A program made the translations under genes and the position numbers. From contig JALQPE010001904.1 of the NCBI GenBank assembly GCA_030407315.1, positions 1 through 64,000 on the forward strand: a DNA stretch of 64,000 nucleotides. Direction: 5' to 3'. The notes beneath the pieces are model-generated. The model searched no databases. It was not told where the DNA came from and was given only the letters and a program-made list of their open reading frames with translations. Shown here piece after piece: positions 1-64,000 of this stretch; position 1 is the first letter of the stretch, and each line of letters begins with the position of its first letter. This DNA is from Asparagopsis taxiformis (taxonomy: Eukaryota; Rhodophyta; Florideophyceae; Bonnemaisoniales; Bonnemaisoniaceae).

Positions 1-1
1 C

Positions 2-440
2 CGTCTGTGTTTTCGGAAGTGGACGCGGACGTCCAGTCTCTCTAGTACGGGTCCTAGTCGGCCCCGAGATTACTAGAACAAATGAACGTCCGCGTCCGAA
101 AAAAAAATTAAAATTTTTTGGATGCGGACGTCCACTTTCTCTAGTACGTTCGGCGAATACTAGGACCCGACATCCACTTTCTCTAGTACGTTCGGCGGAA
201 TACTAGGACCCGACATCAGTTTCTCTAGTACGTTCGGCGGAGTACTAGGACCCGACATCCAGTTTCTCTAGTACGTTTGGCGGGATCCTAGGACCCGACA
301 TTCAGTATACAATATATCAGCAAAAACCGGGAGGGAAGAAATTACAGCGGATGGTAAATTGAGGGCCCATATCGGACCGTATTTTATTCTCTCATTTACG
401 AAACTGCTGGTATACAATAAGTCTCTCTAGAATAGGAAAT
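2..440 (+). repeat. Left terminal inverted repeat of the giant transposon
   Basis: This is the reverse complement of 17729-18038, beginning CGTCTGTGTTTTCGG. It contains GGACGTCC palindromes (for example 27-34) near the tip. Positions ~133-305 hold four tandem units of about 42 bp (CTCTAGTACGTTCGGCGG...TAGGACCCGACATC) where the right end has one. The inner section (307-430) continues the match to 17741-17865. The extra units explain the length difference between the two arms. Confidence 0.85.
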
Positions 441-565
441 ACATATCTGATCAGAATAGGAAATAAATACCCGGTTAGAATAGGAAATACGTATCCAGCC
501 AGGATACGGAAATGTATCCAGCTAGAATATGGAATACGTATCCAGCCAGAATACAAAAATACCTG
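427..565 (+). repeat. Short tandem repeats, ~28-bp unit
   Basis: About five or six degenerate units of the form AGAATAGGAAATACGTATCC follow one another just inside the left terminal repeat. No counterpart is seen inside the right end. Subterminal repeats of this kind often flank the ends of DNA transposons; a binding role is only inference. Confidence 0.7.
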
Positions 566-2400
566 TCAGCATACCGTCGATCACCCATCTCCCTCACTAT
601 CGCGTTCTCCTACCATCCGAACGCCATGCACCACCATCCGCACATACTTCAAGAACCCTCACGACCTAGATTACAAAAAATCTGCTCCTTCCCAATTCCA
701 TCCCCGCTTTCCTCGACACCACCCCAGCCCATTAAATCATCAAGACATGAAACACGAACATGGTCAGCAAAAATCTTACACGACTTGAAACCCACTCTTA
801 CTTCTATCGTATGCCCGAAAATATACACATACCAGAAAACACCTCACAGCTTCATTCCCCATCTTCCTAGATCCCTTCTTCACTCTCCCTGAGTCCTGCC
901 GTTCCTGCTTCACCACTCCTGCATCACATACACAACATCAACCCAACAGTCAGATTCAAAAGCAACGCTTCCACGCCAGATATCTTAGAAAATCCCTTAC
1001 TTACCTCTCATCCATCCTACACACAATACAAACCATGATGCAAAAACTTGCAATGAATAATCAAAGTCAGCAGTCCATATCTTCGCAAAAACAAGTCTTG
1101 GCGCTCAATGAAACTTACCTTCTGTCATCACCATTCCAGCATCACCTGCATAAAAATCGAAATCAACAACAACAGTCGGACTCAAAACCCACATGTCCCT
1201 CTCAGCATACTCTCAAAACTTCCGCACTTTCCTTCGCTCGACACAATACGCACCATGACTGGATAAGCTTCCAATGAATAAATATCGCATTAACTGCAAT
1301 AGTCAGATTCGAAACAAACACTTCTCTCGATGCATACCCTCAGAACTCACTTACTCTCGTTTCATTCTACACACAATACAGACCAAAAGTCGAAAATCTC
1401 ACAACCAACAAATGAAGTCAACATTCCGCATCTTCGCACCACCGGACTGCGCGCTAAATGCAACTTACCTTCCGTCATCACATTCCTGCATCACCTACAA
1501 AAAATCGAAATCAACAACAACAGTCGGACTGAAAACCCATGCTTCCCTCGCTGCATACCCTCAGAACTTACTTACCCCGTTGTATCCTGCACACAATAGA
1601 AACCATAAGTCAAAAATTGTACAAAAAAATGTAGTCAGCATTCCATATCTTCGCGCAACTTAACTAGGCGCTCAATGTAACTTACCTTCCGTCATCACCA
1701 TTCCAGAATCACCTACACAAAATCAACATCAACCACAGCAGTCAGACTCAAAACCCACATTCCACTCACTGCACCCCTCAAATGCTCGCCTACCTCCCTT
1801 CCACCCTTCAGCAAATAGCACCATGACTCACTAAGCTCCCAATAAATAAATATTGCATAAAAGACGACAGTCAAATTAAAACAAACACTTCCCTCGCTTC
1901 ATACCCTCAGGACGCACTTAACCTCTTCATCTCGTTGCATCATACAAACAATACAACCAATAATTCACAAATCGTGCAACGAAAAAATGTAGTCAGCATT
2001 CCATTTCATCGCGAAACCCGTCTTTCAGCTCAATGAAACTTACCTTACTTCATCACTATTCCTGCACCACCTATACAACATCAAAATGAACCAGAACAGT
2101 CAGACTAAAAACCCATGCATCCCTTATTGCACACCCGCGAGACTAACTTACTTACCTGCCTCCCATGGTTCACAACATGCAAACCACGACTCACGAAGCG
2201 TCTAATGAATCAATATCGCATCAACGACAACAGTACGACTCAAAACACACGCTTCCCTCGCTGCATACTCTCCAAACTGGCATACTCACCGTCGTTCTAT
2301 CCTCTACACCAAACAAAGGAAACACGACCAAAGAACCTCAGCCAGTGACGGCGGAGAAGTGGAACTCCACAGATTAACCTGCGGCGTCGACTGGACAGCT
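566..2400. repeat. Degenerate satellite-like, C/A-rich repeat block
   Basis: Phrases recur in order: a CATCACC...AATCAACAACAACAGTCGGACTCAAAACCC-like phrase near 916, 1127, 1486, 1690 and 2060; AGTCAGCATTCCATATCTTCG near 1069, 1416, 1631 and 1991; and an AATGAATAAATATCGCAT-like phrase near 1272, 1842 and 2205. Spacing is irregular (about 215-360 bp). The short open frames here are low complexity and drift along with the repeats, so I call no gene. Confidence 0.6.
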
Positions 2401-2846
2401 TTCAACGTCAGCTTAAGTCCTGCTGTGCATACTCCATATCATCGCCGGTATTGAGATTAATAATGGCCAAGCCATGGTCTCTGAACTCCCGAATGATGAG
2501 ATCCGGATCGAGAACATCGGAATGGTATAATCATATATATCACAATCCATTTGCTTCCCTTAAATGATCCCTGTAATATCCACTGTAAAGCACAAACTTA
2601 TTCCATGAAGTTCGCAGTTAATATAATTTTATTATTTCAAATGAATTAATTGAAAATCCATCTCCCACGGCGGTCATTCGTCCTTCCAAGCGCACGTTGC
2701 CAGCAAAATGTGTGACCTAGCGGTGATGATTGATCGCTCAGGCACATTCCACCATTGGGCTGCCAGAAGTGAGCACAAAAACTGATACCCACAAAACCAC
2801 GAGAACATTACAAACGAGGTCTCGAACGCACATTTGGAATACAATA
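2401..2846. other. No feature recognised
   Basis: Unremarkable AT-leaning DNA between the satellite-like block and the outer edge of the foldback. No coding frame or repeat that I can support. Confidence 0.5.
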
Positions 2847-4453
2847 TAAATACTATACAACAAACTCTACTCGCTATCTCAGACGACGCGGCTCACAAGT
2901 GGCGTAGTCCCAATTTTCCGTAACGCCTTTCCTGATGCTTAAAAGTAAAAAACACGTCAAAACGTATATCAGAAATGAGTGCGAGAGTTTTCTGCACAGG
3001 AGATGCTGAGCCACCAAATTGGTTTTGCGGAAATTTTAGAATTTCTGGGCTGGCCAGCAATGCAATCGAGCTGGACATCCACCGGACGTCCATTTCAGGT
3101 TGATCGTGAGAGAGTAGGGCGGGACCATGATGAAACAAGGACCAAGACCTGTCCCTGACGTGTTGAGCCTGAAATCGACCCTTCGTAAGACGCGATTTTG
3201 GCTTACAGTTGGTGCTTACAGAAGCCAGTGATGACCCCGGTCGGGGCGGCAGCCGGTTCCTGGGGCCGTTGTGGCCAAATTAGACACCTTGATTTGAATT
3301 GAAATTTGGGCTATTCTCAAAAACATGCACATGTGAACATGTTTTTGAGATGGGGGTGTGCCGTACGGCACTTTCGACCTCCCAAATCGATATAATTTTG
3401 CAATTTTTTTTCTGACTGAAATTTTAGAATTTCTGGGCTCGCCAGCAATGCAATTGAGATGGACATTCACCGGACGTCCATTTCAGGTTGGTCGAGTATT
3501 GCACATGGATACAGTTTTGCAGCTATTTCTCAGCCCAACATTTTAGAATTTCAGGGCTGACCAGCAATGTAACCGAGGCGGACTTCCACTGGACGTCCAT
3601 TTCAAGTTAGGCTAGTGCTGCACATTTGCTCGCATCGCAGCAACTAAGCAAGTGTTGAGAGCACCGAGATGCCATGCAGACAAGAGGGAATCGGCTGCAA
3701 ACGGCTTCCCTGGTCGGCAGCTGGATGTCTGGATGTCAATGGCTGCAAGCATGGAAATCTTGCTACCGCACGGCGCATACACACTGCAGCAGCACATCAC
3801 TGACGCATGCGAAAGTTGGGTGCTGCAGTGCGTGGTTGTTTGTGTGTTTGTGTGTGCACGACGAACCTTGTGGTATCCCTAGGCGTGCACTGGTGCAAAA
3901 CATTTGGACTGCCCCATCGGTCGTACTTTGACGCATTTACATGCATCGGAGAACGACCAAGGAGGTAGAGCAGCAATCGCTGTTGGCTGAGCGTCCAAAT
4001 TGGAGGGCTTGGGACAATGGTTCTATAGCAGTCATTTATAGGACGCCCACCGTTGATGACTGAGATCCACGGTGGGTTTAGTATTCATGGTGTTGTCCTG
4101 CATTGGCGGATGTCGAAGACGAGTACTTCCAGTGAGCGTCCAAGCTGAACAGCGTGAGTGGGTAAGTGAGCGGGGAGGGGCCGCTCGGGGCGCTTGGTAG
4201 CTTCTGGGGCCGTTGTGGCCAAATTAGAATCGATTCTTGATCAAGCCTATGTCCGGCGGACGTCCTGAATTGCTTTATTTTTGGGCTATTCTCAAAAACA
4301 TGCACATGTGAACATGTTTTTGAGATGGGGGTGTGCCGTACGGCACTTTCGACCGCCCAAATCGATGTATTTTTGCATTTTTTTTCTGACTGAAATTTTA
4401 GAATTTCTGGGCTCGCCAGCAATGCAATTGCGCTGGTCATTCACCGGACGTCC
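2847..4453 (+). repeat. Left arm of a large internal inverted repeat (foldback)
   Basis: This arm is the reverse complement of most of 7075-9185. Conceptual translations of the segment 3612-3931 and its mate 7599-7918 are identical, so the arms are nearly identical there. It contains the hairpin CTCAAAAACATG...CATGTTTTTGAG at 3316-3349 and 4291-4324, each followed by the palindrome GTGCCGTACGGCAC, and several copies of the block around GGACGTCCATTTCAGG. Confidence 0.85.
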
Positions 4454-7074
4454 ATTTCCATTTCAGATCTACTGGTTGCACTAGGCCTGAAAGTGTTTCT
4501 GGATAGGGCCGAATAACGACCTGGGCAGCACGCACTGCGTAAGATGATCTGTGTGATGCAGACTGCAAGGATTTCTATGGTGATTCTGGCTGGGGAATGT
4601 GGTAAGCTTGATTGTTGCGTGGCTTTGTATCTCCTTGCCTGCCATTTTGCTTGGATATTTACACGAGCGATCAAACCGAAGACGCCGACTCGGCACAACT
4701 ACCAACTCTCCTAGCTTCGAGTCAGCGCCATCTAATTGCAACTTGTGACACTCAAGACGAATACGTTGTGCTGATCTCTGCAATGAAAATTGAGTTAGTG
4801 CTGCAGTTCTTTTGGGCGATGCCAATATGCAGGGATACTGTTTACACCTTTTGGGAGTCAAGAAGTTCTCGGATTGCAAATCAAATCAGATCATGGTAGA
4901 ATATCTGACTTTTCTCTCTTCCCTTCACCACATCTGCATCCGGAGCTGAGCCAAGCTGAGCTGGAGGGAACCCGGCCGCTGACCCCTGTCATTCTCATAA
5001 ACATCTTTAATGCAATACTATTCGTGTATGGTAATGTAAGTGCTAATGAAAATGTATACAAGTCTAGAATAAACGTTGCAGTGGTTCTTTGTAGCTATCG
5101 ATACTTGCTAAAAATCTGTAGCTTTTGCTTTTCGCATGGACGAGTTGCAGTCTTTGTGTTTGTTTCATTTCTGCCACAAACGAGAGGCAATCAGGGTCTG
5201 TGTTCACATAGAGAATGATTTAATATATGCGCTCATTGCCGTCGTAGATACTTTTAACAATGGCCAGTACGTTTCTCTCGGCCGCCGCCGGGTACGGTCG
5301 GACTGAAAGATCGGGGAGATGTGTGGAGAGTAGTGTTTCGATAGAGACGAACGTTGCGATGGATGGAATGGTGATGATTTCATGCTGAAGCGATGGGAGA
5401 TGGATGGATATGGTTGAATGAAATCTAGTATTCCGAAGGAGGCCTTTTCTCGAGGAAGAGGCATTATATTCTCACAAAGCATGTAGATACTGGTTTCCAG
5501 TTTGGTATGCTATTGTAGCTCAATTCACATCATATCTACACGTACGTATGGAGAGAGATCCAAGTGTGCGTGGCACAGGTCCAACGGTGAAACAACGCAG
5601 TATGAAACTACCACAGATAAGGCGGCGTACAAAATCCTCGACTCAAGGCAGCTCTCAGGCTTTCGTGAGCACCGACTTCGTTCCACCAAGATGTTTCGGA
5701 AATATGTGCTGGTCTAACTTGATACGACCATAGGACAGTTTTGCTCCCTAAGCAATGAGCGAAAAATCAATGATTGCGCGTGTCGTCGGTACGGTCTTGT
5801 AATGTTGGCTCAACCAATAACATCTAACGTTGAGTTATCCACCCTCCGCCGTGTCGCGTCGTAAATTTGCACAGAAAATTTGTTTCAAATCTTTGCTCCA
5901 ATTATCAGCTCAAATACGGCATTGATCTCCAGCTTCATCTGGACAGAAACACCGATCGCTCGATGTCTGTCTCAAATAAACCGCAGTCAAACGCCATGCG
6001 GAAAGTTTCATCGCTTCCCGTTGCGACTGAATCTGCAAACGCCACACAAAAATTTGCCCTTTCCGCGTCCGGAACGAACGCCGACTACATGTCGTCAGGT
6101 TCCTGATCGACTGGATCGATGGAGCTTGCTCTGCAGGAGAGCAGGACAGGCGGTTTGTTATGCCTGGACAATTTCCATACCGATCTCCCTTCTTGAGTGC
6201 AAAATTACGAGTCTAGAAATTGACCTGCATCGGCTGCTGTATCACATCTGTGCTAAGGATTGATGATACCCGTACCGCTGAGAAATTGCAGCTCTGGTAA
6301 CGTGGGGATGATGTGCTGAACACGCAGAACGCTGATCCATAATGGGACTGCTTCATAGGCATAGTACGGAATGTATTGAGACAGCCCAAGCGAATTCAGG
6401 AGGGAGCACCAGGGCAGTGCGCGGTGACTCAGCAGATACCAGTGGTGAGTGGTCTAAATGGGGCTACACACGAGTTTGTCAATGAACAGTCTAGTTTAGT
6501 TGGAAATGTTTCGGATGGATGGTATGTTGTAAATGTCGACAGATTTGAGGAAGCGATAGAAGCAATCAGCACCGTGTAGTTGCATCAAGGCTTTAGTGGC
6601 CATTGTTAGAGAACTTTCTCCAATGCCCTTATTGCAGGATGGGCAGAAAACCCGGCCGGCTTCGAGATTGAAGAATTCATTGCGCAGATTGAATGAATGC
6701 AATTGACGGAGAATGCAGAAGTATACAATGGTTCGTTTTGCAGGGTGACGTAGGGGAAACATGTTGGGCTTGTTGGAAATGCTGAGAGCGATGATGAGAT
6801 CCAGTCGTTTCCGTCGTAGATGGCAGTGCTTGTTTTCTGCACGGCTAGCTTGTCTGCTGGGCGACTGGACGGTATTGGCGTACGATGAAGCGGGACTGGT
6901 GGTGTTTAAATGACATTTTTTTGTTTGAAGATGGATGTATGTGTGCGACTAGAATGTAGTAAGAGCATGAAAATGTTTATGTTTGATGGGCGTCGCATGT
7001 TGGGGGACTTTATGTCGTGTGGGGCAATAATGTCTCAGGTATTTGAAGCAGACAGCAATCGCTTGAGCGCATAT
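4454..7074. other. Spacer between the foldback arms
   Basis: This 2.6-kb unique stretch lies between the two arms. No intact gene is recognised. The only family resemblance seen is a possible copia RNase H scrap at 4612-4899. Other short frames (for example 5867-6263, 6376-6579, 6496-6762) have no recognisable motif. Confidence 0.55.
4612..4899 (+). pseudogene. Possible Ty1/copia RNase H relic
   Basis: The frame contains CDTQDEYVVLISAMK followed by a hydrophobic stretch. This resembles the conserved S-T-x-E-A-E-Y-x-A-L-x-x-A-x-K segment of copia-type RNase H. Upstream and downstream sequence does not extend the match convincingly. If real, it is an old fragment captured in the foldback spacer. 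Chance resemblance is quite possible. Confidence 0.25.
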
Positions 7075-9185
7075 AGACGTCCGGTGAATGACCAGCGCAA
7101 TTGCATTGCTGGCGAGCCCAGAAATTCTAAAATTTCAGTCAGAAAAAAAATGCAAAAATACATCGATTTGGGCGGTCGAAAAGTGCCGTACGGCACACCC
7201 CCATCTCAAAAACATGTTCACATGTGCATGTTTTTGAGAATAGCCCAAAAAATAAAGCAATTCAGGACGTCCGCCGGACATAGGCTTGATCAAGAATCGA
7301 TTCTAATTTGGCCACAACGGCCCCAGAAGCTACCAAGCGCCCCGAGCGGCCCCTCCCCGCTCACTTACCCACTCACGCTGTTCAGCTTGGACGCTCACTG
7401 GAAGTACTCGTCTTCGACATCCGCCAATGCAGGACAACACCATGAATACTAAACCCACCGTGGATCTCAGTCATCAACGGTGGGCGTCCTATAAATGACT
7501 GCTATAGAACCATTGTCCCAAGCCCTCCAATTTGGACGCTCAGCCAACAGCGATTGCTGCTCTACCTCCTTGGTCGTTCTCCGATGCATGTAAATGCGTC
7601 AAAGTACGACCGATGGGGCAGTCCAAATGTTTTGCACCAGTGCACGCCTAGGGATACCACAAGGTTCGTCGTGCACACACAAACACACAAACAACCACGC
7701 ACTGCAGCACCCAACTTTCGCATGCGTCAGTGATGTGCTGCTGCAGTGTGTATGCGCCGTGCGGTAGCAAGATTTCCATGCTTGCAGCCATTGACATCCA
7801 GACATCCAGCTGCCGACCAGGGAAGCCGTTTGCAGCCGATTCCCTCTTGTCTGCATGGCATCTCGGTGCTCTCAACACTTGCTTAGTTGCTGCGATGCGA
7901 GCAAATGTGCAGCACTAGCCTAACTTGAAATGGACGTCCAGTGGAAGTCCGCCTCGGTTACATTGCTGGTCAGCCCTGAAATTCTAAAATGTTGGGCTGA
8001 GAAATAGCTGCAAAACTGTATCCATGTGCAATACTCGACCAACCTGAAATGGACGTCCGGTGAATGTCCATCTCAATTGCATTGCTGGCGAGCCCAGAAA
8101 TTCTAAAATTTCAGTCAGAAAAAAAATTGCAAAATTATATCGATTTGGGAGGTCGAAAGTGCCGTACGGCACACCCCAATCTCAAAAACATGTTCACATG
8201 TGCATGTTTTTGAGAATAGCCCAAATTTCAATTCAAATCAAGGTGTCTAATCTGGCCACAACGGCCCCAGAAGAAGCCATCCGACGCCCCGAGCGGGGCC
8301 ATCGCTGGCTTCTGTAAGCACCAACTGTAAGCAAAGCCACATCTCACGAAGGATCGATTCCAGGCTCAGGCTCAATACGCCAGGGCGAAGTTTTGGTCCT
8401 TGTTTCGACATGCTCCCACCCCACTTTCTCACGACAAACACTGCTCATCCATCATGCTGCCCATGCTACGTGCACTTTGTATGAGTAGTGAGCCCGCCTG
8501 CTTAGTTGCTGCAATGCATGGATGTGGGCAGCACACGACCAACCTGAAATGGACGTCCGGTGGATGTCCAGCTTGATTGCACTGCTGGCCAGCCCAGAAA
8601 TTCTAAAATTTCGGGCAGAAAAAAATTGTGAAAAATCATCGATTTGGGCGGGTCGATTGTGCCGTACGGCAGACCCCCATCTCAAAAACATGTTCACATG
8701 TGCATGTTTTTGAGAATAGCCCAAATTTCAATTCAAATCAAGGTGTCTAATTTGGCCACAACGGCCCCAGGAACCGGCTGCCGCCCCGACCGGGGTCATC
8801 ACTGGCTTCTGTAAGCACCAACTGTAAGCCAAAATCGCGTCTTACGAAGGGTCGATTTCAGGCTCAACACGTCAGGGACAGGTCTTGGTCCTTGTTTCAT
8901 CATGTTCCCGCCCCACTCTCTCACGACCAACCTGAAATGGACGTCCGGTGGATGTCCAGCTCGATTGCATTGCTGGCCAGCCCAGAAATTCTAAAATTTC
9001 CGAAAAATCAATTTGGTGGCCCAGCATCTCCTGTGCCGAAAAATCCCGCGCTCACTTCTGATGTACGTCTAGACGTGTTTCGCACTTGTGCGCATCAGAG
9101 AAGGCCTCACGGAAGGTTGAGACTACGCTATTTGTGTACCGCGTCGTCTGAAATAGCGAGTAGTGTTTGTTGTATAGTTCTGGAG
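7075..9185 (-). repeat. Right arm of the large internal inverted repeat, with an extra ~500-bp unit
   Basis: It mirrors 2847-4453 but is about 500 bp longer because one module is present twice in tandem: the hairpin block starts at 8181 and again at 8681. A third hairpin copy sits at 7205-7238. The GC-rich stretch ending CACAACGGCCCCAG is diverged between the two tandem units (around 8255-8440 and 8755-8930), while the hairpin parts are nearly identical. Confidence 0.85.
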
Positions 9186-10344
9186 TATGCGTCTAGTGGT
9201 TTGTAAAGCTTGCAGAACGGGATAGGGATGTGGGTGGCCCTATTTTATGAATACATGAGTACCAATATTCAGGGTTGACAAAGCGGAAAGGCATACGTTC
9301 ATACATGTTTGAGATTGCATAGTGGAGAAAATATTTACATCGAAATTTAGATGGAGCTGATGGAGGTTTTTAAGGATGAGGTATGAGAGGAAGAAAATTC
9401 TTCTGTGGTATGAGGATGTGTTCTCTGGAGGGATGCAATCTTGGAATAGTACAGGGGGAGGTGGAAATGTACGGAGTGCGGGTTTAGATTGGATTGTGAT
9501 TCGGAGAGGAGTGCCGACGAGCATATGATGGGGATTGGGGAGACACTGCGGGGTGTTGGGGTAGTGAGGGCGGAGGAGGTGTTTAGGTGGGACCGTAGGA
9601 GGGTGCGGTTGAAGGCGCCGAGAGGAGGGGTTTTTTAGGAAAGTGAGGAGAAAGAGGCGGGAAGGGGGTGGCGTCTGTTCTGGCTTTGGTGAGTGGGGAT
9701 GTGATGGAGAAGAAGGGGGTTATTGTATTTGGGGAGGGACGAGAGTGGGAGGATGGGTGCGAAGTGGGGGGTTGATATGTGGTTCAGAGCGGGGAGGTTT
9801 CTGGGGAGACGGCGTCGGAGCGGGAGCGTGGGCCGGTGGTGGTGGTGGTGGTGTATACGGTATCGAAGATGCGGATGGCGTGGGGGCATGTAGCAGGTGA
9901 GGGAGGGAGGAGTGGAGCAGGTCGGGTACGGGATGAGGAGTGAGAGGTTTTCGAAGAGTAAGCTACAGGGGAAGTTTGTGGAGAGGGCGAAGGAGAGGGG
10001 TTGAAGGAAGAGGAGAGAGGGTATTGAAGAACAATACGTTGCAAAGGTGATGGGGGAGAGCATGGTCGAGGGGATAGGGGATGTTTTCCCTATTCTGAGG
10101 TAGTATGAGGACTGGTTATAAGAAATCTGTACGGTAGAGCAGAAAAGTAGGTATGGAATGGAGGTGTGCACCGTGGAAGCGGGGATAGGTAGCTGAAAAT
10201 GCGTTCTAGAGTGGTATTGGGGGTGTTTGAGGTACAGTACGGGGGAGGTGAGCACCAAATGGAAGGGGGTGTGAGCGAGAGGATGAAAAAATTAAAGACG
10301 AAATTGGAGTCGACCGACAAGGAAAAATAGAGTGGTCGCCGTGA
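9186..10344. other. Purine-rich low-complexity stretch, no gene called
   Basis: The plus strand is strongly G/A-rich with many GGGGAGG-like runs from about 9420 to 10300. A long minus-strand open frame (9635-10258) reads as proline/serine/histidine-rich low-complexity sequence. It is explained by the base skew that removes stop codons, so it is not called as a gene. Confidence 0.5.
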
Positions 10345-10642
10345 TGGATGCGGACATCCATGTCGAGCAAGGCGGCAGAAATTTCCGGGGTCGAAATTTT
10401 GAATTTCTGAACCGGCGCCCGTCCTAGGTTGACATAGACATGGCGGAAGTCCATCCCGAGGGGGACATCCGTGGTACTAGAAACAATGAATGTCGTCCTA
10501 GTAATACTAGACGTACTAGACCGCATGGACGTCCGGTTCTAGGCGGACATCCAAAAATACTGGAGAACATGGACGTCCGCCTAGTAATACTAGGTGTACT
10601 AGAGGTTGTGGACGTCCGCGTCCATTTCCGAGAACACAGACG
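10345..10642 (-). repeat. Diverged copy of the transposon end
   Basis: The segment ends GTGGACGTCCGCGTCCA, then a TTTCCGAGAACACAGACG tip, in the same orientation as the right terminus at 18038 (ACTTCCGAAAACACAGACG). It contains several GGACGTCC copies and CTAGTAATACTAG phrases like those in the terminal repeats. Internal spacing differs, so it is an older or rearranged relative of the true ends. Confidence 0.7.
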
Positions 10643-11644
10643 TTCTTGAATTATGAGCCTTGAATCCATCGATCTCATTGGACGCCCGGAACTCTCTTGA
10701 ATTGAAGGATTCCAGCGTGCCAGTCGTAGTTCAACCAGCAATGACTGTGGAAAGACATGTTATCTGTCTGATCTCTAATCCGAATACTCTTGGTGGGAAC
10801 GATTCATTATCTGCTCCCGTTATTATTCCACATGTTCGTAGAACAATATTCTGTTCATTGAATGGAGTCATAATGTAAATGTTCTACCATTTATATGCAT
10901 CAAGTTGCATGCTATTGCACCTGAACCTTGTAAACACCATTTTAGTTGTACAAAAATCGAATCAAGCTTCTGTAGTTTGAGAACAGTACGACGTACTACT
11001 TTTCGGCAGGCCTTCTTTGTGCACCGTTCAAGCAATAATAATGTTCTTTCGGTCTGAGTTTCTATTTCTAATATGCATTGTTTATCGTCTAAGTTGCAGT
11101 GGGTAGGAATGTACTCTAAGGTGTAATGTAGGATATGGAATGTATTAAGGGATGAAAGAAACCTGGTAGCTGCGCTGTTTACTGAAAAATGGCATTGCAA
11201 TGGGGAAATGAGAATGGGTTTTCGGTGTGCAAGATACTCAGACCTGTTCGGTAATATTGGTATCGGAGGGGAAGGTGGCGAAACCTGTTCAGAAATTCCT
11301 GCTATTAGCAGCGAAAAGATGATTTGTACGGCCCATTTGCTGTATAGGAAATAGTCCTGGTGAGATGGGCCATTCCTAGGAAATATGAAAAAAATATGCC
11401 AAGTGTTGTGAGCAATATAGCAAATCAGATTGCCAAATCATTCCATCATCTGGATAGACACGGCCCGGCGCAATATAATTTTTAGAATACCCCACTACTG
11501 ATATTTCTGATTGGCACTCATTGGGAGAGTGCTTGCGTCTCCTATCCACTTCAATTGTCTCCCTAGTAATGGGAACCACGATACACGGGCCACCACCGCC
11601 GTTGTAATCCGGTTTGAGCCGTGTCGTGCCCTGCATGGCCAAGA
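10643..11644. other. Intergenic, no gene recognised
   Basis: About 1 kb between the diverged end copy and the inverted repeat preceding the methyltransferase gene. Short open frames on both strands show no motif. The promoter of the downstream gene probably lies towards the right side. Confidence 0.4.
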
Positions 11645-11740
11645 TGCTTCACCATGCCAAAACCGAAATGACCGTTCACATTGGATCCAATGTGAACGGT
11701 CATTTCGGGTTTGGGACAGTGTACTATGCATGGTGAAAGT
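11645..11740. repeat. Near-perfect inverted repeat upstream of the methyltransferase gene
   Basis: The core 11663-11708 is a perfect palindrome centred on GGATCC at 11685/11686, with arms CCGAAATGACCGTTCACATT. Partial symmetry extends outward to CTTCACCATG on the left and CATGGTGAAAG on the right. It lies about 150 bp before the likely coding start at 11880. It could form a cruciform or be a two-fold-symmetric binding site; the role is inference. Confidence 0.85.
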
Positions 11741-11879
11741 ACACTGTACTTGAGTATGGCGTTCATGACAATCATTTCAAGTCCTTCATGCGAAAGTGCG
11801 AGAAATTGATACAGAGTTTTATAGCTTCTGTTTCCCCTTCATTTCTTACCCGCACTTCATTATTTCAGAACTGGATGAC

Positions 11880-14819
11880 ATGACGAGATTCTTCAAGAGG
11901 AGTGGGTCCAGAATCAGTTCCAAATCAGGTCCTCCAGAAGAGGAACCGGGTACTTCCACCATGAAGCACACTAATACCGCCTTATTTGCAGACGTCATGG
12001 AAGGGTCTACGAACACACGTGTTGATCCGCGGGCATGCATCCCACTCACTGCTGTTCGACAAGTAGTGCGCTCTGGTGTGTTGCGATTGAAGTCGATATT
12101 TTCTGGAAACATGAAGTCAGCACAATGTCAAGAACAAGATGAAACAAACGAAATTGATGGATTCATTTCGGGCTCCGACAATGCGATCGTAGTCGAGTTG
12201 ACCGGGTCGTTCCAGTGCCACATTATTGAATTTTTCAAAACGATACGCGGTCCTCAGGGTGATTTTCTTTCTGACAGTGAGGCGAAAGAGAAGTCCGAAT
12301 GCCGTTCCGTTTGGTACGGAGTTGTTGACGGTATGCACAGACTGACTGCAATCCAGGAGTTAATGGATGAGAACCCGGAGAGGTGGGACTCTTTTATGTG
12401 GCCTGTCACGATACTGAAAGGAGGTCATTCTATCCAAGTTCTGAAACAACTAGGCAGACATCAGAACCGTAAGCATGATGCAACATTATATGTCGAAACC
12501 ACGTTCTATGATATCCTGAGCGGAATGAAAGAAGAAGCCCACCGGATGCAGAGCATGACCTCAAAGCCACCTACAGCCAAACAAGTTGCTGCCGCATATG
12601 ATGGTTGCTCCCACCTCAAGGATAACACCGTCAGACAGACTGCTGCGACGGCATTGCGCCTTCCTGTGCGAGTGATCGAAGAGATTGGAACAATTATGAA
12701 TTCGGAGCATCCAGACTTGGCAGAACCTCCTTCTAGCAACAGTATGGCATTGAAAACTCGGAGAAAGGGTACTAATACCCCAATGACAAGCGTTGACTGT
12801 CGCGTGTATCGCAAATTTGTGAATTTAACATCTTTGAAATCTGCAACCAAGTTCATGAATGCTTCGGGTACTGATGCTGAAGAAGTTCAAGTTCATACTC
12901 TTTACAGGCTTCGGGGAATCTCCAGATTGAATAAATTCAAACCAGTATCATACAAAGATACCCTCCAGCAATACGAATACACATGCGCAGCGATGAAAGA
13001 AGCGCGTAAGTTCGAGGTTCTTCATGAAGGACAGGTATGGCCAAAGGGCATGGAATCAATCAAGCAGAATCTACTTCGCTCATCAAAGTTCGATACTGAT
13101 GTTATGGAGAACATGGGAAACGATTATAATATTCTGGATGCTCTTTTGAAGCAGTACCGGAAAGTTTGCCCTCAAATTGCTCCCATGAAGGAAAAGAAGT
13201 ATCGGGAAAGCCATCGAAAAGACCCAGATCCCGATTCTTTCTGTCAGGAAATTGGAAAGACGGCAGCCGATAACGAAAATGCAGATACAAGGGACGCGAA
13301 AGAAGAGAAACAAAAAGATGTCTCGAAGGAAGATAGTGTTCCTCAACTAGGCTCCGAAATATGTGATGAGGATATAGTCTCGGTACCGAAGATGAGCCAG
13401 ATAACGCAAGAATCTGTACAAGATGAAGTTGACGCTTCCGAAAAGGTTATCACCGGACCTAAAACTTCTATTCCAGTGGACCGAATGATAACAGAGAACG
13501 ATGTCTCTGCTTCACCTAGTATCAACTCAGACCGCCTCAACCTTCATTCTAAACGCGGTTCATCTGGTACGAATGGGCCAGAAAGAAAAGACTACGTTCT
13601 TGAAATGGGAATTACATGCTATCAGATGAAATGGCAGGACTTCGACAAGGAAATATGGACAAATGAGTACCCTCTTCAGGATTTAGTTCTTACCGACCCT
13701 CCGTATGGAACTCCGAATTCTAAATCCCTTCGTAATACCGCATATAACAATTTCATAAGTGATAAGGAAATCAATGCATTATGCCAGTTTGCAAGGAGAG
13801 CCTTGAAGCCAGGTGGCTGGTTTTTCTGTTTTGTATCATTCCGAAACTTTCCAGCATTCCTGCATGAGCTGAGAAACGTCGGTTTCGACGGTCCGGAATA
13901 CCCTTTCGTATTCATGAAAGACACGAACACTGTACAAGCACATCGCGGAGATATGTTCCCACAAAACGCGTGCGAGTTTGCAGTTGTTGCCAGGGCTCCC
14001 GGACATCGTAAGTACGGTTTCAAGCCAGACCTTCGAAGCCAATATCACCTCGTCCCAACAGAAACGAAACGGAAATTCGCTGCAATGTCCAGAATTCCCG
14101 TTTCGAAAGACAAACTTCTCACTCCAGGAACAAAATCTCCTGTTCTAACAGAAGAGAAACATATTGGAATGTTATCCGAGATAATCAACACGTTTTGTCC
14201 TGAGAGGGGTTCAGTTATTGATGTTTACGGAGGAACACTTACTACTGCGATCGCAGCGATGAAGACAGCCCGTTCATGTGTGGTTGTGGAAGCTAGTACC
14301 AAGATTTTCCGTCTCGCTCATGAAAGACTTCGTTCTATTGCCGATGCTTTGTATCATAATGATCTGAGATCACGTATCGGATCGAAGAAGAGGAGAACAG
14401 GGAATCATGCAGAGGATGGCGTTCTGCTAAGCCAACCGAAAATCTGTTCGCTACAGAAAAAGGGAAAAGATGATAATACAAATGCCGGTAAATCCACTAT
14501 CGAAGGAATAGAGAGAGTACTGAAAGGAGGAGATTCTGTTGAACTATACATTTTGGATCAGGTCGTCGGAAAAGCGTCTCTCCTTTGTGCAGGAACTAGT
14601 GATGAGAGGTTCCAAACTACAATACACAATGTACCTCTAGCGAACTTTCAAGGTGAGGATGAGAAACTTGTATCTTGTTATATGTTCGAACCGAACGAAT
14701 GTTGTTTGGATTGTCCTTACCCGTACAAATACGGTGGTATTGAACCTCCTCCTGGAACTTTGAACGGGCTGAACGGGATATTCGCATGGGACTTGAACAA
14801 GATGAGGCCGTTGTCTTAG
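11880..14819 (+). CDS. ParB-like domain fused to a DNA amino-methyltransferase (N6-adenine or N4-cytosine)
   Basis: From the ATG at 11880 this is 979 residues. The frame is open a little further upstream, but without an ATG. A pyrimidine tract ending TTATTTCAG at ~11868 could be a splice acceptor for an upstream exon. Around residues 140-165 the motif VVDGMHRLTAIQEL matches the ParB/Srx-like fold (D-G-x-H-R). A long helical middle and a charged linker (~440-575) follow. Near residue 605 comes TDPPYGTP, the catalytic DPPY motif IV of amino-methyltransferases. Near residue 780 comes DVYGGTLTTAIAAM, a variant of the AdoMet-binding FxGxGTT motif with Leu in place of the last Gly, then VVVE for the ribose contact. 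Motif IV before motif I is the beta-class order. ParB-methyltransferase fusions are known from phages and bacterial mobile elements, so an ultimately bacterial or phage origin is likely. It is probably a passenger of the transposon. Confidence 0.8.
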   Translation: MTRFFKRSGSRISSKSGPPEEEPGTSTMKHTNTALFADVMEGSTNTRVDPRACIPLTAVRQVVRSGVLRLKSIFSGNMKSAQCQEQDETNEIDGFISGSDNAIVVELTGSFQCHIIEFFKTIRGPQGDFLSDSEAKEKSECRSVWYGVVDGMHRLTAIQELMDENPERWDSFMWPVTILKGGHSIQVLKQLGRHQNRKHDATLYVETTFYDILSGMKEEAHRMQSMTSKPPTAKQVAAAYDGCSHLKDNTVRQTAATALRLPVRVIEEIGTIMNSEHPDLAEPPSSNSMALKTRRKGTNTPMTSVDCRVYRKFVNLTSLKSATKFMNASGTDAEEVQVHTLYRLRGISRLNKFKPVSYKDTLQQYEYTCAAMKEARKFEVLHEGQVWPKGMESIKQNLLRSSKFDTDVMENMGNDYNILDALLKQYRKVCPQIAPMKEKKYRESHRKDPDPDSFCQEIGKTAADNENADTRDAKEEKQKDVSKEDSVPQLGSEICDEDIVSVPKMSQITQESVQDEVDASEKVITGPKTSIPVDRMITENDVSASPSINSDRLNLHSKRGSSGTNGPERKDYVLEMGITCYQMKWQDFDKEIWTNEYPLQDLVLTDPPYGTPNSKSLRNTAYNNFISDKEINALCQFARRALKPGGWFFCFVSFRNFPAFLHELRNVGFDGPEYPFVFMKDTNTVQAHRGDMFPQNACEFAVVARAPGHRKYGFKPDLRSQYHLVPTETKRKFAAMSRIPVSKDKLLTPGTKSPVLTEEKHIGMLSEIINTFCPERGSVIDVYGGTLTTAIAAMKTARSCVVVEASTKIFRLAHERLRSIADALYHNDLRSRIGSKKRRTGNHAEDGVLLSQPKICSLQKKGKDDNTNAGKSTIEGIERVLKGGDSVELYILDQVVGKASLLCAGTSDERFQTTIHNVPLANFQGEDEKLVSCYMFEPNECCLDCPYPYKYGGIEPPPGTLNGLNGIFAWDLNKMRPLS

Positions 14820-15216
14820 TCTTATTACGTATAGTTTCGCTCGGCAGATTTGAACAAAACCACTGCAATAAACCTTTAGCTCGGTTTCGTACCATTTGTA
14901 AACCTTCAGAGAGGAAAGATTGTTGTCATTTTTCCCCGTAATCATGGGCGCATGAAGAGCACAAATCAACCAATCAGCCGTACTCCATTCACAACAGAGA
15001 TTGATTTGACATAGGTATTTGGCGCTGTATCCTGGGCCAACTATCGCCGTCGAGGAGGCCACTCTGCATCCATATTAGATGAACGTCTCACCGGTGTCAT
15101 TCCTACTCACCATGCATCTTGATCAACCGATATACTCGTCTTGCAGCCATCTCTTTTCCACGCTACCTGCAAATCTAACTACCGTTCAGAGATAATTCGT
15201 TCTGCTCCCACAGCAG
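14820..15216. other. Intergenic gap between methyltransferase and DDE genes
   Basis: About 400 bp separates two genes on the same strand. The end, TTCTGCTCCCACAGCAG directly before the ATG at 15217, resembles a splice acceptor but may be chance. No other signal is seen. Confidence 0.4.
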
Positions 15217-17592
15217 ATGGCTCCGCGTTTTCATCTCGCCGAAGCTAGGAATGACGCACTGGAGAAAGCCGAATCATACATGAAATCTCTTTCTAGGGAC
15301 TCCGAATCAAAACACGCTCCTTCTGTTGAAACCATATCTATGCCGCGTAGCCACGATGAAGTGATGCATGGAATAGTGGGTACTTCTTCCGGCTCTTTCC
15401 GATCCACGGCTTCGATTTATAAACCATTTTCACGACTACAACACAGGAAGAATTATGAAAGTGTGACGAGGTCCAGTTCAGTTCGTCGAAAGAGCAGTAT
15501 GCTAGAGAGGCGGGTGAAGTTCAGTTTGTCACTGCCCAAAACAGATATAAGAAGAATACCATGCTGCAATACGGGATGCTTCAGAAAAACCGACCATGTT
15601 TTCCTTCGGAATGAAGCAGAACGAGTTTTGTTGTACAACAGGGACGACCGCCGCATGTATCTGCACGCTCTACTGGAACCAAACAGTAACCGGTTCTACT
15701 TCTCTGGGAAGCCTGTGTGTTGCGAATTCCTAGAGTACAGCTTCAAGTTTTCACGACACCTGCAGACCTCGGTAAAGAAAGCTTGCCAGAATGGGAGTCT
15801 TCCATTTATGGCTTCTCCGAAACGAATTTCTGGCTCTCCACATAGAGATGCAGTGATCTGCTTCCTTGAACGCTTGTCTGCCTCGACTGCTGATATGATG
15901 CCAGACAGTGGAGAGAAGCATCTGCCTCTTTTCGAGAAGAAGGCTGTGTACGAGATGTTCTGCGACCAATTTACGTTATTATACTCGAACCGGAACCCAC
16001 CAACTTTGAGCTACTTCTACAACACCTGGAACACGTTTTGTGCGAATATCAAGGTTCGGCGTGTCCAGAGGTTCACGAAATGTTCGGAATGTGAGTACAT
16101 ACGTGATAAACTGGAAGCCATCGGGACAGATATTCAACGCACTGCTCCGCTTCTGGAACGTCGCCAGCGTCATATCGAGATGGTGGCACGGGAACGCAGG
16201 GAGTATCAAAAGAAGTGTGAAGAAGCGTCACTATATCCCTCCAGGTTCACGTCTCTGATCGTAGACGGGGCTGATCAATCAGGATACGGTCTTCCCCATT
16301 TCACGGTATGTACAAAAGCGACTGTTGGTCATAGTTTGAAGGTGAGACTCATAGGTGTTCTCGAAAATGGTGTCCGAAAGCATCTTTCGTTGTACACACT
16401 TACTGCTGAATTCGAAACTGGGGCAAATCATATCATCGAGGCAATTCACAGGACTCTTACCAAAAAGGTTATGGGTTCGAGTCTTCAGGGAACACTGTAC
16501 TTGCAGGTAGACAATTGCACAAGAGAGAACAAGAACACGTTTCTGTTTTGCTATCTAGAATGTCTCGTTGCTTGGGGTGTGTTTGAAGAAGTACACGCTT
16601 CTTTCCTACCCATCGGCCACACCCATGCAGACATCGACCAGGCCTTTAGCTGTACCTCTCGCAGGCTACGTTCCCACAACGCCGTCACTATGGAAGATTT
16701 AGTTGAACAACTCAGAGTGTCCTATACTCCGGAACCCTCTGTCTCTCGTATGTTGCACGTGGCAAACTTCTCCGGTCTCTGCCGGAGTGAGAATTCGGTT
16801 GGAAAAGTGCATGCTTTCTCAAAATTCAGATACTTCAGGTTTCACCGATCCCAAGATACAGGAAAAAGTTATGACTTCTACAGAACTGCATGCGATGTTA
16901 AGATATTTTGTGAAGACAACTGGAAGCCTCTCCCAGTTCTCACTCCGGGGCTGAATGGTTTCCTGGTTAAGCCTCCTGAACTGAAACGAACACCGAGTAA
17001 TATCATACGTTCTCCTCCAGATCGACATGAGGTCCTGCTCCGTTTTCGTTCGGAAGAGAGCAGGGTCAATAACAATTCTAAAATGGATCAGCTACATGAG
17101 CTTCTACGACAGGTTTATGAGGAAAGGGAAGATTCTTTTCATTGGAACCTCACCGAATGTTTCGAGATGAATGGCATGTATCGAAAAGGGAATCGGAACG
17201 TCGTCCCGATGGAGGAGGAACTCATGTCGACTGCAGATTGCATACCACTATCAGACTTGCCCTACTCGGTGAATCGCTTCGTGGCTGTAAATGGAGAAGA
17301 CTGTACTACTGAGATGCCGTTCTGGCTAGGACAAATTATGAGTTGTAAGAAAAACAACGAAGGGGTTATTTGTCAGCTGTGTGTTCGGTGGTACGAGGTC
17401 TACGATGGAAGAGACGCATGGTCAGGTAAGTATAGGCCTGCCATGCTTCGAAAGGGGAGAACAACAGTGGCTTGGAAGGGACATATTTCGGTTCACACCG
17501 TCATTGCAGAGTTCCCTTCACTAACAAACAAGATGATAAGAGCTGGGGTAGAGAAAGAGATCAGGTCAGGCCTGGCGTCTATTCCGAAGTAA
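15217..17592 (+). CDS. DUF7869-type RNase H-fold (DDE) protein, candidate transposase
   Basis: 791 residues from an ATG start. The N-terminal third has a Cys-rich CCNTGC motif (~residue 112) and a GKPVCCEFL helical segment (~residues 170-180). CSECEYIRDKL follows at ~290, then the RNase H-like core. Its acidic positions are IVDGADQSG (D350/D353), LQVDNCTRENKN (D432) and GHTHADIDQ (D472/D474), the pattern of the DUF7869 family found in many algal and oomycete repeats. The C-terminal part (~686-745) holds a BAH/chromo-like segment, FWLGQIM...VRWYEV...GKYRPAM. It lies 137 bp from the right terminal repeat in the same direction as the methyltransferase gene. No stop or frameshift breaks it. I infer it mobilises the element. 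The family match is confident; the catalytic assignment of the acidic residues is not proven. Confidence 0.75.
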   Translation: MAPRFHLAEARNDALEKAESYMKSLSRDSESKHAPSVETISMPRSHDEVMHGIVGTSSGSFRSTASIYKPFSRLQHRKNYESVTRSSSVRRKSSMLERRVKFSLSLPKTDIRRIPCCNTGCFRKTDHVFLRNEAERVLLYNRDDRRMYLHALLEPNSNRFYFSGKPVCCEFLEYSFKFSRHLQTSVKKACQNGSLPFMASPKRISGSPHRDAVICFLERLSASTADMMPDSGEKHLPLFEKKAVYEMFCDQFTLLYSNRNPPTLSYFYNTWNTFCANIKVRRVQRFTKCSECEYIRDKLEAIGTDIQRTAPLLERRQRHIEMVARERREYQKKCEEASLYPSRFTSLIVDGADQSGYGLPHFTVCTKATVGHSLKVRLIGVLENGVRKHLSLYTLTAEFETGANHIIEAIHRTLTKKVMGSSLQGTLYLQVDNCTRENKNTFLFCYLECLVAWGVFEEVHASFLPIGHTHADIDQAFSCTSRRLRSHNAVTMEDLVEQLRVSYTPEPSVSRMLHVANFSGLCRSENSVGKVHAFSKFRYFRFHRSQDTGKSYDFYRTACDVKIFCEDNWKPLPVLTPGLNGFLVKPPELKRTPSNIIRSPPDRHEVLLRFRSEESRVNNNSKMDQLHELLRQVYEEREDSFHWNLTECFEMNGMYRKGNRNVVPMEEELMSTADCIPLSDLPYSVNRFVAVNGEDCTTEMPFWLGQIMSCKKNNEGVICQLCVRWYEVYDGRDAWSGKYRPAMLRKGRTTVAWKGHISVHTVIAEFPSLTNKMIRAGVEKEIRSGLASIPK

Positions 17593-17728
17593 AAACGCCT
17601 CGTCTTCGACGACACGAGTAGTTCAATCAACTTTGTTATCCTATTCAATCAATATGAAAAATATCTCTCATGTTCAATCAACTTCAGAAAGTTGGATTCT
17701 GGTTTGGAAAGTACGTTCTGTTCATAGC

Positions 17729-18038
17729 GAAATCAGTGTTAGAGACGTATTGTATACCAGCAGTTTCGTAAATGAGAGAATAAAATACGGTCCGATATGG
17801 GCCCTGAATTTACCATCCGCTGTAATTTCTTCCCTCCCGGTTTTCGCTGATATATTGTGTACTGGATGTCGGGTCCTAGTATTCCGCCATATTTACCAGA
17901 GAAAGTGGACGTCCGCATCCAAAAATTTTTTATTTTTTTTTGGACGCGGACGTTCATTTGTTCTAGTAAATCTCGGGGCCGACTAGGACCCGTACTAGAG
18001 AGACTGGACGTCCGCGTCCACTTCCGAAAACACAGACG
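17729..18038 (-). repeat. Right terminal inverted repeat of the giant transposon
   Basis: Reverse complement of the left end, with its tip ACTTCCGAAAACACAGACG at 18020-18038. It holds GGACGTCC at 18006-18013 and one copy of the 42-bp unit that is repeated four times on the left. The adjoining outside sequence is the 3' part of a gypsy pol region. Confidence 0.85.
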
Positions 18039-18112
18039 CAGTAGTTCCAGGTCATTCAGCGGTAGAATGTCAATTGCGCGGAGCGTGGCGAAACTTCGTC
18101 GGATGTCGCTGC

Positions 18113-18821
18113 TTACCGTTTCTGTGCGGCGCCACGTTGTCGGCCGAACCGGTTCCAGAAGGCTGGGCGACTCGGGCGCGCGAAGTTGACTGTAATGATG
18201 ACGTGTTGGCACGCTTTGCCACTTGCACGTTGGAGAACGCCGCATGGGCCTGGCCCGTCTTCTCCAAGGACCATGCAGGTGCCATCCTTGGCTCGCGTGG
18301 CGCTTCTGGCTCGTCGGTTTTGCGAATCAATTGCGTGGCGGGCGGTGGCGCATCCTCTTGTCAGCCAATCGCGAACTTGAGCGGCTGGGTGGCGTTGGAC
18401 GCGGTTTGGTGACGCTTGTCGCTTTCGGAGTGAGATTCTTCTGCGGGGGCCCCCGGCGTTGCGCGACGTAGCGCGGCCAGTCTCAGTGTCGCGTTCGGCG
18501 GCGTTCGAAGCGGTTCGCTTTAGGCCCTTGCAAAAGCGTGCGACAATATGCGCGGGCAGTGAACCGACGGGTTCCCAGGTATCATCGCGCTGCGAATATC
18601 CTTTCCAACGCACTCGGAAAACGGCCTCCCCAGCGTCGTCAATGCCTTTAGCCATGAGTCTGTCAATCATAAATTCGCGCGTTCCGTATCCCGACTCTGG
18701 GTTAACTTTGCGCGTGTCTTCGAGGTCGCGTTCATTGCGTCGCGTCGCGCCGCTGGCATCTTCCGCTTCGGTAGTGTCCTCCTCGTTTTCTAGCAAGGCC
18801 GGCGCGGGTGTCGCGATACGC
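18113..18821 (-). pseudogene. Gypsy chromodomain (C-terminal end of pol)
   Basis: The frame encodes an acidic linker and then a chromodomain with REFMIDRLMAKG, VFRVRWKGY and DDTWEPVGSL, the usual aromatic-cage layout. A basic Arg/Ser-rich tail follows. Chromodomains at the integrase C-terminus direct chromovirus insertion to particular chromatin. It has no start codon of its own; it is the continuation of the integrase frame interrupted by the MITE at 18822-19080. Removing the MITE plus one 3-bp duplication copy restores the frame. It ends with a stop at 18113, 75 bp from the giant transposon's tip. Confidence 0.8.
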
Positions 18822-19080
18822 CCCAGTAAGCCTTAAAGATGTACCGAAGATAGCCGCATGATGAACCTATGACATGCATTGTGTTCCTCTGATGTACGGA
18901 TAAAGAACATTTGCTCTTCAGCTGATGGCCGCATAGCGATACACCAATGATGGACGGGAGATGTCCATACGCTCATCTCCCGGACATCAGCGAAGTATCT
19001 CTTGCGTACAGTAGAGATATCACGTACATCATTGGTTCATCTAAAACATATCAGGGGTACATATTCGTTTTCTTATAGGG
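18822..19080 (+). mobile_element. 259-bp MITE, copy 1 (inside gypsy pol)
   Basis: It begins CCCAGTAAG and ends CTTATAGGG, imperfect 9-bp terminal inverted repeats, flanked by CGC at 18819-18821 and 19081-19083 (3-bp target duplication). It matches copies at 54573 and 55016 along its full length. Internal inverted phrases (GATGTACC/GGGTACAT, GATGAACC/GGTTCATC) allow folding. It has no coding capacity and is presumably mobilised in trans. Confidence 0.92.
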
Positions 19081-19083
19081 CGC

Positions 19084-20195
19084 GGTGCGAGACGGATGCG
19101 GTCGGAACTAACGAGTTCGGCCACGCCGTCTATTACGATTTCGTAGGTATTGCCGCGAAAGCTTATTACGGGAAAGGGGCCGGAGACAGGGTAGTCCAGT
19201 TTCGACGCGCGCGTCCCCTCGTCTCGCTGCGCTTGAGTCGTCGCTCCCGCGCGGGTATCCAAGTATACTTGGTCGCCAACCTTGACGTCCTTGTTCACTG
19301 CGCGTACGCCGCCGCGGTCAAAGTCTCGTTCGTAACGCGCTTGCGCTTTCTTCAACGCGCTTGCTGCGCGCGCGTACGCGTCCGATAATCGCGCTAGAAA
19401 TTCCATACGAAGGAACGGCGTGCTGCGAATCGTGTCCACTTGTTCCGTTCCTAGCGATACGGGGTAGCGCGTGAGCGTAAGTTCGAATGGCGATGTATTC
19501 GTCGAGCGGTGTATCGCGCGATTGTAATCGTACGCTAGCGCGTCTAAGTGCTGGTCCCAATCCCTGTGCTCTTCATCTGCATAATGACGCAGCGTCGCGA
19601 CGATGGTACGGTTCATGCGCTCGACTTGTCCGTTCGATTGCGGGTGATACGTCGTTGTGAATATGTTTCGCGTACCCATTAGCGCGCAAGTCTCCTGAAA
19701 CAGCTTGGAGCGGAGTTGCGGCCCATTGTCCGAAAGTAGCGTGCGCGGCGGTCCGTAAACGAAAACCCAATCTCGGCAAAATGCCTTCGCAACGGCGAGC
19801 ACGGATACGCGTCCGAGCGCGATGAGTCGGCAAAGTTTGCTATAGCGGTCGGCGATTACGAGTACGAAGCGGCGTTGGCGCGGAGTCTCGGGTAGCGGAC
19901 CCAGGATATCGATAGCGACGTCTTCGAACGGGCGCGTCACGGGGAATAGCTTCAGGGCGTTCGTGTGGCGATATTGCGTAACGCGGTTGGGTGCACACGT
20001 TTCGCACTGTCTCACCGTAGTGTAGACGTCTACGCTCATCATCGGCCAGTAGTACGCGCGTCGGATCGCGTCGTACATGCGTCGCGCGCCCGGGTGTCCT
20101 GCGGCTTCCGGGTAATGGTTAGCTCGCAAAATGCGCCCCTTTATGGTTTCGGGCACGATTATCTGCGTGGCGCCGTCGAGCGGAGCGGTCCTCAT
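19084..20195 (-). pseudogene. Gypsy integrase
   Basis: An HHCC zinc-binding segment (HYPEAAGHPGARR ... CETCAPNR) is followed by the catalytic core with AIDILGPLP (D), LLSDNGPQL (D) and NGQVERMNR (E), the D,D-35-E pattern of retroviral-type integrases. The frame then runs into the MITE, so the last dozen residues are MITE-derived. At its N-terminal side it is out of frame with RNase H because of a length change in the G run at about 20208-20212. Identity is clear; function is lost in this copy. Confidence 0.9.
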
Positions 20196-21153
20196 GAGGA
20201 TCCCATCGGGGGAAAGGTAAACGCGATTGCGGAGCGGTCTCGACGTCGCGTTTTGCGTTCTGGCAGAACTCGTCCGTAGCCTGCTCGCGTATCCACTCGT
20301 CAGCGGATACGGGTGGTTCCATACATGCTCGAGATGTCAACAGAGAATCCAGGCTAGGGTAATATTCTGCGTATTCGCATAGTAGCGCGGTGTCAGTTCG
20401 AGCGGGCGCGTTCGCGTGCGGTTCGACGATGTTCGCGGCGCCGAAGCAGGGTATCTCGTCCGGTATTTCCGTTTCGTCGCCACTTCGCGTGGCCATTCGC
20501 GAGAGCGCGTCGGCCATAACATGGCGTTTACCCTTCTTGTACTCGACGTCGAATTCGAACTCGACGAGTCGCAACCGCCAGTGCGCGAGTCGTCCTTCCG
20601 CTGAGGTCAGGTTTAGGATCCAGCGCACCGAATTGTGGTCTGTGCGAACCGTTAACTTCCGTCCTTCCAAATACGCGCGTAGTAGCAACACTGCCCATAC
20701 CACTGCGAGACATTCGCGTTCCGTCGTCGAATAATTTCGCTCCGCGTCGTTAAGCATGCGCGACCAGTATCCGACTGGATGTAGTACGTCGTCGTCTGCG
20801 TCTAGCTGTAGTAACGCGCATCCGATTTGGCCTTGCGACGCGTCGGTGTCGAGCACATACGGGTGCCCTTCGCGCGGTAGACGGAGGATAGGCGGAGATA
20901 GTATCGCTTGTCGCAATGATTCGAACGCGCGCGTTTGCTCCGGCGTCGGCGCGAGTAAGTTGTCTCCTTGGTCCTTCTTCAGCAGCTGCGTGAGCGGGGC
21001 TGATACGAACGCGAATTTTTCGACGAATCAGCGGTATACGTTGCAAGTTCCTAGAAAGCTGCGTAGCTGCGTTTTCGTCGTCGGGTACGTCGCATCGCGC
21101 AGTGCGTCGCATTTCGTCGTCGGCACGGATAGCTTTCCAGGCGAAATAGTATG
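20119..21153 (-). pseudogene. Gypsy reverse transcriptase end and RNase H
   Basis: The frame resumes the RT thumb after the frameshift near 21155 (RSFLGTCNVYR) and is broken by TGA at 21028-21030, where Ty3 elements normally have Arg (YYRRF). RNase H follows: YVLDTDAS (D), ERNYSTTERECLAVVWA (E), TVRTDHNSVRWIL (D) and MADALSR. It ends out of frame shortly after the shift near 20210. An intact relative would have RT, RNase H and integrase in one frame. Confidence 0.9.
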
Positions 21154-22976
21154 TCCAGATAGTCTACCGAGCGCTTGAAGAACTCGGTCTTCGCGAACTT
21201 TAGCGAAACGCCAGCGCGTCCGAGGATTCCCAGTATCTCGTCCACGTGATGCACGTGCGCGTTTACGTCGGCGGAGAAGATGATTACGTCATCCAGGTAG
21301 ACAAGGCAGTGCTGCCAGTTCACGTTCGCGAGCAAAATATCGAGCGCGCGCTGAAACGTCGCCGGCGCGTTCGAAAGTCCGAAGGGCATGCGGCGGAAAC
21401 GGTACGTACCAACGTGCGAAGTAAACGTAGTCTTATCGCGGTCGGCGGGCGCTACTGGGATCTGCCAGTATCCCGAATTGCAGTCCAGCGTAGTGAAAAC
21501 CGTCGCGTTACCGAGCGAGTCGACGCAATCGTCCATGCGCGGAATCGGATACGCGTCCTTCACGGTAGCGGCGTTGAGGCGGCGGTAGTCGATGCAGAAG
21601 CAGGAGGTCCCGTCCTTCTTAGGCAAGAATACGACCGGGCTTGCCCATTCCGACGTAGCGGGCTCGATTACTCCAGCGCGGAGCATCTTTTCCACTTGCG
21701 TACGGATAATTTCGCGCGACGCGTGTCCGGCGCGGTACGGCGGTTGTTTGACGGGGGTCACCCCCGGAAACAACTCGATACGGTGTTCCGTGGTGTGGAT
21801 GGCTCCAAGCGTGCCGTTCCACATTCGCTCGTGTTTGCGTAGCATCTCGATAATTTCCGCGTGTAGGCCGTCGTCTACCTGCTCGTCGCGCAGCGTCGTG
21901 CATGAGAGATCTTCCCAATGCGGCGTCGCGTTCGCAATTCCGTCAGTTTCGCGCGGTTCCGGCGGACTCGTATCGTTGCGTCGCGTTGCGTCGTCGGGCG
22001 GTCGGTCTTGCGGATTCGGCGCTTCTTGTGCAACTTGTAGGCAACCTACGGGGTTGGGCACTGCGGCGCCCACCTTTATGCCTTTGGGCAAGACCTGTAG
22101 GCGGGTGCCGGCGTTGCGCACATGCACACTGAAGGGCACGTTCCTTTTAACCTGCGTTTCACCATTGGCTAGACGAAGCAACTTCTGCCCGTAGAGTTTG
22201 GTCGCGGGTATCGTAATGCAGCGTCCGTCAGCGCTCGTGGTGACTTCGATAGCTCGCGTCGCGTGCGGCGGGATAGACGTGCGGCGCACTACGCGGATAT
22301 GTGTGAAATCTGTTGGTCGGATAGTCTTGGGGGTCGGTGCGCGGCGCGATTTCGTCGGCGTGCGCGGGAGCATCGGAACGTGGTCCCCATAGCGGGTTCG
22401 CAGCGCGCGCTGCGGCCCAGTATAGATCATCCGAACCACACGGTCGACGAAGTCCGCTCCCAGAATGCAAGGGACGGATAAGCGCGGCATCACCAGGAAA
22501 GTTTGAAGGTGCGCGCGGGCACCTAGAAGAACGCTAAGTCGCAGCGACGCGTTCGGCGCGAGGCGTCGTCCGTTCGCGTCGATAATCGCGCAGCGCAGCG
22601 TCGGCGGCGTAGCGTGGCTCTTCCAATAAGCGCCTAATACGTTCTCGCGAATGAGGATCGGGCCCGCGCCGGTATCAAGCACAGCGGTCACCGCGGTGGC
22701 CGTGCGTAGATTATATCCGACACGAATCTCGAGTTTGTAGTTCGCGGTAGGGGTCTGAAACAGGACCACTGTTTCGGGTGGTAACGGAGGCGGTTTTGCG
22801 CGCGGCGGTTGCGTCATCGCGTGTCCGTTGAGTGGAGAGGAGTCGGCCCACCCGCTACGACTCCTCGTTGGCGTTTCCCGGGTCTTCTGCGAAGCGAACC
22901 AAGTGGGGCGTGAGCTGCTCGCCGTCGTGCGCGTCATCTTCGCGCGTGCGTTCGCTTTCGCGCTCGCGTGCGTCAT
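21051..22976 (-). pseudogene. Gypsy protease and reverse transcriptase
   Basis: An aspartic protease motif VLDTGAGPILI is followed by the LTR-retrotransposon RT core: FCIDYRRLNAATV, TLDCNSGYWQIPV (motif A Asp), FGLSNAPATFQ, and LVYLDDVIIFS, the catalytic Y-x-D-D at plus-strand 21277-21300. A single-nucleotide deletion near 21155 throws the end of this frame off, so the last ~30 residues are out-of-frame. It shares a frame with Gag, separated by TGA at 23019-23021; whether that TGA was once a programmed readthrough site or is a mutation cannot be told here. Confidence 0.92.
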
Positions 22977-23018
22977 CGTCCGCGGAAACTTCGAAAACCT
23001 GAACGTTGCGCTGCAGGT

Positions 23019-24818
23019 TCAGTTCTTCGGGCGCGCGGGGCTATGCATCTCGCGAATCGCGGCCTGTTGTTCGGACCAGAGCAGCGGGCAATTCACCATT
23101 GGATGCCCGAACTTCCGGCATATCAGACATCGGAACGCCGCTGTGCGAGACGTGTCGGCTGGTGCCGTCTGTCTCACGATAGGCGGTGGGTAAGTTGCGC
23201 GCGGTATGTGCGCCGTGTACGGTCCCGCGCGTTCGCGTTCTCGGTCGTCGTTATGCGCAAAGCGGCGCGAGCGGTCGGAGGGCGACGCGTCGCGAGAGCG
23301 TGGCGTGCGATAATTCGAAGAAGGGGTGCCAAGCGAGGTTGGACTTCGCATGGGGCTCGGGGTCGAGAACTTCCGTTCGCGCGGAGCGTGCGGCGTCGCG
23401 GCGGAGGTTGAGACGTTTGGCGATGAGAAGTCTGAAGGCGGGGTGTGCCCCACGGTCAGCGCCTGCAGCGTCGGTGTCTCTTCCTCTTCCACGTAGAGCG
23501 CAGGAGTTCGCCGTAGTAGCGGTCGCGCGCTCGTCGTCGGCGTCATCGCTCGGTGCGTGTCCCCGTGGCTCTGCGCCATAGATACTAGCTCTCGAAAGGT
23601 GTATCGACGCGGGTCGCGAGACAACGCGTCTCGTACGAGGTGTTGCGCGTAAGGGCGTAGACCGTCGACGAAAATAGAAACAAGCGTTCGTTCGCTAAAC
23701 GCATCGCCGCAGCGCAGCGCGCAGCGTCGTGATCTCGTAGCGAACTGCGTTTCGGTTTCCTTCGGGTCCTGCGTTTGTTGTGCCACGTCACGGTACGCTT
23801 GCGCGACGTCGCCTTCGCGCGCATAGGTTAGCAAGAGCCACTGAACGGCTTCCGCGTAGCACGTAATCGAATCGACGCCCGCGCGAGCTCCTCAGAACGT
23901 TCGTCCCACGTACGTTTGGAACGTGTCGCGCGCCTCGTCGGCCAGGAAATACTTGAGAATCGGCAACGCTGCGCCTTCGGATACGCCAGTGTCGTCGCAT
24001 GCGCTCTTGAAATACTTCAGGAACGATAGCACGGCGATTCCGTCAGCGCCCGTGAAATTCTCCCCTTGCATCGAATGGCGCACCATTTTCGCGGTGTTAG
24101 CCAATTCGCTCGCAATTGTCCGGTTGAACGCGCGGTCCGTATTACGCAAGCGATACGTGCGATACGAAAGCGCGCGCGTGAACAGCTCGTTCAACGGCTG
24201 GATCTCTACCAGCACAGAATGCGCGGGTCCATTGTCGCTATCCGAATGCGGGTGATCGTCGAATGACAGGTCCTGGCGCGCCAGTTCCATCCATCATTCG
24301 GGATCCGCATTGCGCGCGTAGTTCGTCGGAGTCGCACGCGTTGCGGTTCGCGTTCGGTTTTCGCGCGCAGCGACGTTCACGCGTTCGGTATTATGCTCCT
24401 CGCGGGAGTCCATCGTAGTGACGATTAGGTTGTGGACTTGCGCCCTCATCTGAGCCGTCAATCCACGCGATTGGCCCTTGATAGCGCGGTACACCGCAGC
24501 TCGTACTTCAGCCTGGAGCATGCATTGGAACGTAGGGTCGTCCACTACTTGTCGAACCAAGCTCGGAAGCGTTGCGGACGGCGTAGCGTGCACGTCGGAA
24601 ACGCGGAACTCGGCCTCGCGCTTCGTTGCGGCGCCATCGTCGGACGTTTGCGCGTCGTCGTCGATGCTCGCGAGCGCTTGCGTCGGTAGCGGCGGCCACG
24701 GGGAAGCGGTAGGGTCAGGGATATGTGAAGCGACCAGTGCGTCGACTGCGTGCGTTTGCGACGCGACTGGCGGCGGTTCGGTCGGCGCGTTCGATCGCTC
24801 GGGCGCGGATGGGTCCAT
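23019..24818 (-). pseudogene. Gypsy Gag, interrupted by two TGA codons
   Basis: Three open stretches (24294-24818, 23892-24290, 23019-23834) lie in one frame separated by TGA codons at 24294-24296 and 23892-23894. The N-terminal part is Pro/Ala-rich and starts at an ATG at 24818. The middle resembles a retrotransposon capsid. The end carries a CCHC zinc knuckle, CLICRKFGHPMVNC (C-x2-C-x4-H-x4-C), and basic/Pro-rich sequence. The TGA codons are compatible with CGA-to-TGA changes, but the original codons are not known. Confidence 0.85.
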
Positions 24819-25382
24819 CGGCGCGGTAGCGTTCGATCGTCGCTTAGGGAAAAGGGAAAAAGGGATGATGGGAAGGGAGAAAGGGGAATTCGGCGCGCGT
24901 CAAAATCTCGCGTCGGCGCGTCGAAAAATTGGCAAGTAAAAAGGGAAGCGCTTCCCGAAAATTGTCTGCGTATCGGGCGCGCGTAGTAAGGGTGAGGGGG
25001 ACGAGTTCGCTCGCAGGAGGGCTTCTTCCTCGCTCGGAACGCGCAAAGACGGGTCTCGGTCGTCCGCGAACCCAGTATTTTCGGCACCGCCGAACCCGCG
25101 TTAGGGTTGCGAACTAGCGCGCGCACGCGCTGCGTCTTCGATTGCGTCGTTCCGCGCTGCGAACCGTCGTAGTAGAGATAGGGTAGTTATACAAACCAGA
25201 GAGGCTATAGCACCGCTTCCGGGATAGCGATACGCGCGCACGCGTCAATCGCCCTCGCTGTCGCGCACGACGAACGGAGAAAGGGAAAATTAGAGTAAGC
25301 AATAGGTTTTGGCGTCCCGTGTTTTCCCCAAGCGGAATTTCTGTCCTTCGCTGAGTTCGCATGTCGGTTCGCGCAATTCTAG
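24819..25382 (-). other. Gypsy 5' untranslated leader
   Basis: About 560 bp between the Gag start and the primer-binding site. It contains no long frame in the Gag direction that I can support. This is where packaging and dimerisation signals would be expected in an LTR retrotransposon. Confidence 0.5.
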
Positions 25383-25396
25383 GTCGAGAGACCAGT
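25383..25396 (-). promoter_or_regulatory. Probable primer-binding site of the gypsy element
   Basis: Directly inside the 5' LTR the minus strand reads ACTGGTCTCTCGACC. The TGG begins within two bases of the LTR end, as expected for pairing with the CCA 3' end of a tRNA. The tRNA species is not identified. Confidence 0.55.
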
Positions 25397-26180
25397 TGTA
25401 GGACCAGCCGGGGTGGCAATCGCTAAGGGAGTTCTAGAATTGCAACCGTGTCAGGGCGAGGTGAACCGGATCGCGCTGGTTGAACTTGCGTTTCGCGCGT
25501 CGCTCGGTCGCGGTGGCGAATGGGTGGTACAACGGCAGAACGCGTAGGGATTGATCGCAACACGGGATTCGCGGGCCGGCGCAAGCCGTGATCTCAGGGT
25601 GAGATCACCGAGTGAACTCGAGCACAACACGATCCACTCAGGGGTCGTAAATCCCTGGTCTAGTGGCGTGCGACGCAACACGCGCTATCGCGGTGTGACG
25701 CAGCTCGACGATCGGTTTATGAGCAGCGCGCACGCGAACGTCGGCGATCGTGAGCAACCCGCACGCAACGTTTCAACGCAATCGGTCCTCGCGATTCGCT
25801 AAACGCTTAACTCGTAGCTGCGAAGATGCTGACTGTTTATTGGTAGGGTGCGAAGCAGAACGATCATTAATAGCTAACTACTAAGGAGAGGTTGTCCTTG
25901 CGCGACCGGCCGGCGGCCGCTCGCTCGCACGCAAAAGGGAAATATTTGGGAAAAAGACTTTCGTCATAAAAAACCCAAAAAGGTGAAATAAAGGGAAATT
26001 CGTAGAAATCGCTACATGTGGCGCCGGGCTCGCAATCGCACGCGTTCGCGCAGGCGCGCCGTGACACGTAATTGTATCGCCACGCATACGCTTGCTTACT
26101 AACTAACTAAACGCGGATGCACGCGGACTCAACTCGACGCATCGCTCCGACCCGCGCGCGCACTCGCAACATAAATTGCA
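25397..26180 (-). repeat. Gypsy 5' LTR
   Basis: It matches the solo LTR at 27264-28068 along its length with many substitutions and small indels. The edges are TG (25397) and near TTGCA (26180), the usual TG...CA. The outer edge may extend a few bases because the two copies diverge there. It contains a conserved phrase with GATCTCAGGGTGAGATCACCGAGT, a palindrome-like GTGATCTC/GAGATCAC stem. Confidence 0.85.
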
Positions 26181-26272
26181 TCAAACGATGCAGCAAGTAG
26201 AAGTTAACAGGAGCGTGGCATTGCTGCCAGCAATATGCAGAGTATTCGAGCAGTATGTGGAATGGTGGACCG

Positions 26273-27085
26273 TCATTTCAAAATTTTAAAAGTTCCAGCG
26301 GACTTGTTTGGCAGATGTTCTTGTAGGGACCAGACTTGAGAGAAAAAGACGGAGACCGGACTATCTGGGAGTTGCGGTAATGTGTGGAAATCCAGAAAAG
26401 CGGCTGCTACTGGGCCAGGAAAGTTTTGACGCTCTGCGGCGGCGAGGGCCGAGGCGACGTTACTGGTCAGATGCACCGTGCTAGAAGCGGTGAGTTTAGA
26501 TGTTCAGAGTGAGTTTTTTAGCCGACTGTTGTCTGGCTGGGTATACTTTAGTCTCCTCCACTGTATTGTCCAGCAGAGTGTAAGATAGAAACGATGTTGA
26601 ATCTGCATCGCGTTCGAGAATGCTGCGAAGAGCGACATGTACCGCATCGGAAACTTATGTGCAGGCGCGGCGCAAGGGCGTCTGCTTGGCAGAGGTGCAG
26701 ACGTCGTGTACTACAGTGGAGTTGGGGGTGTGTGTGGCGAGAATGCTAGAACCTGTGAGGTGCGGGACGGATATATCACGGTTCAATCTGGTTTACAGTA
26801 GCGACGGAGTCGTTTGAGGACTCGCTTCTGCGTGGAGGACGGTTGGAATCTTGAAGTGTCGAGACGAATGACGAAGGCTGGACGGCAAGTCGAGATCAAA
26901 TTGGGACCGTAGAAATAAGTTCCACTACGACACCAATCTGTATCGAGCAAGTTTTGATAATCGTGCACGCCGAGATGATTAGCCCACATGCCGTAGTTGT
27001 GGCAGCATTGTTGTCTGCCACAGTAGCCACATTTGGAACAGTTTGCACTAACGCATTCTACAAGGCTGCTTGCAGCTACGGGCAT
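26273..27085 (-). pseudogene. ATE1: Arginyl-tRNA-protein transferase (ATE1), N-terminal fragment
   Basis: The minus-strand ATG at 27085 opens a ~95-residue stretch typical of the ATE1 N-terminal domain: CSKCGYCGRQQCC, NYGMWANHLGVHDYQ, DWCRSGTYFYGP, STCRPAFVIRLD and RFQPSSTQKRVLKR. These Cys residues are conserved in the family and implicated in metal or Fe-S binding. The frame stops at 26783. A 44-nt intron (GT at 26796, AG at 26753) is possible but followed by another stop. Further on, 26273-26476 encodes HLTSNVASALAAAERQ, resembling the TSNI...IAAAI segment of plant ATE1, then stops. The catalytic C-terminal part is absent: the gypsy 5' LTR begins just beyond. ATE1 adds Arg to protein N-termini for degradation (N-degron pathway). 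This is either a disrupted gene or the first exons of a gene split by the insertions. Confidence 0.7.
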
Positions 27086-27263
27086 TTCAAAGGATCGTAT
27101 GATGTTGCGGATGGTCTGGTGCTGGAAGGATGGCAGAGGTTGTGACGGAATGTGTGTACAGAGAGCTGATGGGGGTTAACAGTTCAAATAATTCTACTCT
27201 TCGACAATAAACTTTCTATACTAGTGTGGCCAACATGTTTAACATCTTTATCACTATCGTAGC

Positions 27264-28068
27264 TGTAGGAACAGCCGGGATGGCGATCGCTAAGAGAGTT
27301 CTAGAATCGCTTGCCTTGTCAGGGCGTGGTGAACCGGGTCGCACAGTTGAACTTGCGTTTCGCGCGCCGCTCGGTCGCGGTGGCGATCGGGTGGTACAAC
27401 GGCGGAACGCGCAGGGGTCGATCGCAACACGGGATTCGCGGGCCGGCGCAAGCCGTGATCTCAGGGTGAGATCACCGAGTAAACTCGAGCTCAACACGAT
27501 CCACGCAGGGGTCGTAAATCCCTGGCCTAGCTGTATGCGACGCAACGCGCGGTCTCGCGGTGCGACGCAATTTGACCGTCGGTAAACGCAGCGCGCGCGC
27601 ACGTACGTCGGCGATCGTGAGCAATCCGCACGTAACGTCGTAACGCAATCGGTCCTCGCGACGCGCTCAACGCTTAACTCGTAGCTGCGAAAGTGCTGAC
27701 CGTTTATTGGTAGGGTGCGAAGCTGTGCGACCACTAATAGCTAACTTACTTGTGACAGGCTGTCCTTGTGCGGCCGGCCGGCGGCCACACGCTCGCACGC
27801 AAAGAGGGAAATATTTTGGAAAAAGAATTTCGTCATAAAAAACCCAAAAAGGGAAAATAAAGGGAAATTCGCGGAAATCGCTACACGTGGCGCGGCTCGC
27901 GGTTTCGTGGCAATGTTCGCGTGCACGCGCTCGCATCGACGCTCCGTGACACGTAATCAAGACGCCACACGTACGCTCGCTTACTAACTAACTCAAACGG
28001 ATGCTTGCGGACTTACGTAAACGCGCGCGCTCGCATCGATTTCGTCGACCAACTTAAATTGCACCACA
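27264..28068 (-). repeat. Solo LTR of the same gypsy family
   Basis: 805 bp, begins TGTAGGAACAGCC and ends TTGCACCACA, flanked by GTAGC at 27259-27263 and 28069-28073 (5-bp target duplication). It is homologous to 25397-26180 in the same orientation. No internal region adjoins it, so it is a solo LTR left by LTR-LTR recombination. It sits about 180 bp upstream of the ATE1 start. Confidence 0.88.
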
Positions 28069-28080
28069 GTAGCAACTAAT

Positions 28081-29027
28081 TCATAGGACTTCTAATACAT
28101 TACTACTCTTTGTGACCCCGTAGTCAGATTTAGCTGATATCAAGTCTACGTAGATGATAGCTGTAGACCGAGGAGGAAACACCATGTTATGCTGGTCAAA
28201 AATTTCCGACCGCACTGTAAATGGTAGTGGAAAACACGCTCGGGAGAACAATTTTTGATGCGCGTTTGAACGCTTCTGTTTCAGCGCGTTCTCAAACGCA
28301 TTGCCGCGTATATCTACTTGCTGCATAGATTCATTCGTAGGTGTAAACCATTTTGAATGCAATTCTTCATGAATTGATATAGCTGTAGGCCATTCCACCC
28401 TTAGTTCCAAAGCCATTCTACTCTGAACTACCTCCACTTCGAACATTCCATCACTTACCCTTTGCAGTAACACCACAACCACTGTAACCATATCCGTACT
28501 TGTTTTTGGTAAAGTCCACTGAAAACAACGTGAATGGGAAGGAAATCACTATATTGTTGTCCTCCACTTCCAATTCCAGTATTTGTTCCACCATTAGTGG
28601 AATCATCTTCAAATTCCAACACACGACTTACATCGATACCACGAGTATTGGAACCAGTTCCACTGCTGTTGAAACGCTTCGCGGCTGAGCCTTGCACACC
28701 GCTAACTAGTCTTTTCAGCCCGCTCCCAGAGTCTGTTTCAGAGGGTTCATCTGGGTAGGGATAAGGTTAGAGTAGAGTAGAATGGACAATAAAATAATTT
28801 TGAATGAACGTACCATGAAAAAATTCTCTCTTCTGGTTATTGAAGCTTGTTCGAAAGCTGGAGAGGGGGTACTAGCGGAAAAGCTCTTGGCCCGCATGAA
28901 CGTCGGCCGGCTCGTCGTCCTGACCAATCGCCCCCCTCTCCAGCATTGAACGCAGCAGTACAATTGCTGGTGATTTCTTAGTAAGCCTAGGGAGGTTGGG
29001 GGGACGAGGCATATTGGTACCAGACAT
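28081..29027 (-). CDS. Possible spliced gene of unknown function
   Basis: On the minus strand three coding-like stretches follow one another: 29027-28872 (MSGTNMPRPPNLPRLTKK...), 28697-28510 (Ser/Gly/Asn-rich, ...SSGTGSNTRGID...) and 28450-28081 (...ALELRVEWPTAIS...). Splice-like signals lie between them: GTACGTTC near 28815 with CTACCCAG near 28757, TTGTTTTCAG near 28520, and GGTAAGTG near 28455. I could not find one splicing pattern that keeps all parts in frame, so this may be decayed. No domain is recognised. It ends 12 bp from the solo LTR. Confidence 0.3.
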
Positions 29028-29234
29028 GATTAGGACGGCGAGCCGACAACACAGCGCCGATTTATAGATTGCCGCCAACAAATTCATGGAGAAATATTAA
29101 AATTGAACTTGATAGAAAACAATTACATCTAATTAATTGAACAATTACAAAAAACGCAAATATTCTACTCATTTCAGGACAAAGTTTTAATCTTGAATGT
29201 AATGAAATGATACATAGGCCAGCTCCATTCTGGC

Positions 29235-29690
29235 TTGATGGCTCAGTTTAACACATCCAAAACTTTTGCCAAAACTTATCGAAACTTTCGAGAACCTAAA
29301 ATTCGAAAGCCAAAAGTTCCTACACTAGTACGATACAAGTGGGCTGGTTCCTGGATATTGTATCTTAGTATCGTGTGTCCCAGTCGTAGGAATCTTACAA
29401 ACCAAATACATCAGGGAAGAAAACTTTCGCCACAATAATATCCGAAACTTTCGCTCTTCCGCCAAAACTTTCGATCTTTCGCTGCCAAAAGTTCATATCT
29501 GGTTCTACTCAGAACAATTATTGTTCTACCAGTATTTTCTATCCTCTGAGTAGAATCAGCACACGAGAGCTTAAACACCTGCGAAGTCATTGCTTGGAAC
29601 TTTCGGGCCGTGATAAAATGTTCCTTTGAAACTTTCGAAACTTTTGGCAAAACTTTTGCCATAACTTTTGCTTGAACACTAGCCAAGTTT
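29235..29690. repeat. Cluster of AACTTTCG / AACTTTTGCC motifs in both orientations
   Basis: Short motifs of the type GAAACTTTCG and CAAAACTTTTGCC recur at least a dozen times, arranged partly as inverted copies (29255-29310 against 29620-29680). They lie upstream of the Harbinger-like transposase and could be its subterminal transposase-binding repeats, though this is inference. Confidence 0.6.
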
Positions 29691-30180
29691 GGAACCATAA
29701 GTATAGCATACATCCGCAAATCAAAACTTCTTCGGTAATTATTTAGTTTTGATAGCTATACAGATAACAGGATGCTCAGAAACTGCTTTAATTGACCTTG
29801 CAAATGGTTAAATGGATTTTTTCGACCACGATATTCTAGCTAAAGCTTTCGTCGAGAAATCTTGTCTTGAACTCTATATCAGCTTAAACGGAAAGGTTGC
29901 AAGAAGAATTTTTCAATGAAAGTTTTCCCCGAAACGTTTCAGTGCAAACGCTACTCTATTTTATTCCATTGCTTACTTTCCATGAGCTGCTTTTTATTCT
30001 CTTCCGCACAGATAATTGACTGATTCATAGCATCTATATCCGGTATTGTTTATCGATGGCTATAAATGCTAATAGCCACAATCGGAGAGGATATTATTCT
30101 TCAAAAACATATTCTTCCTGAAAAGTATACTTCAACTCCTCTCTACTGCCAGGATTTCTCATAGATCCAGATCTGAAGCT

Positions 30181-31067
30181 GTGGACTTTGAAGCCATTGC
30201 AGCTGAAACGTCAGCCATTGCTCATGTATCTCGCATGTTCCAACATCGCCGGTTTATTTCATTTTTCGGTGTATGTGCAACTGTCTGCGAAAAAGCGTTG
30301 AGAATGATTTTGTCTAATCGTCCTGAAGGATTTCTCCCTAAGCATCTGCTTTTTGGTCTTCTATTTTTGAAGACATATGGAACAGAAACTGTTTGTTGTT
30401 CTGTAGCAGGAGTGTCAGAGAAATAATTTCGGAAATGGTCATGGTTATGCATTGAAGCACTCTCCAGTTTGCACGTGGTAAGTTCATCTTTCATGATTGA
30501 TATTTCTCGTTATGTTGAATCAAACTAACATAGCTTCGTTATTTCTGTAAGATTCACATTGGAGAAAGTTTTGCTGATGTGTCCCCAAGTGATATATCTT
30601 TCATCATGACATTTGATGTAACAGATTGTCGGATTCGAGAACCTACAACTTTCAATCCAATTTGGTATAGCCACAAGTTCAAAGTTCCAGGACTGCGGTA
30701 TGAAATCGCAATAAGCATTGCCAAGGGCCATATTTTGTGGGTCAATGGCCCTTATCCATGCGGATCTCATCCTGATGTGAAAATTTTCCGAGATTGTTTG
30801 AAAAGTCATCTTCTACCCGGAGAAGTTTTCCTGGCTGATAGGGGCTATACTGACGAAAGATGCGTTTCAGTTCCTCCTGGGAAGGACTTGCGTACTTCTA
30901 GTTTGTTACGTGCTCGCCATGAAACTCTTAACAGTAGGATAAAATCCTTCAAGGCAACTAGTGACGTGTTCAGGTACTCGAAATCGAAGCACTCTGTTGT
31001 TTTCCATGCTGTTGCGAAACTATGTCAACTATCAATCATGAATGGAAATGAACTTTTCTCTGTTTAA
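30181..31067 (+). pseudogene. PIF/Harbinger-like DDE transposase (DDE_Tnp_4 type), one intron, one stop
   Basis: The first exon (30181-30477) encodes FGVCATVCEKALRMI...LPKHLLFGLLFLKTYGTE...GVSEK, then TAA at 30424-30426 where relatives have a codon before FRKW, and continues FRKWSWLCIEALSSLHV. A 74-nt intron (GTAAGT at 30478, ...TGTAAG at 30551) joins it in frame to 30552-31067. That exon has TFDVTDCRIREP (D), NPIWYSHKFKVPGLRYE, GSHPDVKIFRD (D), VFLADRGYTDE, and ARHETLNSRIKSF (E). The catalytic triad D-D-E is intact. The true N-terminus is unclear: no ATG begins the frame, so upstream exons may exist. Only one stop and splice-ready borders suggest recent loss. Terminal inverted repeats were not located. 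Confidence 0.8.
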
Positions 31068-32289
31068 TTTAGTCTATAAGTTGCACCTGATGAATAAATC
31101 TTATCGCGTTGTATGATTTTCTTTCTTAAGTTCTTTTCCCCTTTCCAAATGTATTCGCGACCATTTTTCCCAAAGAGACATGTATCCTAGGATAGTAGTT
31201 GTTGTTCTAGAGTTCATGATCATTTTAAACTGGCAAGTTCATGATGGGAACAGATGTCATCTCTGTACAAATCCGTAATCTCCTTTGGCTTCGCTGTAGA
31301 AGAAACTTCATTAATCGGTCGCTTAGCGCACCCAACGTCTCGGGAAGCTGTTCATAGTTTAAATGAGAGTATTTATAATAGTTAAGATAGAAACATCTTT
31401 ACCTTTTCTTATCGAGAAACACATACTTCTGAGAGGGATCACAAAAGAGGAAAAGAAAAATGAAGAAGGCTTGAACAAAAGCGCAGGAATAGTTTCATTC
31501 CGCTCCTGTAGCGGACTGAAACTATTCCTGTTCTTTTGCCGGTCTTCAGTCCTTTTAGAGATATAGGAAAGATACAGTCTGCTCTACACTGGACAAAATA
31601 ATCCGCTGGTTACACTAGTCTGAGATCGAATCGTTAAGGAACGAATCCATTGTGTTCTGAATGAATTTTGGAAAATGTTTTAAAATTTTAGCTTTCGTAA
31701 AGCAAGGAAAGAACATGGGTGGATATCATGTTTTGGGATTGGTTACCGCACCTCCCTGCAGTATGAAGTGGACATGGACCGTTCAGGTCCATGAAAAGGC
31801 GCGAATAATATGGGACTACATCACTTGGAATGAGCCTTTGTAGGAAACAGACTGGTCCAGACCACGGTCTAGTCAGACCATGCACAGGTCTACATGCAAC
31901 ACTTGCCTTGGGGCAACATGAAACAGTTATGGAATGAACATGAAAAGATACAAATCTGCGGGATGGCTTACTGCACGACCCCGCTCCTACTACCAATCAC
32001 AATGTGCCAGACTAGCACAACGAGTTTGTGTCCACGTTTTGAGGGAAGAGGACGTAAACCTTCATACACCTGTACGGATATCCGAGAACGAAGCAGAAGT
32101 TACTGGCCTGCTGAGTTGAACGGTTTATTTGTTGAACTGATCTGTAGCTATCCGCACTCCAAATACATATGGCTTCCTCAGAAGGCGTATGTCAACCTAC
32201 CTTTCCAGTCCAATTTTGCAGGTCCACAGTTTCGGGATGCACCTTGATAGTCGATTGTGGCTACCAGTCTGACAAGTACAACCGGTGAA
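31068..32289. other. No gene recognised; one strong hairpin
   Basis: AT-leaning sequence with short frames lacking motifs, including 31894-32247. A hairpin lies at 31477-31537, and a smaller one, CATGGACC...GGTCCATG, near 31772. The promoter of the downstream ORF pair probably lies in the right part. Confidence 0.4.
31477..31537. repeat. Hairpin with 28-bp arms
   Basis: Left arm 31477-31504 and right arm 31510-31537 pair with about three mismatches across a 5-base loop; the shared core is CAGGAATAGTTTCA. It could be a small foldback element or an RNA 3'-end structure. Confidence 0.75.
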
Positions 32290-33117
32290 ATGGGTCAAAA
32301 CGACGAATTGACATATGCTGGGACGCATAAACACTATGCCGATATCCGTAGGGGTAGGCGAGGAGGGATGTTAACAAGCCTGGGATTTTCCCTGCTCGGT
32401 GCGGACGTCAACGCCGAGTTCAATCGCGAGGATTCAGAAAGCTTGTCGCAAAAGGCGAGGACCTCCTGGATCCGGTGGTCAGAGTCAGATGATGTCAAGT
32501 GTGCTAGAAAGCTCAGCAGAGAGGGTTTGCAAGCTATTGCAGCCCTCTTGGACAGAGTGCAAATTGCCCAATACACTGATGCCGCAGATATCAAATGCTA
32601 CCGTGAGGCATGGGAGGACTGTATCGAAGCAAGTTATAAAGACGAAGATGAACGTCAGCGCATTGATCGGCATGTCTTCCGTCATCTAGTCTCTGTTGCT
32701 CGTCCAAGTATACGACAAGCATGTAATGCCATTGAATCTAAGCCGTTGGTAACGATAGATCAAACTGCGCTAGAGGATCACCTCACTGAAGACTTGATGG
32801 AGTTACTTGACGACCGACGTGGAAGAAAGGAGTTTTGGGAAGAATTGTTGAAAGTCCCTGTTGGACATGATGAGGGAGGCGTGCGAAGGACCACTCTGAA
32901 TACCTTGGGAGTGCGTGATCTCACAAATATCATCCCTACAGCCACCCAGTTGAGCTACGTAGACACTACTGGTTGTTACTATACCTCCTGGGAAGCATGG
33001 GACGAGACAGATGCAATGCTTTTTTCCGAAGAGGATTGGAAAGGTGAGCTACAAGATGCAGCGAAGGAAGTCAGGGTACAGATTGAAAATTTCGTCGAAA
33101 GAAATGGTAAACTATGA
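32290..33117 (+). CDS. Unknown protein, first of an overlapping pair
   Basis: 275 residues from the ATG at 32290; the frame is open slightly further upstream without ATG. It is hydrophilic and mostly helical in appearance, with acidic stretches and no signal peptide or membrane segment. No family is recognised. Its TGA overlaps the next ORF's ATG (ATGA at 33114). Its C-terminus (GELQDAAKEVRVQIEN) resembles the N-terminus of the second ORF (DELQDAARKGKLHLGN). The pair may therefore be one gene of about 820 residues split by a small indel inside a tandem duplication, or two cistrons as in some RNA-virus-derived or mobile sequences. I assign no function. Confidence 0.5.
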   Translation: MGQNDELTYAGTHKHYADIRRGRRGGMLTSLGFSLLGADVNAEFNREDSESLSQKARTSWIRWSESDDVKCARKLSREGLQAIAALLDRVQIAQYTDAADIKCYREAWEDCIEASYKDEDERQRIDRHVFRHLVSVARPSIRQACNAIESKPLVTIDQTALEDHLTEDLMELLDDRRGRKEFWEELLKVPVGHDEGGVRRTTLNTLGVRDLTNIIPTATQLSYVDTTGCYYTSWEAWDETDAMLFSEEDWKGELQDAAKEVRVQIENFVERNGKL

Positions 33118-34754
33118 CATACGTGAATAATCTACTGGACCCTGCACCTGATGAACTACAAGATGCTGCGAGGAAAGGGAAACTACATCTAGGAAATTAT
33201 GCCCGGAGCAGCAGCGCTAGGGTTGAAGTGAATAATCTACTCGACCCTGTACCTACTGCTATTCGCAACTTAGTCGTGGACGTAGTTGGTTCGGCTACAG
33301 CGAGGAGGTTTGAATCCGGTGGTAAATCTGTGAGGAGCCAAGGATGGTCAGACCAGATAAGGCAAGAAGTGCGCAATTCGTTGCTTACCAGAGGCATGAA
33401 AGAATGGGAGGCCCCTTCCAGAGCTCTAGCGAGTATTTGCTTGTTAACCCTCACAGTTGCAAATGGAAGTATCAAATTTGAAGACGCTAAATTGTTGTTA
33501 CACGAAGTGTGTCGGCGAATTTTCGTATGCTACATTCGTGAAACAGCAAGAGACTTGGTGCGCAAGTCTGATGTCATCAGACAGTCTGGTGACCTCTCGA
33601 CACAGGCAGAAGCACTGAGTGCCAGGGTAGGCAATGAGTTGAATAGACCAACAGCACAACTTCCAAAGACTGTAGCCGAGCTGAGAGCGGCCGGATACAA
33701 TTTATATCGACTTCTCGATGGGACCAGGGACAGGTTGGTGAGAATGGGTGGGGGAAGAGAAGTGTTGTATACAAATTCAGATTATGGGGCTTCGTTTATT
33801 CTGAAAGAAATTGAAACATTGGAAGAGGCAAGATACTTGTCAGCTGCTTGGCTGATAGAAAAGCGTATCGGAGTGACTGCTTATATCGACGCATGCCATG
33901 AAGAAGCAAAAAGAAGACAAAAGTGCGAAACTCCTGGCGTGGACGCCACATATGTATATAGTGAAGCCAGAGCAGCTCGAAGTGTGATGACCGAATTGGG
34001 AAAAGTAACCAAGGTTTCACTTGCTCAAAGCGTGGGACATATGCGCGCTGCATTTCTAAAAGCGTTAGATACAGAAGACAAGAAGGGATATAGGGCAATG
34101 GTGCTGCAAGGGGGTGGTATCTTCGTAATCGAATATAAGGGGTCTAGTCGAAAAGCATGGGTAAATGTGGGGTCGGGCATACCATGGCTGATTACAGGAG
34201 GTGGTCAACGATCTGAGCAACTCGGCGCAAAAGCGTGTGCTGCAACACTCGTATGGAGGGATTACGTTGTAGAAGCTTTGGTCGAGACGCAAACGGAGGT
34301 GAGAATGAGTAGCATGCTGGAACAGATTGGGAGTGATATTGCCAAAGAATTATATCCAAATCTGGGATTCGAAGTTGCGGCCAGTCTGTTAGGGAGGGGT
34401 TGGCTTCTGGTGGCAGTTCCAGAGGTACAAGCATGCGCAGTGAGAGCAATCAATCTAGTAAGACGGGAAGAAAGCTACAAGGACTATTTAACGGCTAAGA
34501 AAGAGAGAGCCGCCAACGGATCGCGACTACGAAGTCTTATTGCTGATTCGGCGATTGGGATGGAGTTACAAGCTATCGAAGTGAATAACAAGCTTGTTTG
34601 TGGAAAGTCGCTCGAGTTTGAAATCACTGGGTACTGGCCGGGAGATCGGAATGTTCTATGTCACTTGGAGAAAAATGGGGAAAGCGAGAAGTGGCAACGG
34701 CTGCGTACTTTCGGGAAGCCAGAGGTAGTGAGAGCCATGTTTGACGGACGTTGA
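33114..34754 (+). CDS. Unknown protein, second of an overlapping pair
   Basis: 546 residues. The N-terminus has an in-frame tandem repeat of period 35 residues: VNNLLDPAPDELQDAA at residue 4 and VNNLLDPVPTAIRNLV at residue 39. The rest is alternating helical and mixed sequence with no stop, including GWSDQIRQEVRNSLLTRG, LLDGTRDRLVRMGGG and IPWLITGGGQR. The last is Gly-rich but not a Walker motif. No membrane segment or known domain is seen. The long open frame and normal codon variety argue that it is or recently was coding. Overlapping stop/start cistrons are unusual for a nuclear gene. Confidence 0.55.
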   Translation: MTYVNNLLDPAPDELQDAARKGKLHLGNYARSSSARVEVNNLLDPVPTAIRNLVVDVVGSATARRFESGGKSVRSQGWSDQIRQEVRNSLLTRGMKEWEAPSRALASICLLTLTVANGSIKFEDAKLLLHEVCRRIFVCYIRETARDLVRKSDVIRQSGDLSTQAEALSARVGNELNRPTAQLPKTVAELRAAGYNLYRLLDGTRDRLVRMGGGREVLYTNSDYGASFILKEIETLEEARYLSAAWLIEKRIGVTAYIDACHEEAKRRQKCETPGVDATYVYSEARAARSVMTELGKVTKVSLAQSVGHMRAAFLKALDTEDKKGYRAMVLQGGGIFVIEYKGSSRKAWVNVGSGIPWLITGGGQRSEQLGAKACAATLVWRDYVVEALVETQTEVRMSSMLEQIGSDIAKELYPNLGFEVAASLLGRGWLLVAVPEVQACAVRAINLVRREESYKDYLTAKKERAANGSRLRSLIADSAIGMELQAIEVNNKLVCGKSLEFEITGYWPGDRNVLCHLEKNGESEKWQRLRTFGKPEVVRAMFDGR

Positions 34755-36318
34755 GACAAGGATGATTTAGTGACTGTGGGCCACAGTCTGGCGACGTGGT
34801 CGCACAATAACAACAAGGCGGAGAAGGGTTGCACGATGATGACAATCGGTAAGGACGGTAAGCTGGGACCAACAGTGTAGTATTGTGCAGAGCATGGGTA
34901 TTTGTAACCTCGATAGCTTGACTGTTGTACGTACACTATATCGATATCGCTTTGTAAAAATAAGAGCTGGTTTGATAGCACCGTTTGGATCAGTCGCCGT
35001 GGACTTGGTGTGGGGTGCTGACGGATCATTCTATGAACGGTATGCCTTGCTGTGCTGCCAGTATCCAAAACAAAATATTGCAACCTTTGTGTAGGCATTT
35101 GATAGTTGTCTGTTCCTTTCCACGTCGAGCTTTGTCATTATTGTTTGAAATCAAAACGTGTTAAAATTGAGGTATCATCAGGTATTGAAGTGGAAGTTAC
35201 GATAAAAAAGTTTGTCTGCAGTAAGAAATAAAATGCTTACCATCGCGACGTACGTTTGACGAGCAATACAGTCATCCAAAGTCGCGATGTTTTCATTCAT
35301 GACTTGAATGTCATGCAGTCAGCGTACGGGCCGTTACGACTTACAAACACATACATCGACATACCAATTGCAAAGAAATGGAATCAGTCGTTTAGTTGTG
35401 CATGAGGTACGCCTTTGGGAAGGAACGAGGGATTTGGCGCTGGGACAAGGAAAATTGCAAGACATAGTGGAGAAACGAACTTGATAAGTGGTCACCGCCT
35501 CAATAGCTTCTAGCTTTCATTGGCGTGCCAGTATCGAGACAATCGCTCAACTCGCGACCAGACTCGCAGAATGGAACATTGAATTAATGGTGACGTATTT
35601 CTGCAGTTCTATACCTCGAGAACTGAGAAGCTTAGTTTGCGACCAAAATTGTTACAATGCCTCCCGCAAGCTACCTTGTGCTTTTTCGGTGCAGAACGCT
35701 CCAGCTTTGGATATCCGTGAGGTCAGTTTCTGATGGCAATACAGTGATGGACATAACTATACAATATTTCCGTAAAGCATGATACGTTGACAAATCCCAA
35801 ATAGGGAATCAACTTGGGTGGATCGTGTGCATCGCTTCTTTAGCACCATATCTGGTATAAACTTGTAATCAAACGAAATACTTTACATCTCATACGGTAC
35901 AAAACACGATGCATCCTCAAGAACATATAGTGTTTGTGTTTCCTCTGCCACTGCGCTCTCAACCCCTCACTTTTCAAACCACACAACGAAAAGTGCACCC
36001 CACACAAGTAATCCACGCTGTTCAGCACGGATTTTGTGTGAGCGAAAACGCGAGATGGTTGTGGACGTGGGTTGTGAGACTTCACCCATAATTTTTGGAA
36101 TGCTTCATATTCTTCTCCGCTGATCAAAATTATCATAAATTTTTTGCCGCGAAATTTTCGGATCAAACCACGGACGGTAATGTATACGGGAAGACGCTGC
36201 CTCTACGTAGCCCACAACCCAAACAAGCTCCGCTAGTGCACCCAACCGTGAAGTCCAAGTACTCGCAGGCAAAGCTTCAAAACTTTGTCTCATTTGTACT
36301 TCTGGACACTCTCAAACA
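34755..36318. other. Intergenic, includes the PRP8 promoter region
   Basis: About 1.5 kb without a supported gene. A short frame at 34885-35094 has no motif. The right part contains CT-rich sequence (35930-35960) that may belong to the PRP8 promoter or leader. No TATA box was identified with confidence. Confidence 0.45.
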
Positions 36319-39300
36319 ATGCAAGCCGAAAATCCTGCTGATGATTCAATGCAAGATGACCAGTCATCACGCTGGGCTCAGATCAAGTCGCAGCCGTATT
36401 CCACTAACAAGAAATTTGGCTTCAACGATATGCAGAAAGAGGACATGCCTCCCGAGCATCTGCGAAAGATTATGCGAGATCATGGCGATATGAACTCTAA
36501 GAAATTCCGCCGAGAGAAGCGCGTGTATCTCGGCGCACTCAAATATATGCCTCACGCGCTGTTGAAACTTCTCGAAAACATGCCGATGCCCTGGGAGCAG
36601 CTTCGCGAAGTTAAAGTCCTGTATCACATAACGGGTGCCATAAGCTTTGTGAACGAAGTTCCGCGCGTTATTGAACCAGTCTTCCTGGCGCAGTGGGGCA
36701 CCATGTGGATAATGATGCGAAGAGAGAAGCGTGATCGTCGTCATTTCCGCCGCATGAGATTGCCGCCTTTTGACGATGAGGAACCTCCGCTCGATTACTT
36801 GGACAACGTCATGGATCTTGAACCACCCGAGGCGATCCGCATGGAGCTTGACGACGACGGCGAAGACAGTTCTGTGGCGGATTGGTTTTACGAACACAAG
36901 CCCCTGTCAGATACTCCTTTCACCAATGGTCCTTCATATCGAACTTACCACCTCAATCTCCCAATCATGGCTACTCTCCATCGCCTAGCTTCCCAACTGC
37001 TTCCTGACATCATCGACCAGAACTATTTCTATCTATTTAACAAGGAGTCATTTTACACTACAAAGGCTCTCAACGTTGTGTTACCCGGTGGCCCCAAATT
37101 TGAACCTGTTCAGCACAGTGATACTAGCGCGCGGGAGCTAGATGATGACGATTGGAATGAATTTAATGACATCAACAAGCTTATTATACGACGCCAGATC
37201 AGAACGGAATATCGAATCGCTTTCCCTTACCTCTACAATTATATCCCGGAAGGTGTATCGCTCTCTGAGTATCATTCTCCACCAGTTATGTATATCAAGT
37301 CGGAGGATGTTGACCTTCCAGCATATTATTACGATCCAGTTCTCAATGTTATTCCACCAAGCACAAGGGGTAAATCCAAGAATACATCTACTGATGGTAA
37401 ATCAGAAGGTGATGTCCGTGATGGTGAAAACACTCTGGAAAACGACTTCAGCTTGAAAGGTGGTGAGGCGGATAGCTTTGGACTGCTTGGTATGACGCTT
37501 GGTGGTTCTGAAGATTTGGAAATGCCAGCTTCTTTCCAGCCTTTCATCGCTGACGAAGAGCTAGAAACCGAATACACGTCTGCTGGAATCGCACTGTACT
37601 GGGCTCCGCGACCGTTCAGGATCAGGAAAGGAGCTTGTCGTCGAACCATAGACGTGCCCATCATCAATCCCTGGTTCCAACAACGATGCCCTCCTGATGT
37701 CCGCGTCAAGATCCGAGTTTCATACCAGAAGCTTCTGAAAAACTATGTTTACAATGAGCTCCACCGAAGAAAAACTAAAACCAGAGCTCGCAAGAGCCTG
37801 TTCAAAGCTCTGCGAAATACCAAATTCTTCCAGCAAACTGAAATCGATTGGGTTGAGGCAGGCCTGCAAGTATGTCGACAGGGTCACAATATGCTCAATC
37901 TTCTCATCGCTCGCAAGGGTTTGACGTATCTCCACTTGGATTACAATTTCAATCTCAAACCAATCAAGACTTTAACCACGAAAGAGCGCAAAAAGTCTCG
38001 GCTTGGCAACAGTTTCCATCTTGTAAGGGAGATCCTTCGTTTGTGCAAAATGGTTGTTGACTCTCACGTGCAATATCGATTGGGGAATGTTGATGCATAT
38101 CAGCTTGCTGATGGATTACAGTTCACGTTTTCTCACGTTGGGCAGTTGACTGGGATGTACAGGTATAAGTACAAGCTCATGAAGCAGGTTCGACAGTGCA
38201 AAGATTTGAAACATGTGATCTACAATCGTTTCAATGCCGATCCTGTAGGGAAGGGACCAGGTTGTGGTGTGTGGCTACCGATGTGGCGTGTCTGGTTATT
38301 TTTCATGCGTGGTATCACCCCTCTACTTGAACGCTGGCTCGGCAATCTACTTGCCCGTCAGTTCGAAGGCAGGAACACAAGAGGCGTTGCGAAAACTGTC
38401 ACAAAGCAACGAGTCGAGTCTCATTTCGATCTTGAACTACGTGCGCAGGTGATGAACGACATCATCGAAATGATGCCGCCTGGGGTTCGAAATTCCAAAG
38501 CGAGAACTATTGTTCAACATCTGTCAGAAGCATGGCGCTGTTGGAAGGCCAATATTCCCTGGAAAGTTCCCGGTCTTCCTGGTCCTTTGGAAGATATGAT
38601 TATGCGCTATGTGAAGTCCAAAGCAGATTGGTGGACTAATGTCACTCATTTCAACCGGGAGCGAATATCTCGAGGTGCAACAGTGGACAAAACAATTGTC
38701 AGCAAGAATCAGGGTCGAATGGCGCGACTCTGGCTCAAGGCAGAGCAAGAGCGGCAGTACAATTATCTCAAGGATGGCCCTTACATCTCAATCGATGAAG
38801 GGATGAAAATGTACTTGTATATGGTCCGATGGTTAGAAAGTCGTCGCTTCGCTCCCATTCCGTTTCCGCCGTTATCGTACAAGCATGACACCAAGCTTCT
38901 AATTCTGGCACTGGAAAGATTGAAAGAACAGTACACAACTATTTCACTTCTTAACCAATCGCAGCAGGAAGAATTAGGACTTGTCGAACAAGCATACGAC
39001 AACCCTCACGAGGCACTAAATCGAATCAAGCGGCATCTACTATCCCAGCGTGCGTTCAAAGAAATGAAGGTTGACTTTATGGACAATTATGACCATTTGA
39101 TTCCAGTGCACTTCGTTGAGCCGCTTGAGAAAATCACCGATTCTTACCTTGACCAGTATCTTTGGTATGAAGCTGACAAACGAGGACTGTTTCCGAACTG
39201 GGTGAAGCCAGCAGACTCAGAACCACCTCCACTTTTGGTGTACAAATGGGCAACAGGCATTAACAATTTGCATAATGTTTGGAACACCTCAGAAGGTGAA

Positions 39301-42300
39301 GTAATTGTACATTTACAAGCGCGCCTTGATTCGTTCACGGAGAAGATTGATCACCTTTTGTTGAGCAAAATGCTTCGTCTCATCATGGATCACAACATCG
39401 CAGACTATATCACAGCGAAAAACAACGTGAATGTTTCATACAAAGATATGTCTCACACAAACTCTTATGGTCTGATAAGAGGCCTTCAGTTTTCGACATT
39501 TGTTGTTCAGTACCACGGTTTGCTTCTTGATCTGTTAATTCTTGGGCTTCGGCGAGCGACAGAAATGGCGGGACCTCCTACGGCGCCAAACGACTGGATG
39601 AGTTTTGAGAATATTGGGGTAGAAATAGCACACCCTATTCGAAGATACTGCCGATACATCGATACGATTTACATGGTGTTCGGTTTTGATGCTGACGAAT
39701 CGAAGGAACTGGTGCAGAGATATTTGGCAGAACATCCGGATCCGAACAATGAAAATGTCGTGGGATATCGGAACAAGAAATGTTGGCCAAGGGAGGCGAG
39801 AATGAGGCTGAACAAGCACGATGTCAATCTCGGCAGAGCGCTTTTCTGGGACATCAAGAATAGAATTCCTCCTTCTGTCACCTCCATAAGTTGGGATAGC
39901 GCCCCATCATTCGTCTCAGTCTACTCATCTGAAAACCCAAATCTTTTGTTTGACATGGCAGGCTTTGAGATTCGAATCCTGCCGAAATCTCGGGGAGGTA
40001 TTGGGTCTGGCCTGACAGCCGTCTCCTCTCGGGGTGATGGCGTGTGGGCACTTCAAAACGATGTGACGAAAGAATGCACAGCTACTGCGTATCTACGCGT
40101 CAGTGACGAGGGGATCAAAGCGTTTGAAAATCGCGTGCGTCAAATATTGATGTCATCAGGGTCGACGACTTTCACCAAAGTTGCGAATAGGTGGAATCAG
40201 GCCTTGATTGGGCTGATGACGTATTACAGAGAGGCTGTCGTGAACACACAGGAACTCTTGGATGTCTTGGTAAAAGCGGAAAGCCGAGTGCAGACAAGAA
40301 TCAAGATTGGTCTCAACTCGAAAATGCCTTCGAGATTTCCGCCCGTTGTATTCTACTGTCCGAAGGAGCTTGGTGGTTTAGGTATGCTTTCTATGGGTCA
40401 CATATTGATCCCTCAAGCCGATTTACGATATTCACGACAGACAGATGCTGGGGGAATAACGCATTTCCGTGCAGGCATGAGCGGTGGTGGATCTGAAACG
40501 TTGATTCCAAACTTGTATCGCTATTTGCAACCGTGGGAAACGGAGTTTTCAGATTCTCAGCGTGTGTGGGCCGAATATGCTCTCAAACGGGCAGAAGCAG
40601 CCGCTCAGAATAGAAGACTTACTCTTGAAGACTTGGAAGATAGTTGGGATCGTGGTATCCCTCGGATTTCAACTCTGTTCTCCAAAGACCGACATACACT
40701 CGCCTATGATAAAGGTTGGCGAGTACGTCGGGAGTTCAAGAAATACATGTATACCCGTAACGATGCATTCTGGTGGACTCACCAGCGCCATGACGGGAAA
40801 CTATGGAGTTTGAACAACTATCGAATCGACATGATTCAAGCGCTAGGTGGCGTCGAAGGAATCCTTGAACATACATTATTCGCGGGAACGTTTTATCAGA
40901 CCTGGGAGGGTCTATTCTGGGAAAAGTCGTCTGGATTTGAGGACTCGATGAGGTTCAATCGGGGACTGACAAACGCTCAAAAGTCAGGCCTCAACCAGAT
41001 CCCTAATCGTCGATTTACGCTGTGGTGGAGTCCGACGATCAACCGATCCAATATTTACGTTGGGTTCCAAGTTCAGCTTGACCTCACCGGATGCATGATG
41101 CACGGAAAGTTACCAACACTGAAAATCTCTCTCATCCAGATCTTCCGCGCCCATCTATGGCAAAAAATTCACGAATCGCTAACCATGGACATCGCGCAGG
41201 TTCTCGACCAAGAACTCGACTCTTTGGGAATAGAGACTGTCAAGAAGGAAACGATTCATCCGCGCAAGTCGTATAAGATGAACTCGTCCTGTGCTGATAT
41301 TCTGCTCATCGCTGCATACAAGTGGCTAGTTTCCAAACCATCCTTGCTTTCGGCAAATAGTTCGAACGATCAATTTGCTCCTGGAAGTGAAGACGGTACC
41401 ACCACAAGATATTGGATTGATATCCAGTTGCGCTGGGGAGACTACGATTCGCATGACGCTGAAAGGTATTCGAGAGCTAAATATCACGACTATGTGACAG
41501 ACAACATGTCGATATATCCAAGTCCGACAGGTTTGCTGATCACAGTCGACCTTGCATATAACTTGTACGCCGGATATGGATGCTGGATTCCTGGAATGAA
41601 GCCGCTGATGCAGCAAGCATTGGCGAAGATCAACAAAGCGAACCCAGCGCTTTATGAGCTGCGAGAACGAATTCGAAAGGCTCTGCAGTTATATTCGTCG
41701 GAACCAACTGAGCCATACTTGAACAGCCAAAATTACGGAGAACTTTTTGGAAATCAAGTGGTTTGGTTTGTGGACGATACCAATGTCTACCGAGTTACGA
41801 TCCACAAAACGTTTGAGGGCAATCTTGTAACGAAGCCAATCAATGGAGCGGTATTTATATTTAATCCGCGAACAGGTCAGCTGTTCCTGAAGATCATTCA
41901 CACTTCGGTGTGGCAAGGTCAGAAGCGATTGTCACAGCTTGCAAAATGGAAGACAGCGGAAGAAACGGCGGCACTAATCCGATCACTGCCTATCGAAGAG
42001 CAGCCACGTCAACTGATCGTGACAAGGAAAGGAATGCTTGATCCTTTGGAATCGCATTGTCTAGACTTTCCCAACATTGTCATCAAGGGGTCTGACTTAC
42101 AACTACCATTTCAGACATTGCTTAAGGTGGAGAAGTTTGGCGATTTGATCTTGAAGGCTACGGAACCGCAAATGGTTCTATTCAACGTATTTGATGACTG
42201 GTTGCGAAGCGTTTCGTCGTTCACAGCATTTTCTCGGTTGATTCTAATTCTACGCGCACTGCACGTAGACGCGGAGAGAACGAAAGTGATTCTTCGGCCT

Positions 42301-43446
42301 GATGTGAGTGTTGTAACGGAGGCGCATCATATTTGGCCGACCCTGTCGGATGAAGCTTGGATGTCGGTGGAGATCAGTTTGAAAGACCTCATCCTTGCAG
42401 ACTTTGGGAAGAAGAACAATGTCAACGTCGCCAGTTTGACAGGGTCTGAAATTCGGGATATTATTCTTGGTGCTGAAATCACGCCGCCGAGCGCACAACG
42501 GCAACAAATGTTGGAGATTGAGAAGGCGGCCAAGGAGCAAAGCCAGATGACGGCTGTTACGACGCGGACGAAGAACAAGGAAGGGCAGGAAATTATCGTA
42601 GCGACGACATCCAACTATGAGCAAATGGCGTTTGCTTCGAAGACGGAATGGCGGGTTCGAGCCATTTCGGCTACCAATCTACATTTCCGCACGCGTCATA
42701 TTCACGTTCCAGCAGAAGACGTGAGTGAGAGTGTCAAGTACACGTATGTGCTACCGCAGAATGTGATTCGCAAATTGATTGTCATCTGCGACCTACGTAC
42801 CCAAGTCGGGGGACTGTTATACGGAATCACGCCGCGGGACAATACGTCGGTTCGAGAAATTCGGTGTATTGTGATGGCGCCGCAAGTCGGGAGTCACGAG
42901 AAGGTGACACTATCGGAGAGCATTCCAAACCATCAAGTACTGGAGGACATGGAACCTCTTGGGTGGATTCATACGCAGCCAAACGAACAGCCACAACTGA
43001 GCGCCAACGATGTGATCAGTACAGCGAGGCTGTTGTCGCTGAACAAGAAGCTATCGATGGAGAGCACGATCGACATTACAGTGTCGTTGAACGCGGGCTC
43101 ATGCTCGATCAGCGCGTTCAAGTTGACGGCGGGCGGTAAGGAATGGGGTGACAATAATCGCGACGCCAATGTGAGCAATATAGTTCCAGCTGGCTATGCC
43201 ACGTCGCACTACCAACGAGTTGGGCTGTTATTGAGCGAACAGTTTGTTGGGATGTTTCTGGTACCGGAAGTTGGCTCGTGGAACTATAACTTGATGGGCG
43301 TCAAGCATGATGTCAGTGGAGCGTATGGACTGCGCGTTGGAAATCCCAAATCGTTTTATGACGAATGTCATCGTCCGGCACATTTTCTGACCTTTGCTCC
43401 CGACAGGCGCCAATCAGATGCAATAGACGCCGATTTATATGCGTGA
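36319..43446 (+). CDS. PRP8: Pre-mRNA-processing-splicing factor 8 (U5 snRNP core protein)
   Basis: A single uninterrupted frame of 2375 residues, close to the human protein (2335). PRP8 sits at the spliceosome's active site and contacts U5, U6 and both splice sites in the nucleus. Landmarks in order: N-terminal [20 protein letters not shown]; a PROCN segment from ~460 ([30 protein letters not shown]); [15 protein letters not shown] (~540); the reverse-transcriptase-like and endonuclease-like region (~850-1790); the RNase H-like domain IV ([18 protein letters not shown], from ~1810); and a Jab1/MPN domain (~2115-2340). The end ...DADLYA matches the conserved tail. An acidic/Ser/Gly-rich insert at ~350-415 is longer than in human. 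The start ATG has context AAACAATGC, and there is no sign of decay. The next gene begins ~140 bp downstream on the same strand. Intron absence in such a long gene supports an intron-poor genome. Confidence 0.98.
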
Positions 43447-43583
43447 TTACACGTTGCACATTGCGCGCACACTGCGTGCTCGTTTGGATCATACTTTGCG
43501 CGACGACTTATTGATTCAACAATCAATTGGCCTTCTCCTACTCGATTGCTTCCCCCGTCTGCATCCACACCATCATCGTCAAC

Positions 43584-45026
43584 ATGCCTAAGCAAGTGCT
43601 CGCTTCGCACCGATTGCGCGTGCCGCATCGTCTTCGCTCCCCAAAACCACACAAGCCGCCTCGACCAAAGATGCAAATCGCCACCCTCGCTGCGACCTTG
43701 CTCCTCATCGCCTTGTTCTCATTGTTCTCGCACGGCAACTCGCTGCTCTCGTATGCGACTATTCGAGACGCCATGGCGCCCGCCGATGAGCACATGCGTC
43801 CCGTGAGACCCCGTCCCAACCTCTCCGCTGCCGTGCGCCAACAACAGCCGGCCGTGATTGTTGCCGCCGACGGGTCGCGATTTCAAATTGGCGCCCCCCA
43901 TCCCTTCTCCATGCTCGCGCTCAACGACTCGGCACATCTCGTCCTCAACGATGTGCATCAGTCGTTGAACATTGGCACCCGTCATGCTAATCTTGCCTTT
44001 TTCCTTCAGATTTCACAGGCGACACTACCGTTGTTGCCGCGCTTACTCGTTATTCTATGGCATCCGCACAATATTTACGTCATACATCTCGACTCGAAAA
44101 TTGCAGACCACCAAGCAAACGCCTTTCGAGACGCTGTTATAAACAATGCAAAGTTTTCTAATGTCCACTTGTTAGAGCGTGAACCGATTACGTACAAAGG
44201 CGTATCTATGCTACTCAACACGCTGTCTGCTATTGAGTATCTGCTGCAAACCGACAGCAACTGGGACTATTTTATCAACCTATCGGGGTCAGACTATCCG
44301 TTGGTCAACGTCGAGACGATGCGACGTCTGCTCGGGGCGCGCGATATTCTCGACCGTCGCGTGAGCTTCCTGCAAATCGCGACGAGTAAGGAATTCTGGG
44401 AGCGCATGCGTCACTCGCGTTTCGACTTTATATACTACGACACAGCGCTCGGGATGAAGAACATGTCGCATCAACTGCTGAACACCTGGCAGCGGCAGCC
44501 GGTGAAGGACGATGTCGGTGTGCAATTTGTGCAGGCGGAAGCGTGGATTATCGCGCATCGTAGCTTTGCCGAGTTTTCAGTACGCAGTTCATTTTCGCGA
44601 AAGCTACTGATCCTGCTGTCGGCGATGCAGGACCCCGAGGAGCATTTTTTCCCGATGCTGGCGTGGAACAATGCACAGTGGAACGCTACACTGGCGCATC
44701 ACGCGTTTCGCGGCATCTTCTGGGACTTGAACGGCACGATGAGCGGGCAGCATCCGTACTATGTGGACCAATTGGACGACCGCAACGGGGAGTACAAGTT
44801 CTGGAACGCACACATTCGCGGCTGTCGTGGCTTCTTTGCGCGCAAGTTTGCCAAAGCGAATAGCGCGTTGATGGAGCGCATCGATCGACAACTGAGCGGC
44901 ACGCACGCGCAAGCGGATCGGCAAGCGGTGCGCGCCTCGTTGGAAATACTGCACAAATATGTGTCGTGCGTTGCCGACATTCAACCGCACAGCGCACACA
45001 TTCGCTCGTACAACGTCTGTCGATAG
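43584..45026 (+). CDS. Core-2/I-branching beta-N-acetylglucosaminyltransferase / xylosyltransferase family (GT14)
   Basis: 480 residues from the first ATG (43584). A basic cytosolic tail is followed by one hydrophobic segment at ~residues 31-47 (ATLAATLLLIALFSLFS), giving a type II Golgi membrane topology. The GT14 fold begins near residue 120: LAFFLQISQATLPLLPRLL, NIYVIHLDSK, ITYKGVSMLLNTLSAIEYLL, WDYFINLSGSDYPLV, FVQAEAWIIAHRSF and EEHFFPMLAWN. The family transfers GlcNAc, xylose or glucuronic acid from UDP-sugars to glycans or proteins; the donor cannot be fixed from sequence. AATAAA at 45041 may be its polyadenylation signal. It is convergent with the poly-Q gene, with only 52 bp between the stop codons. 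Confidence 0.88.
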   Translation: MPKQVLASHRLRVPHRLRSPKPHKPPRPKMQIATLAATLLLIALFSLFSHGNSLLSYATIRDAMAPADEHMRPVRPRPNLSAAVRQQQPAVIVAADGSRFQIGAPHPFSMLALNDSAHLVLNDVHQSLNIGTRHANLAFFLQISQATLPLLPRLLVILWHPHNIYVIHLDSKIADHQANAFRDAVINNAKFSNVHLLEREPITYKGVSMLLNTLSAIEYLLQTDSNWDYFINLSGSDYPLVNVETMRRLLGARDILDRRVSFLQIATSKEFWERMRHSRFDFIYYDTALGMKNMSHQLLNTWQRQPVKDDVGVQFVQAEAWIIAHRSFAEFSVRSSFSRKLLILLSAMQDPEEHFFPMLAWNNAQWNATLAHHAFRGIFWDLNGTMSGQHPYYVDQLDDRNGEYKFWNAHIRGCRGFFARKFAKANSALMERIDRQLSGTHAQADRQAVRASLEILHKYVSCVADIQPHSAHIRSYNVCR

Positions 45027-45040
45027 CATCATCATCTACC

Positions 45041-45046
45041 AATAAA
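45041..45046 (+). terminator. Possible polyadenylation signal for the GT14 gene
   Basis: AATAAA lies 15 bp after the GT14 stop codon, within the 52-bp gap before the convergent gene's stop at 45079. The 3' ends of the two transcripts must therefore overlap or nearly so. Confidence 0.5.
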
Positions 45047-45078
45047 ATTTTGTACCAAACGTCTGTACTGTACACACT

Positions 45079-46849
45079 CTACTTATTTATGACAATGTCC
45101 TCCTTGCGCGATGACGCCGCCGCCATCACATGACTGCTACGATTCGCCGCCTTACGACTGTCGTCGTACGACGGATTGCCGTCGCGTCGACGCTTGCCAG
45201 CCGGCAGTGGAGCTTTGCACTGCTGACAATCCGATCGTCGGATGTGATTCTCGCCGCCACACTCGCGACATTCGCGAAACACCCGCGCTCGTCCCTTCTT
45301 CGGGTTGCGCAAGTGCACCGGCACCGTCGCGCCGTTGCCGCCCTCGCCGCGCCTTCGTCGACTTCGTGACTGCGAACAACTCGCCTTCTTCGCCGCCCAG
45401 CCCGTGCCTCCCGCCATGTTCTTCCCCGCTTGAAAGCTGCTCTGCACCGCGGCTGCCGCCGCCGCTGCTGCCACCCCCGCCCCGCCGCCACCCCCGCCTA
45501 TTGGCATCGAATGCACCGCCGCCGCAACGGCTCCACCAGACGTGCTCGAGCTCATCCCGCCCGTGTGCTGCGACAATTCAAATTCGCTCTCTCGTCCGCG
45601 CTCTCGCCCCTTGATCTTGCCACTTCCGATACTGCCGCCACTGCCACCGCCGCCTCCACCAATGCCGCCACTCGACTGTGCCGCCCCGACGTGATTTGCC
45701 GTCATCACCGCCGTGCCGCTCTTCACCGCTCCCGCTTGTTGCGGATTGGGCAGCGTCGTGGTGCTCACCGGCGATGTGATCGGCGCACGATTCGTCGGCA
45801 TCGTTCGCACTTGTCGTCCCCGATTCACTGTTTGTTTCCGTACCAACGCGCCGCGCGTTTTCTTCACCGTTTTGCCCGTTCGCGTTGCGCCGTCGCTCAC
45901 CGACAGACTGTTGCGTTGTGATAGTTCTCCAGACACTGGTAGTACATTTGGAACGTTTGTACCCGTCAGCGAGCCATTCACTAATCCGCTTACCATAGTT
46001 GTATTTAAAGATGTGCCCAATACGCCCATTCCGGCATTGAGCGAGCCGCCAAACGAATTGTGTGCATTGGCACCACCCTGAGTGGCAAAGCTGCTGTGTG
46101 AATTACCATTGTTTACATTGATATTCGATCCCCTTGTGTCACCGACCAAAGGTAGCGGTAGTACCGATTGGTGTGCCGTTTGTTGCGCCGGCATATTCTG
46201 CGATGCCACCAGCGTGTTTTGCGGCTGAGCCGTTTCCCACGGATATCCAGCAAGCGCATCACCCGACTGTGGATTACCAAAATGCGATGCGCCGGCGGTG
46301 GGATCGTCGACGACACCGCCGCCACCTTGTAAAATCGATGTGGGCAGATTGGCCAAGCTTCCAAACGAGGCTTGCGAATGCTGTTGTTGACTGGGTAGAA
46401 GAGGTTGCATTTGTAGCGGGTGCGCATTGGCAAAAGTGTTTGGTGCATTGGAAGTTTGGGCGTTGATGATGGGTTGAGACATGTTGTGCGATACAAATTG
46501 AGAGGAAGTTTGCGTAAGGGTGGAAGTGCCTGGAAAGGCATTGGCATTATTCCTCGAGGGCATATCAAGCGAAGAGAGTTGCGAGGACACATGCGGAATG
46601 TGCAAGCCGGAGAGCTGATGCTGTTGATGTGAATTGTGCGCTTGTTGATGCTGCTGCTGTGATTGTTGATGGTTCTGCTGAGGTGGCTGCAACTGATGAA
46701 TTTGAAAATGGGGTTGTTGATGATGCGATAGATGATGGGACCTCTGTTGGTGATGATGCATTTGTTGTTGCTGATGCGGGGAGGGCACTGGAGGTACGGT
46801 TTGTTCGTGGGGATGATTATCCATGGGTTGCAAATGAAGGGGTTGCTGC

Positions 46850-46903
<54 letters not shown>

Positions 46904-47166
46904 GTGGGTTGCTGTTGTTGTTGATGGATATGAGGATGATGCTGGGGTTGGGGAGGAGGAGGTTGTTGTTGTTGCTGCTGCTGTTGCTGTTGTTGAGGGG
47001 TTTGTTGTTGTTGTGGCTGTTGTTGCTGGGGTTGCTGCTGTGAGGGAGGGGGCTGCTGATTGGAAGGTTGGGAGAGGAGAGCAGAGTGGGGGAGGAGAGG
47101 GGAAGAGTTTTGAGGATTGGAGTGGCGCAAAAGTGCAGGGGGATCGAAGAAGAAGGATCGATCCAT
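45079..47166 (-). CDS. Poly-glutamine, low-complexity protein with a C-terminal four-Cys zinc motif
   Basis: 695 residues with no intron. The N-terminal third is dominated by Gln tracts (longest at about plus 46843-46902), His/Pro/Gln mixtures and SQQQ-type repeats. The middle is Ser/Asn/Gly/Thr-rich. Near residue 430-460 there is a basic patch (TVKKTRGALVRKQTVNRGRQ). A Gly/Ala-rich section and a nuclear-localisation-like SRSRRRRGEGG follow. The end holds RECRECGGENHIRRSDCQQCKAPLP, a C-x2-C-x9-C-x2-C arrangement likely to bind one zinc, then more basic residues. This composition suits a nuclear DNA- or RNA-associated regulator, but I do not recognise an orthologue. The CAG/CAA tract is prone to length variation. 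Other long frames in this segment are by-products of the triplet repeats. Confidence 0.75.
46843..46902 (-). repeat. CAG/CAA trinucleotide repeat encoding poly-Gln
   Basis: On the plus strand it reads as runs of TTG and CTG, about eight CTG in a row, an interruption, and about seven more. It codes for the longest Gln run of the 695-residue protein and is a likely polymorphic microsatellite. Confidence 0.9.
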
Positions 47167-49430
47167 GACGGGAGATAGTTGTACGGGTGGCAGGGGGAAA
47201 GAAATGCAAAACCATGCGGGGTGAGCGTGGCGGAGGTGAGCGGTTGAGGACGGACAGATCTAGCAATGCAAAGTGGTGTGCAGGTCAAGGGAGTAGAGGT
47301 AAACGGAGCGGAGGCGAAGCGAGCAGAAGGGGATGGTGTGCTGTGCTGTGCAGTGCAGTGCAGACGAAAACAAAACAGTGCAGCGCAAGTGTGTGAATGA
47401 ATATAGGGCGGGGCGGGGCGGGGCCTTGGAATCGCCGTGAAATGCAACAATGTGTTTGATGCTAGCTTGGGATTTTGCAAAAAAAATTAACGCAAATCCA
47501 CGCAATCCTCTCGCAAACAACTCAAAATCGGACAAGATATTGTTGCTGTAGCGACGTGCGGCGCGGCGCGGCCCCGGTGCCAATTATTTTTCACACGCTT
47601 TTGCTTTGGCGCGCGCGCGCTGCGCGATCAGTGGAAACTGGACTGACACGCTGACCGACGAGCTGACAAATCACTTTGCAGTGAGAGGGGCACGACGACT
47701 CACACGCTGCGCTGCGCTGCGCTGTGCTGTGCTCAGCTGCGCCGCACCGCACCACACCACCCACCCTACAGTACCGCTGCGCTGTGCTGCCTGCCGCGCA
47801 CCGTTAGGCCTACACGCGTACTCAACGTACTCTCGTTATGTGCGTGCGCGCGCGCCGCAAGCACAGCCGTGCCGTCGATTCGACACCCCCGCCTCGCCGA
47901 TACATATAGCTGCCCCGCCCTGTGCGCCCATTTGCTCACGTAGATGCAAATGGAAACCGCGCCCTCACTGCGCGGCCCGTGTCCCTGTCTGTGTTGTTCG
48001 TACCTTACTCGCTCAATGTTGCCGCGCGCCCAAGCTCGAGCGAGCGCGTCGGGTCGCCAACTCAAGGTAACGCTCTACTCTGTCCTGTCCTGTCCTGTCC
48101 TGTTCTGCCCCACCCCACCCGATGCTACGCCATGCCATGCCGTGCCACGACCTCCATACGTTACACCTCTACTGATGAAGCAATGGTCAGCTTGCAGTCG
48201 ACTAGCACGACCACACACACAGCTTAGAGTTGAAACTGACGACGCCTCATACAAATTATCGTATTTCACGATGGACCGCTCTCGTCATCTGTACACATCT
48301 CGTTTTGTACTGCAGCTGCGCAGCGAGTGCGGCCCGGAGCGAAATGGGCGGTACTGGCGTACAACTGACTGTACCGACCGACCGACCGACGTGCGCTGCG
48401 CCGTTGATCGCGTGCACAAACGAAGGGCCGCTGTGCTGTGAGTGCTGTGCTGTGCAGTGCCCTGCAGTACTGTGCAGGGGTGAGGCGGGGGAGCGCTGCA
48501 GTGCACACTAGAGCAGTGCACTGCACTGCACTGCACTGCAGTCGATTCGACAGTTGCTCACTCGCACAAGATGTATGTTGCAAATGTCGTGTCAGACAGG
48601 GAGGCCAAAACATTCCGTCTACGTCGGCCATACAAAACGGAATGTCCGCCAAAACATGCCGCAGCGACGCTGTGCTGGCGCGTGTACATCACAAGTCGGC
48701 AGATGTTTGTCGTCCACTTGTCATACCCACGGGGACAAGGTGAATGAATGAACAAACCAACGAAAAAAAGCCTCCTCGCTTCGGCCCGTTGCACGAGCTG
48801 CCGGCCCTACATGGGCCCGTCTGCACGCGCATCGGTTGGTCGGCGACAACACGGCGTGCGCGCATGGGATTGACTGCAGCTGTAAGCAAACGTCGCCGAA
48901 TGGCGTATTGTAAACACAGGCCTCAAGTGGACGGACCACACCGGACCGTCATCGATCGCGCCGATGAATTTGACGTAGCCTTGATTGGACCGTGTGCTTT
49001 GCGCGCGCTATGTGCCAAGCGAATCATCGCCGCACCGCCTGACTAGACTCGAGTCGTGCGCGCCGCCTTTTCTACTCGCCTCGGCTGTCAGCGCTGCATT
49101 CATTGCATTAGCTTTGCATGCAGCAGCACACAACCAATCATTGACCTCCATCTATTTTAAGTCGATACAACAACAAATTGTTCATCTGCCCCCGCCACGC
49201 CGCGCCGCGCTGCGCTGCACACCTTGTACGGTATGATACCATCTGTCACTGACGCTGTATGCGTATGATTCGATGAAACCGTAATTATTCTTCAACATTT
49301 CGTTCCGTTGGTCCATCACACAACTCGTTGCACCCTCTCGAGACTCGCCAATGTCATTCATACAAGGACCGGCATCCTTCATACACAAGCGCTCATCGCA
49401 CCATGACGAAAACTACCTCAGATTAGGGTT
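47167..49430. other. Promoter side of the poly-Q gene; microsatellite-rich, no gene called
   Basis: A GC-box-like GGCGGGGCGGGGCGGGG lies at 47407-47423, upstream of the minus-strand gene. Short repeats of CTGTGCTGTGCAGTGCAGTGC type occur near 47340, 47700, 48430 and 48515 (CACTGCACTGCACTGCACTGCA), and CTGTC repeats near 48081. Short frames on both strands follow these repeats and show no motif. Confidence 0.5.
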
Positions 49431-51899
49431 AACCATCATGTCACGTAACCGCTACTCGCGCCCGCCCCATCCCGTTCAAACCCTAACTCTCCCCTGCACC
49501 GTGTCCATCCAAACCGTCACTGACACCCAACTGCATCAAACTTGCCCGGTCCACCTGCCGTCCCCGCCCGCCATGCCGTGGCAGTCACCTCGTCAGCCAG
49601 CTGTCCCCTCCCCTCCCTCTCTCTAGTTCGTTATTCGTTCCCAACACACTCACCGCCATGGCCTCCACCGGTACCTCCTTTCATACCTTCCTTCCCCCGT
49701 CTACACTCATCCAGTCTCCCATCAACCCTTTTTCATAGCGTGCACCCCCATTCTTCCTGCTCCTCGTTTCGGTGGCTCCCATCCCCCCCTCGCACCGCAC
49801 CCTCACTCATATCCCCCCGTTTCGAAACCAGACCGACACCTCGTTGTTTCGAACACACCGCCACTTCTCCTCCGAGGCCCTGTTCCCCTCAAACATTATG
49901 GCCACTTGTATATCACCGCAACAATTCACTGTTGTAACCCAATCAGTCCCTTTCCTTGCTTTCTGATCTCATCTACTTCTCCGTTCACAATGATGTCATG
50001 TCCTGCCTTTCCCTCACAAACTTCCTCTGTCAACATCTTATCGTTTCCATTCCTATAATACACATCTACCTTTGCTTACCCTTGTAGACTTTAACCCTTG
50101 TCTACTCCCGATTTACTCCGCCTATTATTATTGCACCCCTTGTGGATATACTGTATACCCGCTCATTAGCGATATCACACTGTTCCTTGCGTTCGACAGT
50201 AAAAACTCTCATCGTCCAAACTGTATGGCTGTGTGACCAGCGTAAAATTAAACCAATCATCCTGGATGCACATGATACTAGCATGCATCTTTACAAAAAC
50301 TCGGGTCAATTGATGTTTCATGAACAGCACAAAAGATGTACCCTCAATCAGTCGACCCACTCCCAGTACACTTTCCAGAATTGCAAGTCATACATTTTCT
50401 CTCACCCGTGTATATCCCGGTGTGCATCATATTCTCCATATAGTCTTCGATATCTCTACCCGCTTCATCGATGCCACCAGTGTATACTCGCAGTCATAGA
50501 CGTTATGAAGATGAAGACAATGAGAGACTCTGAAAGAAAGCATCGTTTCCCCTTGCTTGGCTGGCCTGGGAGAACAACAGCGCTACTCAAAAGTCTCACT
50601 TCATCACGCAGCGACAGCGAAATTGCCGACCTTTCGAGCGAGGAAACTATCAACTAATAAACAAGCGCGTTTATTTTTGAAATTTATCAAGTTTGATGAA
50701 AATTAATGTTCTCAGTACTGGGAGGGCGATATCAACAGCCCATAACACTTCGCCCTAGATCTTAGGGACACACGGATGGTTCACACATGATATGTAAGAG
50801 CTGTCACGGAAAATATTTGAAAAAGTGCAACGCGTTCATTTTCACGATCAAGCGCAAATACCAGACCAATAGTTTTTTCAGGCAAAAGTTTGTTTTCGAT
50901 CGTCAGAGTCGGCGGGGCAGTGTGATATAGGCCGTACAGAACGATTTGGCGCAGTGAGACTCTGCTATATCGCCCTTGATGTCGGACACAAGGCATGTTT
51001 TTCGTGGTCAAAATTATACACCATTGTGGAAATAGCTCTCTATATCACACTGTAGACACACTGTTGATGTGGCGATATCAACCTCTGTGAAAGGTGACAA
51101 AGGGGGTTGTGGGCCACTCGTAAATTTTGTAGCTTGTTTCCAACTCTTTTTATAGGCTGAAATATGGTCTAGAAAATATCGATAATATTGGCAGCCTAGG
51201 CATAGAGCTGAGCGAAGTCCCGATTTCAGCCTATTCAGGCTGGTTTGAAATCCAATTTCGGAGGATGAGTTGGGTCCGTAATTGAAGCAATTTATATTGT
51301 TCCATGGACTGACGAAGAAATTATAATTAAGAACACGACTTACAGTAGATAATCAATGTGATGTTAGGCCACCGAAATTTCTTCGTTGAATGTCGCCTGA
51401 CTGAATTCAGATGTACAACTTGGAAAGGGGACTTATGATGTGAGGACACCGAAGAACCCGCGGAAGGGGATTAACACGGATGAAATGACCACAGATTGGA
51501 AGTTTAATGCGTGTGTTTCGCATAGCACAATCCCAGCTGTGGGATACTGCGCCTCGCAGGAAAGGGAGAATGCAAATTAATTTGCAATGAAAACAGCTAA
51601 CGACTCGAGCTGGGGATGTTCGCTGAAGGGTCGCCAGTGCGTACGGAACGTGACCGAAAGGTCGGAAACTAAGGTAACGGGCGCAGCGAGAGATGGATCA
51701 CGAAGAGTTGGCGCCAATCGCAGCTTGAATCCACGGGCACGTGTAGTAGCGCGGGGCTACAGCAGGGAAGCGAGCCTTTCCACACGTGTACGCCGGCGCG
51801 CGTGCACGTCATTCTACACTGGTAGCGACACTGTTAGCTATAGTGTCAATTTTAGTTTACTGTAGTAGAAGTACACGAAAAGTGTCAGTGTAGTGGGGA
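49431..51899. other. No gene recognised
   Basis: 49431-49980 is C-rich low-complexity DNA with proline/serine-type frames. 50000-51900 is mixed, with GATATCAAC phrases recurring near 50728 and 51070. None of the short frames, including 50142-50657 and 50781-51011, has a recognisable motif. Confidence 0.4.
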
Positions 51900-53770
51900 A
51901 TTTGTAGGGACCTCAAGGCCCACCCCATTGGTTGGCGGGGACCATCGGTCCTGGCCAACTGAGATCCGACTTTAACATATTTAGAACGGTGACTAACCGC
52001 AACGGTTACAATAAGTCAGAACTTTTGTGGACTACATTCTATTCACCTGGAAAGCGCCATAAAACCGCTCTTCAGCGCGCAAAATCTCTCGCGAGAGTAA
52101 ATCTACGATTCCCAATAGTGTTCCGTCGCGCTTGAACCGCAAAACACACTGCGAAGTGCCGTAACGCCGAGTCACGGATTTGCAGGAGACTCCTACCGCG
52201 AGGTAGTAGGACCAGATCCAGTGTTGGCAGTCGAGCACCCCATCCGGTCCGACTCGCACAAGGAGATACTCCGGAGGAATCGCAAGCCCAACTAACCTTT
52301 AAGTAGGTTGGGGACGGCAGACCGAAATACTCCTGGTCGGAGGAATCTCGTGGAAGACCCACTCTACCACTCTACTGACTTCTTAGTCGAAGGCCGTTGC
52401 AGGACTAGATCCTCGAGTATTACTAATTCTCCTCCTTTCGGAATCCAGCTGATAACCGCCGGTTGGAGATCATTTCTACAGCGTACTCACTGGATAGGGG
52501 CTTTCCTCGTTGTCGCTTGCGCTACTCCGTTTCCGGAGAATTCTATCGCTTCGCAGCGAGAAAAAAAGTCCTACACCAGCCCGACACCCCCAGTTGCCTA
52601 CTGAAATGGGAATAGGCAGGAAGGTCATGCTCCTCCCCCACGTTCTTCGGCACGCACATAAGTGTACATAATTCGCTGACAGGTCGCTCGGATACAACCG
52701 GAATCTCGCCAACGATCTCCTGCGGAGGGGGGCTAGTACACAGGCTGATAAAATTTAAAATGAACAGCCAATGAGTTGCAGGTAATGTAATCATAACGAC
52801 TGCGTGCTATGCAAAAATAATCATAGATAACTAAGTGCAACCCAGAAAACAGATCTAATTCCACCTAGAAAGATGAGTATTAGTGTAAGACCTTAGCCCT
52901 TTTAGATAGATTGTACCTCCAAGGAGGATTAGTAGATAGGGATAAGGCTTCGAACTCACGAGTGAGAGCGCCGATTCCACGAGGCGGATGCCTCGTGCGA
53001 TTCTAGTAGCCCGAGGGCTGTGTCGGGTGGATCGATCCCTCGGAGTCCGGACACCAGTCTCCCAACCCGGTAGCGGGTGGTAGAGCGGGGTCCGGGACGG
53101 CTGTATCTAACCTGCCAGAGGGATCTATCGGCCGTGGCCGTCCTCAACTCACTCAAGGGTTAACTAGGCGCTTAGCGCGATGGATACCGGCGGGGAATTG
53201 TGGTCGACTCCACGCGTGGGTGCCCACACAGCGGATTCCGCAACTGCGAAACCGCAGGCGACTGCGGTCGAGACCGATTGAGAAGCCCACTGGCGTTGGC
53301 TCGGTTGACCGGTTGGGGGTGCCGAACCGACAACGCTCCCAGTTGGTAGCCTTTTTCCGGTGGGCGGAAGGCCACTCCTGGTCGCGTGGCGGCGTTAAAA
53401 GAAGCGGGAAGGTGTTCCACTACCGCGGAGACGAAATGCCCTAGGGTAATCCACGTGCACTCCTGCCGGAGGAGGCTCGCGGCGGGCAATTGGGGATAAG
53501 TGCGAGCGGTCCCCAATTGGAGATCGAAACGGAGCGGCTGGTATCCTGTGAAGGAATTGCCGCCGCCGTTTAGTTGTAAGTTAAACAACCACGGTCGAAT
53601 GATTTGGAACCGAAACGATCTGACTTTATTGTAGACTAGTGGCCAGCCAAGTGACCTTAAATGGTCAACGAGGCTGCCCGGACCGGTCCAGGACCGATGG
53701 TCCTGGTCCGGCGTCCAATGGACCTTGTGGGGTGTTTATGAGGCCCAGGGGCCTTACAGAGTAAATTGCT
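51900..53770. other. GC-rich, hairpin-rich non-coding block
   Basis: Many local complementary pairs stand out: CAATTGGGG...CCCCAATTG at 53487-53520, AACCTTTAAGTAGGTT near 52295, GCGGATGCCTCGT near 52985, and GGACC...GGTCC groups around 53690. The phrase GGACCATCGGTCCTGG near 51940 recurs inverted near 53690. Frames on both strands are short and motif-free. It could be a non-coding retroelement derivative or a structured RNA region; neither is established. Confidence 0.4.
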
Positions 53771-54202
53771 ACGTTGCTACGTGTAAACTAATAGAAACGG
53801 CCGGGTATAATGTACACGTGCGCAGCTGTAACGGGCGGATCGGCCCTCACGCACACGTGTGCAACTAAGCGCGCCTAAATCATACACGTTGCAATCCCGC
53901 GGGAGGGTCCAGCGCAGGCCATCTGGCCCGGTGCCAATGCAAGGCGGCACGCGCCCATTCGCCCTTGGGCGACAATTACTCTGCCACGTCACCGCTGCGA
54001 GCGGGTTGGCGACGCGGCTCTTCGCGGCTGATTATTTGCTGAATAACCATTCACGCTCGCGAGCGTCATCTGCACGCGACCCTTCTCTTGCGCCCATTCT
54101 GTCCTCGTGAGAGGCATCCCTTCACGCCCCTTCACCGCACCATACGGGACAAGTCCCACACTCTCCCATTCTTAAACCCGCGTGCTCCTGTGCGCAGGTG
54201 TC
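53771..54202. other. Intergenic stretch before the split unknown gene
   Basis: About 430 bp with no supported gene. It contains ACACGTGT-type palindromes and probably the promoter of the gene beginning near 54203. Confidence 0.35.
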
Positions 54203-54572
54203 ATGTATTCGTCAACTCCCCCGCCTTCTTCCTCTTCCACCTCACAGCGACTCATCACTTCAGTTTCTTCTATTCCGATCCAGATCAGCGAGTGGGGAAC
54301 CATGGCGTGTCCACATCCCGACGCGAAAGGCGACGTTAATAACAACCCTCGGGAGTCCCCTCGACCGTTGCCTGCAACGAGTACTCCGACCGATACCGCC
54401 TCGGCGGTGACAGCGCGAACAGCAGCCCATCAACCGTTGCCGGGTTCTTATCTTGATCTCTATGCTCCTGCCGCGGCAGCCACGCAAGGCCTTTCTGACC
54501 CTTATGCGGGGACGGAGGTGATGCCGAACTATTACAATAACCGTCCGCGGCCGCAGAATGCGCGCGAATCTG

Positions 54573-54831
54573 CCCAGTAAGACTTGAAGATGTACCAATG
54601 ATGGCCGTACGATGAACATATGACATACATGGTGTTCCTCTGATGTACCGATAAGGAACACTCGCTCTTCAGCTGATGGCCGCATAGCGATACACCAAAG
54701 ATGGACCTGAGATGTCTTTACGCTCATCTTTCGGACATCATCGAAGTATCTCTTGCACACTGTAGAGATATCACGTACATCATAGGTTCATCTGAGGCGT
54801 ATCACGGGTACATATTCATTTTCTTATAGGG
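54573..54831 (+). mobile_element. 259-bp MITE, copy 2
   Basis: It begins CCCAGTAAG and ends CTTATAGGG, flanked by CTG at 54570-54572 and 54832-54834. It has the same length and orientation as copy 1 at 18822 with scattered substitutions. It introduces a stop codon at its third codon into the host gene's frame. Confidence 0.93.
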
Positions 54832-55015
54832 CTGTCATCCCCTTGGGTGTTTCGTATTTCACCCCCACAGGTGGTGGCAACCGCCCTCCGCGCTTTGGCT
54901 CCACTGCAGTCCGGAGGGACCAAACTCAAGGCCGTCAGGGATGGGGCGTCTCCCCTTCAGTACCGGCTCCGGCAAGGGTGCTGAGTGACGGTAGCCATAG
55001 TCGTCTCCCTGGGGA

Positions 55016-55274
55016 CCCTATAAGAAAAGGAATATGTACCCCTGATATGCTTTAGATGAACCAATGATGTATGTGATATCTCTACTGTACGCAAGAGATA
55101 TTTCGCTGATGCCCGGCAGATGAGCGTATGGACATCTCCCGTCCATCATTGGTGTATTGCTATGCGGCCATCAGCTGAAGAGCAAATGTTCCTTATCCGT
55201 ACATCAAAGGAACACCATGCATGTCATAGGTTCATCATGCGACCATCTTTGGTACATCTTTAAGGTTTACTGGG
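55016..55274 (-). mobile_element. 259-bp MITE, copy 3 (inverted)
   Basis: On the plus strand it begins CCCTATAAG and ends TTTACTGGG, flanked by GGA at 55013-55015 and 55275-55277. It is in the opposite orientation to copy 2, 184 bp away. The two could pair as a large hairpin in RNA or DNA. Confidence 0.93.
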
Positions 55275-55915
55275 GGAGTCATCTGCGGGATCCGTCCCGG
55301 CCCCAGCCGGGGGACAAGTATACTCTGCATTGGCTCGCCTCGTTGGTGAAGCGGAGTCACCGACCATGGCCGCCAAGCTAGGCGAGGTGTTGAATATGGT
55401 AAACACCTTGCCATCGGCCAAGCCAACGGACATCCCCGAGCATTCGCAGCTTACCGGAGGAACTCCTGACTCCCAAGCGGCGCGCCAGGATCCTTATTTT
55501 GGGTCTCCGTCTCCTCGGGCGCCACGGACTTTATGGTTGACGAAACCCCCTGCCGCCCCTTCAGCTGCAACTCCATGGAGTTGCCCCTGGGCATGAGAAA
55601 CGAGTGGTGGAGTGGATGCGAACGCTTCACACGCAACACTTCATCCATCATCAACATGCTTTTGGGCACGAACTCTCGCGCGCACCCGGTTATCGCAGTT
55701 ACGAGTCGTACGGCCGCTTGCCGTTGCGCCGTCCCGTCCTGGAACGGTTCGAATGTATCAAAGGGACTTATGGAGCTGCCGTGGCGGATCAGGTAATGCG
55801 CAAGCGCATGGGACATGGCCGGTGCCGTATCACCATCCCGGCCAACTTCCCGAGCGACGTGTATCACCTCAGCGAACCTGAGGACGGACCGATGGCACAG
55901 CATAAGCAAAAATAG

Positions 55916-56228
55916 AGAATTTTCCACGAAAAATACCGTATCGTACTGTAGAATAAGTCATCGTATTTTAGCGGAACGCCAGTCCCCAACGTTTGGACAA
56001 GGCCCATGGAAAAATGTAAAAAATTATGGGCAGAAACCAGAACGGCAATTTTGTTGTACTGTAGGCAGGAACCAAGTGGAACTGTGGTGTGGCCGTGAAA
56101 CGATGGCCGAACCATGTACGGATGGACACGTAGGAATGGAAAAGAACCAGGACCATATATGGGCGGGACGGTAGGTGGACTGGAACAGGCCAAGTCACGC
56201 AGGCACGGATGGTTGGAGTGGAACCAGT
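55916..56228. other. Intergenic flank of the copia element
   Basis: About 310 bp with no supported gene. The 5-bp duplication ACTGT at its right edge marks the copia insertion site. Confidence 0.5.
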
Positions 56229-56233
56229 ACTGT

Positions 56234-56521
56234 TGTTGTTGACAACCCATTTTATCATAAGCACACACTTTTATGGCACGTATCTAATCGTGAATCGGCC
56301 ACTAAGCAATTCACCACATATCCTCTATATGTGAATTGCACTTACTGACAGAATGCAATACCGGCACTCCGATACAGTATAAATGCCGGCTTCACCCCAT
56401 ACACAAGCGGGGAATAAAAGAATAAGGGAAGCAACCCTCGGTCTTCACGTGCCGGCTGAACTCGCCTTGTTGATTACCCTTCCCTCAGCATTCCCACCAT
56501 TACAGAATGGAACATATGACA
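56234..56521 (+). repeat. Copia 5' LTR
   Basis: 288 bp beginning TGTTGTTGAC and ending ACATATGACA. CAGTATAAATGCC near 56370 is a TATA-like promoter element and GGGGAATAAAAGAATAA near 56410 a possible polyadenylation signal, as expected for an LTR. It is matched by 61344-61631. Confidence 0.95.
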
Positions 56522-56661
56522 GTTATGGGCCCAGAGGGCCAGGATAAACCAAGGGAATTCCTGCAACCGCCCCCTCTCACTATATCCACAGACATCTTTC
56601 AATGGCGGAGCAATATCCGGAGCTGGGTTAGGCTGGTAAGAAAGCTGCCAAAGGCGGGGAC

Positions 56662-57648
56662 ATGAAGGCCAAGGCATTGAGCCAAGCGCTTGGAGAAGCT
56701 ATATATCAGGCAGTAGACCCCTCCAGTAGATACCAATTAGACCTCGCCATGAACAAAGGAGACCTGCTGATGGATCAGGCCGAATCAGACTCAGAACAAG
56801 ATCTAGTAGTGGATACAATCATCAAGATTATTGCTAAAGAATCACCAACTGAGGGAATAAGACGATTGACAAATATGATTCAGGATATATATAAGTGTCG
56901 CAGACTTTCCAATGAAACTCCCCGATCCTACGCCAAAAGATTTGAAGGTCTCGTATCATTATACCTCAATAATTGCAGAACAAACGACTTGGAAAGGGAC
57001 AACCAAATCTTTTCGATGGTACTTATAGAAAACGCTGGTTTCCAACAAACAACCAAGGACAACATCCTTCTACAACTATCCACAAGTGCAACCACGAAGA
57101 CGCATTACCACCCTAAATCAACGCTGCAGCTGACTGTGGAATTTGCTCGAGAAATACAATCATTCATCGATAATTTTGCCGGTTCCAAGAATACAGAAAA
57201 AGAAAGAGATGCAATAGAAGAAGCAAAATGCATCGGAATTAAACTCCGAAATGTATTGAAAAGGTCTGACTCTTCCCTTACATTGGATAATACAACCTTC
57301 CAAATCTGCTTCCATGAAGCTGTAAACGCCGTATCACAAATAGAAGCCACACAAGATATTCTCAATCCACAGGAAAGCAAGACACCACTACTCCCGAGGA
57401 AGGCAATACTCCTCGGAGACCATAGACCACCAACATGGCATGGAAACAAACGGCCATACCACAACTCCAACAAACGGAAAATGAATCGCAGGAATGACAA
57501 GCACAACACAAGATGTCACGAATGCAATCAATTTGGACACTGGAGAGGTGATCCGGAATGCACCAAGTTTGACCCCTCTAAACGACGTAGGCATGTGGAA
57601 GAGAAACATGCACTCGAGAGAGACAACGAAGATAATTTTTTTCAATAG
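56662..57648 (+). CDS. Copia Gag
   Basis: 328 residues from ATG 56662. The central part resembles a copia capsid (QDIYKCRRLSNETPRSYAKRFEGLVS). The C-terminus is basic with a zinc knuckle, CHECNQFGHWRGDPEC, a C-x2-C-x4-H-x6-C variant with two more residues before the last Cys than usual. It ends at TAG 57646, directly after a run of seven T that may serve to shift ribosomes into pol. It packages the RNA into virus-like particles. No lesion is seen in this frame. Confidence 0.85.
   Translation: MKAKALSQALGEAIYQAVDPSSRYQLDLAMNKGDLLMDQAESDSEQDLVVDTIIKIIAKESPTEGIRRLTNMIQDIYKCRRLSNETPRSYAKRFEGLVSLYLNNCRTNDLERDNQIFSMVLIENAGFQQTTKDNILLQLSTSATTKTHYHPKSTLQLTVEFAREIQSFIDNFAGSKNTEKERDAIEEAKCIGIKLRNVLKRSDSSLTLDNTTFQICFHEAVNAVSQIEATQDILNPQESKTPLLPRKAILLGDHRPPTWHGNKRPYHNSNKRKMNRRNDKHNTRCHECNQFGHWRGDPECTKFDPSKRRRHVEEKHALERDNEDNFFQ
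57636..57642 (+). promoter_or_regulatory. Candidate -1 ribosomal frameshift site (T TTT TTT)
   Basis: Seven T in register X-XXY-YYZ with the Gag frame, followed by CAA and the Gag stop. A one-base backward slip here enters the frame of protease/integrase, which is open from this point on. No downstream pseudoknot was worked out. Confidence 0.45.
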
Positions 57649-58781
57649 GGGTGAGGGCAAACCTGCCATCTGACCCAAACTCCATATTAGACGATGGCTC
57701 ACCTACTTCACACGGTGGAATATCAAATGCTGCCAAATTCTGTAACATATTGGGTATCCCGTTCAACATCAGACTACCTCGAAATGCATACCAACTAGGA
57801 TGGGGCGTGGATTGCCTTGGTTCGAAACCAATAATCGGATCATGGTCTCTCACCGTGTTTGAAATAAAAAGGCTACCTACAACATTCGATTTCGACCTTA
57901 TTGAAGGAGATTCACCCCTTATAATCGGATTGGACAAAAGAAAACATTCCAATACTCACAACCTCAGTCGTCAACCTTTCATCACATTCATGCGCCCTTC
58001 TGATACAAAGCCTCGAACCTTCACGACCTATATAACTCCAACCGATCAACGATTAAGTCTGAGATTACTACCACACAATGAAATGAAAGTCTCCGGATTG
58101 CTCTCAACTTATTTTCCACCTCATTTAACATCTCCACTGGCCCTTGCCAAGAAGATACACAGATATTCACACGCAACATATCCAGAAATGAGGAGGCTGT
58201 TCAAACTGGCTGGGAAACTCACTCCCCCATTGGATAAAGCTCTAGAGAAAGTTTCTCTTGCATGTGAAATATGTACATCCCATGGGAAACCCTCTATCTC
58301 AAGAAAAGTATCCATATCAAGAATATCGAGTCACTTCAACAAAGAACTTCAGGTCGATTTTTTCTGCGTACAACTGAAGAGCACCAAAGTAATTCGCCTT
58401 CACATGGTCGACTCCTATACGTCATATTCTGAAGTTGAAATGACCAACTCTCGCTCACAAGATTTTATCACGAGGACAATACAAAATAACTGGATTTACA
58501 AACACGGTGCACCATCCTCCCTAGCTGGTGACAATGAACTCGATCGCGAACCTACACGAGCGCTCTGCAGAAGGCACAACATCGAATTCCTGACACGGCC
58601 GACTCGCCGCCATAACAAAATTGGGGTGGTAGAAAGGAAAAATGGTGTACTCAAGCTAATCATTGAGAAAATCTCCGAGGAACTGTCTGCTGCTGACACT
58701 TCGCTGTTACTATCACGAGCATGTTTTCTCTCCAGCCTTTTCGCTGGATCCAAGACACTTAGCGCTTTCCAGCTCGCCTGA
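57642..58781 (+). pseudogene. Copia protease and integrase (pol part 1)
   Basis: It lies in the -1 frame relative to Gag with no ATG at its start. The protease shows SILDDGSPTSHGG where copia usually has D-S/T-G, and SPLIIGLD downstream. Integrase has the HHCC zinc site (HRYSHATYPEMRR ... CEIC) and catalytic LQVDFF (D), LAGDNELD (D) and GVVERKNGV (E). It ends at TGA 58779-58781 within FQLA*GYSPS, where relatives have Arg, so the stop looks like a CGA-to-TGA change. Confidence 0.88.
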
Positions 58782-59193
58782 GGATATAGCCCTTCCATAC
58801 TCGGTGTACCGTCGACAATCGCCCCCCCCCGAACTTGTCTCTGCATATCAGCAACAAATGGCCACACGCGCTTTGGAAAAATTACTCCGCACCCGTTCCC
58901 CCAACAACATTCCACAACATCTACTTCCACCAGGCCGTCCCGTGTGGGTGTACCACAAGTCCTCCGAGCATTGCGAACCCAACCAATGGCTGAAATGTAA
59001 TTTTATATCTGCTCAAAAGCATTTTATCCTTGTACGCCGAGACTCTTCAACAAAAGGACAGCCGATGAAAGTCGCATATGAGGACATCCGCCTTGCTTCA
59101 GAGGGACCTTTAGCTGAATCTCTATCGGCATGCACACTTGAGGAAGAGCTAGACTATCCTAACAGCCAACGACCGCTTGACAGCCTCACATAA
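58782..59193 (+). pseudogene. Copia integrase C-terminal region (pol part 2, frameshifted)
   Basis: After the TGA the same frame reads GYSPSILGVP, then a run of nine or ten C near 58823-58832 shifts it. The next frame continues PELVSAYQQQMATRALEKLL and RPVWVYHKSSEHCEPNQW, typical of the region after the copia integrase core. It ends in TAA at 59191-59193. About 110 bp without a clear frame separate it from the RT part. Confidence 0.75.
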
Positions 59194-59305
59194 ACATTGT
59201 CCCGCATTCAAGCCAATACATCACCGCACCGGCCTATAGCACAAATATTCCGCAGTCCGACAATACGGGGGTGAGGGAAGTGAGCATTGGTGTATTGTCG
59301 CTCCA

Positions 59306-61114
59306 ATGTCTAATAACACCCCACAAACCTCTCCAAAAGAGGTAAATCATGTTGTATCCGACAACTCAGAAGAGTATGATGATACACAAACCAGGAGTGA
59401 AGCACCAGAAAAAGACATTGGGAACTCTGTGATCAAGGATATACCTCCCCCTTACTTTGAGGAGCTACAGTCAGAGAGGCAACGTTACCTTCGAGATATT
59501 GGTAAGGAGATTGGCACCTCACAAGTGACAAGAAAACAGTTGGAATTTGCACCACCATGGATAGTTGCGGATTCATTTACAACTGAACATGACAGCAACT
59601 GGAAAGAGGCATACGACATCATTCCGGAAAAAGATGTTCAGAGCAATAGCAACATAATAAGCTCTCACGTTGTATATAAGATCAAAACATCCGAAGATGG
59701 CGGAAAGACCCTTAAAGCGCGCATAGTGCCACATGGAAATAGAGATCAGGACAAAGAAGACATTAGAAAAGACTCCACTACCGCTCAATTCGATGCTATT
59801 CGCATGACACTTTCCGTTTCATCCATCCTCAACTTCCACCTCGGTATGGCTGACATAAAAGGCGCATATCTCCAGAGCGGACTAATTCGCCGTGAAATTT
59901 ATGTAAGACCACCAAGAGAGTGGGGAGGCCATCGTGGTGTACTATGGAAACTTAAACTACTTCCCTATGGGATTGTAGAAGCTGGACGACAATAGGCCAC
60001 AACGATTGAAACATGGATGATCGAAAAGTATGGTCTTACCCGCGCCAACAATATTAACCAAGTGTACTTACTCCGCGATAATTCAGGAAGAATAGTACTG
60101 ATCGTGGCAAAGGTGACAGAAGACTTCCTCATTGGTGGTTCCCAGAGCAAGATAAAACATTTCACAGATACACTATCAAGTGAATTCAAAGTCGGGAAAA
60201 CAAATTTCGGAGATAACTTCCACTTCAATGGATTTGAAATAAGCAGATCTTCAGTGGGAGACATAAATCTATCTATGAAGAACTACACCAGCAGAATACA
60301 ACAAATTTCATTGTCAAGACAGCGACGGAAAGAATTACTTGAACCAGTCACTTCAGACGAACGAACATTTTTCAAAAGTTTAGCCGGTACGCTTAACTTT
60401 CTAGGAAGCGGAGTACTCCCAACTGCATCATTTGCAGCATCATGGATGCAACAGCAAACTCCTATTCTGAAGGTGACACATTTACATACAGCAAACCAAC
60501 TAATGAAGGAGATACTCGAATTATCACCATCAATAACATTCCTTAAACCGAAAGAACAAGTCCGAGATGTATACGTTTGTTCCTTCACGGACGCAGCCTT
60601 CAACATTTCTCGAAGCAGATATTATGGCCAGTCAGGGAGTATCACCGGACTAGCAATTGAAGTTAAGAATAGTCCCGTCATCTATCATCTCATCGATTGG
60701 AGTAGCACAAAGCAGAAACGAGTCTGTTATTCATCTTATGGAGCAGAAGTCTTGGCTTGCGCTGATGGAGAAGATAGAGGATTCCACCTCAAAGAGTCAT
60801 ACTCTAGCCTCTTTCCGAAGTTGATAATTCCACATAAGCTCCATGTCGACTCCAGAGCATTATATGACACTATCAAAACTTTACACGAAGGGAAAGATTA
60901 TAGGATACGCCTAACCTTCGATCGAATTCGTGATAGCTTTGAGTCAAGAGAGCTCGATACGCTAAAGTGGATACCTGGAGCACTGAACATCGCTGACGCA
61001 CTTACCAAGCGTAATGTTACACTTTTCAGAATGATTAATACTACCTGCGCCACTGGAGAATTAAGTATCGATATAAATGCAGGTTATGAAGTCAATAGCA
61101 GGACTTGGCGATGA
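59306..61114 (+). pseudogene. Copia reverse transcriptase and RNase H, one in-frame TAG
   Basis: A linker is followed by RT: WKEAYD, KARIVPHGNRDQ, LGMADIKGAYLQS (motif A Asp) and LPYGIVEAGRQ, then TAG at 59993-59995 where Trp is expected. The frame continues TIETWMIEKYGL. Motif C reads KVTEDFLIGG (60110-60133) instead of Y-V-D-D, so the first catalytic Asp is Glu here. RNase H follows: CSFTDAAF, SSYGAEVLACADGEDRG, HVDSRALYDTI and WIPGALNIADALTKR. Without the TAG this would be one RT-RNase H frame. Whether T-E-D is a family variant or a defect needs sister copies. Confidence 0.9.
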
Positions 61115-61343
61115 CTAGCAGCACGCACGCAGTATGTTATCATTTCACTACGCAGACACTACGCAAAGGGTTATAGCCCCTCGCATACATTGCATTAGCA
61201 ATATAGAGAATACTTATACACATACGAACACAACTTAAGCACGGCATCGACATTACGGCAGCACGCGAAGTTGCTCAAATAGTTCATAACAAGAAGAACA
61301 ACAGCAAGAATGACTTACGATGGACTACAGTCATTCGGGGGTG

Positions 61344-61631
61344 TGTTGTAGACTGCCCATTTTATCATAAGCACACAATTTTATGGCACGTATCTAATCG
61401 TGAATCGGCCACTAAGCAATTCACCACATATCCTCTATATGTGAATTGCACTTACTGACAGAATGCAATACCGGCACTCCGATACAGTATAAATACCGGC
61501 TTCACCCCATACACAAGCGGGGAATAAAAGAATAAGGGAAGCAACCCTCGGTCTTCACGTGCCGGCTGAACTCGCCTTGTTGATTACCCTTCCCTCAGCA
61601 TTCCCACCATTACAGAATGGAACATATGACA
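61344..61631 (+). repeat. Copia 3' LTR
   Basis: 288 bp, TGTTGTAGAC...ACATATGACA, nearly identical to the 5' LTR. The purine-rich CGGGGGTG just before it is the likely polypurine tract priming plus-strand synthesis. Confidence 0.95.
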
Positions 61632-62908
61632 ACTGTATATGGGTATTATTAGATATGGGGTGCACCGTGACTGCGATATGTGGTGTAAGGTGCACAGCTC
61701 TTCCTAGAAATAAACTATAAAATGGAATGGGCACATCGTGACGGCGGGTTGTCTGGAACCAGACGTAAACAGAACTCGCTGAATGGACGGTTACTACAGT
61801 ATGATTATTTTAGACATTTTAATAATTCCACAGTAGGTGGGTTTCTTGTTCATGGGGCGTGACCAGGTCGACAGGCGGAACTGGCCAAATCATAATTTGG
61901 AAAGGGACCATTGACTGGGCATGTACTGCCCAAGGCGAAGGGCGATTGGTTTCCAGAGTACAGTACTGTGGAAAGACAGGATATATTCTATTTTCACACC
62001 TGCTCGGGACGTTGGAATGATTCCAACTCAGAGTACTGTAATGGATACAGTTCAATTCCACTGGATGTAGTGGTTATACCGTCGGGTGGAAGTGGATCAT
62101 GTTCACTGGGTGGAGTGGTTGTACCGGTGGGCGCTCTAGGTAGAAACTGAAAGGTGGAATGAACGGCACATCGCACTTTTGCGGAGAAACCGCAGGACGG
62201 ATAGGTCTGACTGAAACGATACCTCTGAGCAATGCGAATACGCATAGGAAAAATGAATTAGATTAGGTTGCAGCCAGTAGCAGGAACGCGAGATGTTAGA
62301 TATGGTGTTTTGGATATGGAATAGGTAATGGATAAATGGTCGGTTATGGCTAAAAGTTTAATGGCATGCAAATTATCTGTGAACTGGACGGACGAACCAA
62401 ACGCTATTCTACCATGTTAGATACTAAACGGCAAAACACTATCTCTAAATAAAGTAACTACAAATACTATTTGAAGTACATATAGGGATGAAACGAGAGG
62501 AGGGAGGCCAGAAATTTCGGTCAGCACCTGGAAGGAGAAGAATAGACGAATCAATGTTTAGTGCTAGGAATGTAATTTCAGTAATGCTTGAAGCATGATT
62601 AGAAGCGAGAGAACATACCGTTGATAGTGGAGCCAGAGCTTGAGTAAGCGGATTGTAGAGAACCCAGAAACTTCTGTTAGCACATAGATGGAAAGAAATG
62701 GATGACATAGTGGTTAGTGCTAGAAAGTGGGATGCTGAAAGCTCGATTAGAAGTGAGAGAACGTACTAATGACAGTAGCCCTGGAGAAAGGCGAAACGGA
62801 ACGTAGGAAAGGCAGAAACTTATGTTAGCAGAAGAACAACGAAGAACCGCAGAAAAAGAAAATGGGAGGAACAGATAAAAGACTAATTGGGCTGGAAAAC
62901 CTTATCGT

Positions 62909-62973
62909 AGGATGAGGCCGTGGTGCAAAACCGCATCCGTAGGGATGCGGTTACACACCACGACCCCATCCTG
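62909..62973. repeat. Long hairpin
   Basis: Arms around AGGATGAGGCCGTGGTG and CACCACGACCCCATCCT, continued by AACCGCATCC / GGATGCGGTT to a 3-base loop near 62940, with few mismatches. Confidence 0.8.
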
Positions 62974-63254
62974 CGTACGTGGTGTGCTCCATGCGACAGG
63001 CGATGATGATGGCGCTTAGCGTGACGCAAGCTTTAAATACTGGTGCACAGTAGGCTCAACGAGGCGGGGTTTGCGCTTGCAGAAACAGAGAAAGCGCGCT
63101 CTTTTGGTACTGACAAATCATAGACAAGTCATCGATGATTCATCGACACTTCATGGACTGACACACTGCACGCTTGTGAGTAGAAACGTATATTGCAAGC
63201 CGAGCAGCCGAGCAAGAAAAAATTTAAGAAAAACATTTTTTCATATGATCAGTG

Positions 63255-63311
63255 ACTGCAGTAAAAAGTGATCTAGGAAGATGCATTTGGTAGATCACTT
63301 TTTACTGCAGT
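63255..63311. repeat. Perfect 21-bp inverted repeat
   Basis: 63255-63275 (ACTGCAGTAAAAAGTGATCT plus A) is the exact reverse complement of 63291-63311, with a 15-base loop. The outer ACTGCAGT is itself a palindrome, so longer alternative pairings exist. Confidence 0.9.
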
Positions 63312-64000
63312 AAAAAACTATTTTTCCGTTACTTTTATCGTGGTATATTCCGCCCTGATGAAGCTGGTTCAGGTTGACGGTAGTTCAACGAATGGATAAG
63401 GAAGCTGAAGGTAGACTGGGGAATAAATACGTCGGAAAAGGATAGGGAAGTAGTCTAGCGACAATGAAGTGAAAGTTTACGAGTGCTGAAAGGAATAAAG
63501 TCATATATTAGGCTCGAGAAGTACAAAAAGTAGTATCTGTAGAACAGGAATGGGTGAATCCAAGAAAAAGCATTCTGACAGGACGAACCAAACCGTATAC
63601 ACAATTTCATAGATTTCTACGCTGTCCTTGGCGGATATCCATCCGCTCTGGTAATGAAAGAGTACGAACCTCCTTCTGTGAAAGAAGGACCGCCGTGCGT
63701 TATACCTCCTCTTCCACTCCTGTTCTCCACTTTGCAAAGTGACGGAGTGCAGTTGTGCAGCAGGCCAACCTTTCGAACCCCGGATGTAAGAGGGAGGAAA
63801 CAGGAACCTGAATCCCTACTCACAGTAAAACTAGAATTATCGGAGTTATTCTTGGAAACACATTGCACAATTGCATACGATAGAGGATTAATTCCGCCGG
63901 AAGATCTGTCCTTCATAGAGAGATGAGGTAGAACATGTTCTTGTCCCGAAGCCGGTTCGAATACAGTATCTACAGCCCAGAAGGAGGGTGAAGAAGTCTT

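Follow-up and report, generated by a model that had tools for sequence, protein, structure and literature searches.

The methyltransferase gene and the DUF7869 gene that lie side by side in a 64,000-nucleotide stretch of the Asparagopsis taxiformis genome (hereafter the window) are best explained, with moderate confidence, as parts of a many-copy DNA transposon of 13.6-14.1 kb, which encodes a predicted DDE transposase together with a predicted amino-methyltransferase whose likely substrate is the DNA of the element itself. That a DDE-type protein and an amino-methyltransferase occur together in a eukaryotic DNA transposon had been proposed from the sequence-only reading of the window; the proposal was right in substance, but its anatomy was wrong. 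The genome searched comprises 141.5 Mb in 3,156 contigs and the window is the start of one of these, C1780, which begins at window position 1; a Prp8 gene lies in the window at about 36-43 kb. The relevant features are collected in Table 1.

Table 1. Features of the left-hand part of the window, with the evidence for each.
Feature	Position	Strand	Basis
CGTCTG-family element (A), separate, interrupts the methyltransferase element	2-10642		ends at 2-16 (+) and 10628-10642 (-)
Methyltransferase/DUF7869 transposon, right-hand 7.1 kb of one copy	10643-17740	+	identity to other copies, exact right end
Predicted beta-class amino DNA methyltransferase ORF	11769-14819	+	PF01555, E 7e-12
DUF7869 ORF, predicted DDE/RNase H-fold transposase	15196-17592	+	PF25273, E 4e-48
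Right terminus, made up of the terminal inverted repeat plus TTGATTGA in three subterminal copies	17593-17740		match to left ends, motif positions
Remnant of a second CGTCTG-family element (its end), into which the methyltransferase element inserted; now the flank	17741-18038		match to fetched CGTCTG ends

The borders of the element were read from copies elsewhere in the genome, which align to window 10643-17740. The window copy is 99.4-99.5% identical to the copies on C544 and C2416 over about 5.7 kb, and the window lacks the left 6.5-7 kb that complete copies have. At the right end (window 17740), all ten copies read across it have exactly CATAGCGAAATCAGTGTT. That the methyltransferase is part of a fixed host locus is ruled out by the ten right flanks, which are unrelated to one another. 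The inverted counterpart of this right end, AAYACTGAWTTCGATATGAACAGAACGTACTTTC, is found at left ends; this pattern has 183 genome sites at up to two mismatches, compared to none for the reversed control. The terminal inverted repeat common to right and left ends is about 67 nt long, the left ends at L049 and L050 matching the right end over 70-71 columns at 86-89%.

Four complete copies, with both ends, were found: 13,632 bp (C544), 13,881 bp (C1701), 14,075 bp (C431) and 14,077 bp (C2648), lengths obtained by arithmetic on the coordinates of the end patterns with three bases added per end. Three of the four are flanked by 4-bp target duplications (TAGG, CATT and ACAT); the flanks of C2648 show none. 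A predicted unoccupied site consists of the two flanks with a single target duplication between them; all three such sites are present in the genome with exact matches, the reversed controls giving none. At up to two mismatches there are 4 places for the C1701 target, 988 for the C544 target and 8,211 for the C431 target; the last is a repeat, found five times inside the window's CGTCTG element. Terminal inverted repeats, a target duplication of constant length (4 bp here) and unoccupied sites are the marks of DDE cut-and-paste elements; Sola and Ginger are superfamilies with 4-bp target duplications. Because copies on C704 and C784 have the same left flank, allelic or duplicated contigs may be among those counted, and the number of copies is not the number of independent insertions. 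Close to the termini, TTGATTGA occurs at offsets of 62 and 81 from both left ends read and of 59, 88 and 110 from the right end; it is found once in the other 6.9 kb of the element and not at all in the 46 kb of the window beyond 18038. At L058 (C704:1150-1290) the element lacks its right end and runs instead into GGGGATTAG-type repeats, telomeric-looking by eye.

The left half of full copies holds further reading frames on the opposite strand, among them a P-loop (GMCGAGKTT) and pieces resembling TPR, whose Pfam matches fall below threshold. There is also a shortened DUF7869-like frame, similar to the full protein in its N-terminal part (41% over 59) and in its BAH part (30% over 103). The catalytic core has no match in this frame, whose product could be a repressor. 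No Pfam match to a KDZ transposase, a TET/JBP domain, a reverse transcriptase or a tyrosine recombinase was obtained in the two genes and six left-half ORF pieces, these pieces covering part of the left half.

The DUF7869 gene (ATG at 15217, giving a 791-amino acid form) is predicted to encode a transposase of the DDE/RNase H fold with a BAH-like domain, which would read chromatin. In the structure model (m941295720165) the core lies at about residues 340-500 and the BAH-like domain at 677-779; D350, D432, D472 and D474 are invariant in 58 of 58 sequences. An RNase H fold with three acidic catalytic residues is the expectation for a DDE transposase. A sequence profile gave no convincing solved relative (best E 0.46). 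At least 56 matches to the window's protein are present in the genome.

Its neighbour (ATG at 11880, 979-amino acid form, methyltransferase domain at about residues 573-826) is a predicted beta-class N6-adenine/N4-cytosine DNA methyltransferase: the DPPY motif, intact in 28 of 30 copies, precedes the SAM-binding motif, and the predicted fold is of the CcrM type and close to CcrM itself, a maintenance-type enzyme. The product would thus be N6-methyladenine (or N4-methylcytosine). In the sequence-only reading the gene was a fusion of a ParB-like domain with an amino-methyltransferase. The second part of this description holds by fold and DPPY motif; as to the first, the N-terminal domain is weakly DndB/DGQHR/ParB-like, with sub-threshold matches to DndB in 4 of 18 aligned members (best 19.6 bits against a cut-off of 29.1) and to DGQHR in one of the 18 (E 0.017). 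No Pfam match to a ParB domain was found in the protein, an absence that is not evidence against ParB.

Methyltransferase copies occupy at least 45 loci in the genome, a lower bound since 45 were scored of 3,341 first-look candidates, and 25 of 33 full-length rows are without stops. Variants among 30 copies comprise 44 silent, 122 replacement and 6 stop changes (ratio 0.82). Singletons make up 123 of these 172 variants, as expected of decay after insertion; therefore recent copies say little about selection. The evidence that the enzyme mattered is instead its conservation in sequence at 30-60% identity: catalytic and N-terminal motifs are kept among methyltransferase sequences 32-57% identical to the window's. 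Searches further afield gave 86 pattern hits in viral contigs and, with P0127 as the only query, 7 in prokaryote genome contigs, none of which was confirmed. In phage records the match is confined to the methyltransferase domain (54 records; 26% identity for the 10 listed).

The two genes travel together, as had been suggested. Reading covered 30 methyltransferase loci and ten DUF7869 loci, each with 1.5 kb on either side, and both sets include that of the window. DUF7869 lies directly downstream on the same strand in all 30 of the former and the methyltransferase upstream in all ten of the latter; by coordinates, one of the 45 listed methyltransferase loci stands beside 34 of the 56 DUF7869 matches. 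A second pair was read on C609 (L065 734-2923 (-) and 3744-6800 (+)), arranged head-to-head and with 29% and 37% identity to the window pair. By coordinates this arrangement is also found at C974, C2255, C2616, C2011, C2012 and C2038.

Outside this genome, four methyltransferase relatives lie on contigs exactly as long as that of a DUF7869 relative (7,926, 8,748, 7,140 and 8,751 bases), and from these equal sizes we infer that the two genes are linked. For P0001, P0004, P0130 and P0136, on contigs over 7 kb, there was no equally long DUF7869 relative among the matches listed. Gene trees were compared for six pairs, two whose linkage was directly seen and these four. The two trees have the same topology and are correlated (r 0.97), a value reached by 2 of 720 label orders, the true one included; on these sequences, co-inheritance of the two genes seems to extend across deep divergence. 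In all, 118 DUF7869 relatives and 16 methyltransferase relatives were found by searches with different cut-offs, that for the methyltransferase having scored 7,991 candidates. From this difference in number, the enzyme is probably confined to one branch of the DUF7869 family.

What might such a pair do? The DUF7869 transposase would bind the element ends (the terminal repeats and the TTGATTGA repeats) and would move the element by cut-and-paste, and the methyltransferase would mark the element copies. By analogy with transposons that carry DNA-modifying anti-silencing enzymes, the mark may keep copies expressed or may license the ends for transposition. Anti-silencing is preferred, since excerpts of PMC12730594 describe transposon-borne enzymes that change marks as counter-measures to silencing; that the ends are licensed is a serious competing view. 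A bolder reading, which we entertain tentatively, is that of a self-contained epigenetic lineage of transposons, whose chromatin-reading DDE transposase would be anciently and obligately paired with a CcrM-like methyltransferase, the mark written on element DNA telling the transposase self from host. This would be a eukaryotic counterpart of modification-guided mobility, several such families having flooded the genome with hundreds of bacterial-type methyltransferase genes.

Alternatively, the methyltransferase could time transposition. The transposition of bacterial Tn10 and IS10 is timed by host Dam methylation; here the element would supply its own enzyme, methylated ends blocking transposase binding and newly replicated, half-methylated ends permitting it. 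The strict pairing and co-inheritance with the transposase, the closeness of the predicted fold to CcrM and the clustering of adenine-holding repeats at the element ends are all consistent with such timing, but TTGATTGA, itself only a putative target, is not palindromic, so half-methylation would not be straightforward; we consider this unlikely. The enzyme may also be a passenger, captured once and carried along, dispensable for movement or survival. The ratio near neutral among recent copies, together with the many DUF7869 and few methyltransferase relatives found, is as a passenger would predict; nevertheless, motifs kept at such distances from the window sequence, a methyltransferase tree that is the same as that of the transposase, and a second, head-to-head arrangement (L065) that retains the pair all argue against it, and it seems distinctly improbable.

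The borders originally proposed for the element were the CGTCTG repeats at window positions 2 and 18038. The inverted repeats (2-71 and 17969-18038, 70 nt and 100% complementary) and the large ORFs between them are present, but as bounds of the gene pair the repeats fail: 25 of the 29 other methyltransferase loci extend to the left of 10643 with sequence that the window does not have. The remaining four (L029, L030, L035 and L038) lose similarity on the inner side of 10643, and the divergence of L031 and L032 lies further left. The 15-letter end CGTCTGTGTTTTCGG, found at window 2-16 (+) and 18024-18038 (-), has three window sites at up to two mismatches against 0.11 expected, the third being the inner end at 10642, which matches in 14 of 15 letters. 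Genome-wide there are 1,318 exact ends (646 and 672). Copies bounded by CGTCTGTGTTTTCGG ends had been expected to contain both genes, yet neither gene lies within 1.5 kb of any of the eight ends fetched (the first 8 listed), and both are many-copy outside such ends. The sequence of window 17741-18038 is present at all eight, at 92-98% identity. The CGTCTG repeats thus belong to a different, far commoner transposon family, and the window copy of the methyltransferase element is truncated at 10643 by a CGTCTG element. For the copies read, CGTCTG borders of a 2-18038 element are refuted by the different ends and by genes lying outside CGTCTG ends.

An exact CGTCTG end within 1.35 kb of the right end is found in one copy of the ten, the window's own (L039). 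The right flank of L046 is CGTCTG-family sequence (window 9368-10642, 95%) with an inexact end about 1.27 kb off, and the DUF7869 gene of L011 is interrupted by a CGTCTG-family element. A single 18-kb transposon bounded by CGTCTG repeats, as the identical 70-nt arms and the CGTCTG-family right flanks of two copies in ten (L039 and L046) might suggest, is scarcely credible given the lack of an exact end at nine of ten right-end loci, the third end at 10642, the eight gene-free ends with the same flank sequence, and the true ends with target duplications found elsewhere. Within the window's CGTCTG element there is a 1,026-nt inverted repeat, 100% complementary (3260-4285 and 7245-8270).

DIRS elements are retrotransposons with a reverse transcriptase and a tyrosine recombinase. 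There is prior art for mobile elements with DNA methyltransferases, as far as excerpts of the sources go: DIRS encode Dam-like N6-adenine methylases (cited in PMC5890265), and DNA transposons of marine viruses carry a DNMT (PMC5890265, citing other work). The former resemble the present element as eukaryotic mobile elements with an amino DNA methyltransferase, but in the element described here the transposase is predicted to be of DDE type, the methyltransferase is a beta-class enzyme of the CcrM type, and there are terminal inverted repeats and 4-bp target duplications. The latter also combine a DNA transposon with a DNA methyltransferase, although theirs is a cytosine enzyme and viral. The same excerpts report cytosine methyltransferases in dinoflagellate and charophyte retrotransposons (PMC5890265), which share a DNA methyltransferase in many-copy elements but are retroelements with C5-cytosine enzymes. 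Fungal KDZ and other DNA transposons carry TET/JBP dioxygenases, discussed as a counter to silencing (excerpts of PMC12730594); there too a DNA-base-modifying enzyme sits beside a transposase in a eukaryotic DNA transposon, but TET/JBP enzymes oxidise marks whereas the present methyltransferase would add them. Zisupton, in the excerpted literature, has 8-bp target duplications as against 4-bp here. The bdelloid rotifer N4CMT belongs to the host, contains a chromodomain, helps to silence transposons and, unlike the present gene, is not described as transposon-carried in the excerpts of PMC8885841. In open-licence PubMed Central literature, as excerpted, no eukaryotic DDE DNA transposon with an amino-methyltransferase was found, nor, in open-licence PubMed Central, any paper on DUF7869.

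A predicted DDE-type DNA transposon joins the eukaryotic mobile elements that carry DNA-modifying enzymes, and a bacterial-type amino-methyltransferase appears to have remained its transposase's neighbour through the divergence of six lineages to about 30-60% identity. The standing question of what benefit transposon-borne methyltransferases bring to the transposon becomes directly testable, since there are recent copies, many without stops in both genes, with known ends and unoccupied sites, and 6mA and 4mC are readable by long reads.

Domain searches of the genome gave at least 150 DUF7869 matches and no fewer than 150 to PF01555 above cut-off, the latter in ORFs whose lengths recur (943, 1080, 1106 and 1186 amino acids). 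Judged from such matches, its load of bacterial-type methyltransferase genes is unusual, and it is a natural place to seek bacterial-type marks in eukaryotic DNA. At L064 845-4402 (C390:63844-67401) a 1186-amino acid ORF has an N6_N4 methyltransferase (E 2e-16) fused to a SET domain (E 4e-6) at the C-terminus. By eye, a ParB-like motif lies near its N-terminus, and dozens of copies with the same score are present in the genome. SET genes are known from other transposons, HarbingerS and MuDR of Phytophthora (excerpts of PMC12730594). Elsewhere in the window, frames resembling Ty3-type and Ty1/copia-type retrotransposons were recognised by eye at 19041-23018 (-) and 56632-61114 (+).
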